Assembly: GCF_004122035.1 (NCBI RefSeq)
Contig: NZ_SAXA01000002.1
Coordinates: 1 to 64,000 of the forward strand
Source: Ancylomarina salipaludis
GTDB lineage: Bacteria; Bacteroidota; Bacteroidia; Bacteroidales; Marinifilaceae
DNA: 64,000 nt
Direction: 5' to 3'
A program made the position numbers and the translations under genes. Of this stretch, positions 1-64,000 are shown piece by piece. Each line of letters opens with the position of its first letter. Positions within the stretch are counted from its first letter, which is position 1. The notes under the pieces are model-generated. The model was not told where the DNA came from. It saw only the letters and a program-made list of their open reading frames with translations, and did no database searches.

Positions 1-60
1 ACTTAACTCAACAGCATTCAATTTAAACTCTCTACTAAATTTTCGTCTTTCTTTTTCCAT
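1..60 (-). CDS. IS3-type transposase OrfA, N-terminal fragment (cut by window edge)
   Basis: Read on the minus strand, an ATG at 60 opens a frame that stays open to the window edge and gives 20 residues (MEKERRKFSREFKL then NAVELS). The basic start followed by an EFK.xAVxL pattern is the typical beginning of the helix-turn-helix OrfA of IS3-family elements. Only this stub lies in the window, so neither OrfB nor the other IS end can be seen. The identification rests on a short match and is therefore moderate. Confidence 0.55.
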   Translation of the reverse strand, partial: MEKERRKFSREFKLNAVELS

Positions 61-121
61 AATCTAAGATATAAATTATTAATATTCTATATCTTAACTC
101 ACTGTCCGTATAAATGTAGCA
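1..121 (-). mobile_element. End of a probable IS3-family insertion sequence
   Basis: The transposase start at 60 is preceded on its own strand by about 60 bases of AT-rich leader. If the element ends at 121, its terminus reads inward as TGCTACATTTATACGGACAG, which begins with TG as IS3 ends do. The partner end is outside the window, so the exact boundary and any target duplication are inferred, not seen. Confidence 0.4.
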
Positions 122-337
122 ACTTCAGACTGAGGGTCTCACTACAAGTGAGGCTCTCAGTTTGTATTTGATGGGTTTGTCTCACCCCTTATTTAATTGT
201 GGGCGCTTTCGTTTATAGATTGATGAGGTATTCCTACTTGCTAACTCAGATGTGGTAGGTATAGTAAATACTGCAATATTGTACATAAGATTTATAATCT
301 GTACCTTTCAGATATTAATCACTTAAATAATATTTAC
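122..337. other. Intergenic stretch between IS end and first gene
   Basis: Apart from the hairpin at 130-160 this stretch holds no open frame of note and no consensus TAnnTTTG promoter that I can see. It separates the insertion sequence from the small gene at 338. Confidence 0.5.
130..160 (+). terminator. Strong 13-bp hairpin with T-rich tail beside the IS end
   Basis: CTGAGGGTCTCAC (130-142) pairs with GTGAGGCTCTCAG (148-160) through 13 base pairs, two of them G-T wobbles, closing a 5-base loop TACAA. The tail TTTGTATTT follows on the plus strand. It could stop transcription coming out of the insertion sequence, or be the terminator of a gene displaced by the insertion. Confidence 0.5.
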
Positions 338-658
338 ATGAATAGTACAATTGACGAATTATTAAAAGAAGCTAAGAGTGATGGGGTTATCGGTATGGAT
401 AAGAGTGAGTCTATGGAAAGACACCATGCCTATAACCGTATGGTCGATTTAGGACTTATTAAAGAGGATAGCGATCCTTTCAAAAAGCATAAGTCTGCTC
501 GCTTAACTGATCAGGGCTTCCATGCCGAAAAATCAGGATTTAAGAAATGGCAATCAAGAAAAGGTAGGCTAAATACAATCAAAGCAATCGTTGCTATTGC
601 TGTGGGTGTTGCTACATTCCTAGCCATATTCTATGATAGGATATTTCCAACCACATAA
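338..658 (+). CDS. Small protein of unknown function with C-terminal membrane helix
   Basis: This 106-residue protein is not recognised. Residues 1-60 are charged and contain a pattern (RMVDLGLIKED, then ARLTDQGFHAEKSGF) that resembles the helix-plus-wing part of small winged-helix proteins. A basic stretch (residues 66-83) leads into one hydrophobic helix at about residues 84-101, so the protein is probably tail-anchored in the inner membrane with its N-terminus inside. It stands alone between an insertion sequence and the pyrophosphatase gene. Composition and frame suggest a real gene, but no function can be given. Confidence 0.6.
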   Translation: MNSTIDELLKEAKSDGVIGMDKSESMERHHAYNRMVDLGLIKEDSDPFKKHKSARLTDQGFHAEKSGFKKWQSRKGRLNTIKAIVAIAVGVATFLAIFYDRIFPTT

Positions 659-665
659 TAACACA

Positions 666-684
666 CCAACTAATCCATAGTTGG
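666..684. other. Small 7-bp hairpin after the 106-residue gene
   Basis: CCAACTA (666-672) pairs with TAGTTGG (678-684) around a 5-base loop. There is no T run on either side, so termination is uncertain. Confidence 0.3.
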
Positions 685-846
685 GTAAACCGACCATACT
701 CCTGTAGAGTGTATTCTAGTACATATTATGTGGATCTTTGTTCACATTTAGCAGATTTTTTTTTATCCCGAAACGATTCCTTTTCAGTTATAATGGTCTG
801 AAATGATATTAAAAAGCGAGAATTCAGGTTTTTTCCATTGTTTTCT

Positions 847-854
847 TACTTTTG
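847..854 (+). promoter_or_regulatory. Putative -7 element of ppa
   Basis: TACTTTTG matches the Bacteroidota -7 consensus TAnnTTTG and lies 58 bases before the ppa start codon. No clear TTTG -33 element is seen at the usual distance. Confidence 0.45.
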
Positions 855-912
855 TTATACAAATTTTGCAAACAGGTAACTGTTTGGTATTGAAATTGAA
901 AAATATAGACGA

Positions 913-1584
913 ATGGGAAATAAATTAAATGATCCTATTGGCCGCTTGATGGGCTTACGTTATAAGTCGCATCCTTGGCACGGGATTGATGTTGGTGATG
1001 ATGCACCGAATTCGATTATGGCATTTATCGAAATGGTGCCAACTGACACTGTAAAGTATGAAGTTGATAAGGTGAGTGGTTATTTAAAAATAGACCGTCC
1101 GCAAAAATATTCCAATGTAATACCTGCTCTATATGGTTTTTTACCTCAATCCTATTGTGGTAAGTTAGTCGGTGAATTTTGTAGTGAAAAATCGGGTAAA
1201 AAGGATGTTCAGGGTGATGGCGATCCACTGGATATTTGTGTATTGACTGAAAAGGCGATTACTCATGGCGATATTATTGCAGAGGTACGTCCGATAGGTG
1301 GGTTTCGTATGATTGATGGTAATGAGGCAGATGATAAGATTATCGCTGTTTTAAAGAATGATGCCACATACGGTAATTACAAAGATATTTCAGACTGTCC
1401 TGAGGTTATTATTACGCGTTTAAAGCATTATTTCTTAACCTATAAGGATATGCCAGGCTTGGATAGCGAAGCAGAAATTACACATGTGTATGGACTTGAC
1501 GAGGCGAAAGAAGTGATTTTACATTCTTTGAATGATTATAAGGCACGATTTAAAAATCTGGAAGATATTTTAAAACACGTCTAA
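913..1584 (+). CDS. ppa: Inorganic pyrophosphatase (family I)
   Basis: This soluble cytoplasmic enzyme hydrolyses pyrophosphate to two phosphates and so pulls biosynthetic reactions forward. The 223-residue protein carries the family I signature GDGDPLD at residues 101-107, whose aspartates bind the metals, followed by an acidic-lysine stretch (EADDKIIAVLKND, about residues 138-150) and a tyrosine/lysine-rich active-site region (about residues 150-180). It is longer than the roughly 175-residue E. coli form, which is usual in Bacteroidota. The gene stands alone, with its own putative promoter and a terminator just after the stop. The genome also has a membrane pyrophosphatase (23952-26441), so two routes for pyrophosphate use coexist. 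Confidence 0.95.
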   Translation: MGNKLNDPIGRLMGLRYKSHPWHGIDVGDDAPNSIMAFIEMVPTDTVKYEVDKVSGYLKIDRPQKYSNVIPALYGFLPQSYCGKLVGEFCSEKSGKKDVQGDGDPLDICVLTEKAITHGDIIAEVRPIGGFRMIDGNEADDKIIAVLKNDATYGNYKDISDCPEVIITRLKHYFLTYKDMPGLDSEAEITHVYGLDEAKEVILHSLNDYKARFKNLEDILKHV

Positions 1585-1615
1585 TTTTAGTCAATAAAAA
1601 CAACAAAATAAAAAT

Positions 1616-1647
1616 AGAGCTTTTCGATCATTCGGAGAGCTCTTTTT
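1616..1647 (+). terminator. Rho-independent terminator of ppa
   Basis: AGAGCT at 1616-1621 pairs with AGCTCT at 1638-1643, and G-T wobbles extend the stem. A run of seven T follows. Confidence 0.75.
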
Positions 1648-1787
1648 TTATAATGCACAAAATAATTTATTACTTTTATGGTCTGTGATAGTGTGTTAGA
1701 CGTTAATTTTTGACTATTAGTCAATTTGTAGGAGTGCGTCGAACTTAAGACTCGAATATATATTCTGTAACTATAATTTCTCGTGCC

Positions 1788-2408
1788 ATGACCGATTCTG
1801 AAAAATCAGGTGTTCGAATAAATGCTTTAATGAATGAATTAGACAGACTTCAGTATGAAATCAGAAAAAAGAAGATGCTAATTCGTATGATTGTTAGTGT
1901 GACTGTGCTTGCTATTCTCATTCTTGTTGCGGCATTTAGTAATCGTTCGAAGTTTGATTCAAGAGATATGATTCAGGTAAATCGCGAGAATAACGAACTT
2001 GTGAAGGAAAGAGTTCATATTAATTCTCAACATAAATCCTTTCAGTTGGTTTTTGGAGATTTAAACCAATATCCTTTAGCCCGTTTTTTTAACGAAAAGG
2101 ATGCCGTAGATTTTCAAGAAGAAATTAAGAAGCTACATTTGCCTGAAACTCATATTCATGTGGATACACTTTCAGGTAAAGAAAGAGTTTTGTCCGTGTC
2201 TTCAAACTATCGATACTATATTCAGTTTGGCATATTTAAGAAAAAATTGATTCCAGACTTGCCTGACAATATGGTTTATCTTCATCAAATAAATGAGACT
2301 AATTTGTACAAATACCGTTTGGGACCTTTTTCTAAAACAAAGCAGGCCGAAGAATTAATTAATAAGTTGAAATTGAAAGACTATTTGATTGTAGAGGTGT
2401 CAAATTAA
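1788..2408 (+). CDS. Membrane-anchored SPOR-like domain protein
   Basis: The 206-residue protein has a charged, coiled-coil-like N-terminus (residues 12-30), one membrane helix at about residues 33-50, and a long outside part. Residues 140-206 (YYIQFGIFKK to KLKDYLIVEVSN) have the pattern of a SPOR domain: an aromatic-rich first strand, a second strand ending in RLGPF, then a helix with a regular KxxAExLINKLK spacing. SPOR domains bind denuded peptidoglycan glycan strands, often at the division site. This points to a cell-envelope or division role, but the exact partner is unknown. A bidirectional terminator separates it from the convergent cytochrome cluster. Confidence 0.6.
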   Translation: MTDSEKSGVRINALMNELDRLQYEIRKKKMLIRMIVSVTVLAILILVAAFSNRSKFDSRDMIQVNRENNELVKERVHINSQHKSFQLVFGDLNQYPLARFFNEKDAVDFQEEIKKLHLPETHIHVDTLSGKERVLSVSSNYRYYIQFGIFKKKLIPDLPDNMVYLHQINETNLYKYRLGPFSKTKQAEELINKLKLKDYLIVEVSN

Positions 2409-2420
2409 GCTGATTAAAAA

Positions 2421-2450
2421 AAACTCTCATTCTATTTGGAATGAGAGTTT
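2421..2450. terminator. Bidirectional terminator between SPOR gene and cytochrome block
   Basis: AAACTCTCATTC pairs with GAATGAGAGTTT around a short TATTTG loop. An A run precedes the stem and a T run follows it, so it can serve both convergent units. Confidence 0.8.
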
Positions 2451-2476
2451 TATAAATGTCGTTTATTCGTTTGTTT

Positions 2477-3979
2477 TTAGTACAGCTGAGCGTGACATTC
2501 AGAACATAGCTGTGTTTTCCATTGTTCATCGATATTAATAGGATGCTTGAATTCTAAAGGAGTTTGAAGTGTTGACATTTCCATTTCTCCAGTCTTTCCC
2601 TGTGAGATAATATCATGGCAAAGATTACAATCTCTTGAAATTTTTTCACCTTCTGCCGTTACATGTTTGTCGTTGTGGCAACGGAAACAGCCATTGGTTT
2701 CCAAATGTCCCAGGTGGTTAGGATAGGCCTTCCAAGTAACTCCCATCTCAGGGAAAATATTAGATTTATAGCCATTTTGAATGGCAGTAATTGCCTTTTC
2801 AATTTTGGTTTTACAGGAATCTAATACTTCAGGGTACATCAATCCGTAATATTCCAATACTTGTGCTTTAATTGCGATCATGGCACTATCCGTGGTGGGA
2901 TAATCCTGATTTAAGATATCCATTGACATGACTTTTGCGTCAGGCAACTCTTTTGATATCTCACCCGAAGAGATCAATTCATCGATAAAGTTCTGTGGGT
3001 TTTGGTAGTCGTGTGAAGGTCTGTTATGGCAATCCAAACAATCCATCGTACGGGTTTCAAGACTATCAATTTCTTTTTGACTAAGTTGATTTTCAGGTTC
3101 AATATACAGTTTAACTTTACCAGTTGTTAGGTTTGTGTATTTAACCCAAGGTAAGGTTTCCCGGTTTCTGGATGATGCGATATATTCTATTTTAACATCA
3201 GGGTTAATATGCCAATGAATTCCTTCTGAAATGCCTTTGGCACTTAAGTTGGCACTTGTCTTCATTTTCATGGAGATGTTATTCTCCGTTGTTGTTTCAT
3301 CTGCCAGATAAGATTTCTTATTCTTTAATTTACTATCGTAGAACTTTTGTGGCCAATGGCATTGTTCACATGTTTCACGAGCTGGGCGTAAATTTTCAAC
3401 CGGAGTGGGAATCGGTTTGGGGTATTTTTTTGCAATGACAGAATAAACCTGATATAAACCGGATAGTTTACTTCTAACATACCAGCTGGTACCTTCTCCC
3501 ACGTGGCATTCTACACATTTCACTCGTTCGTGTGAAGATTGATGGTAGGCAGTGAACTCAGGGGCCATGACCTGGTGGCAAAGTTTTCCACAGAATTCAA
3601 CTGATTCGGTATAATGAAAGGCATGATAACTTCCTACAGATGATATAATCATGATAAAAATAGTCCCGAAAATAAAGATCATGCTTGCATTTCGTGTTTT
3701 TTGGTCGTTAAAATCGACTTGAGGCCACTTTAACTGATCTTCAGGGAGGAGATGTTTTTTTAGCTTTCGGTTTGTTCTGATCATTCCTATTGGAATCAGA
3801 ATTAACCCGCCAACAAAAAACATGGGGAGAATAATGTAGATAAATAGTCCTAAATAAGAACTACCTAAATTGTAAAAAAAGGAAAGAGCAAGTAAAAAAC
3901 CAATAATGAAAAGATTCATTGCTGCTATTCCCGCTCCAAGGAGCGATAGCCAGTTTCTGGCTGAATTGGGGAGTTTCAT
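2477..3979 (-). CDS. NapC/NirT-like heptaheme cytochrome c, three N-terminal membrane helices
   Basis: The family passes electrons from menaquinol to periplasmic cytochromes or reductases. The 500-residue protein begins with three membrane helices (about residues 12-36, 45-67 and 98-120) rather than the single anchor of classical NapC/NrfH. Then follow seven heme-binding motifs: an unusual CX3CH (CGKLCH), then CVECH, CEQCH, CLDCH, CFRCH, CNLCH and CSECH. A methionine after the first motif (CHQVM) recalls the first-heme region of NrfH. It is the last gene of the minus-strand cytochrome block and lies 129 bases after the cytochrome b gene. It could be the quinol-oxidising subunit together with that cytochrome b. 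The final electron acceptor is not evident. Confidence 0.8.
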   Translation of the reverse strand: MKLPNSARNWLSLLGAGIAAMNLFIIGFLLALSFFYNLGSSYLGLFIYIILPMFFVGGLILIPIGMIRTNRKLKKHLLPEDQLKWPQVDFNDQKTRNASMIFIFGTIFIMIISSVGSYHAFHYTESVEFCGKLCHQVMAPEFTAYHQSSHERVKCVECHVGEGTSWYVRSKLSGLYQVYSVIAKKYPKPIPTPVENLRPARETCEQCHWPQKFYDSKLKNKKSYLADETTTENNISMKMKTSANLSAKGISEGIHWHINPDVKIEYIASSRNRETLPWVKYTNLTTGKVKLYIEPENQLSQKEIDSLETRTMDCLDCHNRPSHDYQNPQNFIDELISSGEISKELPDAKVMSMDILNQDYPTTDSAMIAIKAQVLEYYGLMYPEVLDSCKTKIEKAITAIQNGYKSNIFPEMGVTWKAYPNHLGHLETNGCFRCHNDKHVTAEGEKISRDCNLCHDIISQGKTGEMEMSTLQTPLEFKHPINIDEQWKTQLCSECHAQLY

Positions 3980-4108
3980 AGGATAAAGATTTAAGTTAAA
4001 CTCCCGATAGATATTATTGGGAGGTAATCGCCCTATAATCGTCTTTTGCAGTCAAACTGTTTCGGTATCGATTAAAATACCGAAACAATTAAACTGACTA
4101 GTATGCTA

Positions 4109-4723
4109 TTAATGCCAACCTGTTAAAATACTTTTAAAATTACTTAATGGTTTTTTTCCAATTGTAGCAAAATACAAGTGGATAATAAGAAATATTGAAA
4201 TTAGAAAACCTATAATCGCATGAAGTAATGCGGTTAAGAATATACCACTTAGCACATAGACTTCCTCAATTATTAATTCAGGTAATAAAAGGGCGATACC
4301 TGTAATAATAATAATGGGAACCATCAGATACATGACTACTACATAGGTGTATTTTTGGATTGGGTTAAATTTTCTTTTTTCTGAAATAGGATAGGGAGCT
4401 TCTTCGTTTTTAAACATTCCATAGGTGTAATAACGGATTTGTTTAAATAAACGTTTACGCAAGCCCTTTGGTTTAATTTTGTAATATTTACTGTTTGAGG
4501 TGACAATATTACCAATGAAAAATGCCAGATAACTGATTGATACAATTATACCTGCATAGTTATGAAGTGTTACAGCTAAATCGAATCGTATCAATTCAAA
4601 TCCAGGTTTAGCGAATTGCATGTTTAATCCGGTATAGATTAAAACGAGAATTCCTAAAGCATTAAAAGCATGCCAAATACGCAACCAAACAGGGTATAAG
4701 TATATTTTTTCTTCTGTACTCAT
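4109..4723 (-). CDS. Four-helix cytochrome b (b561/Ni-hydrogenase b-type)
   Basis: The 204-residue protein has four membrane helices (about residues 13-33, 51-73, 125-150 and 158-188). Histidines H18, H54, H168 and H182 sit in helices 1, 2 and 4 and are suited to bind two b hemes. This is the plan of di-heme b-type subunits of hydrogenases, formate dehydrogenases and thiosulfate reductases, which exchange electrons with the quinone pool. Its gene starts 5 bases after the heptaheme gene at 4729-5649, implying joint translation. It probably forms a membrane complex with one or both heptaheme cytochromes. The assignment to a family is firm, the partner is inferred. Confidence 0.75.
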   Translation of the reverse strand: MSTEEKIYLYPVWLRIWHAFNALGILVLIYTGLNMQFAKPGFELIRFDLAVTLHNYAGIIVSISYLAFFIGNIVTSNSKYYKIKPKGLRKRLFKQIRYYTYGMFKNEEAPYPISEKRKFNPIQKYTYVVVMYLMVPIIIITGIALLLPELIIEEVYVLSGIFLTALLHAIIGFLISIFLIIHLYFATIGKKPLSNFKSILTGWH

Positions 4724-4728
4724 AAAAT

Positions 4729-5649
4729 CTATTTTTTAATGATCCTGAAAAAACTATGAATGATAACTCCAGCAATTACTGCCATGAAAATAAGAATACT
4801 TAAAAGGTTTAAAATCTCATTTTGATAGGCTCCAATTACGTACGATTTGTTTGAAAGGATGACACCGAGTTTACCCTTCGTAGCTCTTGCCTGTATGTTT
4901 TTGTATTTGTATAAAGATGCATTTAAATGTGAATTTGCTGTATGGCAATTAACACATAGTTTAAGTGCTTCCTCTTTAGGTAAAATATTGTGTGATATCA
5001 TCAGTGAATCTTTTACATGAGTATGACACTCGATGCAACGCACACTTTCGAAATGTAGTTTCTGGTTTGGCAGCCAATTATGTGTTTCAACTAGTTTGGG
5101 ATTAACACTATCTGACATCAATTGATATCTTGGGGTGTTATCGTGGCAGGACATACACATATCGTTACTAAATTTAACGATGTCCTTAACATTTTCACTA
5201 GTTCGGGCTTTAGCCTGATAGTAATGTTGGCTGTGACATTTTGAGCAGGTGAATTGTTCCCCTAATGCTTTTGCGTGAGTACTTTTTTTGAATTCTTCTT
5301 CGATTAATTCAAATTTATAATCAGCAAAATTCTCGTCTCCACCATGGCAATCAACACATGTAGAAAGAGGTTCTAATTTCAATTCTCCTTTATGTGGATA
5401 AGTCTCGTAATCAGATGAGTGACAATCGGTACATGCAAAAGAACCGTGAACACCTGCTTTCATTCTTAAAGAATCTAAGATGAAATAAGGATTCATTAAG
5501 CGTTTTTCGTTACGCTCAGTCCAATCATTATATATCGTATGTGTTTGATTTGCATGGCAACGCAAGCAATCATTATCTGCTTTTAGATTCAGTGTAAAAG
5601 AAACTAAAAAGAAAACGAGTAAAGAGATCCTTTGTTGAGAAAAACGCAT
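4729..5649 (-). CDS. Periplasmic heptaheme cytochrome c with C-terminal membrane anchor
   Basis: The 306-residue protein has a signal peptide (about residues 1-24), seven CXXCH motifs (CLRCH, CTDCH, CVDCH, CSKCH, CMSCH, CIECH, CVNCH) and one hydrophobic helix at about residues 278-300, so it is exported and held in the inner membrane from its C-terminus. The heme spacing and extra histidines (for example HTHVKD) recall the cytochrome c3/c7 and NrfB-like group. It lies just upstream of the four-helix cytochrome b, and both probably act as one module. No catalytic site such as a CXXCK motif is visible, so it looks like an electron carrier rather than a reductase. Confidence 0.8.
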   Translation of the reverse strand: MRFSQQRISLLVFFLVSFTLNLKADNDCLRCHANQTHTIYNDWTERNEKRLMNPYFILDSLRMKAGVHGSFACTDCHSSDYETYPHKGELKLEPLSTCVDCHGGDENFADYKFELIEEEFKKSTHAKALGEQFTCSKCHSQHYYQAKARTSENVKDIVKFSNDMCMSCHDNTPRYQLMSDSVNPKLVETHNWLPNQKLHFESVRCIECHTHVKDSLMISHNILPKEEALKLCVNCHTANSHLNASLYKYKNIQARATKGKLGVILSNKSYVIGAYQNEILNLLSILIFMAVIAGVIIHSFFRIIKK

Positions 5650-5713
5650 AGTTTAGATGTAAATTAAAATTCCTGAAATACGAAGACTTCAGGAATTTTT
5701 ATGGGTTGATAAT

Positions 5714-6133
5714 TTATTTCAAAGTTCTCAGATAGTTGATAAGTGCCCATCTGTCTTCCTCATCTAAGATTTTCTTCTCATAGTTAGGCATTTCGTCTCG
5801 ACCAATAATTGACTGATAATATAAAACACCATCAGTTTGAGCTTGGAATTTTTCGCAGTTAAATGGAGGAATAGCCGTTTTCATACTTCTCGCTTTAGGA
5901 CCATCACCTAAACCGTTACTACCATGGCAAGATTTACAATGTTTTGTATAAAGCATTTTACCAATTTTTAATGATGAAGCATCATCTTTAATGGTATTTT
6001 TCATTGTTTTATATTTTGCCGGAATTTCCCATGGGCCTCCCATTTTTTTATCTTGTGGTAAAGCGAAAGCCATAAATAGGGCTCCTGCTAATACTAAAGA
6101 TAAACCTAAAAATATGTTCTTGAATTTTTTCAT
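5714..6133 (-). CDS. Monoheme class I cytochrome c
   Basis: The 139-residue protein has a hydrophobic N-terminus (about residues 7-25) that is either a signal peptide or an anchor, and one heme motif CKSCH at residues 66-70. The usual downstream region with an axial methionine follows (GRDEMPNY), and the protein ends with a typical class I helix (EEDRWALINYLRTL). Such small cytochromes shuttle electrons in the periplasm. Within this block it would link the membrane-bound heptahemes to the outer-membrane components encoded upstream. It is separated from neighbouring genes by 18 and 64 bases, consistent with one operon. Confidence 0.85.
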   Translation of the reverse strand: MKKFKNIFLGLSLVLAGALFMAFALPQDKKMGGPWEIPAKYKTMKNTIKDDASSLKIGKMLYTKHCKSCHGSNGLGDGPKARSMKTAIPPFNCEKFQAQTDGVLYYQSIIGRDEMPNYEKKILDEEDRWALINYLRTLK

Positions 6134-6151
6134 AATTTTAATATTTAGAGA

Positions 6152-7027
6152 TTAAAAATTCCACAATCTTGTAATTGTAAAGCCAATCATAAAATTGTCC
6201 ATATCAATTTTGCTGTGGTTGTTAACTATAATATCTTGTTGAATTAAACCACTCGAATTTCCCATATAAATTTGGAAGGCATGCGTACTGGTTGAAATTT
6301 CATAACCAAAAGATAGGTTTGGTTTAGGATTGTCATAATTTTCTGCAGAGTCCAGATAATCAAGGTCTAGTGGAGCATCGAAATTGAAAATAATCGATCC
6401 TTGTGGCGAAACTTTAAATCGACCATTGAAGTGTAAGGCAAATTTATCATGATAGTTTCCCATGTCAATTAAATTATAGTGAGAGAAACTAACACCGGTT
6501 TGCAAACTGATGGCATCTGAAAATTTTCGTCCAACAATAACTTGCGCGAAAGATGACAAGCGGTTTGAGGATTTAAAATCTTCGTGAAATTGATCCTTAT
6601 CCCGACCATCAATGGCAATATTTCCATAAAGTGCAAGTGCAAGAGGTACTGTGTTATTTCTTGTTTGTTCAAGAATAGTCCATTTGGCATTAAAATCAGT
6701 TGTCATATTTCTTTTTGAAACGCCGATTCCTACCTGAACATTATTTGCAACTACATAGCTTAATCCAAGACGTATGTTTGCACCTGAGGCATATAATCCC
6801 CAAAGATCAGAATGACCATTTTCAACCGTTCCGAATTTGTGTTGAATGGCAAATTCCAATGTGTTTACCGGTTGTATAACAGTTGTTTGATTATCGATTA
6901 AATAACCGCTTTCAAAGGGTGATCTAACGGGCTTGTCAATAACTTTTTCAGTTTCAGTCTCCTGAGCCAGAACGCTTCCAAAAGCAAAAACAAGCAGGAA
7001 TGATAATGTAAATATATTTTTTCTCAT
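6152..7027 (-). CDS. Outer-membrane beta-barrel protein, DUF5777 family
   Basis: The 291-residue protein starts with a signal peptide (cleavage probably after AQ at about residue 22). It then alternates short polar and hydrophobic strands rich in aromatic residues and ends in an aromatic residue (RLWNF), the hallmark of a BAM-inserted barrel. The opening of the mature part (PVRSPFESGYLIDNQT, then LEFAIQHKFGTVENG) matches what I know of DUF5777, a Bacteroidota family often found near cytochrome or YceI genes. No heme motif is present. By position, between a periplasmic cytochrome and two heme lipoproteins, it could form the porin sheath of a porin-cytochrome conduit. That role is inference. 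Confidence 0.7.
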   Translation of the reverse strand: MRKNIFTLSFLLVFAFGSVLAQETETEKVIDKPVRSPFESGYLIDNQTTVIQPVNTLEFAIQHKFGTVENGHSDLWGLYASGANIRLGLSYVVANNVQVGIGVSKRNMTTDFNAKWTILEQTRNNTVPLALALYGNIAIDGRDKDQFHEDFKSSNRLSSFAQVIVGRKFSDAISLQTGVSFSHYNLIDMGNYHDKFALHFNGRFKVSPQGSIIFNFDAPLDLDYLDSAENYDNPKPNLSFGYEISTSTHAFQIYMGNSSGLIQQDIIVNNHSKIDMDNFMIGFTITRLWNF

Positions 7028-7043
7028 AATTGCATGTGTTTGA

Positions 7044-7406
7044 TTAGTTATCCTTAGCTCCTTCAGTAATCCATGTTAATAAAGTAAGACGATCTTTCGA
7101 ACCCATATTTTTGCCGTGTCCGTCAGTGGCTCTTTTGTAAATTTCGCTTTCTGCAGGATTATCTGTATTGATATAGTTTCCGTTTATCAGGTTATCATAT
7201 GCTGAACCTGTTACCAAAATTGGATTTCTGCTATCGTGACATCCAATGCATGTTGTTTGAAAGATAGGTTCAACCTGCGTTGCAAAACTAATCGGATTAT
7301 CAGGATCTGGTTCTGGAGTTGGTGTTTTTTCAACGACGTAATCGTATTCGCAGGCAACTAATCCAATCATGAAAAGGAAAGCTAGTACTTTAATATATCT
7401 TTTCAT
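7044..7406 (-). CDS. Monoheme cytochrome-like lipoprotein
   Basis: The 120-residue protein has a lipoprotein signal ending in LVAC with the lipid-bearing cysteine at residue 19. A short proline-rich acidic linker (EKTPTPEPDPDNP) leads to a small domain with one heme motif, CIGCH. The following part (NPILVTGSAYDNLING, then GHGKNMGSKDRLTLLTWITEGAKDN) has the shape of the small cytochrome/PSCyt1-like domains found in Bacteroidota lipoproteins, with KNMG offering an axial methionine. The acidic residues after the cysteine could favour surface export. It lies 16 bases upstream of the beta-barrel gene. Confidence 0.75.
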   Translation of the reverse strand: MKRYIKVLAFLFMIGLVACEYDYVVEKTPTPEPDPDNPISFATQVEPIFQTTCIGCHDSRNPILVTGSAYDNLINGNYINTDNPAESEIYKRATDGHGKNMGSKDRLTLLTWITEGAKDN

Positions 7407-7605
7407 AAGATTATGATTTTATTAGGAATAATGAGATGATTACTTAATTGAGATATTTCTTTTTATAATATAGCAATAAGCTTGCCATTTCGGTCTCAAT
7501 TAAATAATGTTTTTTGTGGATAGGAATATCCGGATTTATCGGTAAAGGAGTTGTTTAATATTAAAATCAAACAACTCCTCACAAAGATTTATTTTAGTTG
7601 TTGAA

Positions 7606-8667
7606 CTATGGTAATTTATCAATTTCTGCTGCCATAGCTTCAATAGAGTTCTGCAATAAGGCTTTCACGTATTTAGGATTGTGAGCACCAAAACTGCGGT
7701 CTTCTTCTAAGCCAACCCAGTTAAAGAATGCCTGAGCTTGTTTCATAGGATAAGTTCCAACAACAGGGTGATAGCCATCTGTATCATTACCAGCAACAAC
7801 GCCTAAAGTGATTAACTGATCTCTTAGTTCTTCAAGCTTAGCCATAACATCAGTTCTTACACCACCATAATTGAAGTCTGTAAGTTCAGCGTCGTGACAA
7901 GTGTTACATGCTAATAATGAAGGTTTCCATGAGTGACCACCTTCTCCCTCTTCTGAATCGAATGGTGCCATATGACAACCAACACATGAAGCTTGGTTAA
8001 GATGCTTTGACTCTCCTGCAGTTGGGTAGGCAACAGAACCAGCTATTTCAGCAAAACCCATACCTGCAACCACGTTTGCCTGAGCACCATGGTGAGGTCC
8101 ATAATGTGAACTAGTGATTGCAAAAGTTTCTTCACCAGGATTAGTTGTATTAGGTTCAGCTCTTCTTGATTGGTGGCAGTTTGCACATAAATTAGAGTGT
8201 CCCTTTAAATCCATAGTGATTTCCGGATTGAATATTGGCTTAACAGGATCATCTAATCTTAAAGCATAATCAACTGCTTCCATAGTTTTGTGTAAGCCAT
8301 GACAGGTTGCACATTCCCACGCAGTTGGGTTTGTGATATCACCTAGTACTTCACCATTATTTGCATACTGAACAAAGCCTTGGTGTGAGTGGCAACGAGC
8401 ACATGAAGCACGTCCACCAGCATAGTCAACAGCATTTATACCACTGCTGTGCACTGACATGGAAAATTGTGCCTGAATATTTTCTCTGGTATCTCCAGCA
8501 TGACATGACATACATGTGGCATTACCATCAGCACCATCAACACCATCTATTCCGTTGGTGCCATCGGTACCATTTAATCCTGCGGGACCTTGAGGCCCTT
8601 CACAAGCCGCAAATATAGCTCCTACCGATAGGAGAAGAAGCCAAATTCTAAATTGTTTTCGTTTCAT
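7606..8667 (-). CDS. Hexaheme lipoprotein with collagen-like N-terminal repeats
   Basis: The 353-residue protein has a lipoprotein signal ending in FAAC (lipid cysteine at residue 22). Nine Gly-X-Y triplets follow (GPQGPAGLNG to DGADGNA), which is a collagen-like stretch. The first heme motif, CMSCH, comes directly after it. Five more motifs follow: CARCH, CATCH, CANCH, CVGCH and CNTCH. It is the first gene of the minus-strand block and the one closest to the FNR-type regulator. A lipid-anchored multiheme protein on a rigid or trimerising stalk would suit an outer-membrane, possibly surface-exposed, electron outlet. The triplets and motifs are seen; the location and role are inferred. Confidence 0.8.
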   Translation of the reverse strand: MKRKQFRIWLLLLSVGAIFAACEGPQGPAGLNGTDGTNGIDGVDGADGNATCMSCHAGDTRENIQAQFSMSVHSSGINAVDYAGGRASCARCHSHQGFVQYANNGEVLGDITNPTAWECATCHGLHKTMEAVDYALRLDDPVKPIFNPEITMDLKGHSNLCANCHQSRRAEPNTTNPGEETFAITSSHYGPHHGAQANVVAGMGFAEIAGSVAYPTAGESKHLNQASCVGCHMAPFDSEEGEGGHSWKPSLLACNTCHDAELTDFNYGGVRTDVMAKLEELRDQLITLGVVAGNDTDGYHPVVGTYPMKQAQAFFNWVGLEEDRSFGAHNPKYVKALLQNSIEAMAAEIDKLP

Positions 8668-8749
8668 AAGATTAGGGGATTAAAGAATTTATTCCATAAA
8701 ACTACTGATTGTTAAAAATATAATCCCATCTTAGCGCATGACAGTAATC

Positions 8750-8792
8750 TATCACAATATTGATACTTGATTTGAAAATTTTCGATATTGAT
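8750..8792. promoter_or_regulatory. Cluster of FNR-like half-sites between cytochrome block and regulator
   Basis: The sequence contains TATCACAATATTGATA (8750-8765, an inverted repeat with ATCA and TGAT arms) and three TTGAT half-sites at 8760, 8767 and 8788. FNR-type regulators bind TTGATnnnnATCAA, so the cluster is a plausible control site for the divergent cytochrome operon. Binding is not shown by sequence. Confidence 0.4.
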
Positions 8793-8801
8793 TATACTTT
8801 G
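8771..8801 (+). promoter_or_regulatory. Putative promoter of the FNR-type regulator
   Basis: TTTG (8771-8774) and, about 20 bases later, TTATACTTTG (8792-8801) approximate the Bacteroidota -33 and -7 elements. The -7 element has one extra base relative to TAnnTTTG. Confidence 0.35.
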
Positions 8802-8803
8802 CA

Positions 8804-8817
8804 TTGATATTTATCAC
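8804..8817 (+). promoter_or_regulatory. FNR-box-like operator near the regulator's start site
   Basis: TTGATATTTATCAC matches 9 of the 10 fixed positions of the FNR box TTGATnnnnATCAA. It would overlap the predicted transcription start, which is where an autorepressor would bind. Confidence 0.5.
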
Positions 8818-8853
8818 TATATTAGATTTTCGATTGTTAATAAATATACAAAT

Positions 8854-9549
8854 ATGTTTGGAAAAGGATTAGATGTTTGTTGTGGTTCTTGCCCTCATGC
8901 TTGGCCCAATTTTAAAAATTTGTCTTCTGACGAAATAAAGGAATTGAGTAAACATAGATTTCAATCTAATTTTTCTGCAGGTGAAACAATTTTCAAGGCA
9001 GGTTCTCCTACATCCAGTGCTGTTTTTCTTTCCAGTGGCATAGCAAAAGTATACTTGGAAGGTTTTGATGGGAAGAAAATTATTCTCAATTTGGCAAAAC
9101 CCGGATATTTGTTGGCAGGTCCGGGTAATTATGTTGACTCGACACATCATTATAGTGTTGTGGCATTAACCGATGTTACGGCCTGTTTTATCGATATGAA
9201 TCTGATTAAGTCTTACGTTAGAAAAAATCCGATGTTTGCAGAAGGATATTTGAAAGATATCAGTGGGAAATCCTTACGGATTTTTTATAAAATGATGAGC
9301 CTTGTTCAGAAAAAAATGCCCGGCCGAATGGCTGAGGGCTTATTATCCCTTGCCGATGAGGTATATGGTGCCGATGAATTCAATCCGATTCTATCGAGAC
9401 AGGAATTGGGTGAATTGACTGGAATGGCCAAAGAGAATGTCGTTCGGATAATGAAAGAATTTTGTAATGAAGGTATTATCAGTACAAATGGTTCGACAAT
9501 TACAATTAAGGATAAAGATAAGCTGAAGCTTATTTCGGCTAATGGTTAA
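8854..9549 (+). CDS. Crp/Fnr-family regulator with four candidate Fe-S cysteines
   Basis: The 231-residue protein has a cyclic-nucleotide-binding-like beta-roll (about residues 35-125), a dimerisation helix and a C-terminal winged helix-turn-helix with recognition helix AKENVVRIMKEF. The glutamate and arginine that contact DNA in FNR are kept, while the FNR serine is valine here. Cysteines 9, 10 and 13 at the N-terminus and C111 in the beta-roll (DVTACFIDM) line up with the FNR cysteines that hold an oxygen-sensitive [4Fe-4S] cluster. The start at 8854 is preferred: an upstream TTG at 8788 would add an unlikely leader and cover the operator. It is divergent from the multiheme block and overlaps the 3' end of the next gene. 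Confidence 0.85.
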   Translation: MFGKGLDVCCGSCPHAWPNFKNLSSDEIKELSKHRFQSNFSAGETIFKAGSPTSSAVFLSSGIAKVYLEGFDGKKIILNLAKPGYLLAGPGNYVDSTHHYSVVALTDVTACFIDMNLIKSYVRKNPMFAEGYLKDISGKSLRIFYKMMSLVQKKMPGRMAEGLLSLADEVYGADEFNPILSRQELGELTGMAKENVVRIMKEFCNEGIISTNGSTITIKDKDKLKLISANG

Positions 9550-10453
9550 TTTTTAACTTCTTTTTCTTAATTGTTGCCCATGATATTACAAGAGTTCCTA
9601 ATATCGTAGTTAAGCCACCTATAAACTGATTTTGTGTTGGTAGCATATTCATTACAAAAAAACTTCCAATTATAATAAAGAAACTTCGGTTTGATAACAC
9701 AATGGTCAATTTTGAAGCTTCTATGTAGTTTAGTGATATATAGGTGAGTATGGTTCCCAGAAATGGTCCAAGCAATGAGCCTATTGATATGTATAAGATT
9801 GAAAGATTTGTGTATTGTGGTATTTCGAAAAGGTAAATATTATATAGCAAAAAGCCACCCAATAGTGCAAAATTCCGATACAAAGTAATTAGTGTGGATG
9901 GGAGTGTTCTTATTTCTGATCTGGCTAGAATCAAACTGATCCCATAAAATAGAGCAAATATAAAGGTTGCAATACTTTCAGGTTGTGTAAGGAGCTCGAT
10001 TCGGAATCCGGTATCTGTATAGTTAATCAGAATAACGCCCAATATTGTTAGACTAATTCCTAAGAATTCAAGCAACGTAAATCGTTCTTTCAGAAAGATA
10101 ATACTAATGATAATCACAAATACAGGGCTTGTGTTTGCCAAAAATGAAACGATGGTTGGGTTTGGTGTTAGCTGAATGGCTATAAAGAATGCTGAAGTGG
10201 CTATCAGTTCTGAAGCAGCAATAAAAAGCAGAGTTCGTTTTGCTGATGGCGATAAGTTTTTAAAGTGATGTCGTTTTTTATAATATAGGTTGTAAATGAT
10301 ATTCCATAATACGGCACAGGCAAACCACAAAATCCCAAAACTGGCCAAATTCACATCGCGCATTGCAAGCTTGCTGAAGATGTAAACATTCGAAAATGTA
10401 ATGGTTGCTAAAAGTGCTATTAATAAGCCTTTTAATTGCTGAGCTAATTTCAT
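9539..10453 (-). CDS. EamA/DMT-family transporter
   Basis: The 304-residue protein is made of ten hydrophobic helices in two repeated halves of five, the plan of the drug/metabolite transporter superfamily with two EamA domains. The first half includes the conserved end-of-helix-4 region (PVFVIIISIIFLKERFTLLEFLGISLTILGVILINY). The substrate cannot be told from sequence. The gene converges with the FNR-type regulator, and the two coding ends overlap by 11 bases without room for a terminator. A -7-like element lies 23 bases before its start. Confidence 0.85.
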   Translation of the reverse strand: MKLAQQLKGLLIALLATITFSNVYIFSKLAMRDVNLASFGILWFACAVLWNIIYNLYYKKRHHFKNLSPSAKRTLLFIAASELIATSAFFIAIQLTPNPTIVSFLANTSPVFVIIISIIFLKERFTLLEFLGISLTILGVILINYTDTGFRIELLTQPESIATFIFALFYGISLILARSEIRTLPSTLITLYRNFALLGGFLLYNIYLFEIPQYTNLSILYISIGSLLGPFLGTILTYISLNYIEASKLTIVLSNRSFFIIIGSFFVMNMLPTQNQFIGGLTTILGTLVISWATIKKKKLKINH

Positions 10454-10475
10454 AGGAAATGAATAATTTTCAGCG

Positions 10476-10483
10476 CAAATGTA
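10476..10483 (-). promoter_or_regulatory. Putative -7 element of the DMT transporter gene
   Basis: Read on the minus strand, TACATTTG matches TAnnTTTG and lies about 23 bases before the start codon. Confidence 0.4.
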
Positions 10484-10629
10484 TCTAAGTTTTTGGTAAT
10501 AAAATGATCCGTAGAATAAAATTATTTTCCCTTTTTTAATCGAGCATATTGGTGTTTTTGCTCGTGTTTTGTCACTAACCTAAGGCCGGAGTTTTTCAAT
10601 TCTAATTACTATTACTATCTTGTACGCCT

Positions 10630-10902
10630 ATGGAGACAAATTTAATATTTGCAATGATAGCAACTTATTTGGTGAATATGCCTTTTGGTTATATTCGTCA
10701 AGGCTTTAAGAAGTATTCAGTTAAATGGTTTGTTGCCATCCACTTACCTATTCCTTTTGTTATCCTGTTTCGTCATTTTTTTGAGGTGGGGTATGAAATT
10801 TACACCTATCCATTTATGTTGTTTGCTTTTTTTATGGGGCAATTCTCAGGAAAGAAAATTCGTATTTATAAACTGAAAAAGAACGATATCAAGATTCAAT
10901 AA
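10630..10902 (+). CDS. Small three-helix membrane protein of unknown function
   Basis: The 90-residue protein has three hydrophobic segments at about residues 3-22, 33-50 and 57-74 and ends in a basic tail (KKIRIYKLKKNDIKIQ) that would face the cytoplasm. Its beginning (MxxNLIFAMIATYLVNMPFGYIRQGFKKYS) resembles short membrane proteins that are widespread in Bacteroidota but have no assigned role. It is a single gene closed by a terminator that it shares with pgi. No function is proposed. Confidence 0.7.
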   Translation: METNLIFAMIATYLVNMPFGYIRQGFKKYSVKWFVAIHLPIPFVILFRHFFEVGYEIYTYPFMLFAFFMGQFSGKKIRIYKLKKNDIKIQ

Positions 10903-10910
10903 AATATAAA

Positions 10911-10936
10911 ATGGCTACCCCTTTTGAGATAGCCAT
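10911..10936. terminator. Bidirectional terminator between small membrane protein gene and pgi
   Basis: ATGGCTA (10911-10917) pairs with TAGCCAT (10930-10936). AT-rich flanks with T runs on both strands suit convergent genes. Confidence 0.75.
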
Positions 10937-10960
10937 TCTTATTTTAACGCAAATTAAGAT

Positions 10961-12301
10961 CTAAAGTCTTTCTTTGATTTTTTTTGTTTCTTCTTCAAAA
11001 CCCGGTTTTTCCAATAAGGCAAACATATTGCTCTTATATGCTTCAACACCTGGTTGGTCGAATGGGTTTACATCAAGAATGTAACCGCTAACACCGCAGG
11101 CAATTTCGAAGAAATAAAGTAATTCACCAATATAGAATTCATTTAATTCAGGCAGTTCAATTCTCAAATTTGGAACACCTCCATCAACATGTGCCAATTG
11201 GGTTCCCAATTCTGCCATTTTATTGACTTCGTCAACTCTTTTCCCCGCAAGGAAATTAAGCTTGTCAAGATTATCCTTATCTTCAGGAATAACGACTTTA
11301 TACTTTGTTTTAGCAACAGAAATAACAGTTTCGAAAATATTTCGCTGGCCTTCCTGAATGTATTGTCCCATTGAGTGTAAGTCACTGGTTAAGTCAACTG
11401 AAGCTGGAAAAATACCCTTGAGTTCTTTACCTTCACTTTCGCCATATAGTTGTTTCCACCATTCAGCTATATTGTGAAGTTTTGGATTGTAATTGGCAAG
11501 AATTTCAATTTCTTTTCCTTTAGCGTAAAGGGCATTACGAGTTGCTGCGTATAATAGGGCAGGATTCTCTTCAAAATTAGTTTCAGATGTGTATTTCTGC
11601 ATCGATTTTGCACCTTCAACCAATTTTGTGATATCGTGACCTGCTACTGCAATTGGAAGTAAACCAACTGGAGTTAGAACAGAATAACGTCCACCAACAT
11701 TGTCCGGAATGATAAAGGTTTTGTAACCTTCCTGATCAGCTAAAGTTCTTAAAGCACCTTTAGATTCATCAGTAATTGCTACGATTCTTTCTTTAGCTTC
11801 TTCTTTGCCAACGCCTTCTTCAAGCAATTCTTTTAATAAACGGAAGGCAAGAGCAGGTTCAGTAGTGGTGCCCGATTTTGAGATGACACAGATTCCGAAC
11901 TCAATGTTCTCAAGAATCTCCATCAGTTCATATAAATAATCTTCGCTGATGTTTTGTCCGGCATATAATACCAATGGATTTTCGTTATCAGCCTGAAGCA
12001 TGTCGAAATTGTTTGCTAAAGCATCATTTACGGCTTTTGCTCCCAGATATGAACCGCCAATACCAATCACAACTAGCACTTCAACGCGCTCTTTTAAATT
12101 GTTGGCAGTTTCCTGAATATCTTTTAATTCTTCTGCTGTAATTTGAGATGGAAGTTCTACCCATCCCGTATAATCATTGCCTTTACCTGTTCCCTCGTGA
12201 AGGGCAGTTAAATGCTTTTTACTTTCTTCTTTAAATTTGAAGATTTCCTCTCTGCTTACAAAGCTCAAGGTTTTATCGACACTTAATTTAATGTGTTCCA
12301 T
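10961..12301 (-). CDS. pgi: Glucose-6-phosphate isomerase
   Basis: The enzyme interconverts glucose-6-phosphate and fructose-6-phosphate in glycolysis and gluconeogenesis. The protein of 446 residues has the sugar isomerase folds, with the conserved [11 protein letters not shown] phosphate-binding stretch, the SKSGTTTEP signature and the later [11 protein letters not shown] region. The length fits the shorter bacterial PGI group. The ATG at 12301 ([10 protein letters not shown]) is preferred over a GTG at 12322 because family members begin near this point. It is the last gene of the lysS-gpsA-pgi cluster, a gene order I know from other Bacteroidota, and ends at a shared terminator. Confidence 0.95.
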
Positions 12302-12394
12302 ATTCTTGAAATTAAGTTTCACCCGGTTTTTGTTTCATCCCCCTCAAAATTCCACAAAGACGAGCAGATTTATAATAATTGATTTGATGTTAAT

Positions 12395-13390
12395 TTATCT
12401 TAGCTCTTCAGTTAAAAGTGTAATTTCTATAGCCGGAGATATACGATCGTAAAGAATGTTGTAAACAGCTGTTGTAATAGGCATATGAACCTTATACTTT
12501 TCGTTAATCTCCTTGATACATTTTACAGCATAATAACCTTCGGCAATCATATGCATTTCCAGTTGTGCTGTTTTTACTGAATAGCCTTTCCCAATCATAG
12601 TACCAAAAGTTCTGTTGCGACTAAATTGTGAATAACAAGTTACTAAAAGATCGCCTAAGTAAGCAGAACTTTTAATATCCCGGTCAATAGGATGAACGGT
12701 ATCAACAAAACGTTTGATTTCCTGAATGGCATTCGAAATTAAAACAGACTGGAAATTGTCGCCATAGCGTAAGCCATGGCAGATACCTGCAGCAATGGCA
12801 AAAACGTTTTTAAGAACAGCGGCATATTCAGTTCCATATATATCATCCGAAGTTGTTGTCATGATATAAGGACACTCCAGTTTCTCGGCAAGAAAGTTGG
12901 CTTTATCAGCATCTTGACAAGAAATAGTCAAGTATGATAAGCGTTCCATTGCGACTTCCTCAGCATGACATGGTCCTGAGATAACGCCAATGTTATCAGT
13001 AGGAACCTGATAAATATTATGGAAAAAATCGCCAATAATCATATTCTCATCAGGAACAATTCCTTTAATGGCCGAAACGATAAATTTATCATTAAGTTTA
13101 ACCGTTAATTTTGATAAGGCATTTTTTAAAAAAGCCGATGGGATGGCAAATATAATAAGGTCAGAATCTTCAACAATTTGATTGATGTCGTTATAAAATC
13201 GAATTTTATCGATATCAAAATCAACATCAGTTAGGTAGCGCGGGTTGTGTCCTAACTTTTTGAATTGAGAACTTGTGTCTACATTTCTCATATACCAATT
13301 GAGTTCTACTTCATTCTCCCGAAGGATTTTTGCGATGGCAGTAGCCCAACTTCCTCCACCAATAATGGCTATTCTAGAAAATTCGTTCAT
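12395..13390 (-). CDS. gpsA: NAD(P)-dependent glycerol-3-phosphate dehydrogenase
   Basis: The enzyme reduces dihydroxyacetone phosphate to sn-glycerol-3-phosphate, the backbone of phospholipids. The 331-residue protein opens with a Rossmann nucleotide-binding motif (IAIIGGGSWATAIAKIL) and contains the conserved SAIKGI and GPCHAEE segments and the KNVFAIAAGICHGLRYGDN region with its catalytic lysine. The ATG at 13390 is chosen because the Rossmann strand starts five residues later. A longer frame from 13483 would add a basic 31-residue leader not expected in the family. It lies between lysS and pgi and is probably cotranscribed with them. Confidence 0.95.
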   Translation of the reverse strand: MNEFSRIAIIGGGSWATAIAKILRENEVELNWYMRNVDTSSQFKKLGHNPRYLTDVDFDIDKIRFYNDINQIVEDSDLIIFAIPSAFLKNALSKLTVKLNDKFIVSAIKGIVPDENMIIGDFFHNIYQVPTDNIGVISGPCHAEEVAMERLSYLTISCQDADKANFLAEKLECPYIMTTTSDDIYGTEYAAVLKNVFAIAAGICHGLRYGDNFQSVLISNAIQEIKRFVDTVHPIDRDIKSSAYLGDLLVTCYSQFSRNRTFGTMIGKGYSVKTAQLEMHMIAEGYYAVKCIKEINEKYKVHMPITTAVYNILYDRISPAIEITLLTEELR

Positions 13391-13560
13391 TTGATAGGTT
13401 TTGGTTCTCAATTGTAACTTCCTGATGAGGCGTGTTCCTCTTTCAAGTTGTTTTTCAAGATCCGGGTAACAGATAAGATCCAACTTAAAATTGAATCAGC
13501 TTGAAACATGTAATCGTTCTGAAATTTATGAACGATTTTTTATACTTGGATAAAAGCAGT

Positions 13561-13584
13561 GGAGCCTGAAATTATTCAAGCTCC
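13561..13584 (-). terminator. Weak hairpin after lysS
   Basis: GGAGC (13561-13565) and GCTCC (13580-13584) form a stem with further inner pairing. A CTGCTTTT tail follows on the minus strand. It may attenuate transcription from lysS into gpsA. Confidence 0.35.
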
Positions 13585-13611
13585 CTGGTTTTATCATATG
13601 TGAATGGTAAA

Positions 13612-15333
13612 TTAAGCTAACCAGGCAGTAACTTCTTCCTGGCTAGGATTTGTCAATCCCATTTTATTTTTCTTGTTGATACCACAAATTTCCTGATGGA
13701 ATTTTGTAGGTTTCACATCCTTTAGTGAAGCAATGGTTTGGTAACCCGCTTTACGGATAATCTCAACCCATTCTTTTGAAATACCTAAGGCCATGAATTT
13801 TTCATCACCATCAAAAGCAGCTTTCTTCTCCGGACGCATCTGCGGGAAGAATAAGACATCCTGAATAGATTGTGAATTGGTCATCAACATGGTTAAACGG
13901 TCGATACCAATTCCCATACCCGATGTAGGAGGCATACCATATTCAAGAGCACGAACAAAGTCCATATCGATAAACATAGCTTCGTCATCACCTTTAGCTC
14001 CAAGTTGTAATTGTTCCTGAAAACGCTCTAACTGATCGATAGGATCGTTTAGCTCAGAATAAGCATTACAAACTTCCTTACCGTTTACCATCAATTCAAA
14101 ACGCTCAGTTAACTCCGGATTTTCACGGTGTTTTTTACACAATGGCGACATTTCAACCGGGTAGTCAGTGATGAAAGTTGGTTGAATGTAGTTGCCTTCA
14201 CATTTTTCGCCAAAAATCTCATCGATTAACTTTCCTTTACCAAAACTCTCGTCTACCTCAATGCCAATTTCAGAACAGAAAGCACGAAGTTCTTCTTCTG
14301 TTTTTCCTGTAATATCGAAACCGGTAAACTCTTTGATCGAGTCAGTCATCGAAATGCGTTTGAAAGGACGTTTGAAGTCGATTTCTTTATCTCCAAGAGC
14401 CACTTTTGTTTTTCCATGAAGATCAAGAGCCACTTTTTCAATCATCTCTTCAGTAAAATCCATCATCCAATTGTAGTCTTTGTAGGCTACATAGATTTCC
14501 ATTACTGTAAATTCAGGATTATGTGTACGGTCCATTCCTTCGTTACGGAAGTCTTTAGCAAACTCGTAAACACCATCGAATCCGCCTACGATCAAACGCT
14601 TTAGATAAAGTTCGTTGGCAATACGCATGTACAACGGAATATCCAATGCATTGTGGTGGGTTTCGAACGGACGAGCTGATGCTCCACCTGGAATGGCTTG
14701 TAATATTGGGGTTTCAACTTCAAGATAACCTTTGCTATTGAATAGCTCACGCATTGAGTTGATAATTTTAGTACGCTTGATGAATGTGTCTTTGACCATA
14801 GGATTCACAACCAAATCAACGTAACGCTGACGGTAACGTAACTCAGGATCAGTAAACGCATCGTATACTTTTCCATCCTTTTCCTTCACAATAGGAAGTG
14901 GACGTATAGATTTTGAAAGAAGTGTTAATTCTGATGTGTGAACAGAGGTTTCGCCCACCTTAGTTTTGAATACATATCCCTTAATTCCTACAAAGTCACC
15001 GATGTCCAAAAGTTTTTTGAATACAGTGTTGTAAAGAGTTTTGTCTTCATCCGGGCAAATGTCATCACGGTTGATATAAACCTGAATTCGACCATTTGCA
15101 TCTTGAAGTTCAATAAAAGAAGCCTTACCCATAATTCGGCGGCTCATGATTCTACCTGCAAGGACTACTTCCTGATAATTATTCTCTTCAGGATCGAAAT
15201 TCGCAAGAATTTCGTCGCTATACACGTTTACCTTGTACTCGGCAGCAGGGAATGGATCAATTCCTAAAGCTTGAAGTTCTTTTAAGGAATTTCTTCTAAT
15301 GACTTCTTGCTCACTAAGTTCTAACGTATTCAT
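13612..15333 (-). CDS. lysS: Lysyl-tRNA synthetase, class II
   Basis: The enzyme charges tRNA-Lys. The 573-residue protein has an N-terminal OB-fold anticodon-binding domain (about residues 55-150) and a class II catalytic core with motif 2 ([15 protein letters not shown]) and motif 3 (GMGIGIDRL). After motif 3 comes a tail of about 70 residues (from AAFDGDEK) containing a helix-hairpin-helix-like region; I know such extended LysRS proteins from Bacteroidota. The ATG at 15333 is preferred: the additional 17 residues upstream are unlike the family and include the promoter-like sequence. It heads the lysS-gpsA-pgi cluster. Confidence 0.95.
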
Positions 15334-15361
15334 CTCTAATCTAATAATATTAATTTGGATG

Positions 15362-15369
15362 CAAAGATA
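15362..15369 (-). promoter_or_regulatory. Putative -7 element of lysS
   Basis: On the minus strand TATCTTTG fits TAnnTTTG, 29 bases before the lysS start. A TTTG at 15382-15385 is too close to be a standard -33. Confidence 0.45.
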
Positions 15370-15523
15370 TAATAATATGTGCAAACTATTAAAAGGAACT
15401 GCTTTAGTTGAGAGGAAATCAGCGATTTATTTCTTATAATTGCCAAAAATTACACAGTATTTAGAATCTTTAAAAATAAAGCTTTTATTTCTTGAAAGAC
15501 AATTGATTATTTTTTTGAATATG

Positions 15524-15555
15524 AGTTATTCTTTAGTACCAAAAATATAAATTTG
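15524..15555 (+). promoter_or_regulatory. Bacteroidota-type promoter upstream of lipA
   Basis: TTTG (15524-15527), a 20-base spacer and TAAATTTG (15548-15555) match both consensus elements. The start codon of lipA lies about 160 bases further, so the leader is long. Confidence 0.55.
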
Positions 15556-15713
15556 CAGACAATCTATAATTCAGACTAAGTTGTTGGGATTGAGTTTTGA
15601 AACTGTGGCGTATTAGGTGTTAAAAGAAATCTTTTTTTTGAGAAAAATAAAAATGTTTGATTTTAACAGATTAATACTTCGTTCCGAGAGGAAATGAAAA
15701 AAATATTGAAAAA

Positions 15714-16586
15714 ATGATGAAGAGAAAACCGGATTGGTTGAAAATACAATTGCCCAAAGGCGATGATTATTCATATGTAAATGGAATTGTTCGTGATCAT
15801 GGTTTGCATACGATTTGTTCAAGCGGAAAATGTCCCAATGTTGGAGAGTGTTGGGGAAATGGTACGGCAACTTTTATGATCTTGGGAAACATTTGTACCA
15901 GAGCTTGTAAATTTTGTAATGTTAAAACGGGTAAACCCCTTGAGGCGGACTGGAAAGAGCCACGTCGTTTAGCAAAGTCAATTAAGTTGATGAAATTGAA
16001 GCATGCTGTTATCACTTCAGTTGATCGTGATGATCTTGAAGATGGTGGATCCGGGATTTGGGCTGAAACAATTAAAGAAATCAGAAAAGATAATCCAACG
16101 ACAACGCTTGAGGTTTTAATTCCTGATTTTAATGGCAAGGAAGAGGATATTCAGAGGGTTATAGATGAAAAACCTGAGGTGATTTCTCATAATTTGGAGA
16201 CCGTACGACGATTGACCCCTGAGGTGCGTAGCCGAGCTAAATACGATCTAAGTTTAAAGGTTTTGAAGCAGATTGCCGATGCGGGTATTGTTGCCAAGTC
16301 GGGTATTATGCTTGGTTTAGGAGAAACCGAAGAAGAGATCTATCAGGTTATGGACGATTTGCTGGCAGTTGGTGTTAAGGTGATGACTATAGGACAATAT
16401 TTACAACCAACGCGTCAGCATTTGACAGTAGAAGAATATGTAACACCTGAGACTTTTAAAAAGTATGAAACTGTTGGTTTGGAAAAAGGATTTACCTTTT
16501 GCGAAAGTACTCCTTTGGTTCGTTCTTCATACCATGCAGAACGCCATGTAAAGGCCCTTGATCTTAAAGATTTGGCTAAAAAATAA
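15714..16586 (+). CDS. lipA: Lipoyl synthase (radical SAM)
   Basis: The enzyme inserts two sulfur atoms into protein-bound octanoyl groups to make lipoamide, needed by 2-oxoacid dehydrogenases and the glycine cleavage system. The 290-residue protein has both cluster motifs: the auxiliary CX4CX5C set (CSSGKCPNVGEC, about residues 37-48) and the radical SAM CX3CX2C set (CTRACKFC, about residues 63-70). The family's C-terminal RSSYHA, whose serine ligates the auxiliary cluster, is present. Either ATG at 15714 or 15717 could start it. lipB follows 45 bases downstream, so the two steps of lipoylation are cotranscribed. Confidence 0.96.
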   Translation: MMKRKPDWLKIQLPKGDDYSYVNGIVRDHGLHTICSSGKCPNVGECWGNGTATFMILGNICTRACKFCNVKTGKPLEADWKEPRRLAKSIKLMKLKHAVITSVDRDDLEDGGSGIWAETIKEIRKDNPTTTLEVLIPDFNGKEEDIQRVIDEKPEVISHNLETVRRLTPEVRSRAKYDLSLKVLKQIADAGIVAKSGIMLGLGETEEEIYQVMDDLLAVGVKVMTIGQYLQPTRQHLTVEEYVTPETFKKYETVGLEKGFTFCESTPLVRSSYHAERHVKALDLKDLAKK

Positions 16587-16631
16587 AATTTCCGAAATCA
16601 ATAGATTTAAACAATAAATACAATTTTTCTG

Positions 16632-17339
16632 ATGAGTAAAGCAACCGTATTTCGCGATCTGTCTTCTATCGATTATAAAGAAGCCTGGGATTATCAGGAG
16701 GCCTTGTTTGATGAGGTTTTACAATCGAAACAAGCCAATGCTGATTTGCCAGCTGAAGAAAAAAAACTGAGTAATAACTACCTGTTGTTTTGTGAACATC
16801 CTCATGTTTACACTTTGGGAAAGAGTGGGAATGAGCAAAATATGCTGCTGAATATGATTCAGTTGCAGGCGAAGGATGCTACTTTTCATAAAATTAACAG
16901 AGGGGGTGATATCACTTATCACGGACCAGGTCAAATCGTTGGTTATCCAATTCTGAATTTGGAAACTTACGATATGGGAATCAAGAGTTATATCGATAAT
17001 CTGGAACAAGCTATTATTAATTGTATTGCCGATTATGGTCTTGAAGGTCATCGACTTGAAGGAGCGACAGGAGTTTGGCTGGATATTGATAAACCTACCG
17101 TTAGAAAGATTTGTGCCATAGGGGTTCGGGTTAGCCGATGGGTAAGTATGCACGGTTTTGCCTTTAATGTGAATACGGATTTGGACTATTTTGGCTATAT
17201 AAATCCTTGCGGTTTTCAGGATAAAGGTGTCACATCTCTAAAAAAGGAATTGGGTAAAGAGCTTGATATCGAGGAAGTAAAACATAATTTAAAAAATCAT
17301 ATTGCTATCTTGTTTGATATGACGTTTAAAAATGACTAA
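16632..17339 (+). CDS. lipB: Octanoyl-ACP:protein octanoyltransferase
   Basis: The enzyme moves octanoate from acyl carrier protein to the target lysine of lipoyl domains, giving the substrate of LipA. The 235-residue protein has the signature RGGDITYHGPGQ, the substrate-pocket stretch TGVWLDIDKPTVRKICAIGVRV with its catalytic lysine, and the catalytic cysteine in NPCGF. It sits between lipA and recJ with gaps of 45 and 23 bases, forming one likely operon. The N-terminus is slightly longer than the E. coli protein because of an inserted stretch of about ten residues near residue 40. Confidence 0.95.
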   Translation: MSKATVFRDLSSIDYKEAWDYQEALFDEVLQSKQANADLPAEEKKLSNNYLLFCEHPHVYTLGKSGNEQNMLLNMIQLQAKDATFHKINRGGDITYHGPGQIVGYPILNLETYDMGIKSYIDNLEQAIINCIADYGLEGHRLEGATGVWLDIDKPTVRKICAIGVRVSRWVSMHGFAFNVNTDLDYFGYINPCGFQDKGVTSLKKELGKELDIEEVKHNLKNHIAILFDMTFKND

Positions 17340-17362
17340 TTTCCCGATCTAAAGATCAAATT

Positions 17363-19075
17363 ATGGAAAAAAGATGGGTAATCAATGAGCCGGGAGATGA
17401 GGAAACGATCGAGTCGCTCTCTCAGGCACTGGGGGTCGATCAAGTTGTAGCCAACCTGCTTGTGCAGCGAGGAGTTAAAACTTTTGATCAGGCAAAGGCA
17501 TTCTTTCGCCCCAGTCTTGATGATTTGCATGATCCATTTTTAATGAAAGATATGGATAAGGCTGTGAATAGATTAGTCACAGCCTTAAACAATCAGGAGC
17601 GCATCCTAATTTATGGCGATTACGATGTTGATGGTACCACTTCGGTGGCTTTGGTTTATACCTTCCTGAAAAAACATTTCGATTATATCGATTATTATAT
17701 TCCCGATCGCTATTCCGAAGGATATGGCATTTCTCTAAAAGGTATTGATTTTGCCGCCGAGAGTAATGTGAGTTTGGTTGTAGCCCTTGATTGTGGAATT
17801 AAAGCCATGGCGAAGATTGCTTACGCAAAAGAAAAGGGTATCGATTTTATTATCTGTGATCATCATACTCCGGATGAAGTTTTACCACAAGCGGTAGCTG
17901 TCTTAGATCCCAAGCGTGAAGATTGCCAATACCCCTGTGATTGCTTGTCAGGATGTGGGGTTGGGTTTAAATTGATGCAAGGCATTAGCCAGCAATTAAA
18001 TTGGCCCTTTGATGATTTAATCCCATTATTAGATCTTGTTGCTGTAAGTGTGGCATCTGATATTGTCCCAATTGTTGGAGAAAACCGGGTGTTAGCTCAT
18101 TTTGGTTTGATTCAATTGAATAATCATCCTCGTCTGGGACTTAAAACCATTATGGACTTAGCAGGCGTGGATAAAGATTTATCGGTAAATGATATTGTCT
18201 TTAAAGTGGGACCAAGAATTAATGCAGCAGGTCGTATTCAATCCGGCCGACATGCCGTTCAGCTTTTAATTGTTGAAGAAGAAGATGCGGCTGTTTTAAT
18301 TGGTGATACCATAAATACCATGAATGAGGATCGTAAAGAACTTGACCACAATATAACGGATGAGGCTCTTGAACGATTGAATAAAGCAGAAAAGACCCAA
18401 TCGAAGAAAAGCACCGTTCTTTTCGACAGAAATTGGCACAAAGGCGTAATTGGGATTGTCGCTTCCCGAATGATTGAAACCTATTACCGGCCGACAGTCA
18501 TTCTTACCGAATCGAATGGTATGGCAACTGGGTCAGCACGTTCGGTTGACGGTTTTGATTTGTATCAGGCTATATCGGCTTGCAGCGATCTTTTGGAGAA
18601 TTTTGGAGGACATAAATATGCAGCCGGGTTGACGATGAAATTGTCTAATGTTCCTGCTTTTAAGGAACGGTTTGAGGCTTATGTACAGAATAATATTTCA
18701 GAAGATATGTTGATTCCTCAGATTAAAATTGATGCCAAGATCAAATTGTCTGATATCACCCCTAAGTTTTTTAGATTGTTAAAGCAGTTTGAACCCTACG
18801 GCCCTAAAAACATGACCCCTATTTTTATTAGCGAAGAAGTTGTTGATTATGGCTATTCGCGACAGGTAGGTAAAAATAAGGAGCATCTCAAACTTTCTGT
18901 TGTTGATGATATTCGCGATGGAAATGTGATGAGTGGTATTGCATTTTCAATGGGGAAGATGTATCCCAAAATTGCAAAAGGAGCACCTTTTAATATCTGT
19001 TACTCTTTGCAGGAGAATGAATATATGGGTAAAGTTGAGACCCAAATGATGATTCGTGATTTGAAAATATCTTAA
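17363..19075 (+). CDS. recJ: Single-stranded-DNA-specific exonuclease RecJ
   Basis: RecJ degrades single-stranded DNA 5' to 3' in recombination and mismatch repair. The 570-residue protein has the DHH phosphoesterase motifs in order: YGDYDVDGTTS (about residues 86-96), the family DHH motif in FIICDHHTPDEV, a later VGPRINAAGRI and the DHHA1 domain with GSARSVDGFDL and ENFGGHKYAAG. An OB-like C-terminal domain completes it. The length is normal. It is the third gene of the lipA-lipB-recJ unit and its stop lies only 6 bases from that of the convergent gene. Confidence 0.95.
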   Translation: MEKRWVINEPGDEETIESLSQALGVDQVVANLLVQRGVKTFDQAKAFFRPSLDDLHDPFLMKDMDKAVNRLVTALNNQERILIYGDYDVDGTTSVALVYTFLKKHFDYIDYYIPDRYSEGYGISLKGIDFAAESNVSLVVALDCGIKAMAKIAYAKEKGIDFIICDHHTPDEVLPQAVAVLDPKREDCQYPCDCLSGCGVGFKLMQGISQQLNWPFDDLIPLLDLVAVSVASDIVPIVGENRVLAHFGLIQLNNHPRLGLKTIMDLAGVDKDLSVNDIVFKVGPRINAAGRIQSGRHAVQLLIVEEEDAAVLIGDTINTMNEDRKELDHNITDEALERLNKAEKTQSKKSTVLFDRNWHKGVIGIVASRMIETYYRPTVILTESNGMATGSARSVDGFDLYQAISACSDLLENFGGHKYAAGLTMKLSNVPAFKERFEAYVQNNISEDMLIPQIKIDAKIKLSDITPKFFRLLKQFEPYGPKNMTPIFISEEVVDYGYSRQVGKNKEHLKLSVVDDIRDGNVMSGIAFSMGKMYPKIAKGAPFNICYSLQENEYMGKVETQMMIRDLKIS

Positions 19076-19081
19076 TTTTTT

Positions 19082-19684
19082 TTATTCAACGCGATATTTT
19101 AATTCAATACCTTTTTCATTTACGACATAAGCAATTAGTTCTCTCATAAAAGAGTGGAACTCACTTTCCAGTGCAGTGTAATTTTCCAGTAGAATTTCGA
19201 TGGCAAAATCAGTTTTGTCTGGGAGACTGGTATGACGTACCATAATGTTTAGAGCCTTTCTAAGACCTTCGATTTCGGCATAAGTTTCCAGCCTTCTACT
19301 TTGGATAAGAAAGGGCAGAAACAGCTTTACTTGCTTTGGAAGCTCCAAGTAGTTTTTAACTAAAACTTCATGGCATCGGGAAACAAAACGGGGTAAGGGT
19401 TGTTTGTGATACATATCCCAATTTTTCGCTAAAAAATGATCATAGATTAAATCTGTGATGACCGCAGAATATTTTTGGTAAGCCCCTTTGAAATATTGCC
19501 CGCTTTGGCTAACCAAAGGGTGGGTATCTGTGTAGGAATCAATAGAACGATGAAGCAGGATACCTTTCTGAATACCATCTTTATAATTCTCGAACTTTCT
19601 GCCTTTTATATAATCAGCCATAAAATTACCAACCATTATTTTTTCGGATTCACCGGAAAGATAGAGATGTGCCAGAAAATTCAT
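19082..19684 (-). CDS. acpH: Acyl carrier protein phosphodiesterase-like protein
   Basis: The family (formerly DUF479) removes the 4'-phosphopantetheine arm from acyl carrier protein, turning holo-ACP into apo-ACP. The 200-residue protein starts MNFLAHLYLSG and shows the family's sequence of metal-ligand regions: NFMADYIKG, LHRSIDSYTDTHP and DLIYDHFLAKNW. These histidines and aspartates are those expected of an HD-type fold. It stands alone, convergent with recJ. No terminator separates the two stops, which are 6 bases apart. Activity is inferred from family membership only. Confidence 0.85.
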   Translation of the reverse strand: MNFLAHLYLSGESEKIMVGNFMADYIKGRKFENYKDGIQKGILLHRSIDSYTDTHPLVSQSGQYFKGAYQKYSAVITDLIYDHFLAKNWDMYHKQPLPRFVSRCHEVLVKNYLELPKQVKLFLPFLIQSRRLETYAEIEGLRKALNIMVRHTSLPDKTDFAIEILLENYTALESEFHSFMRELIAYVVNEKGIELKYRVE

Positions 19685-19943
19685 ATTTGTGTTTTTTCAG
19701 TGAAGTTAAACTTTCAGTTTGAACTTAGGATTTTCCTTTCAATCTTATTATCAAAAAAAAATGGAGATATAAAATATTGAATTAAAATGAGAAAGTCAAG
19801 TTTTTCACTACTGTTAAGCAACAGTCTCTGAGTTAGGATTTTAAATTTCGTTTATTTCATTTTAAAGTATAAATTTATAGGGATTGGAACATATTGTTCT
19901 GGTTATCGTTAGATAAATAAATGAATATTAACTTTTAAAACAT

Positions 19944-19948
19944 GGAGG
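19944..19948 (+). promoter_or_regulatory. Strong Shine-Dalgarno before the cyclic-DPG synthase homologue
   Basis: GGAGG lies 6 bases before the ATG at 19955. Such canonical sites are rare in Bacteroidota, where initiation mostly does without them. Confidence 0.7.
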
Positions 19949-19954
19949 TTTAAC

Positions 19955-21310
19955 ATGGCAATTAAAAAGGTAATCATCATTGGTGCAGCTGGTCGTGACT
20001 TTCACAACTTTAACACCTATTTCAGAAACAATCAGGATTATAAAGTAATCGCTTTTACAGCGGCTCAAATTCCCGATATCGATGGACGTAAGTACCCTGC
20101 TGAATTGGCCGGGAGTTTATATCCAGAGGGAATTCCTATTTATGCTGAGCAGGAATTGCCTCAATTGATTAAGAAATATGAAATTGACGATTGTGTATTC
20201 TCTTATTCTGATGTATCATATCAGAAAGTGATGAATATGAGTGCTATTGTTAATGCTGCAGGAGCTAATTTTAAGCTCTTAGGTCCTTCAGATACCATGA
20301 TAAGAAGTCGTAAACCCGTTATTGCTGTTGTTGCCAGTCGAACTGGTTGTGGAAAATCACAAACATCGCGTAAGGTGATTGAAGAGTTAATGGCAAAAGG
20401 TTTGAGAGTGATTGCAATTCGACATCCTATGCCTTATGGTAATTTGGTTGCACAGAAAGTACAGCGCTTTGCTAGTGTAGAAGATTTAAAACTTCACAAT
20501 TGTACCATTGAAGAAATGGAAGAGTATGAACCTCATGTTAGCAGAGGCAATATCATTTATGCAGGTGTTGATTATGAAGCTATTGTTCGTGCAGCAGAAA
20601 ATGATCCTTCAGGTTGTGATGTGATTCTTTGGGATGGTGGAAATAATGATTTCTCTTTCTATAAGCCAGATCTAACCATTACTGTGGTCGATCCGCATCG
20701 ACCGGGAGCTGAGTTAACTTATTATCCAGGTGAGGTGAATTTACGATTGGCTGATGTTGTTGTTATCAACAAGATGGATTCGGCATCTCCTGAGGGTATC
20801 CAAACGGTACGTGAAAGTATTGCTAAGGTTAATCCAACTGCTATTGTTGTGGATGGTGCTTCGCCAATTTTGGTGGATAAGCCAGAAATTATAAAGGGTA
20901 AGAGAGTACTCATCGTTGAGGATGGACCAACTTTAACCCATGGTGAAATGAAAATTGGTGCAGGTACTGTTGCGGCTCGTAAGTTTGGTGCTGCAGAGGA
21001 AATTGATGCTCGTCCTTATTTGGTTGGAAAGCTTAAGGAAACTTATGAAATTTATCCAAATATTGGTAATATTTTACCAGCTATGGGCTATTCTGATCAG
21101 CAACTTAAAGATTTGGAAGCAACAATTAATCGTTGCGATTGCGATTCAGTTATTATCGGAACGCCTATTGATTTGAACCGAATTATTAAGATTGATAAGC
21201 CAACGACTCGTGTTTATTACGATTTGGAGGAGATAGGTTATCCAAAGTTGTCTCACATTATTAAGCAGTTTGTGAAGCAACAGGAGCTTAGAGGTGAAGC
21301 CGTCAATTAA
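19955..21310 (+). CDS. Cyclic 2,3-diphosphoglycerate synthase homologue
   Basis: The family was described in thermophilic methanogens, where it closes 2,3-diphosphoglycerate into its cyclic form with ATP. The 451-residue protein begins with a Rossmann-like stretch (VIIIGAAGRDFHNFN) and contains a P-loop (SRTGCGKSQ, about residues 128-136) followed by an Asp-Gly-Gly-Asn-Asn switch-like segment and VVINKMD, resembling SIMIBI-type NTPases. The protein is thus well matched to the family as annotated in many bacteria, but its bacterial product has not, to my knowledge, been settled. It is a single gene with a strong ribosome binding site and a terminator after it. Confidence 0.75.
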   Translation: MAIKKVIIIGAAGRDFHNFNTYFRNNQDYKVIAFTAAQIPDIDGRKYPAELAGSLYPEGIPIYAEQELPQLIKKYEIDDCVFSYSDVSYQKVMNMSAIVNAAGANFKLLGPSDTMIRSRKPVIAVVASRTGCGKSQTSRKVIEELMAKGLRVIAIRHPMPYGNLVAQKVQRFASVEDLKLHNCTIEEMEEYEPHVSRGNIIYAGVDYEAIVRAAENDPSGCDVILWDGGNNDFSFYKPDLTITVVDPHRPGAELTYYPGEVNLRLADVVVINKMDSASPEGIQTVRESIAKVNPTAIVVDGASPILVDKPEIIKGKRVLIVEDGPTLTHGEMKIGAGTVAARKFGAAEEIDARPYLVGKLKETYEIYPNIGNILPAMGYSDQQLKDLEATINRCDCDSVIIGTPIDLNRIIKIDKPTTRVYYDLEEIGYPKLSHIIKQFVKQQELRGEAVN

Positions 21311-21330
21311 GTTGATGTTTTAGAAAATCG

Positions 21331-21356
21331 AAAGGGAGTGCACAAGCACTCCCTTT
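21331..21356. terminator. Bidirectional terminator, 11-bp stem
   Basis: AAAGGGAGTGC pairs perfectly with GCACTCCCTTT around a 4-base loop. It lies between two convergent genes and is followed by a T-rich stretch on the plus strand. Confidence 0.85.
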
Positions 21357-21387
21357 CTTTGTATAATCAGTTTAGTCTGGTCAAAGA

Positions 21388-22617
21388 TTACTCGACATGA
21401 CTTCCTTTAATTGCTTTTGATTTATCAGGTAAGATTAGGTTGAGAATTACACCTACAACAGAGGCTAACCCGATACCAGCTAATGAGAAAGTACCATATG
21501 AAATTTGAGCGCCACCAATACCAACTGTTAAAACAATAGATATTATAACTTGATTTCTGGTTTTGCCAAAGTCTGCCTTAGCTTCTATAAGTGTTTTGAT
21601 ACCAATACTGGCAATCATACCAAAAAGAAGTAACATGATTCCACCTAGTACAGCCTGAGGAATTGTTTTTAAAAAGGCACTAACTTTTCCAATCACTGAA
21701 AAACAGATTGCTGTAATTGCTGAAATTCTCAAAATAACGGGGTTCGTTATCTTAGTAAGAGCAATCGCTCCTGTGACTTCTGAATAAGTTGTATTTGGCG
21801 GTCCCCCAAAGAAACCGGCGAAAGCAGTTGCGATACCATCACCTAAAATTGTACGGTGAAGTCCCGGATTTTTTACAAATTCCTTATTGGCAACGCCACC
21901 AATGGCGTACATATCACCAACGTGTTCAATTACCGGAGCAACGGCTACGGGTAACATGTATAGAATAGCTCCCCAGCTAAACTCAGGTCTTACAAATTCA
22001 GGTAAGGCAATCCAATCTGCCTCGGCAATTGGAGTGAAATCTACGGCACCCAATGCAACAGAAAGTATGTAGCCCACAATAATTCCACAGAAAATAGGAA
22101 TCAATTTTATAATTCCTTTTGCATAAACGACAATTGTAATTGCAGTAAGTAAGACAACAGATGCGATTAACCAGTTAGTCTTAGCCATATTCACAGCGAC
22201 AGGAGCAAGTGATAAACCAATAATCATGATAACTGGCCCAACAACAACAGCCGGGAATATTTTTTCGATGACGCGAAGTCCCCAGACTTTGATAATTCCT
22301 GAAACAACCCCATAAACAACACCAACAGCTATAAGTCCTGATAAAGTTCCTGGAAGTCCGTAGAGCTCGGTTGCAGCTACGATTGGAGCAATAAAGGCAA
22401 AACTACTGCCTAAAAAAACAGGAACCATACCCTTTGTTATCAAATGAAAGATAAGGGTGCCGACTCCTGCTGTGAATAGTGCGACTGCCGGATCGATACC
22501 GACAAGTAGGGGAACGAGAACTGTTGCGCCAAAAGCAACGAATAAGAATTGTACCCCTAATACAATTTTTTTTGTGGGACTATGGTAGTCCACATCTGAA
22601 TTTCCTGATGAGATCAT
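21388..22617 (-). CDS. Uracil/xanthine permease, NCS2 (NAT) family
   Basis: The protein carries a nucleobase inward with protons or sodium. It has 409 residues and a dozen or more hydrophobic helices. Family landmarks include the early VLVPLLVGIDPAVALFTAGVGTL region, the glutamate-bearing VAVAPVIEHVGDMYAIGG, and GGPPNTTYSEVTGAIALT, which is the NCS2 motif in helix 10. The pattern fits UraA-like uracil carriers best. The ATG at 22617 is preferred since the longer frame from 22677 adds 20 hydrophobic residues with no counterpart. A second, more distant NCS2 carrier is at 59312. Confidence 0.9.
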   Translation of the reverse strand: MISSGNSDVDYHSPTKKIVLGVQFLFVAFGATVLVPLLVGIDPAVALFTAGVGTLIFHLITKGMVPVFLGSSFAFIAPIVAATELYGLPGTLSGLIAVGVVYGVVSGIIKVWGLRVIEKIFPAVVVGPVIMIIGLSLAPVAVNMAKTNWLIASVVLLTAITIVVYAKGIIKLIPIFCGIIVGYILSVALGAVDFTPIAEADWIALPEFVRPEFSWGAILYMLPVAVAPVIEHVGDMYAIGGVANKEFVKNPGLHRTILGDGIATAFAGFFGGPPNTTYSEVTGAIALTKITNPVILRISAITAICFSVIGKVSAFLKTIPQAVLGGIMLLLFGMIASIGIKTLIEAKADFGKTRNQVIISIVLTVGIGGAQISYGTFSLAGIGLASVVGVILNLILPDKSKAIKGSHVE

Positions 22618-22885
22618 AAAATGGTTTTGATTGTAATAAAAACTTGGCAAAGATAGTAAGTAAGGAAGGAATCCCAAATATTAATTGCATCCTGATTAAA
22701 GTTTTATTGTGCAATGGTTTGCACCTGAGATTCTTGTTACATGAAGAGTTGTACAATCTCAATTTTAGATTGGCATTTATTTGTATTCATGATAGCTTGT
22801 TTTCTCTATTTGGGATTGAGTACGCTTACTTCTATAAATTTTTCTACTTTTGTTATTCAAAATTCCTTGACTGATGCAGTCTAAA

Positions 22886-22919
22886 TTTGCTTCCAAATAT
22901 TATATGGGGCATAAATTTG
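22886..22919 (+). promoter_or_regulatory. Bacteroidota-type promoter immediately before ribF
   Basis: TTTG (22886-22889), a 22-base spacer and TAAATTTG (22912-22919) lie 10 bases before the ribF ATG, so the message would be almost leaderless. A further -7-like TACTTTTG at 22845-22852 could give a longer leader. Confidence 0.5.
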
Positions 22920-22929
22920 TAATTAACTG

Positions 22930-23859
22930 ATGAAGGTTCATACTGACTTAAATAATTTCTCAGCTAAAAATCCGGTTGTCACCATTGGAACTTTCGATGG
23001 GGTTCATCTTGGTCATAAGAAGGTGATCAAACGTCTTCAGGAATTAGCCAAAGCGGTTAATGGGGAAACTGTTATTTTCACATTTTATCCACATCCTCGT
23101 TTGGTTTTGGATACGCATCAGGCTGAGTTGCGATTGATAAATACACTTGAAGAGAAAAAGATTTTATTGGAGGCTACAGGAATTGATCATTTGGTTATTT
23201 ATCCATTTACGAAAGAATTTTCTAAGCTTTCATATACTGATTTTGTAGAGAAAATTTTGGTTGGGAAAATAGGGATGAGGTCTCTTGTTGTTGGGTACGA
23301 CCATAAATTTGGACATAAACGAAAAGGCACATATGAAGATCTTAAAATGTATGCTGATAAGCTGAATTTTAATATTGAACAATTGGAAGTTCTGAATGTG
23401 GATGCTATAGATATTAGTTCGACAAAAATCAGACAAGCTTTAAGTCAGGGGGATATTGAAACGACCAATAAGTATTTGGGACATCGTTACTTTATAAAAG
23501 GAATTGTGGTCGGCGGAAAAAAAATTGGTCATGAAATCGGTTTTCCAACGGCTAATATCGATCCGCAAGAGAGCTATAAGTTGGTTCCCAAAGATGGTGT
23601 TTATGCTGTAAAGGTAGAGGTTGATGAGGTGATGTATACCGGGATGTTGAATATTGGTTTCCGTCCTACAGTCAATCATCAAATGGATAACCGATCAATT
23701 GAAGTGAATATCTTTGATTTTGATGAGAACATTTATTACAAGAATATCAGCATCTATTTTTATAAGCGGATTAGAGATGAGCAAATGTTTAAAGGGATTG
23801 ATGCTTTAAAAGAACAACTAGAGAAAGATAAAGAAACTGTTTTGGACTTATTTAAATAG
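22930..23859 (+). CDS. ribF: Bifunctional riboflavin kinase / FAD synthetase
   Basis: The enzyme makes FMN and then FAD from riboflavin. The 309-residue protein has an N-terminal adenylyltransferase domain with the nucleotide-binding TIGTFDGVHLGHKKVI (about residues 18-33) and a later ISSTKIRQAL segment (about residues 158-167). The C-terminal riboflavin kinase domain includes GIVVGGKKIGHEIGFPTANI (about residues 195-214), with the PTAN motif. No FMN riboswitch is seen upstream. The gene is single and closed by a strong terminator. Confidence 0.96.
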   Translation: MKVHTDLNNFSAKNPVVTIGTFDGVHLGHKKVIKRLQELAKAVNGETVIFTFYPHPRLVLDTHQAELRLINTLEEKKILLEATGIDHLVIYPFTKEFSKLSYTDFVEKILVGKIGMRSLVVGYDHKFGHKRKGTYEDLKMYADKLNFNIEQLEVLNVDAIDISSTKIRQALSQGDIETTNKYLGHRYFIKGIVVGGKKIGHEIGFPTANIDPQESYKLVPKDGVYAVKVEVDEVMYTGMLNIGFRPTVNHQMDNRSIEVNIFDFDENIYYKNISIYFYKRIRDEQMFKGIDALKEQLEKDKETVLDLFK

Positions 23860-23883
23860 AAACCGTTTCAAGTTGATAATATA

Positions 23884-23915
23884 AAAGCCGCTGGATGATT
23901 TAATCCAGCGGCTTT
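23884..23915. terminator. Bidirectional terminator between ribF and hppA
   Basis: A perfect 13-bp stem, AAAGCCGCTGGAT with ATCCAGCGGCTTT, encloses a 6-base loop. It is placed between convergent genes. Confidence 0.9.
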
Positions 23916-23951
23916 CGTTTTGAATATTAAATTCAGAGAATGATCTATTAA

Positions 23952-26441
23952 TTAGATGACTTCACTGGTTTCGAGTTTTTTAGATTCAGGTTTTTTTTTA
24001 GTAATTACAGTCTTTGATTCCGTTTTAATTCTCATACCATAGAATGAACGGTATACAAAGAATAAACCAATAGCCAAGAAAACAACGCCAATATAGGGTG
24101 CAAAGTTCGTTCCTCCGGTTTTGTCTGCATTCACAATAAGTTCAATTGCAATTTCAGCAGCTAATAAACCAAAAAGGGTTGAGAATTTAATGACCGGGTT
24201 TAGAGCTACCGAAGAGGTATCTTTATAAGGATCACCAACAGTATCACCAATGATTGTTGCATCGTGAAGCGGCGTGTTTTTTTCTTTTAAATCAACTTCT
24301 ACAACTTTTTTCGCATTGTCCCAGGCACCACCGGCATTGGCCATATACATGGCTTGGAACAAACCGAAAATTGCAATCGAAATCAGATACGAAACAAAGA
24401 AGTTGGGACTAAAGAATGCAAAAGCCAAAGTCAAACTCAGGATGACAGCGAAAATATTCCACATTCCTGTTTGGGCATATTGTGTGCAAATCTTCACTAC
24501 ATTTTTAGAATCTTCGATAGCAGCTTCCGATTTATCCAAATCGATATTCTTTTTAATATATTCTACGGCGCGATAAGCACCGGTTGTAACAGCCTGAATA
24601 GATGCACCCGAGAACCAGTAGATGACAGCACCACCGGTTATTAAACCTAGAATAACTGCAGGATCTGTAAGTTCAATTTGTAATAAAGATTCTCCATTTG
24701 TGAGGATGGTCTTTTTAAGTAAAAGGATGATTGCAAATATCATGGTGGTTGCACCAATAACAGCAGTTCCGATTAATACAGGTTTAGCCGTTGCTTTAAA
24801 GGTATTCCCGGCTGAGTCGTTTTCTTCAAGATTGTGTTTTCCTGTTTCAAAATTGGGTTCAAAACCAAATTCTTGATTGATTTCATTGTTGATATTAGGA
24901 ATCTTTTCGATTTGAGACAATTCGAAAACAGATTGTGCATTATCTGTAACCGGACCGTAACTGTCAACAGCAATGGTAACGGGGCCCATTCCAAGAAATC
25001 CGAAAGCAACTAAACCAAAGGCAAAAATACCAGGATATTCACCAAACAGGCTTAAATCCTGAACGATATAAAATGCCATCGCCATCAGAGCCATCATAAC
25101 CATTCCTTTCCAAAATGCACTGAAATTACCAGCGACCATGCCTGATAGTATAGTCAACGAGGCACCTCCCTGACGAGAAGCAGTCACAACTTCTTGCACG
25201 TGTCGTGATTTTGAGCTGGTAAAAGCTTTAGTGAACTCAGGAATAACGGCAGCCGCTAGTGTTCCACACGAAATGATACTGGAAAGTTTCCACCATAAAC
25301 CTTCGGGTAAATCATTGATTAAAACATAGCTTAAAGCATAAGTTACGATGATTGAAGTGATAGAAGTAATCCATACTAATGAAGTTAATGGAGCTTCAAA
25401 ATCAAAATGTTCCTCTTTTGCATACCGTATTTTTGCAATGGCTTGGTTGATTAGGTATGAGAATACAGATGTAAAAATCATCAAAACGCGCATGGCAAAA
25501 ATCCAAACGATTAGGGTGGATGCAAATTCGACATTAGGCAGTATACCCGTTTCGCCAAACATAAGGATGATAAACGTGATTAGAGCAACACCGGTTACAC
25601 CGTAAGTTTCAAAGCCATCAGCTGTAGGACCAACACTATCACCTGCATTATCACCTGTACAGTCAGCAATAACACCTGGGTTACGTGGATCATCTTCATC
25701 GATTTTGAAAACAATTTTCATTAAATCAGCTCCGATATCAGCAATTTTGGTAAAGATACCACCTGCAATTCTCAAAGCTGATGCGCCTAAGGATTCACCA
25801 ATTGCAAAACCAATAAAACAAGCTCCTGCACTTTCTCCGGGAATAAAAAGCAGGATGGCAATCATCATGATTAGTTCCACACAGATCAGAAGCAAACCAA
25901 CACTCATTCCTGCTTGTAAAGGAATGGACATAACATTGAAGGGTAATTTTCTAAGTGCTGCAAATGAGGTTCTGCTGTTTGCATAGGTGTTTATGCGAAT
26001 ACCAAACCAGGCTACTCCATATGACCCTAGAATACCGAGTACGGTCCAAAGTAAAATAAGTAGAGTTTTGGGAATTGACATGTGAGCCAAAGCAATAAAA
26101 TAGTAGCTAATGGCAACGCCAATAATGGCAAATAAGATAATCAGGAATTTACCTTGTTGTAATAAATAGGTTTTACAGGTTTCGTAGATAATGTTTGAAA
26201 CTTTTGCCATGGAGTGGTGAACAGGCATTTTCTTGATTCTATTGAATTGAACCAGTCCAAATAAAAGACCCAAGACGATAACAACAATACCGTAAAGAAG
26301 TAGATCCCATCCATTAATCCCTCCAAGTCCGTTGAAGACAGATTGCTTTAAACTTGGTACGACCAGATCGGCCTCGCTGGCAAAGCTGTTGATTGGTGCC
26401 AGCAGAAGGCCCAATACAGGTAGTAAAATTGCTTTTTTCAT
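23952..26441 (-). CDS. hppA: Membrane-bound ion-pumping pyrophosphatase, divergent type
   Basis: The enzyme couples pyrophosphate hydrolysis to pumping of protons or sodium ions. At 829 residues it is larger than the usual 670-770 and has about 16 membrane helices. Conserved are EDDPRNPGVIAD, GDNAGDS, the late GGAWDNAKK and GDTVGDPYKDTS. Other signature parts differ: the substrate motif starts DIGADL at residue 235 but reads MKIVF where VGKVE is usual, and the usual DNAGGIAEM is DNAQSVFEL. A lysine (K549, in GNTFKA) occupies the position linked to potassium independence. The start at 26441 precedes a hydrophobic signal-like helix. The ion pumped cannot be told. Confidence 0.88.
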   Translation of the reverse strand: MKKAILLPVLGLLLAPINSFASEADLVVPSLKQSVFNGLGGINGWDLLLYGIVVIVLGLLFGLVQFNRIKKMPVHHSMAKVSNIIYETCKTYLLQQGKFLIILFAIIGVAISYYFIALAHMSIPKTLLILLWTVLGILGSYGVAWFGIRINTYANSRTSFAALRKLPFNVMSIPLQAGMSVGLLLICVELIMMIAILLFIPGESAGACFIGFAIGESLGASALRIAGGIFTKIADIGADLMKIVFKIDEDDPRNPGVIADCTGDNAGDSVGPTADGFETYGVTGVALITFIILMFGETGILPNVEFASTLIVWIFAMRVLMIFTSVFSYLINQAIAKIRYAKEEHFDFEAPLTSLVWITSITSIIVTYALSYVLINDLPEGLWWKLSSIISCGTLAAAVIPEFTKAFTSSKSRHVQEVVTASRQGGASLTILSGMVAGNFSAFWKGMVMMALMAMAFYIVQDLSLFGEYPGIFAFGLVAFGFLGMGPVTIAVDSYGPVTDNAQSVFELSQIEKIPNINNEINQEFGFEPNFETGKHNLEENDSAGNTFKATAKPVLIGTAVIGATTMIFAIILLLKKTILTNGESLLQIELTDPAVILGLITGGAVIYWFSGASIQAVTTGAYRAVEYIKKNIDLDKSEAAIEDSKNVVKICTQYAQTGMWNIFAVILSLTLAFAFFSPNFFVSYLISIAIFGLFQAMYMANAGGAWDNAKKVVEVDLKEKNTPLHDATIIGDTVGDPYKDTSSVALNPVIKFSTLFGLLAAEIAIELIVNADKTGGTNFAPYIGVVFLAIGLFFVYRSFYGMRIKTESKTVITKKKPESKKLETSEVI

Positions 26442-26734
26442 AGGTTTTTCAGTTAGATTTTTTTTTGAGTAGCGACTTAAAATATGCAATATTACTATAG
26501 TCTACAAGATGTTTTTGTAAAAATTATGCCAATTAGAAAATTTTGTCGATTTGGATTGTATCTTGATTTTTATATCTTTAGTATGTGAAGATTAGTTTTT
26601 TAGCTAACTGATTTTTTTTTGATTCAGATCTGTGTAAAGATTTTTATTCCGGCTTTATAATCAAGTTTTGATGTTGAGGACTTCAGTTTACGAAATGCAG
26701 GGTTTATAAATTTATTTGTGGTTTGTTTTAAAGC

Positions 26735-27208
26735 CTAATTAGAAACTCGGATTTCTTTGGTTTCCGGATTGTATGTCACTTTGTATTTTATCAAATCATA
26801 GTTAGCCGGACCTTTGTGAACAGAGCCACCACTTAAGAAAATAAATTCACTTTTACACTCGGGGCATACTCCAAAGAGTTTATTATCTGCTTTTAGATTA
26901 ATGTGATCATCTATTTCAACATCGTGGGTACAGGTTGCATCCATGGCTATAAAACCGTCTCCTGTATTGACGATATAAATTCCATGATTCCGATATCCGA
27001 CTGAAGAATTAAAAGCTTGGTCAGGACCAAAATAGACTCCTGTTCCGATATCTTCTAATTCTTGATGATAAAACCTAAATGTACTAAAACTAATTCGGGT
27101 ATAAGGTACAATTTCATTTACGTCAGTGCCCTTGCTGCATGAAGAAAAAACTACTAATATCAGTAGGAATAGAAAAAAATAATGTAAATTTGATTGCCTT
27201 GATTTCAT
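26735..27208 (-). CDS. Rieske-like [2Fe-2S] lipoprotein with altered ligands
   Basis: The 157-residue protein has a lipoprotein signal with the lipid cysteine at residue 24 (FSSC). Its C-terminal half is built like a Rieske domain, with CTH at residues 93-95, then CPECKSEF at 115-122, and the typical late GGSVHKGPA loop. In standard Rieske proteins the second pair is Cys-X2-His; here it is Cys-X2-Cys, so the cluster would have three cysteines and one histidine. The protein may be an envelope electron carrier. It stands alone with a divergent partner 18 bases away. Related Bacteroidota lipoproteins that I recall also vary at these ligands. Confidence 0.65.
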   Translation of the reverse strand: MKSRQSNLHYFFLFLLILVVFSSCSKGTDVNEIVPYTRISFSTFRFYHQELEDIGTGVYFGPDQAFNSSVGYRNHGIYIVNTGDGFIAMDATCTHDVEIDDHINLKADNKLFGVCPECKSEFIFLSGGSVHKGPANYDLIKYKVTYNPETKEIRVSN

Positions 27209-27259
27209 AAATATTGGTCTTTTGGAATGGGCTTAAATTTAAGAATTAATAATTCAAGT

Positions 27260-27673
27260 ATGGACGATAATTGGGGAAATATACTCTATCTCATTTTGAT
27301 GGCCTTGTTTGTGATAGTGGGTGCGCTTAAAAAGAAGAACAAACCTATTGTTCATTCAGAGAGTAAGAGTTCAGAAAGAGCAGAAGGCGAAATATCTTCA
27401 GGGATAGATAGTATTTTTGAGAGCCTGCTTGGTGGTGAAGCTTTTGCCCCGCAGCAAGAATATCCTTATCCGGAAATATTTGAAGAAATTGCAGAAAAAG
27501 AGGATGAACCATCACCTAATTATAAAGCTCATATTGAATCTGTTGAGTATGATACACCTAAGGCAGTTGTGGTGGAGGAGATGATTCAGGAAGAAGATGA
27601 TGATGAAGGAGAGGAGTTTGATTGGAGGCAGGCTATAATTTATAAGGAAATTTTAGATCGAAAGTATATCTAA
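27260..27673 (+). CDS. Small acidic protein with N-terminal membrane helix
   Basis: The protein of 137 residues has a membrane helix near the start (about residues 6-22) followed by KKKNK, so the rest is cytoplasmic. The remainder is strongly acidic and low in complexity, ending in a more ordered FDWRQAIIYKEILDRKYI. That ending, an IIYxEILxRKY pattern, recurs in Bacteroidota proteins of unknown role and may be a short binding motif. The ATG at 27260 is preferred over 27227, since the latter adds eleven residues and leaves little room for a promoter next to the divergent gene. A terminator follows. Confidence 0.65.
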   Translation: MDDNWGNILYLILMALFVIVGALKKKNKPIVHSESKSSERAEGEISSGIDSIFESLLGGEAFAPQQEYPYPEIFEEIAEKEDEPSPNYKAHIESVEYDTPKAVVVEEMIQEEDDDEGEEFDWRQAIIYKEILDRKYI

Positions 27674-27719
27674 TAAAGTTTTTTAGTACTTTTATATCAG
27701 TGCCAATTCATTATATTAT

Positions 27720-27754
27720 AGGTGCATTTAGTTTAAATGTATATATTCGCACCT
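27720..27754 (+). other. Nested inverted repeat before a terminator
   Basis: AGGTGC (27720-27725) pairs with GCACCT (27749-27754), and inside it ATTTA pairs with TAAAT. It directly precedes the terminator hairpin at 27757. Confidence 0.35.
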
Positions 27755-27756
27755 GA

Positions 27757-27790
27757 AAGAGTTCCGCAGTGGTGGGATTCTTTTTGTTTT
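27757..27790 (+). terminator. Terminator upstream of greA
   Basis: AAGAGTTCC (27757-27765) pairs with GGGATTCTT (27774-27782), including two G-T wobbles, and a T-rich run follows. Confidence 0.6.
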
Positions 27791-27857
27791 TATATCAGGT
27801 AAGTAATAAATAGCTAAATTGGTATAGTAGAAAAATCAATTAAAACGATAGAAAAAT

Positions 27858-27863
27858 AGGAGG
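27858..27863 (+). promoter_or_regulatory. Perfect Shine-Dalgarno of greA
   Basis: AGGAGG lies 4 bases before the ATG at 27868. It fixes the start of greA and is unusually strong for this phylum. Confidence 0.75.
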
Positions 27864-27867
27864 ATTT

Positions 27868-28341
27868 ATGTCTAAATATTCATACATAACAGAAGAAGGG
27901 TTCAAAAAGTTAAAAGCTGAGTTAGAACACTTAGAGACTGTAGAGCGCCCAAGTATTTCACGACAAATTGGTGAAGCTATCGATAAGGGTGACTTGTCGG
28001 AGAATGCAGAGTACGATGCTGCAAAAGAGGCACAAGGTCTTTTGGAAGCCAAAATTGCTCAGTTGAAAGAAATTGTGATCAATAGTCGTATTATTGACGA
28101 GAGTAAAATTGATACTTCAAAGGTTCAAATGCTGAACAAAGTGACCATTAAGAATCAAAAGAATGGTGCTGTTATGACTTATACCTTGGTTTCAGAAACT
28201 GAGGCCGATTTTAAGAATGGCAAATTATCAATTAATACTCCAATTGCTAAAGGCTTGATTGGTAAAGTTGTTGGTGATGTGGTTGAGATTACTGTACCCA
28301 ATGGCGTGATACCATTCGAAATTATTGATATCTCCATGTAA
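27868..28341 (+). CDS. greA: Transcription elongation factor GreA
   Basis: GreA binds the secondary channel of RNA polymerase and stimulates cleavage of backtracked transcripts. The 157-residue protein has the N-terminal coiled-coil (about residues 1-75) with the acidic tip in DLSENAEYDAAKE, where the aspartate and glutamate act at the polymerase centre. The FKBP-like C-terminal domain carries the SPIGKGLIG-like segment (TPIAKGLIGKVVGD). Length and order are normal. The HIT protein gene follows 38 bases downstream, so the two are probably cotranscribed. Confidence 0.97.
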   Translation: MSKYSYITEEGFKKLKAELEHLETVERPSISRQIGEAIDKGDLSENAEYDAAKEAQGLLEAKIAQLKEIVINSRIIDESKIDTSKVQMLNKVTIKNQKNGAVMTYTLVSETEADFKNGKLSINTPIAKGLIGKVVGDVVEITVPNGVIPFEIIDISM

Positions 28342-28379
28342 TTGGGATTTTATTTCTGATTAATCTAAAATTAAGAGCT

Positions 28380-28775
28380 ATGTCAACAATTTTTACAAAG
28401 ATCGTAAATGGCGAAATTCCTTGCCATAAGATTGCAGAGGATGATCAGTACTTCGCATTCTTGGATATTAATCCATTGGCTATGGGACACACCCTTGTGA
28501 TTCCAAAAGCTGAGGTGAATTATATATTCGATTTGGAGGATGAGGTTTTAGCAGGATTGAATGTATTTGCCAAGCGTGTGGCGAAAGCTGTTGAGAAATC
28601 AGTTGCATGTAAACGAATCGGTGTTGCAGTGATTGGTCTCGAAGTTCCACATACTCATGTGCATTTAGTTCCCTTGAATGCAATAGGTGATCTGAATTTC
28701 TCAAACCCCAAATTAAGCCCTTCGCACGAAGAGCTTGCTGAGGTTGCTGATAAAATCCGAGCCAATTTTAAATAG
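28380..28775 (+). CDS. HIT-family nucleotide hydrolase
   Basis: HIT proteins hydrolyse nucleoside phosphoramidates and related compounds. The 131-residue protein starts with the typical TIFTKIVNGEIPCHKIAED and has the histidine triad PHTHVHLVPL at about residues 96-105, whose middle histidine is the nucleophile. It contains the conserved FLDINPLAMGHTLVIPK stretch. The physiological substrate is not known for most bacterial members. It lies after greA and before a terminator. Confidence 0.93.
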   Translation: MSTIFTKIVNGEIPCHKIAEDDQYFAFLDINPLAMGHTLVIPKAEVNYIFDLEDEVLAGLNVFAKRVAKAVEKSVACKRIGVAVIGLEVPHTHVHLVPLNAIGDLNFSNPKLSPSHEELAEVADKIRANFK

Positions 28776-28800
28776 TAAAATCGATTTGATTTAAGATATG

Positions 28801-28827
28801 TAGCCGCAGATTTGCGGCTATTTTTTT
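28801..28827 (+). terminator. Terminator of the greA-HIT unit
   Basis: TAGCCGCA and TGCGGCTA form a perfect 8-bp stem with a 4-base loop, followed by seven T. Confidence 0.9.
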
Positions 28828-28836
28828 GCGTCAGAT

Positions 28837-29388
28837 TCACTTAACTCTTTCGGGATTTTGCTTAATAAAATCTGTCCAGGAACTTGTTTTTTTAGCGCCT
28901 AAAAGAGGATTCGATTGAAAGAAATGACAGAGAGCAATCGCAATAGCGTCCGTTTCGTCTGAACGGGTTGGAAAGTTAGGTATATTAAAATAGCGTTCCA
29001 TAATGGTGGCCATTTGTTCTTTTGATGCTGTTCCTGTGCCAGTGACTGCCAGTTTTATTTTTCTTGGGGCATATTCCGAAATGGGGATATCACGCTGCAA
29101 TGCAGCTGCAATACAAACACCTTGAGCACGTCCAAGTTTTAGCATTGATTGAACATTCTTACCAAAAAATTGTGATTCAATGGCTAATTCGTCAGGTTGA
29201 TATTCGTCAATCACCTGAAGTGTCCGCTTGAAAATCCGTTGAAGTTTCAAATAGGGATCCCCAAGCTTCTTCAAATCTAAAACACCTGAAATTAAGATTA
29301 CAGGTTTCTTCCCAACAACTTTGAGTAAAGCGTATCCCATGCAGTTTGTGCCAGGGTCAATTCCCATAATGATTCTGTCGTTGCTCAA
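28837..29388 (-). CDS. ruvC: Holliday junction resolvase RuvC
   Basis: RuvC cuts Holliday junctions in pairs during recombination. The 183-residue protein has the four catalytic acids in their normal settings: the aspartate in GIDPGTNCMGYA, the glutamate in AIESQFFGKNVQS, and the two aspartates in RSDETDAIAIALCH. Its start overlaps the end of the upstream transporter gene by 4 bases (ATGA type), which implies coupled translation. ruvA and ruvB are not in the window. Confidence 0.96.
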   Translation of the reverse strand: MSNDRIIMGIDPGTNCMGYALLKVVGKKPVILISGVLDLKKLGDPYLKLQRIFKRTLQVIDEYQPDELAIESQFFGKNVQSMLKLGRAQGVCIAAALQRDIPISEYAPRKIKLAVTGTGTASKEQMATIMERYFNIPNFPTRSDETDAIAIALCHFFQSNPLLGAKKTSSWTDFIKQNPERVK

Positions 29389-30275
29389 ATTTTTTGATTT
29401 TTAGTGGTGATTTTTTGAAGAAGGATGCCCGTAACAATAATTGAAAGACCTATCCAAGTGCTAAGATATATAGTTTCTCCGATAAAAAGGTGAATCAGGA
29501 AAAGGGAAATAAAAGGACTTAGGAAAACCAAATTTCCAATTTTATCGGTGCTTGTTGTTAGCTTCATCGCTCTTAACCAAAAAATATAGGCTATGCCACA
29601 CTCAATCAAACCGATATAAATGGCAGCTCCCAAACTTTTAAATTCGGGTAAGTTTAACTCACTTAAAATTAATAGAGTGGTAAGGCTGTAAATTGCACCA
29701 AAAGTAAAATTTAGGAAAAGCTTTTGAAGATCTTGCCGATTATCTTTTGTGTTGAAAATCCAAAATAAAGCCCAAATGATTGAACTGCCTAATGCCAAAA
29801 AGACGCCCAATAAATTAGGTGTTGCAATAGTTGTAATCGACCCTTTATTTGCAATAATGATGACTCCGATAAAACTGAGAATAATACAAGCTATACTTTT
29901 AAATCTGATTTTTTGTTTCAGCAGGGGGATGGATAATAACACTAGTGTGATTGGCCAGATATAGTTTAAACTAAGTGCTAATTGAGCTGACAGAAGTGAA
30001 TAAGCTTTTAGTAATATCAGGTAGTATAAAAATGGGTTGAGAAAGCCCAAAAGTGCCGATCGAAAGATATCTGACTTGGGCGTTCTCAAAATCATTTTAA
30101 TTTCTCCTTTTACTGAGAGGAGTAAGGCAAAAAAGATCATCGCAACAGTCGATGAAATAGCCAAAAGATGAATGTAATTCATCCCCATAAGGGCAATTTT
30201 AAAAGCTGTGGCAACGGTAGACCAGGATAAAATTGCCGAAAGAGCGAAAATATAGGCTTGTGTTTGCTTCTTCAA
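29385..30275 (-). CDS. EamA/DMT-family transporter
   Basis: The 296-residue protein consists of ten hydrophobic helices in two EamA halves. The end of the first half shows the typical TLVLLSIPLLKQKIRFKSIACIILSFIGVIIIANKG. It is a second member of the superfamily in this window, clearly different from the one at 9539-10453. The substrate is unknown. The gene overlaps ruvC by 4 bases, so the two share a message although no functional link is apparent. Confidence 0.85.
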   Translation of the reverse strand: MKKQTQAYIFALSAILSWSTVATAFKIALMGMNYIHLLAISSTVAMIFFALLLSVKGEIKMILRTPKSDIFRSALLGFLNPFLYYLILLKAYSLLSAQLALSLNYIWPITLVLLSIPLLKQKIRFKSIACIILSFIGVIIIANKGSITTIATPNLLGVFLALGSSIIWALFWIFNTKDNRQDLQKLFLNFTFGAIYSLTTLLILSELNLPEFKSLGAAIYIGLIECGIAYIFWLRAMKLTTSTDKIGNLVFLSPFISLFLIHLFIGETIYLSTWIGLSIIVTGILLQKITTKNQKI

Positions 30276-30319
30276 AATTTAAGTTTTGAATTTAGATATG
30301 CGCTTTTTCTTACGATAGA

Positions 30320-30634
30320 CTAATGACTTTCACCATGTTCAAACATGGTTGATGAAAAAGTCATGATGTTTGTTTGATATTTTGCCACAAATATTGATTT
30401 GCATCTGGGTTCAAAATCGTTACGATACTTATCGAGTTGGACTTTATTCTTGAAAAAAAGTTGCAACGAATATGTTTGGCTACCATCTTCTTGTTGCACC
30501 ATCACTTTACAAAAATAATCCTGAGAAAAAGTTCCTGTTTCTTTAATCAATGGAATGAATTTATCCTTCATCCATTTGCAAAATTCGTTTTCAATCGTGC
30601 TATGTAGTATATAGCTGGTGTTGTAAATAATCAT
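30320..30634 (-). CDS. DUF4286 family protein
   Basis: The 104-residue protein begins MIIYNTSYILHSTIENEFCKWMK and has a ferredoxin-like pattern of strand, helix, strand, ending in an unstructured histidine-containing tail. This is what I know as DUF4286, a small family widespread in Bacteroidota and without assigned function. The fold suggests a dimeric alpha-beta barrel, as in small monooxygenases, but no active-site residue can be named. It lies between a TPR protein gene and a transporter gene on the same strand, with short gaps. Confidence 0.75.
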   Translation of the reverse strand: MIIYNTSYILHSTIENEFCKWMKDKFIPLIKETGTFSQDYFCKVMVQQEDGSQTYSLQLFFKNKVQLDKYRNDFEPRCKSIFVAKYQTNIMTFSSTMFEHGESH

Positions 30635-30673
30635 TATAATTTGATTTTATATAATCTGAAATAAGTTGATGGT

Positions 30674-32491
30674 TTATTTTGAATTCGACTCTCTTATGCT
30701 GGTGTATCGTTCACGAGCCTCAACTGAATAGATACTTTCGGGGTAATCTACAATTATTTTTTTATAATTATCGCCACACTCTTTTATTCTGTTCTGTAAG
30801 TTAAAGAGTTCTGCTTGCTTATAGAGTGCTTTTGCTGCAAGATTCTCGTAGGGATGATTTTTAATTATATTTTCAAGTTCATCAATTGCCTCATTGTAGG
30901 ATTGTTGCGAATTGTATATTTCATATAATTTATAATGTACTTCGTCACTTAAGCTGTGTCCCGGAAAAGTCTTGAAGAAATTCTGAAATTTAATTTTAGC
31001 TGAATCTGTTTCTGATTGGAAAATCAGGAAATCAGCTTCAGCAAAATACTTCATTGCTGAATAAGTTGAATCGAGACTGGTATTATCACTGATGAGTTGA
31101 GATAAATCTAATGCATCATTGGCAATAAGTTTTGAGGTGCTTCCTTTTAAAACATCCAGTTGTGCCTTTGCCCAATCGAACTCTCCTAAATAATAGGACA
31201 CTTTGGCTTTTCTAAGTTTGGCCTCGTAGCCAATAGGGTTGTTTTTGTTGGTTTGTTCAATTTGTGAATAAAGAAGTATTGCATCCCATTTTTTATTGGC
31301 AAGTAAGTTGATATCAGCCAATTCAAGTTTTATTTCGGCCTTGTCATTTTGTTGAATATTTCGGTTTTTTAATGCCGTTTCCAGCATTTTTAGAGCTTTT
31401 TCAATTTCCTTTAGTTTAAATGCACTCAGGTTTGCAAATCGAATCAGGCTAAAAACGGATTGATTGATATTTGGCAGATCTTTGAAGTAATTTTCATATT
31501 TATTCGATAGAGCGTGCCAGTCATCAGTTTTAGGATCAGATTCGTTTTCAAGTTTTAAATGGATACTCTCTAATTCTCCAACGAGTCCTGCATTGTAATA
31601 TTTTGATTCTTTCCCAATTTCGATGATTTGTTTATAAGCGTTTTGTGCGGTCAGATAATCTCCATTATTACTAGCAGCCTTGGCAAGGAACATCAGTTTT
31701 TCGCCACCATTATTTTGGATGAGATCAATAGATTGAGCAAGAGCAAATGCAGGTATAAATTCTTTTTTTTGAATGTAATACCACAGTAAAAGTTCTTTGT
31801 AAACAAGATTGTTATTCGTATTCTGAACCTGATTGATCAGTTTAGATTTTAGCAGAAGGTCTAAGTCAGAATTAATATCTTGTGAGAGTGCTGACTGTAA
31901 TTGACTTTGGATTTGCTGAAGTTTCTCAGGATGTATGGATAAGGCCATCATGTATTCGTCAATCATGAGTTTAAAATTGCGTTGATATAGTAGAATATTT
32001 GCAATTTCAAAATGAAACAAATTTTTCTGTTTTAAAACTAGTCGCCCTTTTTGGTATGTTTTGATTGCAAGTTCGTGTTCTCCTTTGCCTCTTAAAGCAT
32101 TTGCAACCGTAATAAATTCCCTTTTGTTAGGAATGATATTGTCAATGGTTTTATTGAACTGTTTGTTGGCTTTTTCAAGTGCACCAGATGTCTTGTAAAT
32201 ATATCCCAACTCAACTTGATAAACTCTATCGTCAGGGTATGTTCGAATTTCCTTTTTGGCTGCTTTTTCTGCTTTAGAATATGCTTCAAGTTTAAGTAAA
32301 CAGCTTATATAGTAAGAAAAATATGATTTCGATTTAGTGGTTTGATAGAGGTCATTAAAAATTTCAGAAGCCGCTTCGTATTCTTTATCGCGGAAATATC
32401 GATAGGCCAATTGGCTGTTCGTTTCCTGTGCTAATCCTAAAGAAGGAATCAGCATGCCTAGAACGATGAAAATAAAGAAAAGCTTTTTCAA
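30674..32491 (-). CDS. Exported tetratricopeptide-repeat protein
   Basis: The 605-residue protein has a signal peptide (cleavage probably after LAQ at about residue 22) and is built almost throughout of TPR-like helix pairs. Clear repeats are seen near the start (AYRYFRDKEYEAASEIFNDLY) and at the end (YNEAIDELENIIKNHPYENLAAKALYKQAELF). The final third resembles the YbgF/BamD type of TPR. It is probably a periplasmic or outer-membrane scaffold. No enzymatic motif is seen. It lies downstream of serS, but the terminator at 32543-32570 separates the two. Confidence 0.8.
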   Translation of the reverse strand: MKKLFFIFIVLGMLIPSLGLAQETNSQLAYRYFRDKEYEAASEIFNDLYQTTKSKSYFSYYISCLLKLEAYSKAEKAAKKEIRTYPDDRVYQVELGYIYKTSGALEKANKQFNKTIDNIIPNKREFITVANALRGKGEHELAIKTYQKGRLVLKQKNLFHFEIANILLYQRNFKLMIDEYMMALSIHPEKLQQIQSQLQSALSQDINSDLDLLLKSKLINQVQNTNNNLVYKELLLWYYIQKKEFIPAFALAQSIDLIQNNGGEKLMFLAKAASNNGDYLTAQNAYKQIIEIGKESKYYNAGLVGELESIHLKLENESDPKTDDWHALSNKYENYFKDLPNINQSVFSLIRFANLSAFKLKEIEKALKMLETALKNRNIQQNDKAEIKLELADINLLANKKWDAILLYSQIEQTNKNNPIGYEAKLRKAKVSYYLGEFDWAKAQLDVLKGSTSKLIANDALDLSQLISDNTSLDSTYSAMKYFAEADFLIFQSETDSAKIKFQNFFKTFPGHSLSDEVHYKLYEIYNSQQSYNEAIDELENIIKNHPYENLAAKALYKQAELFNLQNRIKECGDNYKKIIVDYPESIYSVEARERYTSIRESNSK

Positions 32492-32542
32492 ACGATTAAT
32501 TTAAAAGTGAGATATATTAATCAATACTTATTCAAAAATATA

Positions 32543-32570
32543 AAAACCCGAGAGAAATCCCTCGGGTTTT
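32543..32570 (-). terminator. Terminator of serS
   Basis: AAAACCCGAG pairs perfectly with CTCGGGTTTT. T-rich sequence follows on the minus strand. Confidence 0.85.
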
Positions 32571-32607
32571 GAATAGCTATGTCAAATTCAATTGTTTGAA
32601 TTGTGAT

Positions 32608-33882
32608 TTAGTCAATCATATCGAAACCTGTGTAAGGTATCAAAGCTTTAGGAATTCTAATCCCTTCGGCACATTGGTTATTCTCCAACAAGGCAGCAAC
32701 AATTCTTGGTAAAGCCAATGCACTACCATTCAACGTGTGAGCCAATTGAGTTTTTTTCTCGTTTTTTTCTTTGAAACGCAGTTTCAGGCGATTGGCCTGA
32801 TAGGATTCAAAGTTTGATACAGAACTTACTTCAAGCCATTTATCCTGGGCAGCAGAGTATACCTCAAAATCGAATGTTAATGCAGATGTGAAACTGGTAT
32901 CGCCTCCACACAAACGAAGTAGGCGGTATGGTAATTCCAGTTTTTTGATGATGTTTTCAACGTGAGCCACCATTTCTTCAAGGGCTTCGTATGATTTATC
33001 AGGATGCTGTAATTGAACAATCTCAACCTTATCAAATTGGTGAAGTCGATTTAGTCCACGAACATCTTTACCATATGAACCCGCCTCACGACGGAAACAA
33101 GCTGAGTAAGCTGTATTTTTAATTGGGAAATCTTCAGCTTTCAAAATCACATCGCGGTAAATATTAGTCACGGGAACTTCAGCAGTCGGAATCAGATACA
33201 AATTATCTTCCGTTGCATGATACATTTGTCCATCCTTATCAGGAAGTTGTCCTGTGCCATATCCTGAAGCCTCATTCACCATCAATGGAGGGATAACTTC
33301 TTCGTAACCCGCTTTGCGATTCTCGTCAAGGAAAAAGTTAATAAGAGCTCTTTGGAAAATGGCGCCTTTACCTCTGTAAAGAGGAAAGCCGGCTCCTGTA
33401 ATTTTATTTCCCAGTTCAAAATCGATGATGTTATACTTTTTTGCCAATTCCCAGTGAGGGATAGCCCCTTCGTATAGGTTTGGCATGTCACCTTCTGTTC
33501 TTTCAATCACATTTTCCTCTTCGCCTTTACCAGCCGGAACCGATGGGTGAGGAATGTTAGGAATTTTAAGAAGTAAATCATTCAAGTCAGAAATAGCTGA
33601 ATTCATTTCGGTATTTAATTCTGAAATGGATTCTTTAAGTTCACCTGTTTTAGCTTTTGCCGAATTGGCCTCTTCTACTTTACCTGATTTAAATAGCAGA
33701 CCAATCTCTTTTGAAAGACTATTCATTTCAGCTTGAGTACTGTCCAACTTCGCTTGAGTTGATTTTCTTTTTTCATCGAGTTCAATAACCTGATCAATAA
33801 TTTGAGCGGCATCGAAATTCTTTATGCTTAAAGCCTTGATGGCTTCTTCCTTATTCTCTTGTAAGTATTTTAGACTTAGCAT
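32608..33882 (-). CDS. serS: Seryl-tRNA synthetase
   Basis: The enzyme charges tRNA-Ser and also tRNA-Sec where present. The 424-residue protein starts with the long antiparallel coiled-coil arm (about residues 1-105) that grips the variable arm of tRNA-Ser. The class II core follows, with the serine-recognition LIPTAEVPVTN, motif 2 (FRREAGSYGKDVRGLNRLHQF) and motif 3 (LNGSALALPRIVAALLEN). Length is normal. It stands on its own, with rpmA-rplU upstream closed by their own terminator. Confidence 0.97.
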   Translation of the reverse strand: MLSLKYLQENKEEAIKALSIKNFDAAQIIDQVIELDEKRKSTQAKLDSTQAEMNSLSKEIGLLFKSGKVEEANSAKAKTGELKESISELNTEMNSAISDLNDLLLKIPNIPHPSVPAGKGEEENVIERTEGDMPNLYEGAIPHWELAKKYNIIDFELGNKITGAGFPLYRGKGAIFQRALINFFLDENRKAGYEEVIPPLMVNEASGYGTGQLPDKDGQMYHATEDNLYLIPTAEVPVTNIYRDVILKAEDFPIKNTAYSACFRREAGSYGKDVRGLNRLHQFDKVEIVQLQHPDKSYEALEEMVAHVENIIKKLELPYRLLRLCGGDTSFTSALTFDFEVYSAAQDKWLEVSSVSNFESYQANRLKLRFKEKNEKKTQLAHTLNGSALALPRIVAALLENNQCAEGIRIPKALIPYTGFDMID

Positions 33883-33974
33883 ATGATATCAATTGAAGAT
33901 GATTATTCGTGTGACATACAGAACTCGGGATGAGTACTTATGGACGCTTTACTAACAAATGGTAAAAATAAAAA

Positions 33975-34013
33975 AAATCTCCTGTCTTTACATGAAATAA
34001 AGAGAGGAGATTT
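33975..34013 (-). terminator. Terminator of rplU-rpmA
   Basis: AAATCTCCT-TCTTTA pairs with TAAAGA-AGGAGATTT with one unpaired base on each side. An A-rich run at 33963-33977 gives a U tract on the minus strand. Confidence 0.85.
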
Positions 34014-34036
34014 AAATATTTTAAATGCTAAATAAT

Positions 34037-34297
34037 TTATTCAGCAAGAGGCTCAATAGAAACGTATGATTTGTTGTTTCTTTTCTTTTTGAATACCACT
34101 GTTCCAGCAACTAATGCAAATAAAGTGTGATCTTTACCACAACCTACGTGCTCACCTGGATTGTGAGTTGTTCCTCTTTGACGTACTAAAATGCTACCTG
34201 CTTTGGCAACTTGTCCGCCATAAATTTTTACGCCTAATCGCTTACTTTCGGATTCTCTACCGTTTCGTGAACTACCGGCTCCTTTTTTATGTGCCAT
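34037..34297 (-). CDS. rpmA: 50S ribosomal protein L27
   Basis: L27 reaches with its N-terminus toward the peptidyl-transferase centre. The 86-residue protein begins [16 protein letters not shown], the canonical processed-free start, and has the conserved [23 protein letters not shown] core. It follows rplU by 19 bases, the standard order. No N-terminal propeptide of the kind removed by Prp in Firmicutes is present. Confidence 0.98.
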
Positions 34298-34316
34298 TTT
34301 TAGATATTTTTAAGTA

Positions 34317-34628
34317 TTAAGCAAAGATTTCTTCAATCTGAATATGAGATAGGTTCTGACGGTGACCGTTCAGTTTTCTGTATCCTTTTCTTCTTTTCTT
34401 TTTGAATACTCTTACCTTATCAGCTCTCATATGAGAGATTACTTTAGCGCTTACTTTAGCACCTTCAATAGTTGGAGCTCCAACTACTACTTCACCATCT
34501 TTGTCTAACAAAAGAACTTTGGCGAATTCTACTTGTCCACCTTCTTCAGTTTGAAGTCTGTGAACAAAAATCTTTTGGTCTTTTTCAACTTTGAATTGCT
34601 GACCAGCGATTTCTACAATTGCGTACAT
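34317..34628 (-). CDS. rplU: 50S ribosomal protein L21
   Basis: L21 binds 23S rRNA in the large subunit. The 103-residue protein starts [15 protein letters not shown], as the family does, and ends with the conserved [15 protein letters not shown] region, here followed by [12 protein letters not shown]. It heads the rplU-rpmA operon, with a promoter at 34735-34765 and a leader of about 100 bases. Confidence 0.98.
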
Positions 34629-35188
34629 TATTCTACAATTTTCGGTTTATTCCTGAAGGTGGGTGTTTTAATACATTTAAAACAAGCCTCTTTTTGAACC
34701 CCCAAGGGAAATGTTTTCGGACTGCAAAAATAGAAAACAATAATTGATAAACAAAGTTTTAAGAAAAAAAAACACCTGAATTGTAATTCGATCTAATAGA
34801 AAATCCCTCAGTTATTTATCACTTATTAAAAGTTTGCACTCAAAGCTTAATTTTTTGAATATTTTGGGATGTTATTTTTGATACAAAAAGCATACTAGGC
34901 TGAGTTTAAGTTTTAATTTAGTAAATTGCTGCATGTAGATAAATAAAGCAGGGCTTATTTTAAGACGCTTTTCCGGAATTGAGATAATTTATAAATCGAT
35001 AATTCACCAGGTAACAGCGTTTTAATCAGAACTGCCAAACTTATCAAACAATTTATATATTTGTTAATATAATTGTTTTATAAATACATTAAGGTATTTG
35101 TATTAAGTTGGATGAGTCGAATCCTGAGTTTAATTTTCAAATATATATTTGACTATTGTAGAATATATTTTGAAATTAGTAATGACAT
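34629..35188. other. Divergent intergenic region between rplU and the nuclease gene
   Basis: The part next to rplU contains its leader and promoter. The remaining 420 bases are AT-rich, with no plausible small gene, repeat or strong hairpin, although they must contain the promoter of the plus-strand gene at 35189. Confidence 0.5.
34735..34765 (-). promoter_or_regulatory. Bacteroidota-type promoter of rplU-rpmA
   Basis: On the minus strand TTTG (34762-34765), a 19-base spacer and TATTTTTG (34735-34742) match both consensus elements. Transcription would start near 34728 and give a leader of about 100 bases. Confidence 0.65.
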
Positions 35189-35785
35189 ATGGGGAAAGTT
35201 AAATTAAATATTCTTGGATTATCGTACAGCCAAACGCAGACTGGGGCTTATGCCTTGGTCCTTGCAGAAGAAAATGGTGATAGGAGAATACCAATTATTA
35301 TAGGTGGCGTTGAAGCTCAGGCTATAGCCATTCAGTTGGAGGAATTAGAACCACCTCGTCCTTTAACGCATGATTTATTTAAGAGCTTTGCTGTTGCATT
35401 TTCAATCAATATTGTTGAAGTGAATATTTACCGTCTGCATGAAGGTATTTTTTATTCTGAATTGATATGTGTGAGTGGTAATAACAGAGTGAGAATCGAT
35501 TCCAGAACCTCAGATGCCGTGGCTATTGCTCTTCGATTTAAATGTCCCATTTATACGAGCGAGGAAATTATTGAAAAAGCTGGTATTACACTTAGTATAG
35601 AAGGCGAGTCAGATGATTCAAAGATTGCCCCTGTTAAAGATGTTAAGCCACCTCATGAATATCGTAAATCGAATCCTTTTGAAGGATACTCAAAAGCTCA
35701 GTTGGAAGAAATGCTTGAAGATGCAGTTCGCAATGAAGATTACGAAAAGGCATCGCAATTAAGAGATGAATTGAACAGACGCTAG
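35189..35785 (+). CDS. Bifunctional nuclease family protein (DUF151) with UVR motif
   Basis: The 198-residue protein has a DUF151/bifunctional nuclease domain (about residues 5-130), including RRIPIIIGGVEAQAIAIQLE and the DSRTSDAVAIALRFKCPIY signature. The last 35 residues form a UVR motif (SKAQLEEMLEDAVRNEDYEKASQLRDEL), the hairpin also found in UvrB and UvrC that mediates protein contacts. Family members have been reported to cut both DNA and RNA, but its cellular task is not clear. The domain order with the C-terminal UVR is common in Bacteroidota. It is a single gene with a strong terminator. Confidence 0.85.
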   Translation: MGKVKLNILGLSYSQTQTGAYALVLAEENGDRRIPIIIGGVEAQAIAIQLEELEPPRPLTHDLFKSFAVAFSINIVEVNIYRLHEGIFYSELICVSGNNRVRIDSRTSDAVAIALRFKCPIYTSEEIIEKAGITLSIEGESDDSKIAPVKDVKPPHEYRKSNPFEGYSKAQLEEMLEDAVRNEDYEKASQLRDELNRR

Positions 35786-35812
35786 GATATTTATTTTAAG
35801 ATCTGAAAAAAC

Positions 35813-35862
35813 AAACCTGAAAGAATCTGAACGGGTCAAGTTCAATCTTTCAGGTTTTTTTT
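35813..35862 (+). terminator. Terminator of the bifunctional nuclease gene
   Basis: AAACCTGAAAGA pairs with TCTTTCAGGTTT, and the inner TGAAC with GTTCA extends the stem. A run of T follows. Confidence 0.9.
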
Positions 35863-35906
35863 AGTTAGTTGGTAGAGTGGTAAACTCTTAGATTTATAAG
35901 TTGATT

Positions 35907-37163
35907 TTAGTGACTGATTTGTCCTATGACTTCCGGATTGTGTTTGTGTTTAAACAGAAATGCAAAGAAAATAGCAATAACTAAAGAATAGATTGCAAAA
36001 GTATTCCAGATGCCTTGCCAATGGAATTGGCCCGCATTGTTGGTGAAAAATGTATCTATAATAATGCCGCTTGCCCATGAGCCCAGAATGGCTCCAAAAC
36101 CATTTGTCATCATCATGAATAACCCCTGAGCACTTGATCGCATACTTGAATCGCATTGTGTTTCAACAAATAAAGAACCTGATATATTAAAGAAATCAAA
36201 TGCCATACCATAAACGATACAGGAAAGAATAATCATCCAAAGTCCGCCAGCAGGATCACCAAAGGCAAACAAAGCAAAACGTAATACCCAGGCAAGCATA
36301 CTTATTAGCATCACTTTTTTGATTCCAAATCGTTTTAAAAAGAAAGGAATAGCCAGAATAAACAGCGTTTCAGATATTTGTGAAATAGACATAATTATGG
36401 TTGAGTAGCGCACAACGAATGAGTCGGTATACTCGGGCACCTGTTCAAAAGCTGATAGAAAGGCATCCCCATACATATTTGTTAATTGAAGAGCTGCACC
36501 CAAAAACATCGAGAAAACAAAAAACAAAGCCATTTTATAAGATTTAAAAAGCTTAAAGGCATTTAAACCCAGCGTCTCTGTTAATGATTTCTTTTCCTGA
36601 CCTTTGTTTTGAGGTTTGCAAGCAGGCATTGTGAAAGCGTAAATTGCCAAAAGGAAAGAGGCAAAAGCCGCTATATAAAATTGATTGGCAGAAGCTTTAA
36701 AACCTGTCAGATTGGTTACCCACATGGCAATAATAAAACCAATTGTTCCCCAAACACGAATGGGAGGAAAAACTTTAATCACATCGTAATTATTGTTCTT
36801 AAGTATGGTGTACGAAATGGAATTGGTTAGAGCTATGGTTGGCATATAGCAAATCATGGCTATAAATATTACTGTAAAGAAAAGTGTTGGACTGTCAACT
36901 TGTGGTAAGAATGCCAATGTGATACCCCCGAGCAGGTGTAGAATACCATACAATTTTTCGGCGTTCATCCAGCGGTCAGCAATAATTCCCGTCAACGTTG
37001 GCATAAATAGTGATGAGATGCCTAAAGTTGAGAAAATAGCTCCAAATTCAGTTCCGGACCATCCTTTTGTTTGAAACCAATAATTTCCGATCGTGATTAA
37101 CCAGGCTCCCCAGATAAAGAATTGAAGGAAGTTCATCACTATAAGACGATTTTTTATTCCCAT
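35907..37163 (-). CDS. Nucleoside:H+ symporter of the NupG type (MFS)
   Basis: The 418-residue protein has about twelve membrane helices and belongs to the major facilitator superfamily. Its beginning (RLIVMNFLQFFIWGAWLITIGNYWF) and the SSLFMPTLTGIIADRWMNAEKLYGILHLLGG loop match the nucleoside:H+ symporter branch that includes E. coli NupG and XapB. It probably imports nucleosides for salvage. Together with the two NCS2 nucleobase carriers in this window it points to active scavenging. It is a single gene, at some distance from the histidine kinase gene upstream of it on the same strand. Confidence 0.85.
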   Translation of the reverse strand: MGIKNRLIVMNFLQFFIWGAWLITIGNYWFQTKGWSGTEFGAIFSTLGISSLFMPTLTGIIADRWMNAEKLYGILHLLGGITLAFLPQVDSPTLFFTVIFIAMICYMPTIALTNSISYTILKNNNYDVIKVFPPIRVWGTIGFIIAMWVTNLTGFKASANQFYIAAFASFLLAIYAFTMPACKPQNKGQEKKSLTETLGLNAFKLFKSYKMALFFVFSMFLGAALQLTNMYGDAFLSAFEQVPEYTDSFVVRYSTIIMSISQISETLFILAIPFFLKRFGIKKVMLISMLAWVLRFALFAFGDPAGGLWMIILSCIVYGMAFDFFNISGSLFVETQCDSSMRSSAQGLFMMMTNGFGAILGSWASGIIIDTFFTNNAGQFHWQGIWNTFAIYSLVIAIFFAFLFKHKHNPEVIGQISH

Positions 37164-37506
37164 GTTTGTTTATGTTTTATTAGATTTTGATTTGCTCTGA
37201 TTGTGAGGATTAAATAATTCTCTGATAGAAACAATTTTTTAATCTCAAGACTTTAAACGGCATTCATTTTTAATCCGCAGGCTGGCAGTTAAGAATCTGA
37301 ATTCGGGATTTTGGTTGAAGAGTAGTGGTTGAGAGTATTTACTCTCTGTATGAAATCTATAAAATAGCTAAATCTTATTTTAAGCTATTTTATTGTAACA
37401 TACGGCTCCAAAACTAATAAAAAAAAATAGAATTTGTTTCGAATCAGCTTCCTGTTGAAAAAATAAGATAAGTATGAATTGTGTTTGTGCTTGTAAATCA
37501 GGAGAG
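37164..37506. other. Intergenic region between hybrid kinase and nucleoside symporter genes
   Basis: Apart from the hairpins at 37331-37346 (GAGAGTATTTACTCTC) and 37360-37392 the 343 bases show nothing specific. The promoter of the symporter gene must lie here, but no consensus match stands out. Confidence 0.45.
37360..37392 (-). terminator. AT-rich hairpin after the hybrid kinase gene
   Basis: TAAAATAGCT pairs with AGCTATTTTA (10 bp) around a 13-base loop. It is AT-rich with only a short T run on the minus strand, so it is a weak candidate for terminating the kinase transcript. Confidence 0.35.
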
Positions 37507-40383
37507 TTAATTGTTATGATTGGCCATTATTTGATTTTTTTCTAAACACAAACGAATTTTCTCGAACAGTTCATTTTGATTTATTGGTTTTGAAATATAA
37601 TAGTCGCAACCGGCAGCTAATATGTTTTCCTTATCGCCTTCAATTGCATACGCTGTTTGTGCAATAATAGGCAGTTTAGGGCGAATCGTTTTGATTTGAC
37701 TGGTTGCAATATAACCATTCATCTCGGGCATATTAATGTCCATCAGGAGTAAATCGATAGGATTATTCTCAGTGCAATATTTAACAGCTTCACGACCATT
37801 CTTCACCCAAACACATTTCATCCCTTTGGAACTCAGCAGCGCTTTTAGAAATGAAAAGCTCGTTTTGTCATCTTCAGCAATAAGAACCGTAACATTATTG
37901 AAGTTTAATTCTGGATGAATGTTTGAATGTTCAGGGCTAGCTTCTGCTGTATTTTTGAATGGGACTGTGAAATGAAAATTCGCTCCCCGACCTTCTTCTG
38001 ATTTAACCCAGATATCGCCTCCCATCATATGGGTTAATTTTTTGCAGATAGTTAAACCAAGTCCTGTTCCACCATATATTCTGGTATGAGTTTCATCTGC
38101 TTGACGAAATACCTCAAATATCAGATTTTGCATGTGTTGTGGTATTCCAATTCCGGTATCCTTTACAAAAAACTGGATGAATTTATTTTGTTTTTTTACA
38201 GATAATTTACAGCCAAAGCTTATGCTACCCTTTTGAGTGAATTTAATCGCGTTTTTCAAGAGATTTATTAAAATTTGTTTGATTCGCTTTTGATCAGCAT
38301 ACAGGATGCTATCCTGTTCATTTATTGAATTATCCAAAATAATTTCAAGATGTTCTTTGTCTTGTAAGACCTTTTCAGTTTTGATTCTTTCGAAGATTTC
38401 ATTCAATAATGTTGAGATATTGAGGGGTTCATTTACAATGTAAATATCTCCGGTTTCAATAAGTGATATATCAAAAATATCTTCAATAACACCAAGCAGG
38501 TGCTTTCCACTCATACTGATTATTTTACTAAAATGAAGAATATCATCCAAGGGGACATCTGCTTGAATCAATTCTGAAAAACCAATAACTGCATTAAGAG
38601 GTGTTCTCAATTCGTGAGACATGGTTGCCAGGAAAACGGATTTTAATCGGTCACTTTCTTCAGCATTTTCTTTAGCTTTGATTAATTCAGCTTCGTATCT
38701 CTTACGCTGGGTAATGTCTCTAATGATACCTTGACTTGCAACGCCCTTTTTGTAGGGGATGTAATTTACTGAAACTTCTAATGGTAATTTTCGTCCTGAT
38801 TTTGTAATTCCGGTAAATTCAAATTTAGAGGATAATTTATCTTTATTTTTTTCTTTCAAGCGATTATATATCATATCCAGACTCTCGGGAGAGATCATTA
38901 TATCGAAATTGATGTTGTTTATTTCTTCTGCTGAATAGCCCATTATTTGTTCGAATTGTTTATTAACGAATTCAAACTTTTTGTTGTAGAAAAGAAAGAT
39001 ACCATCGTTAGAATTTTCAATTAAAGATCGATATCGTTTTTCATTTTCTTCCAGAGTTTTCTGCATTCGATAAGTGTCGGTAATATCTCTGAATACAAGA
39101 ACAACGCCGGATATCTTACCTTGTTGGTCGGTGATAGGAGCTACTGAATCTGCTATTTGGTATTCTTCTCCATTTTTTGAAATAAGCAGGGTGTGATTAG
39201 CCAATCCGATAATTTGTCCGGTTTTGATGATTTTTTTTGCCGGATTTTCGATAGGTTCTCTGGTTTTTGAATTGATAATTCTGAAGATATCTGAAAGGTT
39301 CTTTTGTTGTACATCCTTGAATTGCCATCCGGTTAATTTTTCAGCAATAGGATTCATTCTTGTTATTTTTCCATTAATGTCGGTTACGATTAAGCCATCG
39401 CCAATGGAGTTAATTGTAATACGTAAGTTTTCTTCATTCTTTTTGATAATTTGAGTTTGTCTTGCAACTTGTTTTTTCAGACTAATAAGCCATAACCAAA
39501 GAATGATAAAAGCTGCTGCAAAAATTAATAAAATAGTCAGAATAGGAACCCATGTTTTTTTTGAAAGAAAGTATAATTCCGGATTAACCCACTTTTTATA
39601 GAGTTCATTGTGTGTGTTTGTGGGGATGTTGTCAACGGCTTTATCTATAATTTTAAATAAAATAGGATCATTATTTGAGACTGCAATAGCAAGTCTGTTT
39701 AAATAACCACTTTCGCCCGAGATCTTGAGGTTACTGATTGCTTCGGAGTTTATAATGTAGGTCGCAGACATCTGATTGGCAATCATAGCGTCGCAGATAC
39801 CCGTTGATACAGCACGTATGCAATCAAGATCACGACTATAATTGATGGGAGAGATATGGGGATAATATTGTTCTAAATAATCATTGATGGCATAATCAGA
39901 TACGGTACAAACATTCTTATCCGCAAGTGAACTCATGGATGTTATTAATCTGTTTTGTTGACTGATTATGACATAAGGAATTTTGATGATAGAATTGGTA
40001 AATAAAAGGTATTTCTCTCTTTTATTTGTTCTGGCACAGCCAATTATAATAAAGTTGTTCGCGGTTTTAGAGTAAGTAATGAGTTTCTCCCAGGTAGCAA
40101 ACCGATGAAAGATAAATTTTTGTCCTAAATAGTTTTCTATCTCTTTTTGATAATCAACCAATAACCCCACATAATCGCCATCAACATTGAGAAAAGCGCT
40201 AGGGGGATCCTGATAACCAAATAAAACTTCAATTTTCCCTTCGTTTTGTTTCAACCAATTGGTTTCGTCTTGCGTTAATGTGGGCCCGGATTGGTTTACA
40301 CAAGCCGTTATTAGCAAGGTGAAAATTACACCAAGGATATGTCTTAAAAGGGATGGATTGAAATTTATGTTGAATTTGAACAT
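37507..40383 (-). CDS. Hybrid sensor histidine kinase with periplasmic solute-binding domain
   Basis: The 958-residue protein combines a sensor and a phosphorelay. A lipoprotein-like signal (TAC, cysteine 28) is followed by a bacterial family 3 solute-binding domain (about residues 38-270), a membrane helix (278-300), two PAS domains (about 319-435 and 445-560), a HisKA domain with the phosphoaccepting histidine H590 in SHELRTPL, an HATPase domain (GGTGLGLTICKKL) and a receiver domain with phosphoacceptor D882 in LLMDINMPEMNGY. The second signal, the ligand and the output partner are not known. No separate response regulator lies nearby. Such kinases may detect amino acids or similar small molecules. 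Confidence 0.88.
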   Translation of the reverse strand: MFKFNINFNPSLLRHILGVIFTLLITACVNQSGPTLTQDETNWLKQNEGKIEVLFGYQDPPSAFLNVDGDYVGLLVDYQKEIENYLGQKFIFHRFATWEKLITYSKTANNFIIIGCARTNKREKYLLFTNSIIKIPYVIISQQNRLITSMSSLADKNVCTVSDYAINDYLEQYYPHISPINYSRDLDCIRAVSTGICDAMIANQMSATYIINSEAISNLKISGESGYLNRLAIAVSNNDPILFKIIDKAVDNIPTNTHNELYKKWVNPELYFLSKKTWVPILTILLIFAAAFIILWLWLISLKKQVARQTQIIKKNEENLRITINSIGDGLIVTDINGKITRMNPIAEKLTGWQFKDVQQKNLSDIFRIINSKTREPIENPAKKIIKTGQIIGLANHTLLISKNGEEYQIADSVAPITDQQGKISGVVLVFRDITDTYRMQKTLEENEKRYRSLIENSNDGIFLFYNKKFEFVNKQFEQIMGYSAEEINNINFDIMISPESLDMIYNRLKEKNKDKLSSKFEFTGITKSGRKLPLEVSVNYIPYKKGVASQGIIRDITQRKRYEAELIKAKENAEESDRLKSVFLATMSHELRTPLNAVIGFSELIQADVPLDDILHFSKIISMSGKHLLGVIEDIFDISLIETGDIYIVNEPLNISTLLNEIFERIKTEKVLQDKEHLEIILDNSINEQDSILYADQKRIKQILINLLKNAIKFTQKGSISFGCKLSVKKQNKFIQFFVKDTGIGIPQHMQNLIFEVFRQADETHTRIYGGTGLGLTICKKLTHMMGGDIWVKSEEGRGANFHFTVPFKNTAEASPEHSNIHPELNFNNVTVLIAEDDKTSFSFLKALLSSKGMKCVWVKNGREAVKYCTENNPIDLLLMDINMPEMNGYIATSQIKTIRPKLPIIAQTAYAIEGDKENILAAGCDYYISKPINQNELFEKIRLCLEKNQIMANHNN

Positions 40384-40666
40384 AAACGATTGTTTTTTAA
40401 TAGAAATAGTATGCTAATGAAATGTACGATATTTTATTTTAATCGACAAGTTGTAATTGGTCTATATTATTTTGAATCAGGTTGATTTGTGTAGATAGTG
40501 TTGGTGTTGTTTTTTAATACTGTTAATAGGTCTTGATTTTTAGTTTGGTTATATGAAAATATTGGTTTAACATTTTTTATATAATTTTATATTTAATAGA
40601 AACTTGATTTTAAATATTAAAATTTAACTTAATGCCAGATATTTATAGAAACTTAAAAACAAAACT
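40384..40666. other. Region between the hybrid kinase and first tonB-like gene
   Basis: The 283 AT-rich bases are the shared upstream region of two divergent genes. No match to TAnnTTTG with a proper -33 element is clear, and no other feature is seen. Confidence 0.4.
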
Positions 40667-41350
40667 ATGGAAGTAAAGAAATCTCAAAAGGCAGATCTGG
40701 AGAATAAAAGAAGTCTTTTTCTTCAAATTGGTTTAGTTCTTACTCTGGCAATGGTATTTTTAGCTTTTGAATGGCGTGTTGAAACAAGTGAAGCTAATGT
40801 GCTGGACACTGTTCAGGAACTTCAGGTAGACGATGAAATCATTCCGGTTACAACAACAGAACCCATTAAGCCGCCACCGCCACCACCTCCGGCACCAAGA
40901 ATTGCAGATGTTATTGATATCGTTGATAACGATGAGGAAATAGATGAAGTTCTGGAAATTGTAGACTCAGGAACAGATATGGATGAGGAAGTTGATATTC
41001 AGGTTAAAGAGGATATTGAAGACGATGATGAAGAAAAAATATTTGTCATTGCAGAAAATATGCCTGAGTTTCCTGGGGGTGATGCCGCTTTGTTTAGTTG
41101 GATTTCAAACAATATTAAGTATCCTGTAATTGCACAAGAAAATGGGATAACCGGACGTGTATACCTTAATTTTGTAGTCAATAAGCAAGGTGGTATCGAA
41201 AATGTAAAGGTTACACGAGGTGTTGATCCATCACTTGATAAAGAAGCAATTCGTGTGATTAATAAAATGCCCAAGTGGATTCCAGGCAAACAAAGAGGGA
41301 AACCGGTTAATGTATCCTTTTCTGTTCCAATTAATTTTCAGTTACAGTAA
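40667..41350 (+). CDS. TonB-like energy-transducing protein, copy 1
   Basis: TonB proteins carry the proton-motive force to outer-membrane receptors. The 227-residue protein has a short cytoplasmic start, a membrane helix at about residues 19-35, a seven-proline stretch (PPPPPPP, about residues 67-73), an acidic linker (about residues 85-125), and a C-terminal TonB domain with EFPGGDAALFSWI, YPVIAQENGITGRVYLNFVV and GVDPSLDKEAIRVINKMPKW. It is closely similar to copy 2 at 42039 and has the same length. exbB and exbD are not adjacent. A shared terminator with tRNA-Ala follows. Confidence 0.9.
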   Translation: MEVKKSQKADLENKRSLFLQIGLVLTLAMVFLAFEWRVETSEANVLDTVQELQVDDEIIPVTTTEPIKPPPPPPPAPRIADVIDIVDNDEEIDEVLEIVDSGTDMDEEVDIQVKEDIEDDDEEKIFVIAENMPEFPGGDAALFSWISNNIKYPVIAQENGITGRVYLNFVVNKQGGIENVKVTRGVDPSLDKEAIRVINKMPKWIPGKQRGKPVNVSFSVPINFQLQ

Positions 41351-41410
41351 TTGTATTGTGGTAAAAGCAGAAACAAAGAATGATGTTTTCTTTCAATTGT
41401 AGGTGATTAT

Positions 41411-41446
41411 AAAAAAAGAGTTGCAATTTTTTGCAACTCTTTTTTT
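41411..41446. terminator. Bidirectional terminator between tonB copy 1 and tRNA-Ala
   Basis: AAAAAAAGAGTTGCAA pairs with TTGCAACTCTTTTTTT over 16 bp. A runs and T runs flank the core, so it works in both directions, for tonB copy 1 and for the convergent tRNA gene. Confidence 0.9.
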
Positions 41447-41447
41447 G

Positions 41448-41521
41448 TGGAGAATAGCGGAATCGAACCGCTGACCTTTTGACTGCCAGTCAAACGCTCT
41501 AGCCAACTGAGCTAATCCCCC
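41448..41521 (-). tRNA. tRNA-Ala (anticodon GGC)
   Basis: Read on the minus strand the 74 bases fold into a full cloverleaf. The acceptor stem pairs GGGGGAT with ATTCTCC and contains the G3-U70 pair that marks alanine tRNAs. The D arm begins GCTC, the anticodon stem is TTTGA/TCAAA with loop CTGGCAG, so the anticodon is GGC, and the T arm reads AGCGGTTCGATTCCGCT. The discriminator is A73. No CCA is encoded, as is usual in Bacteroidota. Confidence 0.95.
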
Positions 41522-41814
41522 AATGCGATGACAAATATATATGAATTTAATTAATCACAGAGTAATTTCTCAAAAAAATCAAAATGAGTATAACCTTTTT
41601 AGATTCTCAACGTAAAAGGTAATGAGTAGAAAATTAGCGAGGACCCATAATTGTTTACTAGGGTAAACGATTGATTACAGTAGAAGAATAGTGTGTATAG
41701 GTAGGATGAGTTCGGGCTTTGTTGATTTTCTACTCATTTTTTTATGGAAACGTTTTAATTTAGAATCGATATAAGGATTGCTGTAGAATATTTACTTATA
41801 GTATTTATTTACAG

Positions 41815-41860
41815 CTATTTTTATGTGTCCAAATGCCTCGGATCTGTGACATAAAAATAG
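41815..41860 (+). repeat. Perfect 12-bp inverted repeat (stem-loop) upstream of tonB copy 2
   Basis: CTATTTTTATGT (41815-41826) is the exact reverse complement of ACATAAAAATAG (41849-41860). Inner TCC and GGA can add pairs. There is no T run after it. Confidence 0.6.
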
Positions 41861-41890
41861 GGGTAGGTATTTATAAGCTTTCTAACATGT

Positions 41891-41970
41891 CTATTTCGGA
41901 TTGTAAAAAAATTGTTTGACGTGAATTTTTCTATCTTTATCCCCTGAAATATTAAGCATATCCGAAATAG
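41891..41970 (+). repeat. 11-bp inverted repeat pair flanking the probable tonB copy 2 promoter
   Basis: CTATTTCGGAT (41891-41901) and ATCCGAAATAG (41960-41970) are exact reverse complements 58 bases apart. Between them lies TTG (41912-41914) and TATCTTTA (41932-41939), which approximate promoter elements. The arms could be a pair of operator sites. Confidence 0.45.
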
Positions 41971-42038
41971 AATTTTGATTATAGAATTGAAATACCTACT
42001 TTTAAACGCTGAATTTACTAGAAAATTAAAAGAAAACT

Positions 42039-42722
42039 ATGGAAGTTAAGAAGTCACAAAAAGCAGATCTGGAGAATAAGAGAGGTCTTTTTCTTGAGAT
42101 TGGTCTGGCTCTTACTCTTGCTATTGTGTTTCTAGCCTTTGAGTGGCGAGTTGATACAAGCGAAGCCAATGTGTTAGAAGCAGAGCAAGAAATCCAGGCT
42201 GAAGAGGAAATTATTCCTATTACTCGTCAAGAGCCTGTTAAGCCACCACCACCACCACCACCAGCTCCTAAAGTTGCTGATGTTTTGAACATTGTAGACA
42301 ACGATGAAGAGATTGATGATGAACTAGAAATTGAAGACTCTGAGGCCGATATGGATGAAGAAGTTGAAATTCAAGTTGTTGAGGAAACTGAGGAAGAAGA
42401 TGAGCAGCAGGTTTTTGTAATCGTAGAAGATATGCCTGAATTTCCAGGAGGGGATCTTGAATTACAGAAATGGATTGCCAGATCAATTAAATATCCTGTG
42501 ATTGCACAAGAAAACGGTATTACCGGACGTGTTTACGTGGGTTTTGTTGTTAACAAACTTGGTGCTATCGAGAATGTTAAGATCATGAGAGGGGTTGACC
42601 CGTCGCTTGACAAGGAAGCTGTTCGTGTTATCAAGAACATGCCAAAGTGGAAGCCAGGTAAGCAACGTGGTAAAGCGGTAAAAGTATCTTATACTGTACC
42701 TATCAATTTCCAGTTACAATAA
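42039..42722 (+). CDS. TonB-like energy-transducing protein, copy 2
   Basis: The 227-residue protein shares the full architecture of copy 1: membrane helix (about residues 19-35), polyproline stretch, acidic linker and TonB C-terminal domain (EFPGGDLELQKWI, YPVIAQENGITGRVYVGFVV, GVDPSLDKEAVRVIKNMPKW). About three of four residues are identical to copy 1, and the differences cluster in the linker. Even the bases around the start codon are alike (ACTATGGAAGT). The two copies thus arose by tandem duplication. The retained differences suggest separate receptors or conditions. Its own terminator follows. Confidence 0.9.
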   Translation: MEVKKSQKADLENKRGLFLEIGLALTLAIVFLAFEWRVDTSEANVLEAEQEIQAEEEIIPITRQEPVKPPPPPPPAPKVADVLNIVDNDEEIDDELEIEDSEADMDEEVEIQVVEETEEEDEQQVFVIVEDMPEFPGGDLELQKWIARSIKYPVIAQENGITGRVYVGFVVNKLGAIENVKIMRGVDPSLDKEAVRVIKNMPKWKPGKQRGKAVKVSYTVPINFQLQ

Positions 42723-42748
42723 GCTGATACATTTTGTATTCAATATAT

Positions 42749-42780
42749 GAGGCTCTGATTTTTCAGAGCCTCTTTTTTTT
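42749..42780 (+). terminator. Terminator of tonB copy 2
   Basis: GAGGCTCTGA and TCAGAGCCTC form a perfect 10-bp stem with a 4-base loop, followed by eight T. Confidence 0.9.
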
Positions 42781-42817
42781 GTTTTAAGTCGGACTTAGTT
42801 TATAAATGAATATTGCT

Positions 42818-42825
42818 TACTTTTG
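42818..42825 (+). promoter_or_regulatory. Putative -7 element of hflX
   Basis: TACTTTTG fits TAnnTTTG and lies 76 bases before the hflX start codon. No clear -33 TTTG precedes it. Confidence 0.4.
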
Positions 42826-42901
42826 TCGATATCTTTTAAAAAGAGCGTGTTTAGTTCATTTTAGATTGGACTAAATTCTTAAATCATATATTTGAAATTA
42901 C

Positions 42902-44134
42902 ATGGGAGATTTCCTTAATAATAAAATAGAGTCAGAGAAAGCAATTTTGATTGGTGTTATTGATCAATCTCAGGGGATGACTGAAGAAATAGTAAATGAA
43001 TACCTTGATGAGTTAGATTTTTTGGCTTTAACTGCTGGTGCTGAGACGGTGAAGCGTTTCACTCAAAAATTACAACATTCACATCCTAAAACTTTTGTTG
43101 GGACGGGGAAACTAGAGGAGATTTCTGCTTATCTTGAATCGAATCCCGAGATCAGTTTGGTGATTTTTGATGATGAGTTATCACCTTCGCAATTGCGAAA
43201 TATCGAAAGAGAATTGAAATGTAAGATTTTGGATAGAACGAATCTTATTCTCGATATTTTTGCCAGCCGTGCTCAAACAGCTAATGCAAAAACTCAGGTT
43301 GAATTAGCACAGTACCAATATTTATTACCCCGATTAACGCGTTTGTGGACTCACCTCGAACGTCAGCGAGGTGGTATTGGTATGAGAGGTCCTGGAGAAA
43401 CTCAGATTGAGACTGACCGTCGTATCATTCTTGAAAAAATAGCAAAACTTAAGGAAGATCTTAAGAAAATTGATAAGCAGAAAACAGTTCAGCGTAAGAA
43501 TCGTGATAAAATGGTTCGTGTAGCTTTGGTTGGGTATACCAATGTTGGTAAGTCAACACTGATGAATGTTTTGAGTAAGTCTGATGTGTTTGCCGAAAAT
43601 AAGCTTTTTGCAACTCTTGACACGACAGTTAGAAAGGTTGTGATTCAAAATGTTCCTTTTTTATTAGCGGATACAGTTGGGTTTATTCGTAAACTGCCTC
43701 ACCATTTGGTTGAATCTTTCAAGTCGACATTGGATGAGGTACGTGAGGCGGATATTATTTTACATGTTGTCGATATTTCACATCCTAATTTCGAAGATCA
43801 TATCAATGTGGTAAATGAAACCATGGCTGAAATTGATAAGAAAGAGAAGCCTCGTTTTTTGGTGTTCAATAAGATTGATGCCTTTAGTTATGTGAAAAAA
43901 GATGAAGATGATTTAACTCCTAAGTTGAGAGAAAATTATAGTCTTGATGAGTTAAAGAAGATGTGGATTGCCAAAGGTGATACACCATGCTTGTTTATTT
44001 CAGCTAAAGAGAAAGATAATATTGAGGAATTTAGAGAGCAGGTATATAATGTGATACGTGATATCCATTCGGCTCGTTTTCCATACAATAACTTCTTGTA
44101 CCACGATTATAGTAGTTTGGGAGAAGAAGAATAG
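42902..44134 (+). CDS. hflX: GTPase HflX
   Basis: HflX is a ribosome-associated GTPase that splits stalled or heat-damaged ribosomes. The 410-residue protein has the HflX-specific N-terminal domain (about residues 1-190, with FVGTGKLEEI and the RGGIGMRGPGETQIETDRR signature) and a GTPase domain with G1 (VGYTNVGKSTL), G2 region (FATLDTTVRKV), G3 (DTVGFI) and G4 (FNKID). The C-terminal tail is short. It is a single gene that ends at a bidirectional terminator facing asd. Confidence 0.96.
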   Translation: MGDFLNNKIESEKAILIGVIDQSQGMTEEIVNEYLDELDFLALTAGAETVKRFTQKLQHSHPKTFVGTGKLEEISAYLESNPEISLVIFDDELSPSQLRNIERELKCKILDRTNLILDIFASRAQTANAKTQVELAQYQYLLPRLTRLWTHLERQRGGIGMRGPGETQIETDRRIILEKIAKLKEDLKKIDKQKTVQRKNRDKMVRVALVGYTNVGKSTLMNVLSKSDVFAENKLFATLDTTVRKVVIQNVPFLLADTVGFIRKLPHHLVESFKSTLDEVREADIILHVVDISHPNFEDHINVVNETMAEIDKKEKPRFLVFNKIDAFSYVKKDEDDLTPKLRENYSLDELKKMWIAKGDTPCLFISAKEKDNIEEFREQVYNVIRDIHSARFPYNNFLYHDYSSLGEEE

Positions 44135-44150
44135 GTTGATGCGAGATACA

Positions 44151-44193
44151 AAAAAAAGCGATGTTCCAGTGTTATGGGAACATCGCTTTTTTT
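44151..44193. terminator. Bidirectional terminator between hflX and asd
   Basis: AAAAAAAGCGATGTTCC pairs with GGAACATCGCTTTTTTT over 17 bp around a 9-base loop. Confidence 0.92.
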
Positions 44194-44213
44194 GTTTGAG
44201 TTTTGAAAATCGA

Positions 44214-45206
44214 TTATTTAACGATTCCACTTTGAGTTAAGTATTCAGCAATCTGAATAGCATTTGTTGCGGCTCCTTTACGTAGGTTGTCTGCAACTAT
44301 CCACATATTCAAACTGTTTGGATTCGAGAAGTCACGACGAATTCTACCCACAAAGACTTCATTTTTTTCATGAGCAAATCGTGGCATGGGATAGATATTT
44401 TTCTTTGGCTCATCCTGAAGAATAATACCTTCTGATTGAGCAAGAATAGCTCTCAATTCATCCAAATCAAAATCCTTTTCGAATTCAATATTTACCGATT
44501 CTGAATGACCGCCTACAACAGGAACACGAACAGCAGTAGCAGTAATTCGTATTGAGTCATCACAAAGAATTTTTCGTGTCTCATTAATTAACTTCATTTC
44601 CTCTTTTGTATAGGCATTCTCCTCGAACACATCACAATGAGGTAAACAGTTTTTATCTATAGGGTATGGATACGCCATTTCACCATCTACACCAGCGCGT
44701 TCATTTTCTAATTGTTTTACTGCTTTTACACCAGTTCCACTAATCGATTGGTAAGTAGATATGATCAGACGTTTAATTCCGTATTTTTTATGAAGAGGGG
44801 CTAATGCAACAACCATTTGTATGGTTGAACAGTTAGGATTAGCAATAATTTTATCATTAACGGTAAGTTCTGAAGCATTAATTTCAGGTACGATTAATTT
44901 TTTTTCAGGATGCATTCTCCAGGCTGAAGAATTATCAACAACAAAAGTTCCCACTTTTTCGAATTCAGGAGCCCACTCAAGAGAGGTATTACCTCCAGCT
45001 GAGAAAATGGCAATATGTGGTTTTAATTCAATTGCTTCTTTCATGCCAATTACCGTTACCTGTTTACCTCTGAATTCGATCTTTTTTCCCTTCGATCTTT
45101 CACTTGCAACGGGATACAATTCATCTACAGGGAAATTTCTTTCGGTTAATACCTCAAGAATCTTTTGTCCCACTAAACCTGTGGCGCCTACGACAGCAAT
45201 TTTCAT
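44214..45206 (-). CDS. asd: Aspartate-semialdehyde dehydrogenase
   Basis: The enzyme reduces aspartyl phosphate to aspartate semialdehyde, the branch point toward lysine, threonine, methionine and cell-wall diaminopimelate. The 330-residue protein opens with a Rossmann motif (IAVVGATGLVGQKIL), has the catalytic cysteine in NPNCSTIQ (about residue 127) and the substrate-binding VPVVGGHSESVNIEF with its histidine. Length is normal. It is a single gene. Confidence 0.96.
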   Translation of the reverse strand: MKIAVVGATGLVGQKILEVLTERNFPVDELYPVASERSKGKKIEFRGKQVTVIGMKEAIELKPHIAIFSAGGNTSLEWAPEFEKVGTFVVDNSSAWRMHPEKKLIVPEINASELTVNDKIIANPNCSTIQMVVALAPLHKKYGIKRLIISTYQSISGTGVKAVKQLENERAGVDGEMAYPYPIDKNCLPHCDVFEENAYTKEEMKLINETRKILCDDSIRITATAVRVPVVGGHSESVNIEFEKDFDLDELRAILAQSEGIILQDEPKKNIYPMPRFAHEKNEVFVGRIRRDFSNPNSLNMWIVADNLRKGAATNAIQIAEYLTQSGIVK

Positions 45207-45417
45207 AATAAAAAATTCTATTAAATTGGATTAATAATTATAACTTACTTACTCAGATTCAGTTAGTCTGTGGAATTGGATCTGTGTTAGTATAAAATAT
45301 CGAATTAACATTGATTGGTTAGTTCAATTTTGTCAGAGATATATGGTGTTGATATTTTTTTACGTACTATAATATCTCTAGTCGTTAATCGAGTCAACGA
45401 ATATAGAGTTTTTAGCT

Positions 45418-48400
45418 ATGAAAACACATGCTTTTATTAAAGTATTATTTCTGTTATTCCTGATTATGGGAAGTTTGCAAGCTCAGAATGTGATTTATAC
45501 AGAAAATTTTAATGATGATATTGGGAAAGGATTTGATGGGGATGTATTGAATGATATCTCAGATGTGAATTGGACTTTAGATGTGAGTACCTGTATTCTT
45601 AACGATGCTGATGATTATGTAAAAGTTGTTGATACAGGTTCTGATCGATTAGAAGCTTTAGATTGCAATGGCGAAGCAATATGGAAGAGTCCTGTTTTAA
45701 ATATTTCTAGCTATACTGGGATTAATATATCTGTTTCTGCCACAGAAACGGGCACGGGTTCCAACGCTGACAATAAATATATAAAACTGTTTTATGTTTT
45801 GGATGGGGGAGTTGAAGTTCCATTTTTTGAAAGTACTGTTGATTGGGGAAGTTCAACTGCTACTGTAAATGGTTTAGAAGGTCTCAGTTTGCAACTTGTT
45901 GCCCGAATGAAAACCACTTATGCCTCAGATAAAATCTACATCGACGATATTTTAGTTACAGGAACTCCCATTATTGTTTCCAATGATGGATCAACTCAGG
46001 CACAGGTTGTTGATTGGATTCCTGCTGATTCGCTTATTTCTTCTTTAGCTGTTGCCGAAGATGATTATAAGGAAGTTTTTCGTTTTCAAATTTCGGATGC
46101 CGGGGATGATGATCTTGAAAGTATTCTGAAAAAAATCAGATTGATACCGGGAGATGTCAACACGGTAAATTGGGCGAATGAGATTGGTGGTTTGCAATTG
46201 AGAATTAATGATAAGATTGTTAATGCTGACTATCAGAAAAGTGAAATAGATCTGATTATTACATTTCCCGACACTGAAGTTGCGGCAATAATCCCTGATG
46301 GGGAGACAATTGATTTATCTCTCTATATATATCTGACTGAAAATTCTATAGATGGATCAATTTTTCAGGCTGCTATTGAGAGCACACATACACAATGGGA
46401 GCTTACTGGAAGTGATTGGTTAGCTGAATTTCCCGGAAATTTGGTGGGGAAAAGTTTTGTTGTTGATGTTGTAGGAACTGAATTAATTTTTACGGATAAA
46501 CCTCCTAAAACAGTTATTCCCAATGAGAATTTTGAACTTGGGGTAAAATCTATTGATACGTATGGCAATCAGGATTTGGTTTCGAATATTCAAGCTAAAG
46601 TTTCCGTAGCTTCAGGCACGGGGGAATTGGCATCCGATTCAGGCTTACAAAAGAATTTGATTACGGGAAAATATACGTGGACAGATTTAAGCTACAACAA
46701 GGCTGAGAATTTCACTATTTTGGTGGAGGCTGAGGGGCTGAAATCTGTGATGAGCGAAAACATTTCGAGCCTGGATGCCAATTCAATTATTCTTAAAGCT
46801 GATTCCGCGATACCTTCCAAAAAATTGAGTTCACTTGCGATTAGCCTGGATGATTCCGAAGTCGTTCTGAATTTTGGAATAAAGGATGAAGCGACTTTTG
46901 ATTCAACACCAACTTTAATTAGCTCAATGAAATTTTATAATAGTCTTAATGATTCAGGCCTTGATTGGAAGAAACATTTGGCTGGTGCCGTTTTATTGAA
47001 GGCTGGTGAAATTATCGCCCAAACGACAAAAATTGAGAAGGACAATATTTCGTTTACATCTTTGGATGTTGAGATTGAAAATGGAACAGAAGTTGAGTAT
47101 GAATTAGGTGTTTATTTCAAGAAAAGTTTATTGCCCGATCATGCTGAATTTCAGGTTGAAATTCGAAATGATCATGATTGGAAAAGCTCAACCACGGGTT
47201 CGTCTCTGTTAAGTGAATTAGCAGAGCCGATTGTGTCAGCTCTGCATAAGATCGAAGTGATTTCTGATCGCTTGTCTTTTATTTCTGTCCCTAAAGGAAT
47301 TGCTCCGGGTGAAGAATTTGCTTTGATTTTAGCAGCAGTTGATATCTGTCAGAATATCGACGAGGATCAAAATTCATTGGTTAATCTAAATTTGATTTCA
47401 GGTGACGGGACTTTATCTCAAACGGGGGCAATTGGTCATTTGGTTGATGGACAATTAAGAATAGATGGATTGACGTATTCAGGTCGTCAGTCTTTCGAAT
47501 TGCAGGCGAGTGGTGATTTGGCTTCAGCCGTTCAGTCAGTTTTTGTGCAAAATGAATCTCTCATTCTTTCTGATGACTTCGAATCACCAAGTCTAAATTT
47601 ATGGGAAAATATTACTGATTGGACTGTTTCTACATATTTACCTATAGAGGGGACTAATAGTCTAAAGCACAATCTGACCAATGCGATTGGTGATAGTTAT
47701 ATCCTGCAACCAATTTCAGAGATTCAAATTGGATCAGAATCGATTTATTGGGAATTTATACTTAAAAATTCAGATTGGGATCCATCCTCAACGAACTTTT
47801 TTGTTTTTCATTTATTGATGGATTTCAATGGTCCCGAATTAGCTGATCAATTTTATTCAGTCGGTGTAAATCTGTCAGGATCGGATGACCTGTTAAGTTT
47901 ATGGAAAACAAACGATGGAGATTCCGAACTCTTGATAAAATCTGATTTTGATTGGAATGAAGATGATCAGCTTGCCATAAAAGTAGAATATACAGCCAAA
48001 GGGGAGTGGAAGCTCTATTATAATCGTTTGGGCAAAAAGGAGAATTGGTTGGAGGCTGGTCGTGCAGAGTCTGAAGTTGTGAATGAGGCTGAAACCTGGT
48101 ACACCGGACTCGAGTTTAATTTTGAAACTGCTTCGCGTGCTGGAGAGCTTTGGTTTGACGATCTAACAATTGAGAGCTATAACACACCTGCTTTTTTGAA
48201 AAATTATGCTGTCTATTCCGATTCAATCGTTCTTACTTTCTCCGAAGATTTGAATTTTTTAGAATCATCAAAGGTGGACTATTTTAGTTTAAAGCGGGAT
48301 GGGGATGACGTTTTTATAAAGGAAATAAATGCATCAAATAAAAAGAATGAGCTGATTTTACAGGTGCAGGAGAAATTGCGAACAGGCAAGTATAATTTAA

Positions 48401-50127
48401 GTTTTGAAGGAATTCAGGATTTGTTTGGTTCGGTTTCTGATCGAATGAATATTGAATTTGATTTTTACGAAAAGCCAAAGCAATACGATTTAGTTATCAA
48501 TGAAATTTTGGCTGATGAATCCCCCCTAGTTGGTTTGCCCGAATATGAATTTATAGAGCTATATAACAGGAGTGCTTATCCGATTAATATTGGTAATTTC
48601 AAATTGAAAGTGGGGCAAACTGAAAAAGATCTATCGGCATTTGAACTTGCTGCAGATGATTATTTGATTTTGTGTTCGAATGCAGCGGTTGATCTTTATA
48701 GCAATTTTGGGAATGTGTTAGGCGTGAGTGGTTTTCCGGCTTTGTCCAATTCCGGAGCAACTGTTTCAATCACATCATCTTCAGGATTATTAATTGATAA
48801 AATCGAGTATTCTTCGGGTTGGTATCAGGATGAAAATAAAAAAGATGGGGGTTGGTCTTTGGAAAGAATCGATTCTAATAATCATTCCTGGCAAGCCGAT
48901 AATTGGCAGGCATCTATGGATGAATCGGGAGGGACACCCGGGAGACAGAATTCTATTGCCGGAATCAATCCGGATGTTATTTCACCTCGTTTATTAAGTT
49001 TTGACTTGATCAATTCGAATACAATCGATTTCTTTTTTAGTGAGGATTTAGAATTGACTCAAGCTTTAATGCTTGAAAATTTTTCTTTAGATCAGGAGAT
49101 GGGGCATCCTGATTCTGTTGTAGAATTTGAGAACGAAAAATTTGCTTTACGACTGACTTTCCCTCAGGATTTTGAACACAATATCCAGTATCGTTTTCAG
49201 TTTTCCGATCTACTTGTCGATTTAGCCGGAAATTCGATGGAAGAGAAGGCATTTGAGTTTCTGCTTGCCGATTTGCCTCAGTCAGGCGATTTGGTTATTA
49301 ATGAAGTGTTGTTTAATCCTTATCCGGGAGGGGCCGACTATATTGAATTGCTTAATATTTCTGATCGAATCATTGATATTCGGGATTTATTTCTCGCCAA
49401 TCGGGATGAAGATTATCAAATTGATCAGATTTATCCTTTGAGTGATCAATCTCAAATGCTGGAAGCAGGGACTTATCTTTTGGTGAGTACCGATACGGCA
49501 AATATCAAGTTGAATTACAGTCATTGTGACGAAAAGACTTTTTTGCAATTGAAGAATTTGCCCTCTTACAATGATGATGAAGGGCGTGTGGTTCTTTTAA
49601 ATGGGAATCAGGAGCCGGTGGATGATTTTGCTTATGACAAGGATATGCACATTCAGAATTTGACATCAGATGAAGGAGTTTCATTAGAGAGAATTAATCC
49701 TTTTAGAGAAACATATTCGATATCAAACTGGATTTCGGCAGCTCAGAGTATTGGCTTTGGTACGCCTGGACTTCAGAATTCTTCCTATGATATTGATGAA
49801 GTTGAAATCAATACGGTTGGATTTAAGAGCAAAACATTTTCACCGGATAATGATGGGGTGGACGATAGGCTTATTATTAATTTTGATCTTGATAAAAGCG
49901 GTTATGTGGCCAATATTCGGGTTTATAATAGTTTTGGATATGAAGTTCGGCGATTAGCCAGTAATTTAACTTTGTCAACAGAGGATGAACTGTTTTGGGA
50001 TGGGTTATTGGCAAATAAAGATAGAGCCCCGATAGGGATTTATGTCATCTACTTTGAATTGTATCATCCTGACGGGGATGTGAAAACCTATAAAAAGACC
50101 TGTGTTTTGGGTGGCAAATTGAAGTGA
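45418..50127 (+). CDS. Large secreted surface protein with lamin-tail domains and FlgD-like C-terminus
   Basis: The 1569-residue protein has a signal peptide (about residues 1-22) followed by beta-rich modules. Two lamin-tail domains begin at about residues 1022 (YDLVINEILADESP) and 1291 (GDLVINEVLFNPYPGG), each preceded by an Ig-like module with the SDSIVLTFSEDLNFLESS or SNTIDFFFSEDLELTQ pattern. The C-terminal 95 residues (from about 1475, SPDNDGVDDRLIINFDLDKSG) form a FlgD/CHU_C-like Ig domain. It is probably an exported or surface adhesin or matrix protein. It lacks a textbook T9SS sorting motif, although the ending KTYKKTCVLGGKLK is comparable to type B variants. Confidence 0.75.
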   Translation: MKTHAFIKVLFLLFLIMGSLQAQNVIYTENFNDDIGKGFDGDVLNDISDVNWTLDVSTCILNDADDYVKVVDTGSDRLEALDCNGEAIWKSPVLNISSYTGINISVSATETGTGSNADNKYIKLFYVLDGGVEVPFFESTVDWGSSTATVNGLEGLSLQLVARMKTTYASDKIYIDDILVTGTPIIVSNDGSTQAQVVDWIPADSLISSLAVAEDDYKEVFRFQISDAGDDDLESILKKIRLIPGDVNTVNWANEIGGLQLRINDKIVNADYQKSEIDLIITFPDTEVAAIIPDGETIDLSLYIYLTENSIDGSIFQAAIESTHTQWELTGSDWLAEFPGNLVGKSFVVDVVGTELIFTDKPPKTVIPNENFELGVKSIDTYGNQDLVSNIQAKVSVASGTGELASDSGLQKNLITGKYTWTDLSYNKAENFTILVEAEGLKSVMSENISSLDANSIILKADSAIPSKKLSSLAISLDDSEVVLNFGIKDEATFDSTPTLISSMKFYNSLNDSGLDWKKHLAGAVLLKAGEIIAQTTKIEKDNISFTSLDVEIENGTEVEYELGVYFKKSLLPDHAEFQVEIRNDHDWKSSTTGSSLLSELAEPIVSALHKIEVISDRLSFISVPKGIAPGEEFALILAAVDICQNIDEDQNSLVNLNLISGDGTLSQTGAIGHLVDGQLRIDGLTYSGRQSFELQASGDLASAVQSVFVQNESLILSDDFESPSLNLWENITDWTVSTYLPIEGTNSLKHNLTNAIGDSYILQPISEIQIGSESIYWEFILKNSDWDPSSTNFFVFHLLMDFNGPELADQFYSVGVNLSGSDDLLSLWKTNDGDSELLIKSDFDWNEDDQLAIKVEYTAKGEWKLYYNRLGKKENWLEAGRAESEVVNEAETWYTGLEFNFETASRAGELWFDDLTIESYNTPAFLKNYAVYSDSIVLTFSEDLNFLESSKVDYFSLKRDGDDVFIKEINASNKKNELILQVQEKLRTGKYNLSFEGIQDLFGSVSDRMNIEFDFYEKPKQYDLVINEILADESPLVGLPEYEFIELYNRSAYPINIGNFKLKVGQTEKDLSAFELAADDYLILCSNAAVDLYSNFGNVLGVSGFPALSNSGATVSITSSSGLLIDKIEYSSGWYQDENKKDGGWSLERIDSNNHSWQADNWQASMDESGGTPGRQNSIAGINPDVISPRLLSFDLINSNTIDFFFSEDLELTQALMLENFSLDQEMGHPDSVVEFENEKFALRLTFPQDFEHNIQYRFQFSDLLVDLAGNSMEEKAFEFLLADLPQSGDLVINEVLFNPYPGGADYIELLNISDRIIDIRDLFLANRDEDYQIDQIYPLSDQSQMLEAGTYLLVSTDTANIKLNYSHCDEKTFLQLKNLPSYNDDEGRVVLLNGNQEPVDDFAYDKDMHIQNLTSDEGVSLERINPFRETYSISNWISAAQSIGFGTPGLQNSSYDIDEVEINTVGFKSKTFSPDNDGVDDRLIINFDLDKSGYVANIRVYNSFGYEVRRLASNLTLSTEDELFWDGLLANKDRAPIGIYVIYFELYHPDGDVKTYKKTCVLGGKLK

Positions 50128-50130
50128 GAT

Positions 50131-50170
50131 AAGAAAGCTTTAGCCAAAATTGGTCAGCTAAAGCTTTCTT
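50131..50170. terminator. Bidirectional terminator between the surface protein gene and maeB
   Basis: AAGAAAGCTTTAGC pairs perfectly with GCTAAAGCTTTCTT around a 12-base loop. Confidence 0.85.
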
Positions 50171-50181
50171 ATTGATCTAAT

Positions 50182-52440
50182 TTATTGAGCATCCACAACT
50201 GCAATAGTCACCATATTTACGATTTCCCGAACGGAGCTTTCCAGTGCAATCACATGAATTGATTTGTTCATGCCAAGTAAGATTGGACCTATAGCTTCGG
50301 CTCCGCCAAGTTCCTGCATCATCTTATAACTGATATTTCCGCTACTTAAGTTTGGGAATATGATGGTATTTACGCGTTTTTCACCAAGTTTTGAGAAAGG
50401 AAATTTTTGGCTTCGTAACTCACTATTTAAGGCAAAGTTCATCTGAATATCACCATCAACAATTAAATCGGGATGTTCGCGATGTAAGATAGCTGTCGCT
50501 TGCTGAACGCGAACCGGACTCCCCGTGCGTATGGATCCAAAGTTGGAATAGGAGACAAGGGCGATAACGGGTTCGATATTGAATTTTCGGACAGCTTCGG
50601 CCGTTAGTAAAGTGGTATCAACGATTGTTTTTGCATCCGGACGTGGATTGACTGTTGTATCTGAAAAGAAAAGAGGGCCTTGCTTGGTCATCAGCAGATA
50701 CATGCCTGCAATATGATTGATGTCGGGTTTAATTCCAACGGTGTGAATGGCAGGTTTTATGGTATCCGCATATTTAGATGTTGATCCGCTTAATAGGGCA
50801 TCAGCTTCGCCGGTTTCTACCATCATGGCACCAAAATAGTTGCGATTGGTCATGTATTCTAATGCTTCGGAATAGGTTAAGCCTTTTCGGTTCCTTTTTT
50901 CGAATAAAACATGAGCAAATCTCTCACGTCTGCTTTGTTCTTTTCGCGAATTCCAGTCAATAATTGGGATGTCTTCAATATCCAGATCGTTATCCAAAAT
51001 AAGTTTCTTGATTTTCTTTTTATCTCCCAATAATATTGGCTGGGCTATTCCTTCGTTTAAGACGGTTTGAGCTGCTTTGAGGACTTTAAAGTTTTCTCCT
51101 TCTGCAAGTATGACTCGTTTCGGATTTCTCCGGGCTTTATTTGTTAATGCTCTAAGAAGTTTATTGTTTCGTCCCATTCGTTGCTCCAATTCCATTTCGT
51201 AGGCTTCCCAATCTGTGATGGGAGCATGGGCGATACCTGATTCCATCGCAGCTTTGGCAACAGCGGGTGCAACCACTGTTAATAGTCTTGGATCAAGAGG
51301 TTTCGGAATGATATAATCGGTGCCGAAATTTAAATTCATTTCCTTATATGCGGTATTTACCATATCCGGAACATCTTCTTTTGCTAAATCAGCCAGGGCT
51401 TTGACAGCAGCAATTTTCATTTCTTCATTTATACCGGTGGCTTTAACATCTAAAGCGCCTCTAAAAATGAAAGGGAAGCCCAACACATTATTAACCTGAT
51501 TGGGGTGATCTGACCTTCCGGTAGCCATGATCAAGTCTTTGCGGACTTTCATCGCAAGCTCATAGTCAATTTCAGGATTAGGATTGGCTAAGGCAAACAC
51601 AATGGGACGATCGGCCATGCTTTTGACCATATCTGGTGTAAGTATGTTGGCGACTGACAGGCCCAAAAACATATCAGCCCCTTTTATGGCTTCTTCCAGT
51701 GTATGAATGTTTCGTGTGGTGGCAAATTCACGTTTTATAGCGCTTAAATCGGTTCGTGAGTTGTGAAGCACACCTTTGCTGTCCACCATAACAATATTCT
51801 CCTTTTGTACCCCAAGTGAAATATAGAGTCGTGTACACGCCACCGCCGAAGCTCCTGCTCCGTTGACAACTAATTTAATGTTTTTAATTTTTTTCTTTTG
51901 AATTTCGATGGCATTCAACATGCCGGCAGATGAAATAATTGCAGTTCCATGCTGATCGTCGTGCATGATAGGAATGTTTAGCTCAGTTTTGAGTCGATCT
52001 TCAATTTCAAAACATTCTGGAGCTTTAATATCTTCCAAATTAATCCCTCCAAATGTTGGTGCAATACCTTTTACGATCTTGACAAATTCATCTACATTTT
52101 TCGTATCAACTTCAATATCGAACACATCAATATCAGCAAAAATTTTAAATAACAGGCCTTTCCCTTCCATAACGGGTTTGCCAGCTTCAGCACCTATATC
52201 GCCCAAACCCAGAACGGCAGTTCCGTTGGAAATTACAGCAACAAGGTTTCCTTTAGCCGTATATTTATAAACGTCTTTGGGATTCTCTTTAATTCTTAAA
52301 CAGGGTTCTGCAACTCCAGGCGAGTAGGCCAGAGACAGATCCAATTGTGTGGAGTGGGGTTTGGTTGGAATAACTTCAATTTTTCCCGGACGGTTGCCTT
52401 CGTGATATCGAAGAGCATCTTCTTTGGTAAATTTAGCCAT
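50182..52440 (-). CDS. maeB: NADP-dependent malic enzyme with phosphotransacetylase-like domain
   Basis: The enzyme decarboxylates malate to pyruvate and supplies NADPH. The 752-residue protein has a malic enzyme N-terminal domain with catalytic tyrosine and lysine regions (AYSPGVAEPC, then GTAVLGLGDIGAEAGKPVMEGK), an NAD(P)-binding domain (VVNGAGASAVACTRLYISLG) and a C-terminal phosphotransacetylase-like domain of about 330 residues (from about residue 425) with PDAKTIVDTTLLTAEAVRKF. The fused domain is thought to regulate the enzyme in response to acetyl-CoA, not to catalyse. The gene is single, with a 471-base upstream region. Confidence 0.95.
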   Translation of the reverse strand: MAKFTKEDALRYHEGNRPGKIEVIPTKPHSTQLDLSLAYSPGVAEPCLRIKENPKDVYKYTAKGNLVAVISNGTAVLGLGDIGAEAGKPVMEGKGLLFKIFADIDVFDIEVDTKNVDEFVKIVKGIAPTFGGINLEDIKAPECFEIEDRLKTELNIPIMHDDQHGTAIISSAGMLNAIEIQKKKIKNIKLVVNGAGASAVACTRLYISLGVQKENIVMVDSKGVLHNSRTDLSAIKREFATTRNIHTLEEAIKGADMFLGLSVANILTPDMVKSMADRPIVFALANPNPEIDYELAMKVRKDLIMATGRSDHPNQVNNVLGFPFIFRGALDVKATGINEEMKIAAVKALADLAKEDVPDMVNTAYKEMNLNFGTDYIIPKPLDPRLLTVVAPAVAKAAMESGIAHAPITDWEAYEMELEQRMGRNNKLLRALTNKARRNPKRVILAEGENFKVLKAAQTVLNEGIAQPILLGDKKKIKKLILDNDLDIEDIPIIDWNSRKEQSRRERFAHVLFEKRNRKGLTYSEALEYMTNRNYFGAMMVETGEADALLSGSTSKYADTIKPAIHTVGIKPDINHIAGMYLLMTKQGPLFFSDTTVNPRPDAKTIVDTTLLTAEAVRKFNIEPVIALVSYSNFGSIRTGSPVRVQQATAILHREHPDLIVDGDIQMNFALNSELRSQKFPFSKLGEKRVNTIIFPNLSSGNISYKMMQELGGAEAIGPILLGMNKSIHVIALESSVREIVNMVTIAVVDAQ

Positions 52441-52911
52441 GGCTAATTCTTTTGGAATAGGTTAGGTGACTTGCTGAATAAATAATACCAATCGTTTTTT
52501 GATTGTGTAGGAGAGCTAAAAGGCAAATGCCTTTGAAGAACAGATTGCAAATTCCCAACTTCACTGGCTTTCTATCAATAAATATTGATTGTTTAAATTC
52601 CGAATTTATTTGTTTAGAAGAAATTTAAATAAAAATCGATTTTGAATGAACTTCATAGCCGAGCTTGTATTTTTATTTTATAAACGTAGAACTATTCCAC
52701 ATCCGTTCCTTTTAACCTCACAAATAGGCTTTGATATTATTCCTATTAACAACTACTTTTTGTAACTTGAGGCTCTGAATCATTTCTATTGGAGGAGTTT
52801 ATGTTTGTATAGGTATAAGAAAGATGTTTTCTGGTATAATCTTTGTAAACACAATGTGCTGCATTATATGATCAATATAATAGCCCCAATAGATAACCTA
52901 ATTCTGATGAT
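52441..52911. other. Divergent region between maeB and a lipoprotein gene
   Basis: The region contains two palindromes: AAAGGC-aaat-GCCTTT (52519-52534) and ATCAATAaaTATTGAT (52574-52589). The second resembles the arms of the FNR-like cluster near 8750. A near-perfect Shine-Dalgarno at 52791-52797 precedes a three-codon frame (52801-52812). I see no gene. Confidence 0.4.
52574..52589. promoter_or_regulatory. 16-bp palindrome upstream of maeB
   Basis: ATCAATAAATATTGAT is a perfect inverted repeat of 7 bp with a 2-base centre, 134 bases before the maeB start. It could be an operator for a dimeric regulator. Confidence 0.35.
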
Positions 52912-54018
52912 ATGAAAAAATACATTTTTAGTTTAGCAAGCTTGTTTCTGTTTACAGCGGTATTTTGGAGCTGTTCAGACAACTCTGATAATAATCCGGA
53001 AGAAGATCTTTCTCTTGTACAATTGATGGAAGTAAAAGCGAATGCGATTACTGATGCTGTTGTTGATATTTCTGAATCAAAAGGATTTGAAGTCATAACA
53101 GTTGATGATGGCTCAGACCTTAAAAATGCTTACAGCCGAGATATGGATTCCAGGTATGCAATGAACATTACACTTGATGATATCAAAGGTGTTTATGACT
53201 ATAAAGGGGGAATTTCAGATCAGCAGGGAACTTTTAAATATGGGTATCAAAGCGTATTTGAAAAAATAGGCGATTCTGAATTCTTTGTTTTGCAATTACC
53301 TAAAGAAAAAGCCATGCGTCCATGGATGTTGTATGAGAATGAAACGACTGATTACGTCAATGATTTTGTTATTACAACAACTGACTATCACTACACATAT
53401 GCAGGAGGACTTGCTTTTGATTATTTGCTGAATTCAGAAATTGAGGTTGAAAAAGAGAAAGCGGGTGCATTATATGTTGATTGGTCTATTTCTGAGGATT
53501 TGAATTTTGACTATCAATCTAAATTCACTTTTACGAACGGTTATTCAGTTGGTGTTGATTTCAGTGTTGGTGAAATGATAAATTATAAGTTTAATTTGAT
53601 GAAAGGTGATGCTATTCTTTTTATGGAAGATGTTGAGATCTCAAAATCAGATGTAACGAATAAAGGAGAATTGAAATATTCACTTGTATTGGGCTCGATT
53701 AAAATTGAGTGGAGTTCAGTGTCTAAAGATTACGTGGTTTACAGAAATGATGTGTTGCAGGAAGGTGCTACTATTGAGGTTGTGAAACATCAAAATGATT
53801 CGGATGATGCAAATGTTGCTTTCTGTAGAAAAGGACGTGATATAAAAATCACTTTTGAGGATGGTACAAGTATTGAACTTTCTGAGATGTTAAGTGAAGA
53901 TACTTTAGCTCTGATGGATCAAATTTTCAGTTCGATGTATGATATGAAATTTGTGAAGCATATTGTTGATAAAGTTGCACGTGAAGTTTATTATACAAAT
54001 TTGGTCAATGCAAACTAA
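52912..54018 (+). CDS. Lipoprotein of unknown function
   Basis: The 368-residue protein has a lipoprotein signal ending in FWSC (lipid cysteine at residue 21), followed by a serine/aspartate-rich stretch (SDNSDNNPEED). Such an acidic start after the cysteine is known to send lipoproteins to the cell surface in Bacteroidota, so exposure is possible. The remainder is beta-rich with many aromatic residues (for example GVYDYKGGISDQQGTFKYGY), and I do not recognise the family. A possible all-beta fold without catalytic motif is all that can be said. It is closed by a terminator. Confidence 0.7.
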   Translation: MKKYIFSLASLFLFTAVFWSCSDNSDNNPEEDLSLVQLMEVKANAITDAVVDISESKGFEVITVDDGSDLKNAYSRDMDSRYAMNITLDDIKGVYDYKGGISDQQGTFKYGYQSVFEKIGDSEFFVLQLPKEKAMRPWMLYENETTDYVNDFVITTTDYHYTYAGGLAFDYLLNSEIEVEKEKAGALYVDWSISEDLNFDYQSKFTFTNGYSVGVDFSVGEMINYKFNLMKGDAILFMEDVEISKSDVTNKGELKYSLVLGSIKIEWSSVSKDYVVYRNDVLQEGATIEVVKHQNDSDDANVAFCRKGRDIKITFEDGTSIELSEMLSEDTLALMDQIFSSMYDMKFVKHIVDKVAREVYYTNLVNAN

Positions 54019-54040
54019 TTGGTTTATGACCATGTTTAAG

Positions 54041-54068
54041 ATCCGGCCTGTTGGGTCGGATTTTTTTC
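54041..54068 (+). terminator. Terminator after the lipoprotein gene
   Basis: ATCCGGCC pairs with GGTCGGAT (one G-T wobble) around a 5-base loop, followed by seven T. It lies just before the rlpA-like gene. Confidence 0.8.
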
Positions 54069-54084
54069 TTTATATATTTAAACA

Positions 54085-54549
54085 ATGAAATCAGTTCTAT
54101 TGGTTTGTCTTCTTGTAATTTGCAGTTTAAATTTACCTGCGCAGTTGGCTCCTCTACAAACAATCAAAGGGAAGGCATCGTTCTATTCAGATTGGTTTGA
54201 TGGGCGACTTACTGCTAATGGGGAATTTTTTTCACAGGAAGAATTTACTGCAGCACATATGACTTTCCCTTTTGGAACCTGGCTGGAAGTGACAAATCTC
54301 GATAATCAGAAATCGGTTTTTGTCAGAATTAATGATAGAGGGCCTTATGTGAAGGGACGCATACTTGATCTTTCAAAAGCTGCAGCGCAAGCTTTAGGGG
54401 ATTTGAAACAGGGGATTTTTAATGTTGAGATTAGAGTCGTAAATCGATTGGATATATTGGTTTTGCCTCTTAGTATCAGTAAAACGAAAAAGAGCGTTCC
54501 CCTCAGGCAACGCTCTTTATATCTGGATTCGAATCTAATTAGCCCTTAA
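54085..54549 (+). CDS. RlpA-type septal ring lytic transglycosylase-like protein
   Basis: The family cleaves naked glycan strands in peptidoglycan. The 154-residue protein has a signal peptide (about residues 1-19) and a double-psi beta-barrel: [21 protein letters not shown], then [35 protein letters not shown], with the expected aspartate. A SPOR domain, which other RlpA proteins carry, is missing. The last 20 or so residues are translated from the terminator hairpin at 54489-54518, so the true functional protein probably ends near residue 130. Its coding end overlaps that of sdhB by 11 bases. Confidence 0.8.
54489..54518. terminator. Bidirectional terminator hairpin inside the rlpA-like frame
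   Basis: AAAGAGCGTT pairs with AACGCTCTTT (10 bp) around a 10-base loop. It lies in the last codons of the rlpA-like gene and beyond the end of sdhB on the other strand. Confidence 0.75.
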
Positions 54550-55300
54550 TTGTAGCGCTTAAGAATTCGCGGTTCAAACGAGCAATATTTGCAATAGAAA
54601 TTCCCTTAGGACATTCTACCTCACAAGCACCTGTATTGGTACAGTTACCAAAACCAAGCTCATCCATCTTAGCCACCATGTTCTTAGCACGACGAGTAGC
54701 CTCAACACGACCTTGTGGAAGTTTTGCAAGGTGAGATACCTTAGCAGAAACGAACAACATTGCCGATGAGTTTTTACAAGTTGCTACACAAGCACCACAA
54801 CCAATACAAGCTGCAGCATCCATAGCTTCTTCAGCATCATCGTAAGAAATAGGAATTGCATTTCCATCAGGTACACCACCAGTGTTTACCGAGATGTAAC
54901 CACCTGATTGAAGTACTTTTTCGAAAGCAGTACGATCAACAATTAAGTCTTTGATTACCGGAAATGCTCCAGCTCTCCAAGGCTCAATAGTGATGGTTGC
55001 TCCATCTTCGAATTTACGCATGTGCAACTGACATGTTGTGATATCGTCATCTGGTCCATGAGCACGTCCATCGATGAATAAGCTACACATTCCACAAATA
55101 CCTTCGCGGCAATCGTGATCGAATGCAATAGGCTCAATGCCATCATTAATTAGTTGCTCGTTAAGAATATCAAGCATCTCAAGGAATGAGGTTCCAGTTG
55201 AGATATCGCTGATTTTATAGGATTCAAATTTCCCTTTGGCTTTAGCATTCTTTTGACGCCAAACCTTTATCGTTAATTCTTTTAATATCTTATCTGCCAT
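54539..55300 (-). CDS. sdhB: Succinate dehydrogenase/fumarate reductase iron-sulfur subunit
   Basis: The subunit passes electrons between the flavin of SdhA and the quinone site. The 253-residue protein has the [2Fe-2S] cysteines in CREGICGMC and the later C of TTCQLH, the [4Fe-4S] set in [11 protein letters not shown], and the [3Fe-4S] set in the [15 protein letters not shown] region. It is the last gene of the sdhCAB operon, 3 bases after sdhA. Like other Bacteroidota b558-type enzymes it may work as fumarate reductase in anaerobic growth. Confidence 0.96.
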
Positions 55301-55303
55301 GGC

Positions 55304-57244
55304 TTACTTGTATGAACGTTGAGTTAACTCAACAGTTTCGAATACTAAATCTTCTTTGTGTAAAATAGGATCTTTATCTTCACCTTGGTACTCCCAAGCT
55401 GAAACAAAAGTAAAGTTGTCATCATCACGTTTAGCTTCACCTTCTTCGGTTACAGACTCCTCACGATAGTGACCACCACAAGACTCTTTACGGTTTAATG
55501 CATCGCGAGCCATCAAATCACCTAATTCAAGGAAATCAGCCACACGACCCGCTTTTTCAAGCTCGATATTCATTGCATCAAAATCACCAGGGATGCGAAC
55601 ATTTTTATAGAAATCAGCTTTGATTTTAGCAATCTCTTCGATAGCAAATTTCAAGCCTTTCTCATTACGAGCCATTCCAACGTAATCCCACATGATGTTT
55701 CCTAAACGCTTGTGGAATGAGTCAACAGACTTATCACCTTTTACATTGTAAAGACGCTCTAAACGTTCCTGAACAGCTTTTTCTTTCTTTTCGAATTCAG
55801 GGTGATTCAATTCAATACGAGGTGTTTGAATTTCATCAGCCAAATAATCACCAATAGTGTAAGGAAGGATGAAGTATCCATCAGCTAAACCTTGCATCAA
55901 GGCAGAAGCACCCAAACGGTTACCACCGTGATCAGAGAAGTTAGCCTCACCAATAGCATAAAGACCCGGGATGTTTGTCATCAAGTTGTAATCAACCCAT
56001 ACACCACCCATTGAATAGTGAATTGCAGGATAGATTTGCATTGGCTCGTTGTATGGGTTTACATCAGTAATTTTCTCATACATTTGGAATAAGTTTCCAT
56101 AACGAGCTTCGATAACATCACGACCTAAACGTTCGATAGAATATTTAAAGTCAAGATAAACAGCTTTACCTTCAGCATTAACACCGAAGCCAGCATCGCA
56201 ACGCTCTTTTGCAGCACGAGATGCTACGTCACGTGGTACCAGGTTACCGTATGAAGGGTATCTTCTCTCTAGGTAGAAGTCACGATCTTCATCAGCGATA
56301 TCATTAGGTCCCATTTCACCTTTTTGCAATTTAATTGCATCTTCTTTTTTCTTTGGAGTCCAAACACGACCATCATTACGAAGGGATTCAGACATCAAAG
56401 TTAATTTAGATTGTTGTTCACCGTGAACAGGAATACAAGTTGGGTGAATTTGTACGAAACAAGGGTTTCCAAAATATGCACCATTCTTGTAAGCTTGCCA
56501 TGCAGCACCACCATTACAACCCATAGCATTGGTTGAAAGGAAGAATACGTTACCGTAACCACCGGTAGCGATTACTACAGCGTGAGCACCATGACGCTCA
56601 ACTTCACCAGTAACCAGGTTACGAGTGATGATACCACGGGCTTTACCATCTGCAATGACAATGTCAAGCATTTCGTTACGCTCATGCATTTCGATTTTAC
56701 CTTGTCCGATCATGCGGTTCATTGATGCGTAACATCCCAATAGCAACTGCTGTCCGGTTTGACCACGAGCATAGAATGTACGACTTACCAATACACCACC
56801 GAATGAACGGTTAGATAGTGTTCCGCCATACTCACGTGCAAAAGGTACACCTTGAGCCACACATTGGTCGATGATGTCACCACTTACTTCAGCCAAACGG
56901 TATACGTTGCCTTCACGTGCACGGTAGTCACCACCTTTAATTGTATCATAGAATAAACGATAAATTGAGTCATTATCGTTTTGATAGTTTTTTGCAGCGT
57001 TAATACCACCCTGAGCAGCAATAGAGTGAGCTCTACGGCCTGAATCCTGGTAGCAAAATGCTTTTACGTTGTATCCCATCTCTGCCAAAGAAGCAGCAGC
57101 AGACCCACCGGCCAAACCAGTTCCTACAACGATAATATCTAATTTTCTCTTATTAGCAGGGCTAACTACTTTAATAGCAGCTTTGTGTTTTGACCACTTC
57201 TCAGCTAATGGCCCGGCTGGAATTTTTGAATTTAATACTGTCAT
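55304..57244 (-). CDS. sdhA: Succinate dehydrogenase/fumarate reductase flavoprotein subunit
   Basis: The catalytic subunit interconverts succinate and fumarate with a covalently bound FAD. The 646-residue protein has the dinucleotide fold ([19 protein letters not shown]), the FAD-attachment histidine in [15 protein letters not shown], the substrate-binding HPTC and the active-site [36 protein letters not shown] region. Length is normal for the b558 class. It lies 19 bases after sdhC and 3 before sdhB. Confidence 0.97.
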
Positions 57245-57263
57245 AACCGTTAAATTTTAGCAA

Positions 57264-57920
57264 TTAAGCAAAAAAGTGTAAGTACAAAGGAATGATTGTA
57301 AATCCTGCAGCAACGAAGATTGCGTAGAAGTATGATACCTTTTCTAAACGTTTTTTCCAGATTTTATTGCTGAAACCAATTGATTGGAAAGCAGACCAGA
57401 ATCCGTGAGCCAAGTGAAATCCCAAAAGGATAGCTCCTAAAACATAAAGACCAGTATAAACTAATCCCATAGAACCATTGGTGAAAAGAGCTTTTACCAA
57501 CTGAGCATCATCATGTACATTTCCTTCGATCTGAATAGGTACAAAGAAATGCAACAAGTGCATTGCAATAAATACCAATACAAGTCCACCTAACACAAAC
57601 ATGTTACGTGACGACCAAGTACTACTGTTACTCAAGTTCTGAACTGCATACTTCTGAGGGCGAGCCTTTTGGTTTTGCAATGTTAGCGTAATAGCGTAAA
57701 TGATGTGGATAATGAATCCACCTGCCAGTACCGGCTGTAATCCGAAGCGGATAATCGGTAGAGACATAAAGTGAGCTCCTGCGTTGAACAGTTCGCCTGT
57801 CTTATCAAACAACAAAAATGAGTTTAATATCAAGTGAACCAACACAAAAACAATAAGAAAAAGGCCTGACAAACTCATTATCAGCTTTTTCCCAATTGAT
57901 GAACTTAAAAAACTGCTCAT
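57264..57920 (-). CDS. sdhC: Succinate dehydrogenase/fumarate reductase cytochrome b558 subunit
   Basis: The membrane anchor carries two b hemes and the menaquinone site. The 218-residue protein has five membrane helices, with histidines in FVLVHLILNSFLLF, AGAHFMSL, GGFIIHIIYAI, MHLLHFFV and GFHLAHGFW that are suited to bind the two hemes. This is the single-polypeptide, five-helix type of Bacteroidota and Bacillus. It heads the sdhCAB operon, with the promoter at 57977-58007. Confidence 0.94.
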   Translation of the reverse strand: MSSFLSSSIGKKLIMSLSGLFLIVFVLVHLILNSFLLFDKTGELFNAGAHFMSLPIIRFGLQPVLAGGFIIHIIYAITLTLQNQKARPQKYAVQNLSNSSTWSSRNMFVLGGLVLVFIAMHLLHFFVPIQIEGNVHDDAQLVKALFTNGSMGLVYTGLYVLGAILLGFHLAHGFWSAFQSIGFSNKIWKKRLEKVSYFYAIFVAAGFTIIPLYLHFFA

Positions 57921-58419
57921 AGGATTTAAAAATTAAATTAGATTGTTTTTATTCTAAGGTTTAACTAATTCAGTCGCAAATGTAGATGCTCATGTTTGAG
58001 GAAACAATACTACGTAACACATGTAATTTATTTAGATTGATTCTAATAACCACCTATTTAACAACAAGCTAGCCGATTGACTTATAATGCAAACCTATTC
58101 GTTTAAGTCTAAATTGATTACAGAATTTATTCTCTAATGATTTGGACAAACCTTTGCAAGGTATTACTTTTTTATATGTTTTAAAACAAGTTAACCTGTA
58201 TTGTTCTTATTTAGAAAGTTAAAACAATTATCAGCCCATTGAGTGGATAATCTTACCTGGTGAAAGTGAAATAGCTTACTGCTCGAATAAAGTGTTCTCA
58301 AATCAATCAATATATTGTATGATTTTATTTTTTTTGTGGACACTTGTTTTTAAGATCCAATTCTGAAATTTTAGAATCCTGAATTTTTGTATTTTTACAT
58401 AACTTTTAAATGAAAACCG
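57921..58419. other. Divergent region between sdhC and the hydrolase gene
   Basis: Apart from the sdhC promoter at 57977-58007, I see no conserved element, repeat or small gene in these 499 AT-rich bases. The promoter of the plus-strand hydrolase gene must lie toward the right. Confidence 0.5.
57977..58007 (-). promoter_or_regulatory. Bacteroidota-type promoter of sdhCAB
   Basis: On the minus strand TTG (58005-58007), a 20-base spacer and TACATTTG (57977-57984) match both consensus elements. A leader of about 50 bases would precede the sdhC start. Confidence 0.6.
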
Positions 58420-59205
58420 ATGATAAAAACGATTGATACACCTAATTCTACAATTAGATTCAAAGATCAGGGCAAAGGTACTGTATTGGTTCTCCTGCAT
58501 GGCTATCTGGAATCAATTGACACGTTTAATGCACTGGCTTGTGAATTGTCGAAGACTGCCAGAGTGATTTGTATTGATTTACCCGGACATGGTAAGTCAG
58601 CAATCAAAAATGATAACATGAGTGTGGATGATATGGCTAATGCGGTATATGAGGTGCTTTCTTATTTGAATTTAAGCCGAGTACATCTGATGGGACATTC
58701 AATGGGAGGTTATGTGGCTTTGGCCTTTGCCGAAAAGTATGTTAATTATTTGGCGAGTTTTTCTTTTCTACATTCTACAGCCAATGCTGATACAGATGAA
58801 AAGCGTAAGAACAGAGGTCGGGAAATTGAGTTTGTCAGAAAAGGCAAAAAGGAACTGATATGTAGTACAGCTGTTCCCAATACTTTTTCGAAGAAGAATC
58901 AGGCGATCTTCTCTGAAGAGATTGCGAGTTTGGTTGAAATTGCATTGAATACCCAAGATGAAGGCATAATAGCTGCTTTAAATGCAATGATGAATCGTCC
59001 TGATAGGAATAAGGTGCTTAAAGGCTTATCGGTTCCTAAATTCAGTTTTATTGGTAAGGAAGATAATTTTATTCCTTTTGAGAAAGGCTTGGAGTGGGCT
59101 GATCAAAACGAAATGGAAGCCATTGTTTTTGAGCACTCCGGTCATATGAGTTTTATCGAGGAGAAAGACGCTTGTGTAAAAGCGATTCAGAAAATAATGC
59201 AATAA
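58420..59205 (+). CDS. Alpha/beta hydrolase
   Basis: The 261-residue protein has the alpha/beta hydrolase core. The oxyanion region is LLHGYLESID, the nucleophile is in GHSMGGYVALAFAE (serine at about residue 95), an acid lies in GKEDNFIPFE, and the catalytic histidine is in EHSGHMSFIEEKD. It resembles BioH-like or menaquinone-pathway (MenH-like) hydrolases and also simple esterases, and the sequence does not decide between them. It is a single gene. Confidence 0.85.
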   Translation: MIKTIDTPNSTIRFKDQGKGTVLVLLHGYLESIDTFNALACELSKTARVICIDLPGHGKSAIKNDNMSVDDMANAVYEVLSYLNLSRVHLMGHSMGGYVALAFAEKYVNYLASFSFLHSTANADTDEKRKNRGREIEFVRKGKKELICSTAVPNTFSKKNQAIFSEEIASLVEIALNTQDEGIIAALNAMMNRPDRNKVLKGLSVPKFSFIGKEDNFIPFEKGLEWADQNEMEAIVFEHSGHMSFIEEKDACVKAIQKIMQ

Positions 59206-59211
59206 AAAAAT

Positions 59212-59239
59212 AAGCTCCACTATTGGGGTAGTGGAGCTT
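59212..59239. terminator. Terminator between the hydrolase and purine permease genes
   Basis: AAGCTCCACTA pairs with TAGTGGAGCTT over 11 bp. The A run before the hairpin gives a U tract on the minus strand, so it fits the permease gene best but may act in both directions. Confidence 0.8.
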
Positions 59240-59311
59240 GTATTTAGATCAGATTTCGAGATAAAAAAATTGGACATGAGCCAAAGCCCGATGTTCAAAT
59301 TGATCTAGTAA

Positions 59312-60634
59312 TTATTCGCCAATATTGTAGATATATTTCAATACAAAAATAAGAGCGATACAAATCATTGGGATGTTGAGTTCTTTGTAACGACCAGTAA
59401 GAACTTTTAAAACAACATATGAAAGCATACCAAATGCAATACCTTCTGCGATGCTGTAGCTTAATGGCATCATGATCATTGTAAGAAAAGCCGGAATGAA
59501 TTCTGAGTAATCATCAAAATTGATTTTGGTGATAGGGCTCATCATGAAAATACCAATAATCACAAGAACTGATGAACTAGCTGCAGCTGGAATCATAGTG
59601 AACAATGGTGTGAAAAATAAGGCCAGGAAGAACATAAATGCAACTGTTAATGAAGTCATACCTGTTTTACCGCCTTCGGCAACACCAGCAGCACTTTCAA
59701 CGTAAGTTGTTACAGTTGAAGTTCCCATTACAGCACCTACAGTTGTACCAATAGCATCCGCAAAAAGAGCTTGTTTCACGCGAGGAACTCTTCCATCTTT
59801 ATCTAAAAGATCTGCCTTTGAAGCAACACCAACAAGTGTTCCTACTGTGTCGAACATATCAACAAAAAGGAATACAAATAGGATAGAAACAAATTTCCAT
59901 GACAGGATTTCTTCTAATCCAACAAATTTGAAGAAAATTGGATCTAATGATGGAGGAAGACTCACTAGAGCACCATCCTTAGGAAGACTTGTTACGCCAA
60001 TGCCAGGGATAAGACCAACTACAGTTACAGCTAAAAGACCAATAAGAATAGCACCTTTAACTTTACGTACTAATAATACCCCGATTACGATGATTCCTAA
60101 AATACAAAGTAAAGCACCTGGAGAATGAAGATCACCCAAATGAACAGGAATACCTTGTCCTGGTACGATGATACCCACATCTTTGTGAGCTAAACCAATA
60201 AAAGCAATAAATAAACCGATACCTACTGAAATAGCATGTTTGATATTGGTTGGGATCGAATTGATAATGGCTTCACGAACATTAAAAAATGTCAGCAATA
60301 AGAAGATGATTCCTTCTGCAAATACGGCAGTTAGTGCCAATTGCCAGCTACAGCCCATTACACCACATACGGTGAACGCGAAGAAAGCGTTTAGACCCAT
60401 TCCCGGGGCTAAAGCAAATGGAAGTTTTGCAACTAAGGCCATAACTAGTGTTGCAATAACCGCCGATAAGGCAGTTGCTGTCATTACAGCACCGTAATCC
60501 ATCCCTGCTACAGAAAGGAAATATGGATTTACAGCAAGAATATATGCCATGGTGGCAAAGGTGGTCAAACCAGCGACAATTTCAGTCTTCATGTTTGAAC
60601 CAAGTCCTGTGATATTAAAATATTTATCTAACAT
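59312..60634 (-). CDS. Purine permease of the NCS2 family (AzgA/GhxP type)
   Basis: The protein imports adenine, guanine or hypoxanthine with protons. The 440-residue protein has about 13 membrane helices and the AzgA-branch landmarks: TEIVAGLTTFATMAYILAVNP near the start, ALAPGMGLNAFFAF, FVDMFDTVGTLVGVA and GTSTVTTYVESAAGVAEGGKTG. It is thus a different branch from the UraA-like protein at 21388. It lies downstream of a DUF5020 outer-membrane protein gene, 89 bases away, with two hairpins in between. Confidence 0.92.
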   Translation of the reverse strand: MLDKYFNITGLGSNMKTEIVAGLTTFATMAYILAVNPYFLSVAGMDYGAVMTATALSAVIATLVMALVAKLPFALAPGMGLNAFFAFTVCGVMGCSWQLALTAVFAEGIIFLLLTFFNVREAIINSIPTNIKHAISVGIGLFIAFIGLAHKDVGIIVPGQGIPVHLGDLHSPGALLCILGIIVIGVLLVRKVKGAILIGLLAVTVVGLIPGIGVTSLPKDGALVSLPPSLDPIFFKFVGLEEILSWKFVSILFVFLFVDMFDTVGTLVGVASKADLLDKDGRVPRVKQALFADAIGTTVGAVMGTSTVTTYVESAAGVAEGGKTGMTSLTVAFMFFLALFFTPLFTMIPAAASSSVLVIIGIFMMSPITKINFDDYSEFIPAFLTMIMMPLSYSIAEGIAFGMLSYVVLKVLTGRYKELNIPMICIALIFVLKYIYNIGE

Positions 60635-60648
60635 GGTTGTTTAATAGT

Positions 60649-60704
60649 TGCAAGTTCACTTGCAGGTTATATGTTGTAAGTTCTGATAGAAACAGAACTT
60701 ACAA
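60649..60704 (-). other. Two related hairpins between DUF5020 gene and purine permease gene
   Basis: The first is TGCAAG-ttca-CTTGCA (60649-60664) and the second TTGTAAGTTCTG (60674-60685) with CAGAACTTACAA (60693-60704), 12 bp. Both contain a GTTGYAAGTTC sequence, so they look like a repeated unit of 25 bases. No T run follows on the minus strand, so they may control mRNA processing or expression of the permease. Confidence 0.5.
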
Positions 60705-60723
60705 TATCTAAAAAAATATAGTC

Positions 60724-61389
60724 TTAGAAATTCCACTTAAGGGCTAAAGTCGGACGTACTTTGAATTCTTCAACACCAGCAAAGTTGTTTGAGATTTCTA
60801 CCTCTCCACCAAAAGAAAAATTCTTATTTACATTATACCAAAGCTGAGGCTCAGTTAAGAAGATTGTGTTGTCATTTAAGCCTTTTTCAGTCCAAAGGTC
60901 AGCAAAACCAGAGAATGTCATTTTACCTTCTAACATGTTAACATACCATGTTCCGGTTACCTGAAAGTTAGCTTTGTCAGCATTTTTGATTGCTTTGTAG
61001 CCGGCATATGTCGAGAAACCCCATTTTGCAGAACCTTGTGAGTAGTTCGCACCAAAAATCCATGCATTGTTTATTGTGTAACCTAGTCCTATTGGGAATT
61101 CTGTTACTTGTCCTGCATTACCAACACCACCATTGTATTCAATATGAAGACCAATTGGCATTTTTTCTGTTTTCAATACACGTGCAATCTCGAAATAGCC
61201 TTGGTTGATCCCGTTTTCAGCATCATAATCAAAATCTATGAAGGTAAACGTGTTACCCCATTTGTCCATTTTAAACATCTCGAAAGTCGTTGTGAAATGT
61301 CCACGCTCAAAATCGCGGTGCAATTGTAAGTTTTGAGCATTTACAGCAAAGGCTGAAAGAATTGCGAAAATCGTAAGTAATTTTTTCAT
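60724..61389 (-). CDS. DUF5020-family outer-membrane protein
   Basis: The 221-residue protein has a signal peptide (cleavage probably after VNAQ at about residue 19) and a pattern of amphipathic strands ending in an aromatic residue (ALKWNF), as in small outer-membrane barrels. The mature start (LQLHRDFERGHFTTTFEMFKMDKWGNTFTFIDFDY) matches DUF5020, and has the look of the Tsx nucleoside channel family. Its gene precedes the purine permease on the same strand, suggesting that the pair forms an outer- and inner-membrane uptake route for nucleobases or nucleosides. Confidence 0.75.
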   Translation of the reverse strand: MKKLLTIFAILSAFAVNAQNLQLHRDFERGHFTTTFEMFKMDKWGNTFTFIDFDYDAENGINQGYFEIARVLKTEKMPIGLHIEYNGGVGNAGQVTEFPIGLGYTINNAWIFGANYSQGSAKWGFSTYAGYKAIKNADKANFQVTGTWYVNMLEGKMTFSGFADLWTEKGLNDNTIFLTEPQLWYNVNKNFSFGGEVEISNNFAGVEEFKVRPTLALKWNF

Positions 61390-61438
61390 CGGTTTAATAA
61401 AATGATTGTTTGAAAAAAGATATATTTAAAATGGTTGT

Positions 61439-62077
61439 TTATTCTGTTAGTATATCATTGAGACTGTGGATGATATTTTGACATCCTGTTGCTTTTAATT
61501 TTTCGAAAGACTGATGTCCCGATGCAATAAGGTAGCAATGACAGCCAAGTTCTTGTGCCACTTCGTAATCGTGAGTTGTATCACCCAGCAGGCAAACATC
61601 CTCTGCTTTAAGCTGATATTTATTAAATAGATTTTTGCCATTGTCAATTTTTGAACTGGCATATATATTATCAATTCCAGAAATCTCGGTGAAGAACTGC
61701 TGAATTGCTAATTCTTTTGTTGATTCAATTAGCATGCCCATTTCCATAGCGGATAGAATGAATTGCTTTTTGCCTTGATTTTTGAAAATGTCAAGTAAAA
61801 GTCGGGCTTCAGGAAATATATCTGAATTTGGTAGTCTTTGGGTGTAGTTGGCAATAAACTCATGTGCTGTGCTGTTCCAATCTTCTTTTTGAAAGTTGAA
61901 GCCAACTTTCTCATAATAATCTTTTACAGGAAAGGTGAAGACTTCGCGATAACTTTCGCAGGTCAGTAACGGGAGCTGACGTTTTTGCAACATGGTATTG
62001 ATACTCTCAACCCCAATCTCTACATCGTTGAGAAGCGTGCCGTTGTAATCCCAAATAATGGCTTTAAATCTATGCAT
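61439..62077 (-). CDS. HAD-superfamily hydrolase (phosphoglycolate phosphatase-like)
   Basis: The 212-residue protein has the HAD motifs: I (WDYNGTLLND, about residues 10-19), II (FILSAMEMG), III (the lysine of ASSKIDNGKN) and IV (CLLGDTTHDYEVAQELG). Between motif I and II is a helical cap, as in phosphoglycolate phosphatases. In motif I the second aspartate of the usual DxDGT is asparagine. That residue acts as general acid/base in typical members, so activity may be changed, although DxNGT variants are known to me in this group. The substrate is unknown. Confidence 0.85.
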   Translation of the reverse strand: MHRFKAIIWDYNGTLLNDVEIGVESINTMLQKRQLPLLTCESYREVFTFPVKDYYEKVGFNFQKEDWNSTAHEFIANYTQRLPNSDIFPEARLLLDIFKNQGKKQFILSAMEMGMLIESTKELAIQQFFTEISGIDNIYASSKIDNGKNLFNKYQLKAEDVCLLGDTTHDYEVAQELGCHCYLIASGHQSFEKLKATGCQNIIHSLNDILTE

Positions 62078-62462
62078 GAATCAAACAAATAAAAGGGTGA
62101 GACATGAAAGAATTCACTTCTTCGTTAGGGGAAAAAGCAAGATTCTGATTAAAGCTGTATGAGAAATGGGATTTTAAAATAAAAAGCAGGCGGGAAGTAA
62201 ACGCTCTCTTTCTATCAGAGAGATATCTTTTTGAAGATATGAAAAGCACTTTTGTGCTATGCTTACTAATGGTTGACATCCTTTCGTTTTTTGGCCGAGC
62301 TCAATTTGAATTCGGGATTACCAGTTTCCCAGATGATGCTTTTAAATTAAGCGGCAAAAATAGCGTTTTTTTTATTTGAATTCCAAAATTGTTTTTGAAT
62401 TTAGATTGTTTATGGTTTGCTGCGTTTGTCAGAAACTCATTTCTTGAGTAGAAGCTTGTTAT
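62078..62462. other. Region between thioesterase and HAD genes with three consecutive hairpins
   Basis: This region of 385 bases contains three adjacent hairpins at 62204-62258. A frame at 62070-62279 on the minus strand is not convincing. A structured leader or small RNA is possible. Confidence 0.4.
62204..62258. other. Three back-to-back small hairpins
   Basis: CTCTCT/AGAGAG (62204-62222), ATATCTT/AAGATAT (62223-62240) and AGCAC/GTGCT (62245-62258) follow one another with almost no gap. Such clustering is unlikely for random sequence and fits a structured RNA. Confidence 0.45.
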
Positions 62463-62942
62463 TTACTCCTTCTCAAAAAATGCTTCTATGCCCGGATATT
62501 CAAATTTCTGTTTGGCCATCTCCTGAGGGAAAATCATATAAGTGACCTCAGCCTGCGAACCAAGCTTGCCATTGTGGTCAAGAATTTCGGTATAGATGCG
62601 GGCAAACTTTTTTTCTTGTGAGATAAGTTTTGCTCTCACAGTAATTTTTCCCTGATCGGTTAAGATTGCTCCCCGGTATTTGGCATTCAATTCAGTTGTT
62701 ACGCCACTGGTTTGACATTTTACAAACACAAGCCAACTGGCAATCTCATCCATAATAGTGGCCTGTATGCCGCCATGCAATACATTTTTAAAGCCTGATA
62801 AATGGCCTTGTGGTTCCCATTCAGCAACAATGTAATCGCCATCTTCGAAGAAACTCATTTGAAGGCCATTGGAATTATGAGGAGAACAACCAAAACAGTT
62901 GCCATTGTCTCCATTGATAAAGGGGTTGATTATTTTCTTCAT
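62463..62942 (-). CDS. PaaI-family hotdog thioesterase
   Basis: The 159-residue protein has the hotdog fold pattern of the PaaI group. HGGIQATIMDEIASW (about residues 57-71) contains the catalytic acid, and ELNAKYRGAI the substrate-binding strand. The cysteine-rich start (CFGCSPHNSNGLQMSF) is typical of bacterial relatives. It probably hydrolyses an acyl-CoA thioester. The substrate is not known. It is on the same strand as the HAD gene, 385 bases upstream, and probably separate. Confidence 0.85.
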   Translation of the reverse strand: MKKIINPFINGDNGNCFGCSPHNSNGLQMSFFEDGDYIVAEWEPQGHLSGFKNVLHGGIQATIMDEIASWLVFVKCQTSGVTTELNAKYRGAILTDQGKITVRAKLISQEKKFARIYTEILDHNGKLGSQAEVTYMIFPQEMAKQKFEYPGIEAFFEKE

Positions 62943-63321
62943 TGGTGATATTGATTTCGGTTAAGATTGAGAACAAATGTAATATTTCTTGCCCAAGCGA
63001 CGACTCGTTAAGTTCAAAATAATGATCAGATATAAGCCCGCTAATGCAGAATATTTCCCAAGATTGACTCCTGTCATTTACTTGTATTATGTTGTGTTTC
63101 AGTTTTTAGTGTAAGAAAATAAAACTTCTAATTTTTTAAACTTCAGTCAAGATTATTTTGTGTAAACATAAGGTCGGTTCGTGTAATTGATACTGATAAA
63201 TTCCTTAAAAAAAAGAGTTTTATGTACCTTTTTATTTCAACCATGCTTAACTATTTGCCTAATATGCTATTAAAAAGGATTCGAAGTTTGAGATAAACTA
63301 AGGGTGTTTTGCTGTAATCAA
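62943..63321. other. Divergent region between thioesterase and porP/sprF-like gene
   Basis: It contains a -7-like TACATTTG on the minus strand at 62974-62981, upstream of the thioesterase gene. No other gene, repeat or strong hairpin is seen in these 379 bases. Confidence 0.45.
62974..62981 (-). promoter_or_regulatory. Putative -7 element of the thioesterase gene
   Basis: TACATTTG on the minus strand fits TAnnTTTG and lies 32 bases before the start codon. No -33 element is clear. Confidence 0.4.
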
Positions 63322-64000
63322 ATGAAAAAAGTATTTGTCATATTACTGTTTTTGATAGGGGTCGTGTGCACGGGTTATGGGCAACAGGATAAAATGTTTA
63401 CCCAATACCTGAATTACCCTTCATCAATCAACCCTGCTTATGCGGGTTCCAGAGGGTCTACACAGATTCTTGGAATTGCCAGGAAGCAATGGGTTGGGTT
63501 AGATGGTGCGCCTAAAAGTGCAGCCATCTCGGTCAATTCTCCAATCTCTTTTTTTAATATGGGTGTCGGGTTAACACTTGAAACTGATGTTATTGGTCCT
63601 GAAAAAAACACAGATGTTGGTGTTGATTTTTCATATAAAATCAAATTAAATCGAACGGTGTTTATGAATTTTGGGTTGAAAGCTGGTTTGACCCACCAAA
63701 AAGTTGATCTCACAAACTCAAGAGTTGTTGATCAATATGATCCTCTTTTGCAGGAAATAAATAATGATGTGCTTCCGAATTTTGGGGTAGGAACTTACGT
63801 CTATGGCAATGACTTTTTTGTCGGATTTTCTATCCCCAAATTACTTCAAAATAGTATTGAAAATGGTGGCGTTTTAAACGCGAAACTGGATAAAAACAAA
63901 TTGCACTATTTCTTAATGGGTGGCTATCTGGTGAAACTTAATCCGTTTATCAAATTAAAGCCAACAGTGTTATTTAAGGCAACTCAGGGATCACGCTTTT
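63322..64000 (+). CDS. PorP/SprF-family type IX secretion outer-membrane protein (cut by window edge)
   Basis: The frame opens at an ATG at 63322 and is still open at the window edge, giving 226 residues. A signal peptide (about residues 1-20, cleavage near GYGQ) is followed by QQDKMFTQYLNYPSSINPAYAGSRG, the hallmark of the PorP/SprF family, and by beta-strands of an outer-membrane barrel (GVGLTLETDVIGPEK and similar). Members hold T9SS-delivered proteins at the cell surface and often follow genes for giant adhesins. The upstream neighbour here is the thioesterase gene, so the partner, if any, lies beyond the window. Confidence 0.88.
   Translation, partial: MKKVFVILLFLIGVVCTGYGQQDKMFTQYLNYPSSINPAYAGSRGSTQILGIARKQWVGLDGAPKSAAISVNSPISFFNMGVGLTLETDVIGPEKNTDVGVDFSYKIKLNRTVFMNFGLKAGLTHQKVDLTNSRVVDQYDPLLQEINNDVLPNFGVGTYVYGNDFFVGFSIPKLLQNSIENGGVLNAKLDKNKLHYFLMGGYLVKLNPFIKLKPTVLFKATQGSRF

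Follow-up and report, generated by a model that had tools for sequence, protein, structure and literature searches.

The MtrCAB and porin-cytochrome (PCC) conduits combine a quinol oxidase, periplasmic hemes, a β-barrel and outer lipoproteins. Cyc2 is a fused cytochrome-porin, with one heme and one outer-membrane barrel. ImcH is needed for the reduction of high-potential acceptors. In Geobacter sulfurreducens it contains three N-terminal transmembrane segments, an adjacent CX3CH motif and six CX2CH motifs in about 500 residues (PMC6295460). Only one ImcH homolog had been reported from Bacteroidetes in 2018 (Zhong and Shi, PMC6295460). CbcL, MtrH and MtoC join a multiheme c-type part to a cytochrome b of the PF01292 type. 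OcwA is a nine-heme reductase on the surface of the Gram-positive Thermincola potens (PDB 6i5b). It is related to NrfA and active on amorphous iron oxide, but also reduces nitrite and hydroxylamine, and an HH motif sits over its open hemes. Within the Bacteroidota, Labilibaculum reduces Fe(III) and Mn(IV) with genes that are unknown (PMC5760507). An uncharacterised extracellular electron transfer (EET) cluster was proposed for the anode organism Bacteroidetes_1, with seven genes that encode one predicted β-barrel and six proteins called multiheme cytochromes, three of them with transmembrane helices (PMC8258643).

We analysed a 64-kb stretch of DNA (the window) from Ancylomarina salipaludis, which belongs to the same genus as Ancylomarina euxinus. 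Its minus strand carries a block of seven ORFs at 2477-8667 (Table 1). The block contains 21 CX2CH motifs (six in g1, one in g2, one in g4, seven in g5 and six in g7) and a single CX3CH, the sequence CGKLCH at residue 130 of g7. These ORF and motif counts confirm the seven genes and 22 c-type heme motifs listed in a first-pass annotation. No further CX2CH motif is found in any other ORF of at least 60 aa (stop to stop, both strands) in the window.

Table 1 Features of the cytochrome block and its upstream region. Positions refer to the 64-kb window.
Feature	Position	Strand	Description	Domain or motif
g1	7606..8667	-	353-aa hexaheme lipoprotein	6 CX2CH, OcwA/NrfA-superfamily heme domain
g2	7044..7406	-	120-aa monoheme lipoprotein, the barrel's constant neighbour	
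g3	6152..7027	-	DUF5777 outer-membrane β-barrel	PF19089; 12 strands predicted
g4	5714..6133	-	139-aa monoheme cytochrome c, probably periplasmic	PF00034 8.6e-12
g5	4729..5649	-	Heptaheme c7-type cytochrome	C-terminal membrane anchor (279-297)
g6	4109..4723	-	Di-heme cytochrome b561-type membrane protein	PF01292 8e-26
g7	2477..3979	-	500-aa ImcH-like heptaheme protein, putative inner-membrane quinol oxidase	NapC/NirT type
Crp/Fnr-type regulator	8854..9549	+	Divergent from the block	PF13545, PF00027
FNR-box-like palindrome	8804..8817		In the regulator-g1 gap	TTGAT-N4-ATCAA, 1 mismatch

We propose, with moderate confidence, that these seven genes form a respiratory route, induced under anaerobic conditions, that carries electrons from the quinol pool to the outer membrane. 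Its acceptor would most likely be extracellular, for example Fe(III) or Mn(IV) oxide. Two proteins would oxidise quinol side by side: the ImcH-like g7, and the cytochrome b g6, which would hand its electrons to the anchored heptaheme protein g5. The soluble g4 could ferry electrons across the periplasm to an outer-membrane station formed by the g3 barrel and the monoheme lipoprotein g2. From there, the OcwA-like g1 may pass them to the acceptor.

The genes are not organised as one tight operon everywhere. The conserved core in relatives is g2-g3-(g4)-g5-g6, with g1 and g7 relocated or absent nearby. In the block itself, gaps of 199 nt and 129 nt separate g1 from g2 and g6 from g7. The 199-nt gap holds strong hairpins (z -6.7), and the stem of the first is kept in four aligned sequences from the same genus. 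Together with the relatives that lack a nearby g7 or g1, this gap weakens a single-operon reading.

For comparison, 80 loci were selected by barrel similarity alone and neighbouring genes were scored within 10 kb. Homologs of g2 are present at 77 of these loci, g5 at 61, g6 at 60, g1 and g4 at 58 each and g7 at 26. Barrel and heme genes therefore co-occur. The first-pass annotation had named a barrel and lipoproteins found mostly without the multiheme genes as a result that would speak against it; for this barrel type no such pattern appeared. An inner-membrane quinol module of one of four kinds lies, complete or in part, within 10 kb at 73/80 loci; it is whole at 72 and represented only by g5 or g6 at one. 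Across 295 genomes from the order, this type of barrel is present in 51/57 genomes with an ImcH-like gene, compared with 25/238 without one, in 61/65 with g5 and in 66/72 with g1 (Fisher p of 2.5e-31, 1.3e-43 and 1.6e-47, respectively, with shared ancestry ignored). The ImcH-like gene is within 12 kb of the barrel in only 24 of the 51 genomes that have both, so linkage alone fails to explain the co-occurrence. The block is carried by 19 of 58 near relatives, and these 19 include every one of the 17 genomes in which an ImcH-like gene is full-length or nearly so. Six of the 57 ImcH-like genomes are without this barrel type, and four of these six have only a paralogous barrel.

The presence of quinol modules and the genome-wide co-occurrence argue for the proposed quinol-to-outer-membrane route. 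The six ImcH-like genomes without this barrel type stand against it, and so do other counts: seven loci, three of them under 7 kb, show no quinol module, and of the 76 barrel genomes, 25 lack the ImcH-like gene, 15 lack g5 and 10 lack g1. Related DUF5777 barrels without block genes also count against it. A paralogous branch occurs without the multiheme genes: at the 10 such loci surveyed, no ORF exceeds two CX2CH motifs.

The features of g7 fit the published ImcH description of three transmembrane segments, a membrane-adjacent CX3CH, 5-9 CX2CH and about 500 aa. Its three Kyte-Doolittle hydrophobic segments (residues 13-31, 44-62 and 98-116) lie at the N-terminus and are followed by the CX3CH and then by the six CX2CH motifs. 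The protein matches Pfam PF03264 (1.3e-11), and its heme motifs, including C130, C134 and H135, are invariant in 23 sequences. We describe g7 as ImcH-like on the basis of these published features. A search of plasmids with g7 gave no match. While g7 is accompanied by a barrel and an OcwA-like lipoprotein, no mtrAB genes lie beside imcH according to PMC6295460.

The g5 and g6 proteins resemble a split CbcL-like quinol oxidase module. The ectodomain of g5, ahead of its single C-terminal hydrophobic segment, contains seven non-motif histidines that are invariant in 30 sequences. The cytochrome b with four candidate heme histidines described in the first-pass annotation is borne out by PF01292, whose cut-off g6 exceeds, and H18, H54, H168 and H182 do not vary across 26 aligned sequences. 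Among NCBIfam models the best match is the thiosulfate reductase type NF011582 (4.6e-48), followed by TIGR02125 (4e-13) and TIGR01583 (3e-11), all below cut-off. No PDB entry matched the g6 profile at E 0.01. CbcL is one chain with nine motifs and six helices (PMC6295460), whereas g5 and g6 are separate ORFs with seven c-type hemes. A 19-heme CbcL-like fusion is also found at 10/80 loci, and one more locus (L089) has a piece of one. In Marinifilum-type loci, a 741-aa neighbour was considered as a catalytic subunit behind g6 and rejected; judged by eye, it looks like a TonB-dependent receptor beside an HMA-like protein and not like a reductase.

CbcL/MtrH/MtoC-type modules are found in organisms that reduce Fe(III) as well as in organisms that oxidise Fe(II) (PMC6295460), and Cyc2-like iron oxidases occur in other Bacteroidota MAGs (PMC9769843). 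Electrons might instead flow through the chain into the quinone pool, with Fe(II), a cathode or a partner cell as their source. We consider this very unlikely, as the block includes an ImcH-like protein, a type reported only in Fe(III) reducers (PMC6295460), and the cultured Labilibaculum, which share the host's family, are metal-reducing fermenters (PMC5760507). A Labilibaculum MAG carries the block (locus L111), and the genome taken to be the same MAG (G013) has an unlinked ImcH-like gene. The metal-reducing relatives and this MAG count in favour of outward flow to a metal oxide.

The g3 protein belongs to DUF5777 (PF19089, 241.3 bits, cut-off 23.1), as the first-pass annotation had stated. 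A literature search for DUF5777 by name returned nothing. The AF2 model confidently predicts 12 strands (pLDDT 89.6, pTM 0.82), and Foldseek matches it to FapF, COG4313, OmpG, NanC and KdgM with TM of about 0.5. A multiheme chain would probably not fit in a pore this small, and an MtrAB-like arrangement, in which one barrel encloses a multiheme cytochrome, is unlikely. Crossing at g3 would need a step by one heme, oligomerisation of the barrel or a relay that is soluble. This weighs against the proposed route. The electron outlet of the porin-cytochrome kind suggested at first pass thus finds support in its inner-membrane parts, which match EET quinol oxidases (ImcH features, CbcL-like pairing), but not in a heme chain through the pore or in a surface location of the lipoproteins. 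H63 and H249 of the barrel are invariant in 71 sequences and likewise in 12 sequences including nine paralogs; both have outward-facing strand parity, and a role as lumenal heme ligands is unsupported. The host genome contains no match to MtrB/PioB (PF11854), a search in which none of 14 control genomes passed the cut-off either.

The g2 gene adjoins the barrel gene in 78/80 loci (77 by script and L135). Its heme motif is CX2CH at 59 of the 77 loci, CX4CH at 16 and CX3CH at one. Apparent heme loss in Lentimicrobium-type relatives was ruled out by the CX4CH or CX3CH motifs there; a single g2, at locus L137, is without any heme motif. Since g2 and g4 are general cytochrome types and Marinifilaceae encode cbb3 oxidases (PMC5760507, PMC9765461), the cytochromes could form a periplasmic network for microaerobic oxidases or peroxide defence, with the barrel unrelated to electron flow. 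The constant pairing of g2 with the barrel and the co-occurrence with multiheme g1, g5 and g7 make such a network very unlikely, even though an oxidase or peroxidase could lie among the flanking genes of the relatives.

A bolder extension of the proposed route, which we regard as doubtful, is that g3 and g2 constitute a new outer-membrane electron gate, in which a small 12-strand barrel and one heme crossing would replace the multiheme wire. At least four interchangeable quinol modules would feed this gate, with OcwA-like reductases as usual companions, and its origin in Bacteroidota would be separate from those of MtrAB and Cyc2. The block shares its kinds of parts with MtrCAB/PCC but has a predicted 12-strand DUF5777 barrel and a monoheme partner. 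Compared with Cyc2 by description, its heme lipoprotein and 12-strand barrel are separate genes.

A collagen-like Gly-rich stalk follows the lipobox cysteine of g1. The closest PDB match of the g1 profile is OcwA (6i5b, 3.5e-16), which is also the top Foldseek match of the AF2 model (pLDDT 84.8, TM 0.50). The model has long C-terminal helices (residues 267-287, 308-323 and 331-350), consistent with the NrfA-type core and C-terminal helix bundle of OcwA. Unlike OcwA, g1 has six hemes rather than nine and is a stalked lipoprotein of a diderm. H192 is present in 39/39 aligned rows and an HH motif in 26/39. The first-pass annotation saw no known catalytic reductase subunit in the block; membership of the NrfA/OcwA superfamily, with a His-His motif mostly kept, contradicts this. 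It is likely that g1 is the terminal reductase or the outer electron-releasing subunit. Its likeness to OcwA, the ImcH features of g7 and the CbcL-like pairing of g5 and g6 together favour the extracellular route.

The OcwA superfamily includes soluble-substrate reductases, and nothing that follows the lipobox cysteines stands out as a canonical signal for export to the surface; both points count against an extracellular acceptor. In the main alternative, g1 would be a periplasm-facing, outer-membrane-anchored NrfA/OcwA-like reductase of a soluble acceptor (nitrite, hydroxylamine, a metalloid or a sulfur oxyanion). The barrel would be a porin that admits the acceptor, much as it resembles the small general channels OmpG, NanC and KdgM, and g7, g5/g6 and g4 would supply electrons. 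The alignment of g1 with NrfA and eight-heme nitrite reductases and the OcwA-like HH motif agree with this arrangement. However, all six g1 motifs are CXXCH, and the catalytic CXXCK heme found in most, though not all, NrfA is missing. Among solved structures, g1 is closest to OcwA rather than to NrfA, and the host has a separate NrfHA-like pair (NrfH by PF03264, NrfA by CWTCK and four CXXCH). On the absent CXXCK and this separate pair, we reject the reading that g1 is NrfA itself. ImcH homologs are known only from Fe(III) reducers in PMC6295460, and we regard a soluble acceptor as possible but the less probable choice.

The block is a defined, conserved candidate gene set for metal reduction by sediment and marine Bacteroidota. 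If the extracellular route is correct, Bacteroidota, which are common in sediments, would have an electron-export route of their own, whose barrel seems smaller than the standard model of outer-membrane electron transfer would require. The Bacteroidetes_1 anode cluster (PMC8258643), compared by description only, is possibly identical to the block. The available text of PMC9769843, which concerns Cyc2 in Bacteroidota among others, and of PMC11279179 contains no description of the block.

The FNR-box-like palindrome upstream of g1 is identical in four aligned sequences of the same genus. With at most one mismatch, the box is present in 19/39 divergent gaps, compared with 1.5 expected. This enrichment argues for the anaerobically induced respiratory route and suggests that the block may be FNR-regulated and induced without oxygen. 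A homolog of the Crp/Fnr-type regulator lies within 10 kb at 52 of the 80 barrel-selected loci.

The seven-gene block reported in the first-pass annotation is real, and its interpretation as an electron outlet to the outer membrane holds in outline, but two of its parts had to be corrected: the lack of a known catalytic reductase subunit and the heme wire through the barrel. It belongs among the known electron-export systems as a variant whose outer-membrane step is unexplained. Families were assigned with Pfam and NCBIfam. Among the window ORFs of at least 60 aa, CX2CH motifs are confined to g1, g2, g4, g5 and g7. A divergent Crp/Fnr regulator lies upstream of the block, and the window is situated on contig 12 of the 4.15-Mb genome.

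Features of the block, the window and related loci (window positions unless another source is named)
Feature	Position	Strand	Length	Content
Seven-gene block	2477-8667	minus		g1-g7
g1, lipoprotein		minus	353 aa	6 CX2CH; first in transcription order
g2, lipoprotein		minus	120 aa	1 CX2CH
g3, barrel		minus	291 aa	DUF5777
g4, cytochrome c		minus	139 aa	1 CX2CH
g5, c7-type cytochrome		minus	306 aa	7 CX2CH
g6		minus	204 aa	cytochrome b561 family
g7, ImcH-like		minus	500 aa	6 CX2CH and one CX3CH; last in transcription order
g1-g2 gap	7407-7605			much more stable fold than shuffled sequence (z -6.7)
FNR-type box	8804-8817		14 bp	regulator-g1 gap; one mismatch
Membrane pyrophosphatase	23952-26489
Lamin-tail protein	45418-50127		1569 aa	sole Pfam match lamin-tail domain, 1e-8
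Malic enzyme-phosphotransacetylase fusion	50182-52440
Fumarate reductase/succinate dehydrogenase flavoprotein	55304-57244
Marinifilum-type locus	L038 3137-6315; same place in L039-L045			g6, then His/Cys-rich 150-aa protein, TonB-dependent receptor, HMA-like protein
CbcL-like pair	L046 6758-9474			14-heme ORF, then 3-heme cytochrome b ORF; adjoins barrel block
CbcL-like fusion	L047 12366-15167			19-heme protein fused to cytochrome b; adjoins barrel block
Paralogous barrel	L051, own genome contig 9, 73383-74186			DUF5777; beside monoheme lipoprotein and YceI-like protein, without multiheme genes
NapC/NirT-type protein	own genome contig 53, ~201.3-202.7 kb (L148 5289-6746)		485 aa	four hemes; outside block

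A reductase-family subunit is present in the form of g1. Its best solved match is OcwA, both by profile (3.5e-16) and by the fold of a predicted structure (E 4e-5, TM 0.50 by query; pLDDT 84.8, alignment of 38/61 eligible sequences and the window). NrfA ranks behind OcwA, and MtrC follows by profile only (9e-8). In Thermincola potens, OcwA is described as a reductase of the cell surface; a His-His motif covers each of its two open hemes, and amorphous iron oxide, nitrite and hydroxylamine are its reported substrates (PMC6703420). Residue H192 of g1 is kept in 39/39 aligned sequences and the HH pair in 26/39; from its order along the chain, we infer that this pair belongs to the same pocket as the OcwA motif. 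A Gly-rich collagen-like stretch precedes the first heme in all 39 proteins.

The predicted barrel g3 has 12 strands (mean pLDDT 89.6, pTM 0.82; alignment of 70/76 eligible loci plus the window), which makes heme chains through its pore unlikely. MtrB-type barrels have 26 strands. Because the single g3 barrel is far smaller, it is unlikely to hold a multiheme insert. Its best solved Foldseek matches are FapF, the COG4313 channel, OmpG, NanC and KdgM, a likeness that does not go beyond barrels in general. The best 50 of 963 matches include no entry of MtrB or PioB type, and a PF11854 search of the A. salipaludis genome gave no match.

Scanning genome contigs with a 15-row barrel alignment confirmed 127 stretches; the 80 with the closest barrels were retained, without use of the neighbours. 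All 80 record titles are Bacteroidota, with isolates of Ancylomarina, Marinifilum and Sunxiuqinia among others; the names of several MAGs point to groundwater, lake and sediment sources. Within 10 kb of the barrel, with contigs that end early counted and none dropped, homologs were found of g2 in 77/80 loci, g5 in 61, g6 in 60, g1 and g4 in 58 each, the regulator in 52 and g7 in 26. By script, g2 immediately adjoins the barrel in 77 of the 80 loci, a set that includes L139, where the g2 score is just 30 bits. As for the remaining three, L118 begins at the end of a contig, the g2 of L135 is overlapped by an over-long barrel ORF call, and in L136 no g2 was found. The g2 heme motif is CX2CH in 59 of the 77, CX4CH in 16 and CX3CH in one, with no motif in one. 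In L080, L084, L086, L087, L090, L093-L096 and L098, where CX4CH replaces CX2CH (some rows by eye), the later His-bearing region often reads GSM, perhaps a ligand change. The genes that follow g6 in Marinifilum-type loci, assigned by eye in L038 only, look like metal uptake.

The multiheme genes also co-occur with the barrel across genomes. Among 58 near relatives (barrel at least 165 bits; full-length or nearly full ImcH-like g7 at least 390 bits), the block-type barrel occurs in 19 and the ImcH-like gene in 17, all within the 19. The remaining 39 have no full-length or nearly full ImcH-like gene, with only short NrfH-like matches in G010 and G053. In an order-wide sample of 295 genomes, 76 have the block-type barrel (g3 profile at least 233 bits). 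It is present in 51 of 57 genomes with ImcH-like genes (a 59-residue fragment in G324 was left out, reducing 58 to 57), 61 of 65 with g5 and 66 of 72 with g1; 70 of the 76 contain g5 or an ImcH-like gene. Fisher p is at most 3e-31, with genomes treated as independent though they are not. In 24 of the 51 genomes with both, the ImcH-like gene and the barrel are at most 12 kb apart. G013 has an ImcH-like gene that is unlinked to the block.

Paralogous, lower-scoring barrels are the only type in 41 of 117 barrel-positive genomes; four of these 41 have an ImcH-like gene (G085, G133, G168, G228). Ten such loci were fetched; a monoheme protein is usually near the barrel, and many have a 182-189-aa neighbour that reads as YceI in L051 and is annotated YceI on three plasmids. 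An Emticicia plasmid (L144) also has a paralogous barrel without multiheme genes; a Rieske protein, a c-type cytochrome and YceI adjoin it, and CcsA is close by. The DUF5777 barrel family thus recurs with redox proteins.

On the quinol side, four inner-membrane modules alternate or combine among the 80 loci: complete g5 plus g6 (60), ImcH-like (26), Fe-S plus NrfD type (13) and a 19-heme CbcL-like fusion (11, of which 10 complete and L089 cut). At least one is present in 73 loci, one of these with only g5 or g6; none was found in seven, three of them shorter than 7 kb. Hydrophobic segments of g7 span residues 13-31, 44-62 and 98-116, followed by CX3CH at 130 and six CX2CH, the layout published for ImcH homologs (PMC6295460). 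All seven motifs are invariant in 23 sequences (22/26 eligible loci plus the window), and NrfH is the closest solved relative. Besides its seven CX2CH, the C-terminally anchored g5 has seven further histidines in the ectodomain that are invariant (n=30; 29/60 loci plus the window), which would allow bis-histidine ligation of every heme. Four histidines of g6 are kept in 26 sequences (25/58 loci plus the window). Judging by their families, g5 and g6 would form a quinol:cytochrome oxidoreductase.

In the proposed route, quinol electrons would enter via g7 and via g6/g5, with g4 and g2 as carriers through the periplasm and g1 as the exit, sited close to the outer membrane or beyond it; the barrel would be some kind of station along the way. 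Of possible acceptors, metal oxides are the likeliest: Fe(III) is reduced by Labilibaculum, a member of the same family, and Mn(IV) by one of its strains, for which that paper puts forward NrfHA and a ferric reductase as candidates (PMC5760507). The block is present in a Labilibaculum MAG (L111). Putative metal-reduction genes are reported as highly transcribed in deep-sea Marinifilaceae (PMC9765461); these apparently represent the cytochrome of the Labilibaculum paper, not the block.

A cluster of seven genes, six for cytochromes and one for a predicted barrel, is carried by a Bacteroidetes MAG that was 39-fold enriched on an anode; its authors call the cluster previously uncharacterised (PMC8258643), and it may be the same system. 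Possible electron-export pathways are described for a Prolixibacteraceae genome, in the text available without naming the block's genes (PMC10504345). Literature searches, with subscription papers and preprints outside their scope, found no paper on DUF5777 and, for ImcH, CbcL, Bacteroidota and porin, no description of such a block in the text consulted apart from the anode cluster.

The FNR-type box is identical in four aligned same-genus sequences. Boxes with at most one mismatch occur in 19 of 39 divergent regulator-block gaps (5 perfect), where mononucleotide shuffling predicts 1.5; close relatives are among the loci counted. As matches over the whole window are not commoner than chance (12 versus 9.1 expected), the evidence for the box is its position and recurrence. 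The first hairpin of the g1-g2 gap is kept in four same-genus sequences; it is maybe a terminator or processing site dividing g1 from the rest. Elsewhere in the window, the pyrophosphatase, the malic enzyme fusion and the flavoprotein constitute an energy-metabolism setting.
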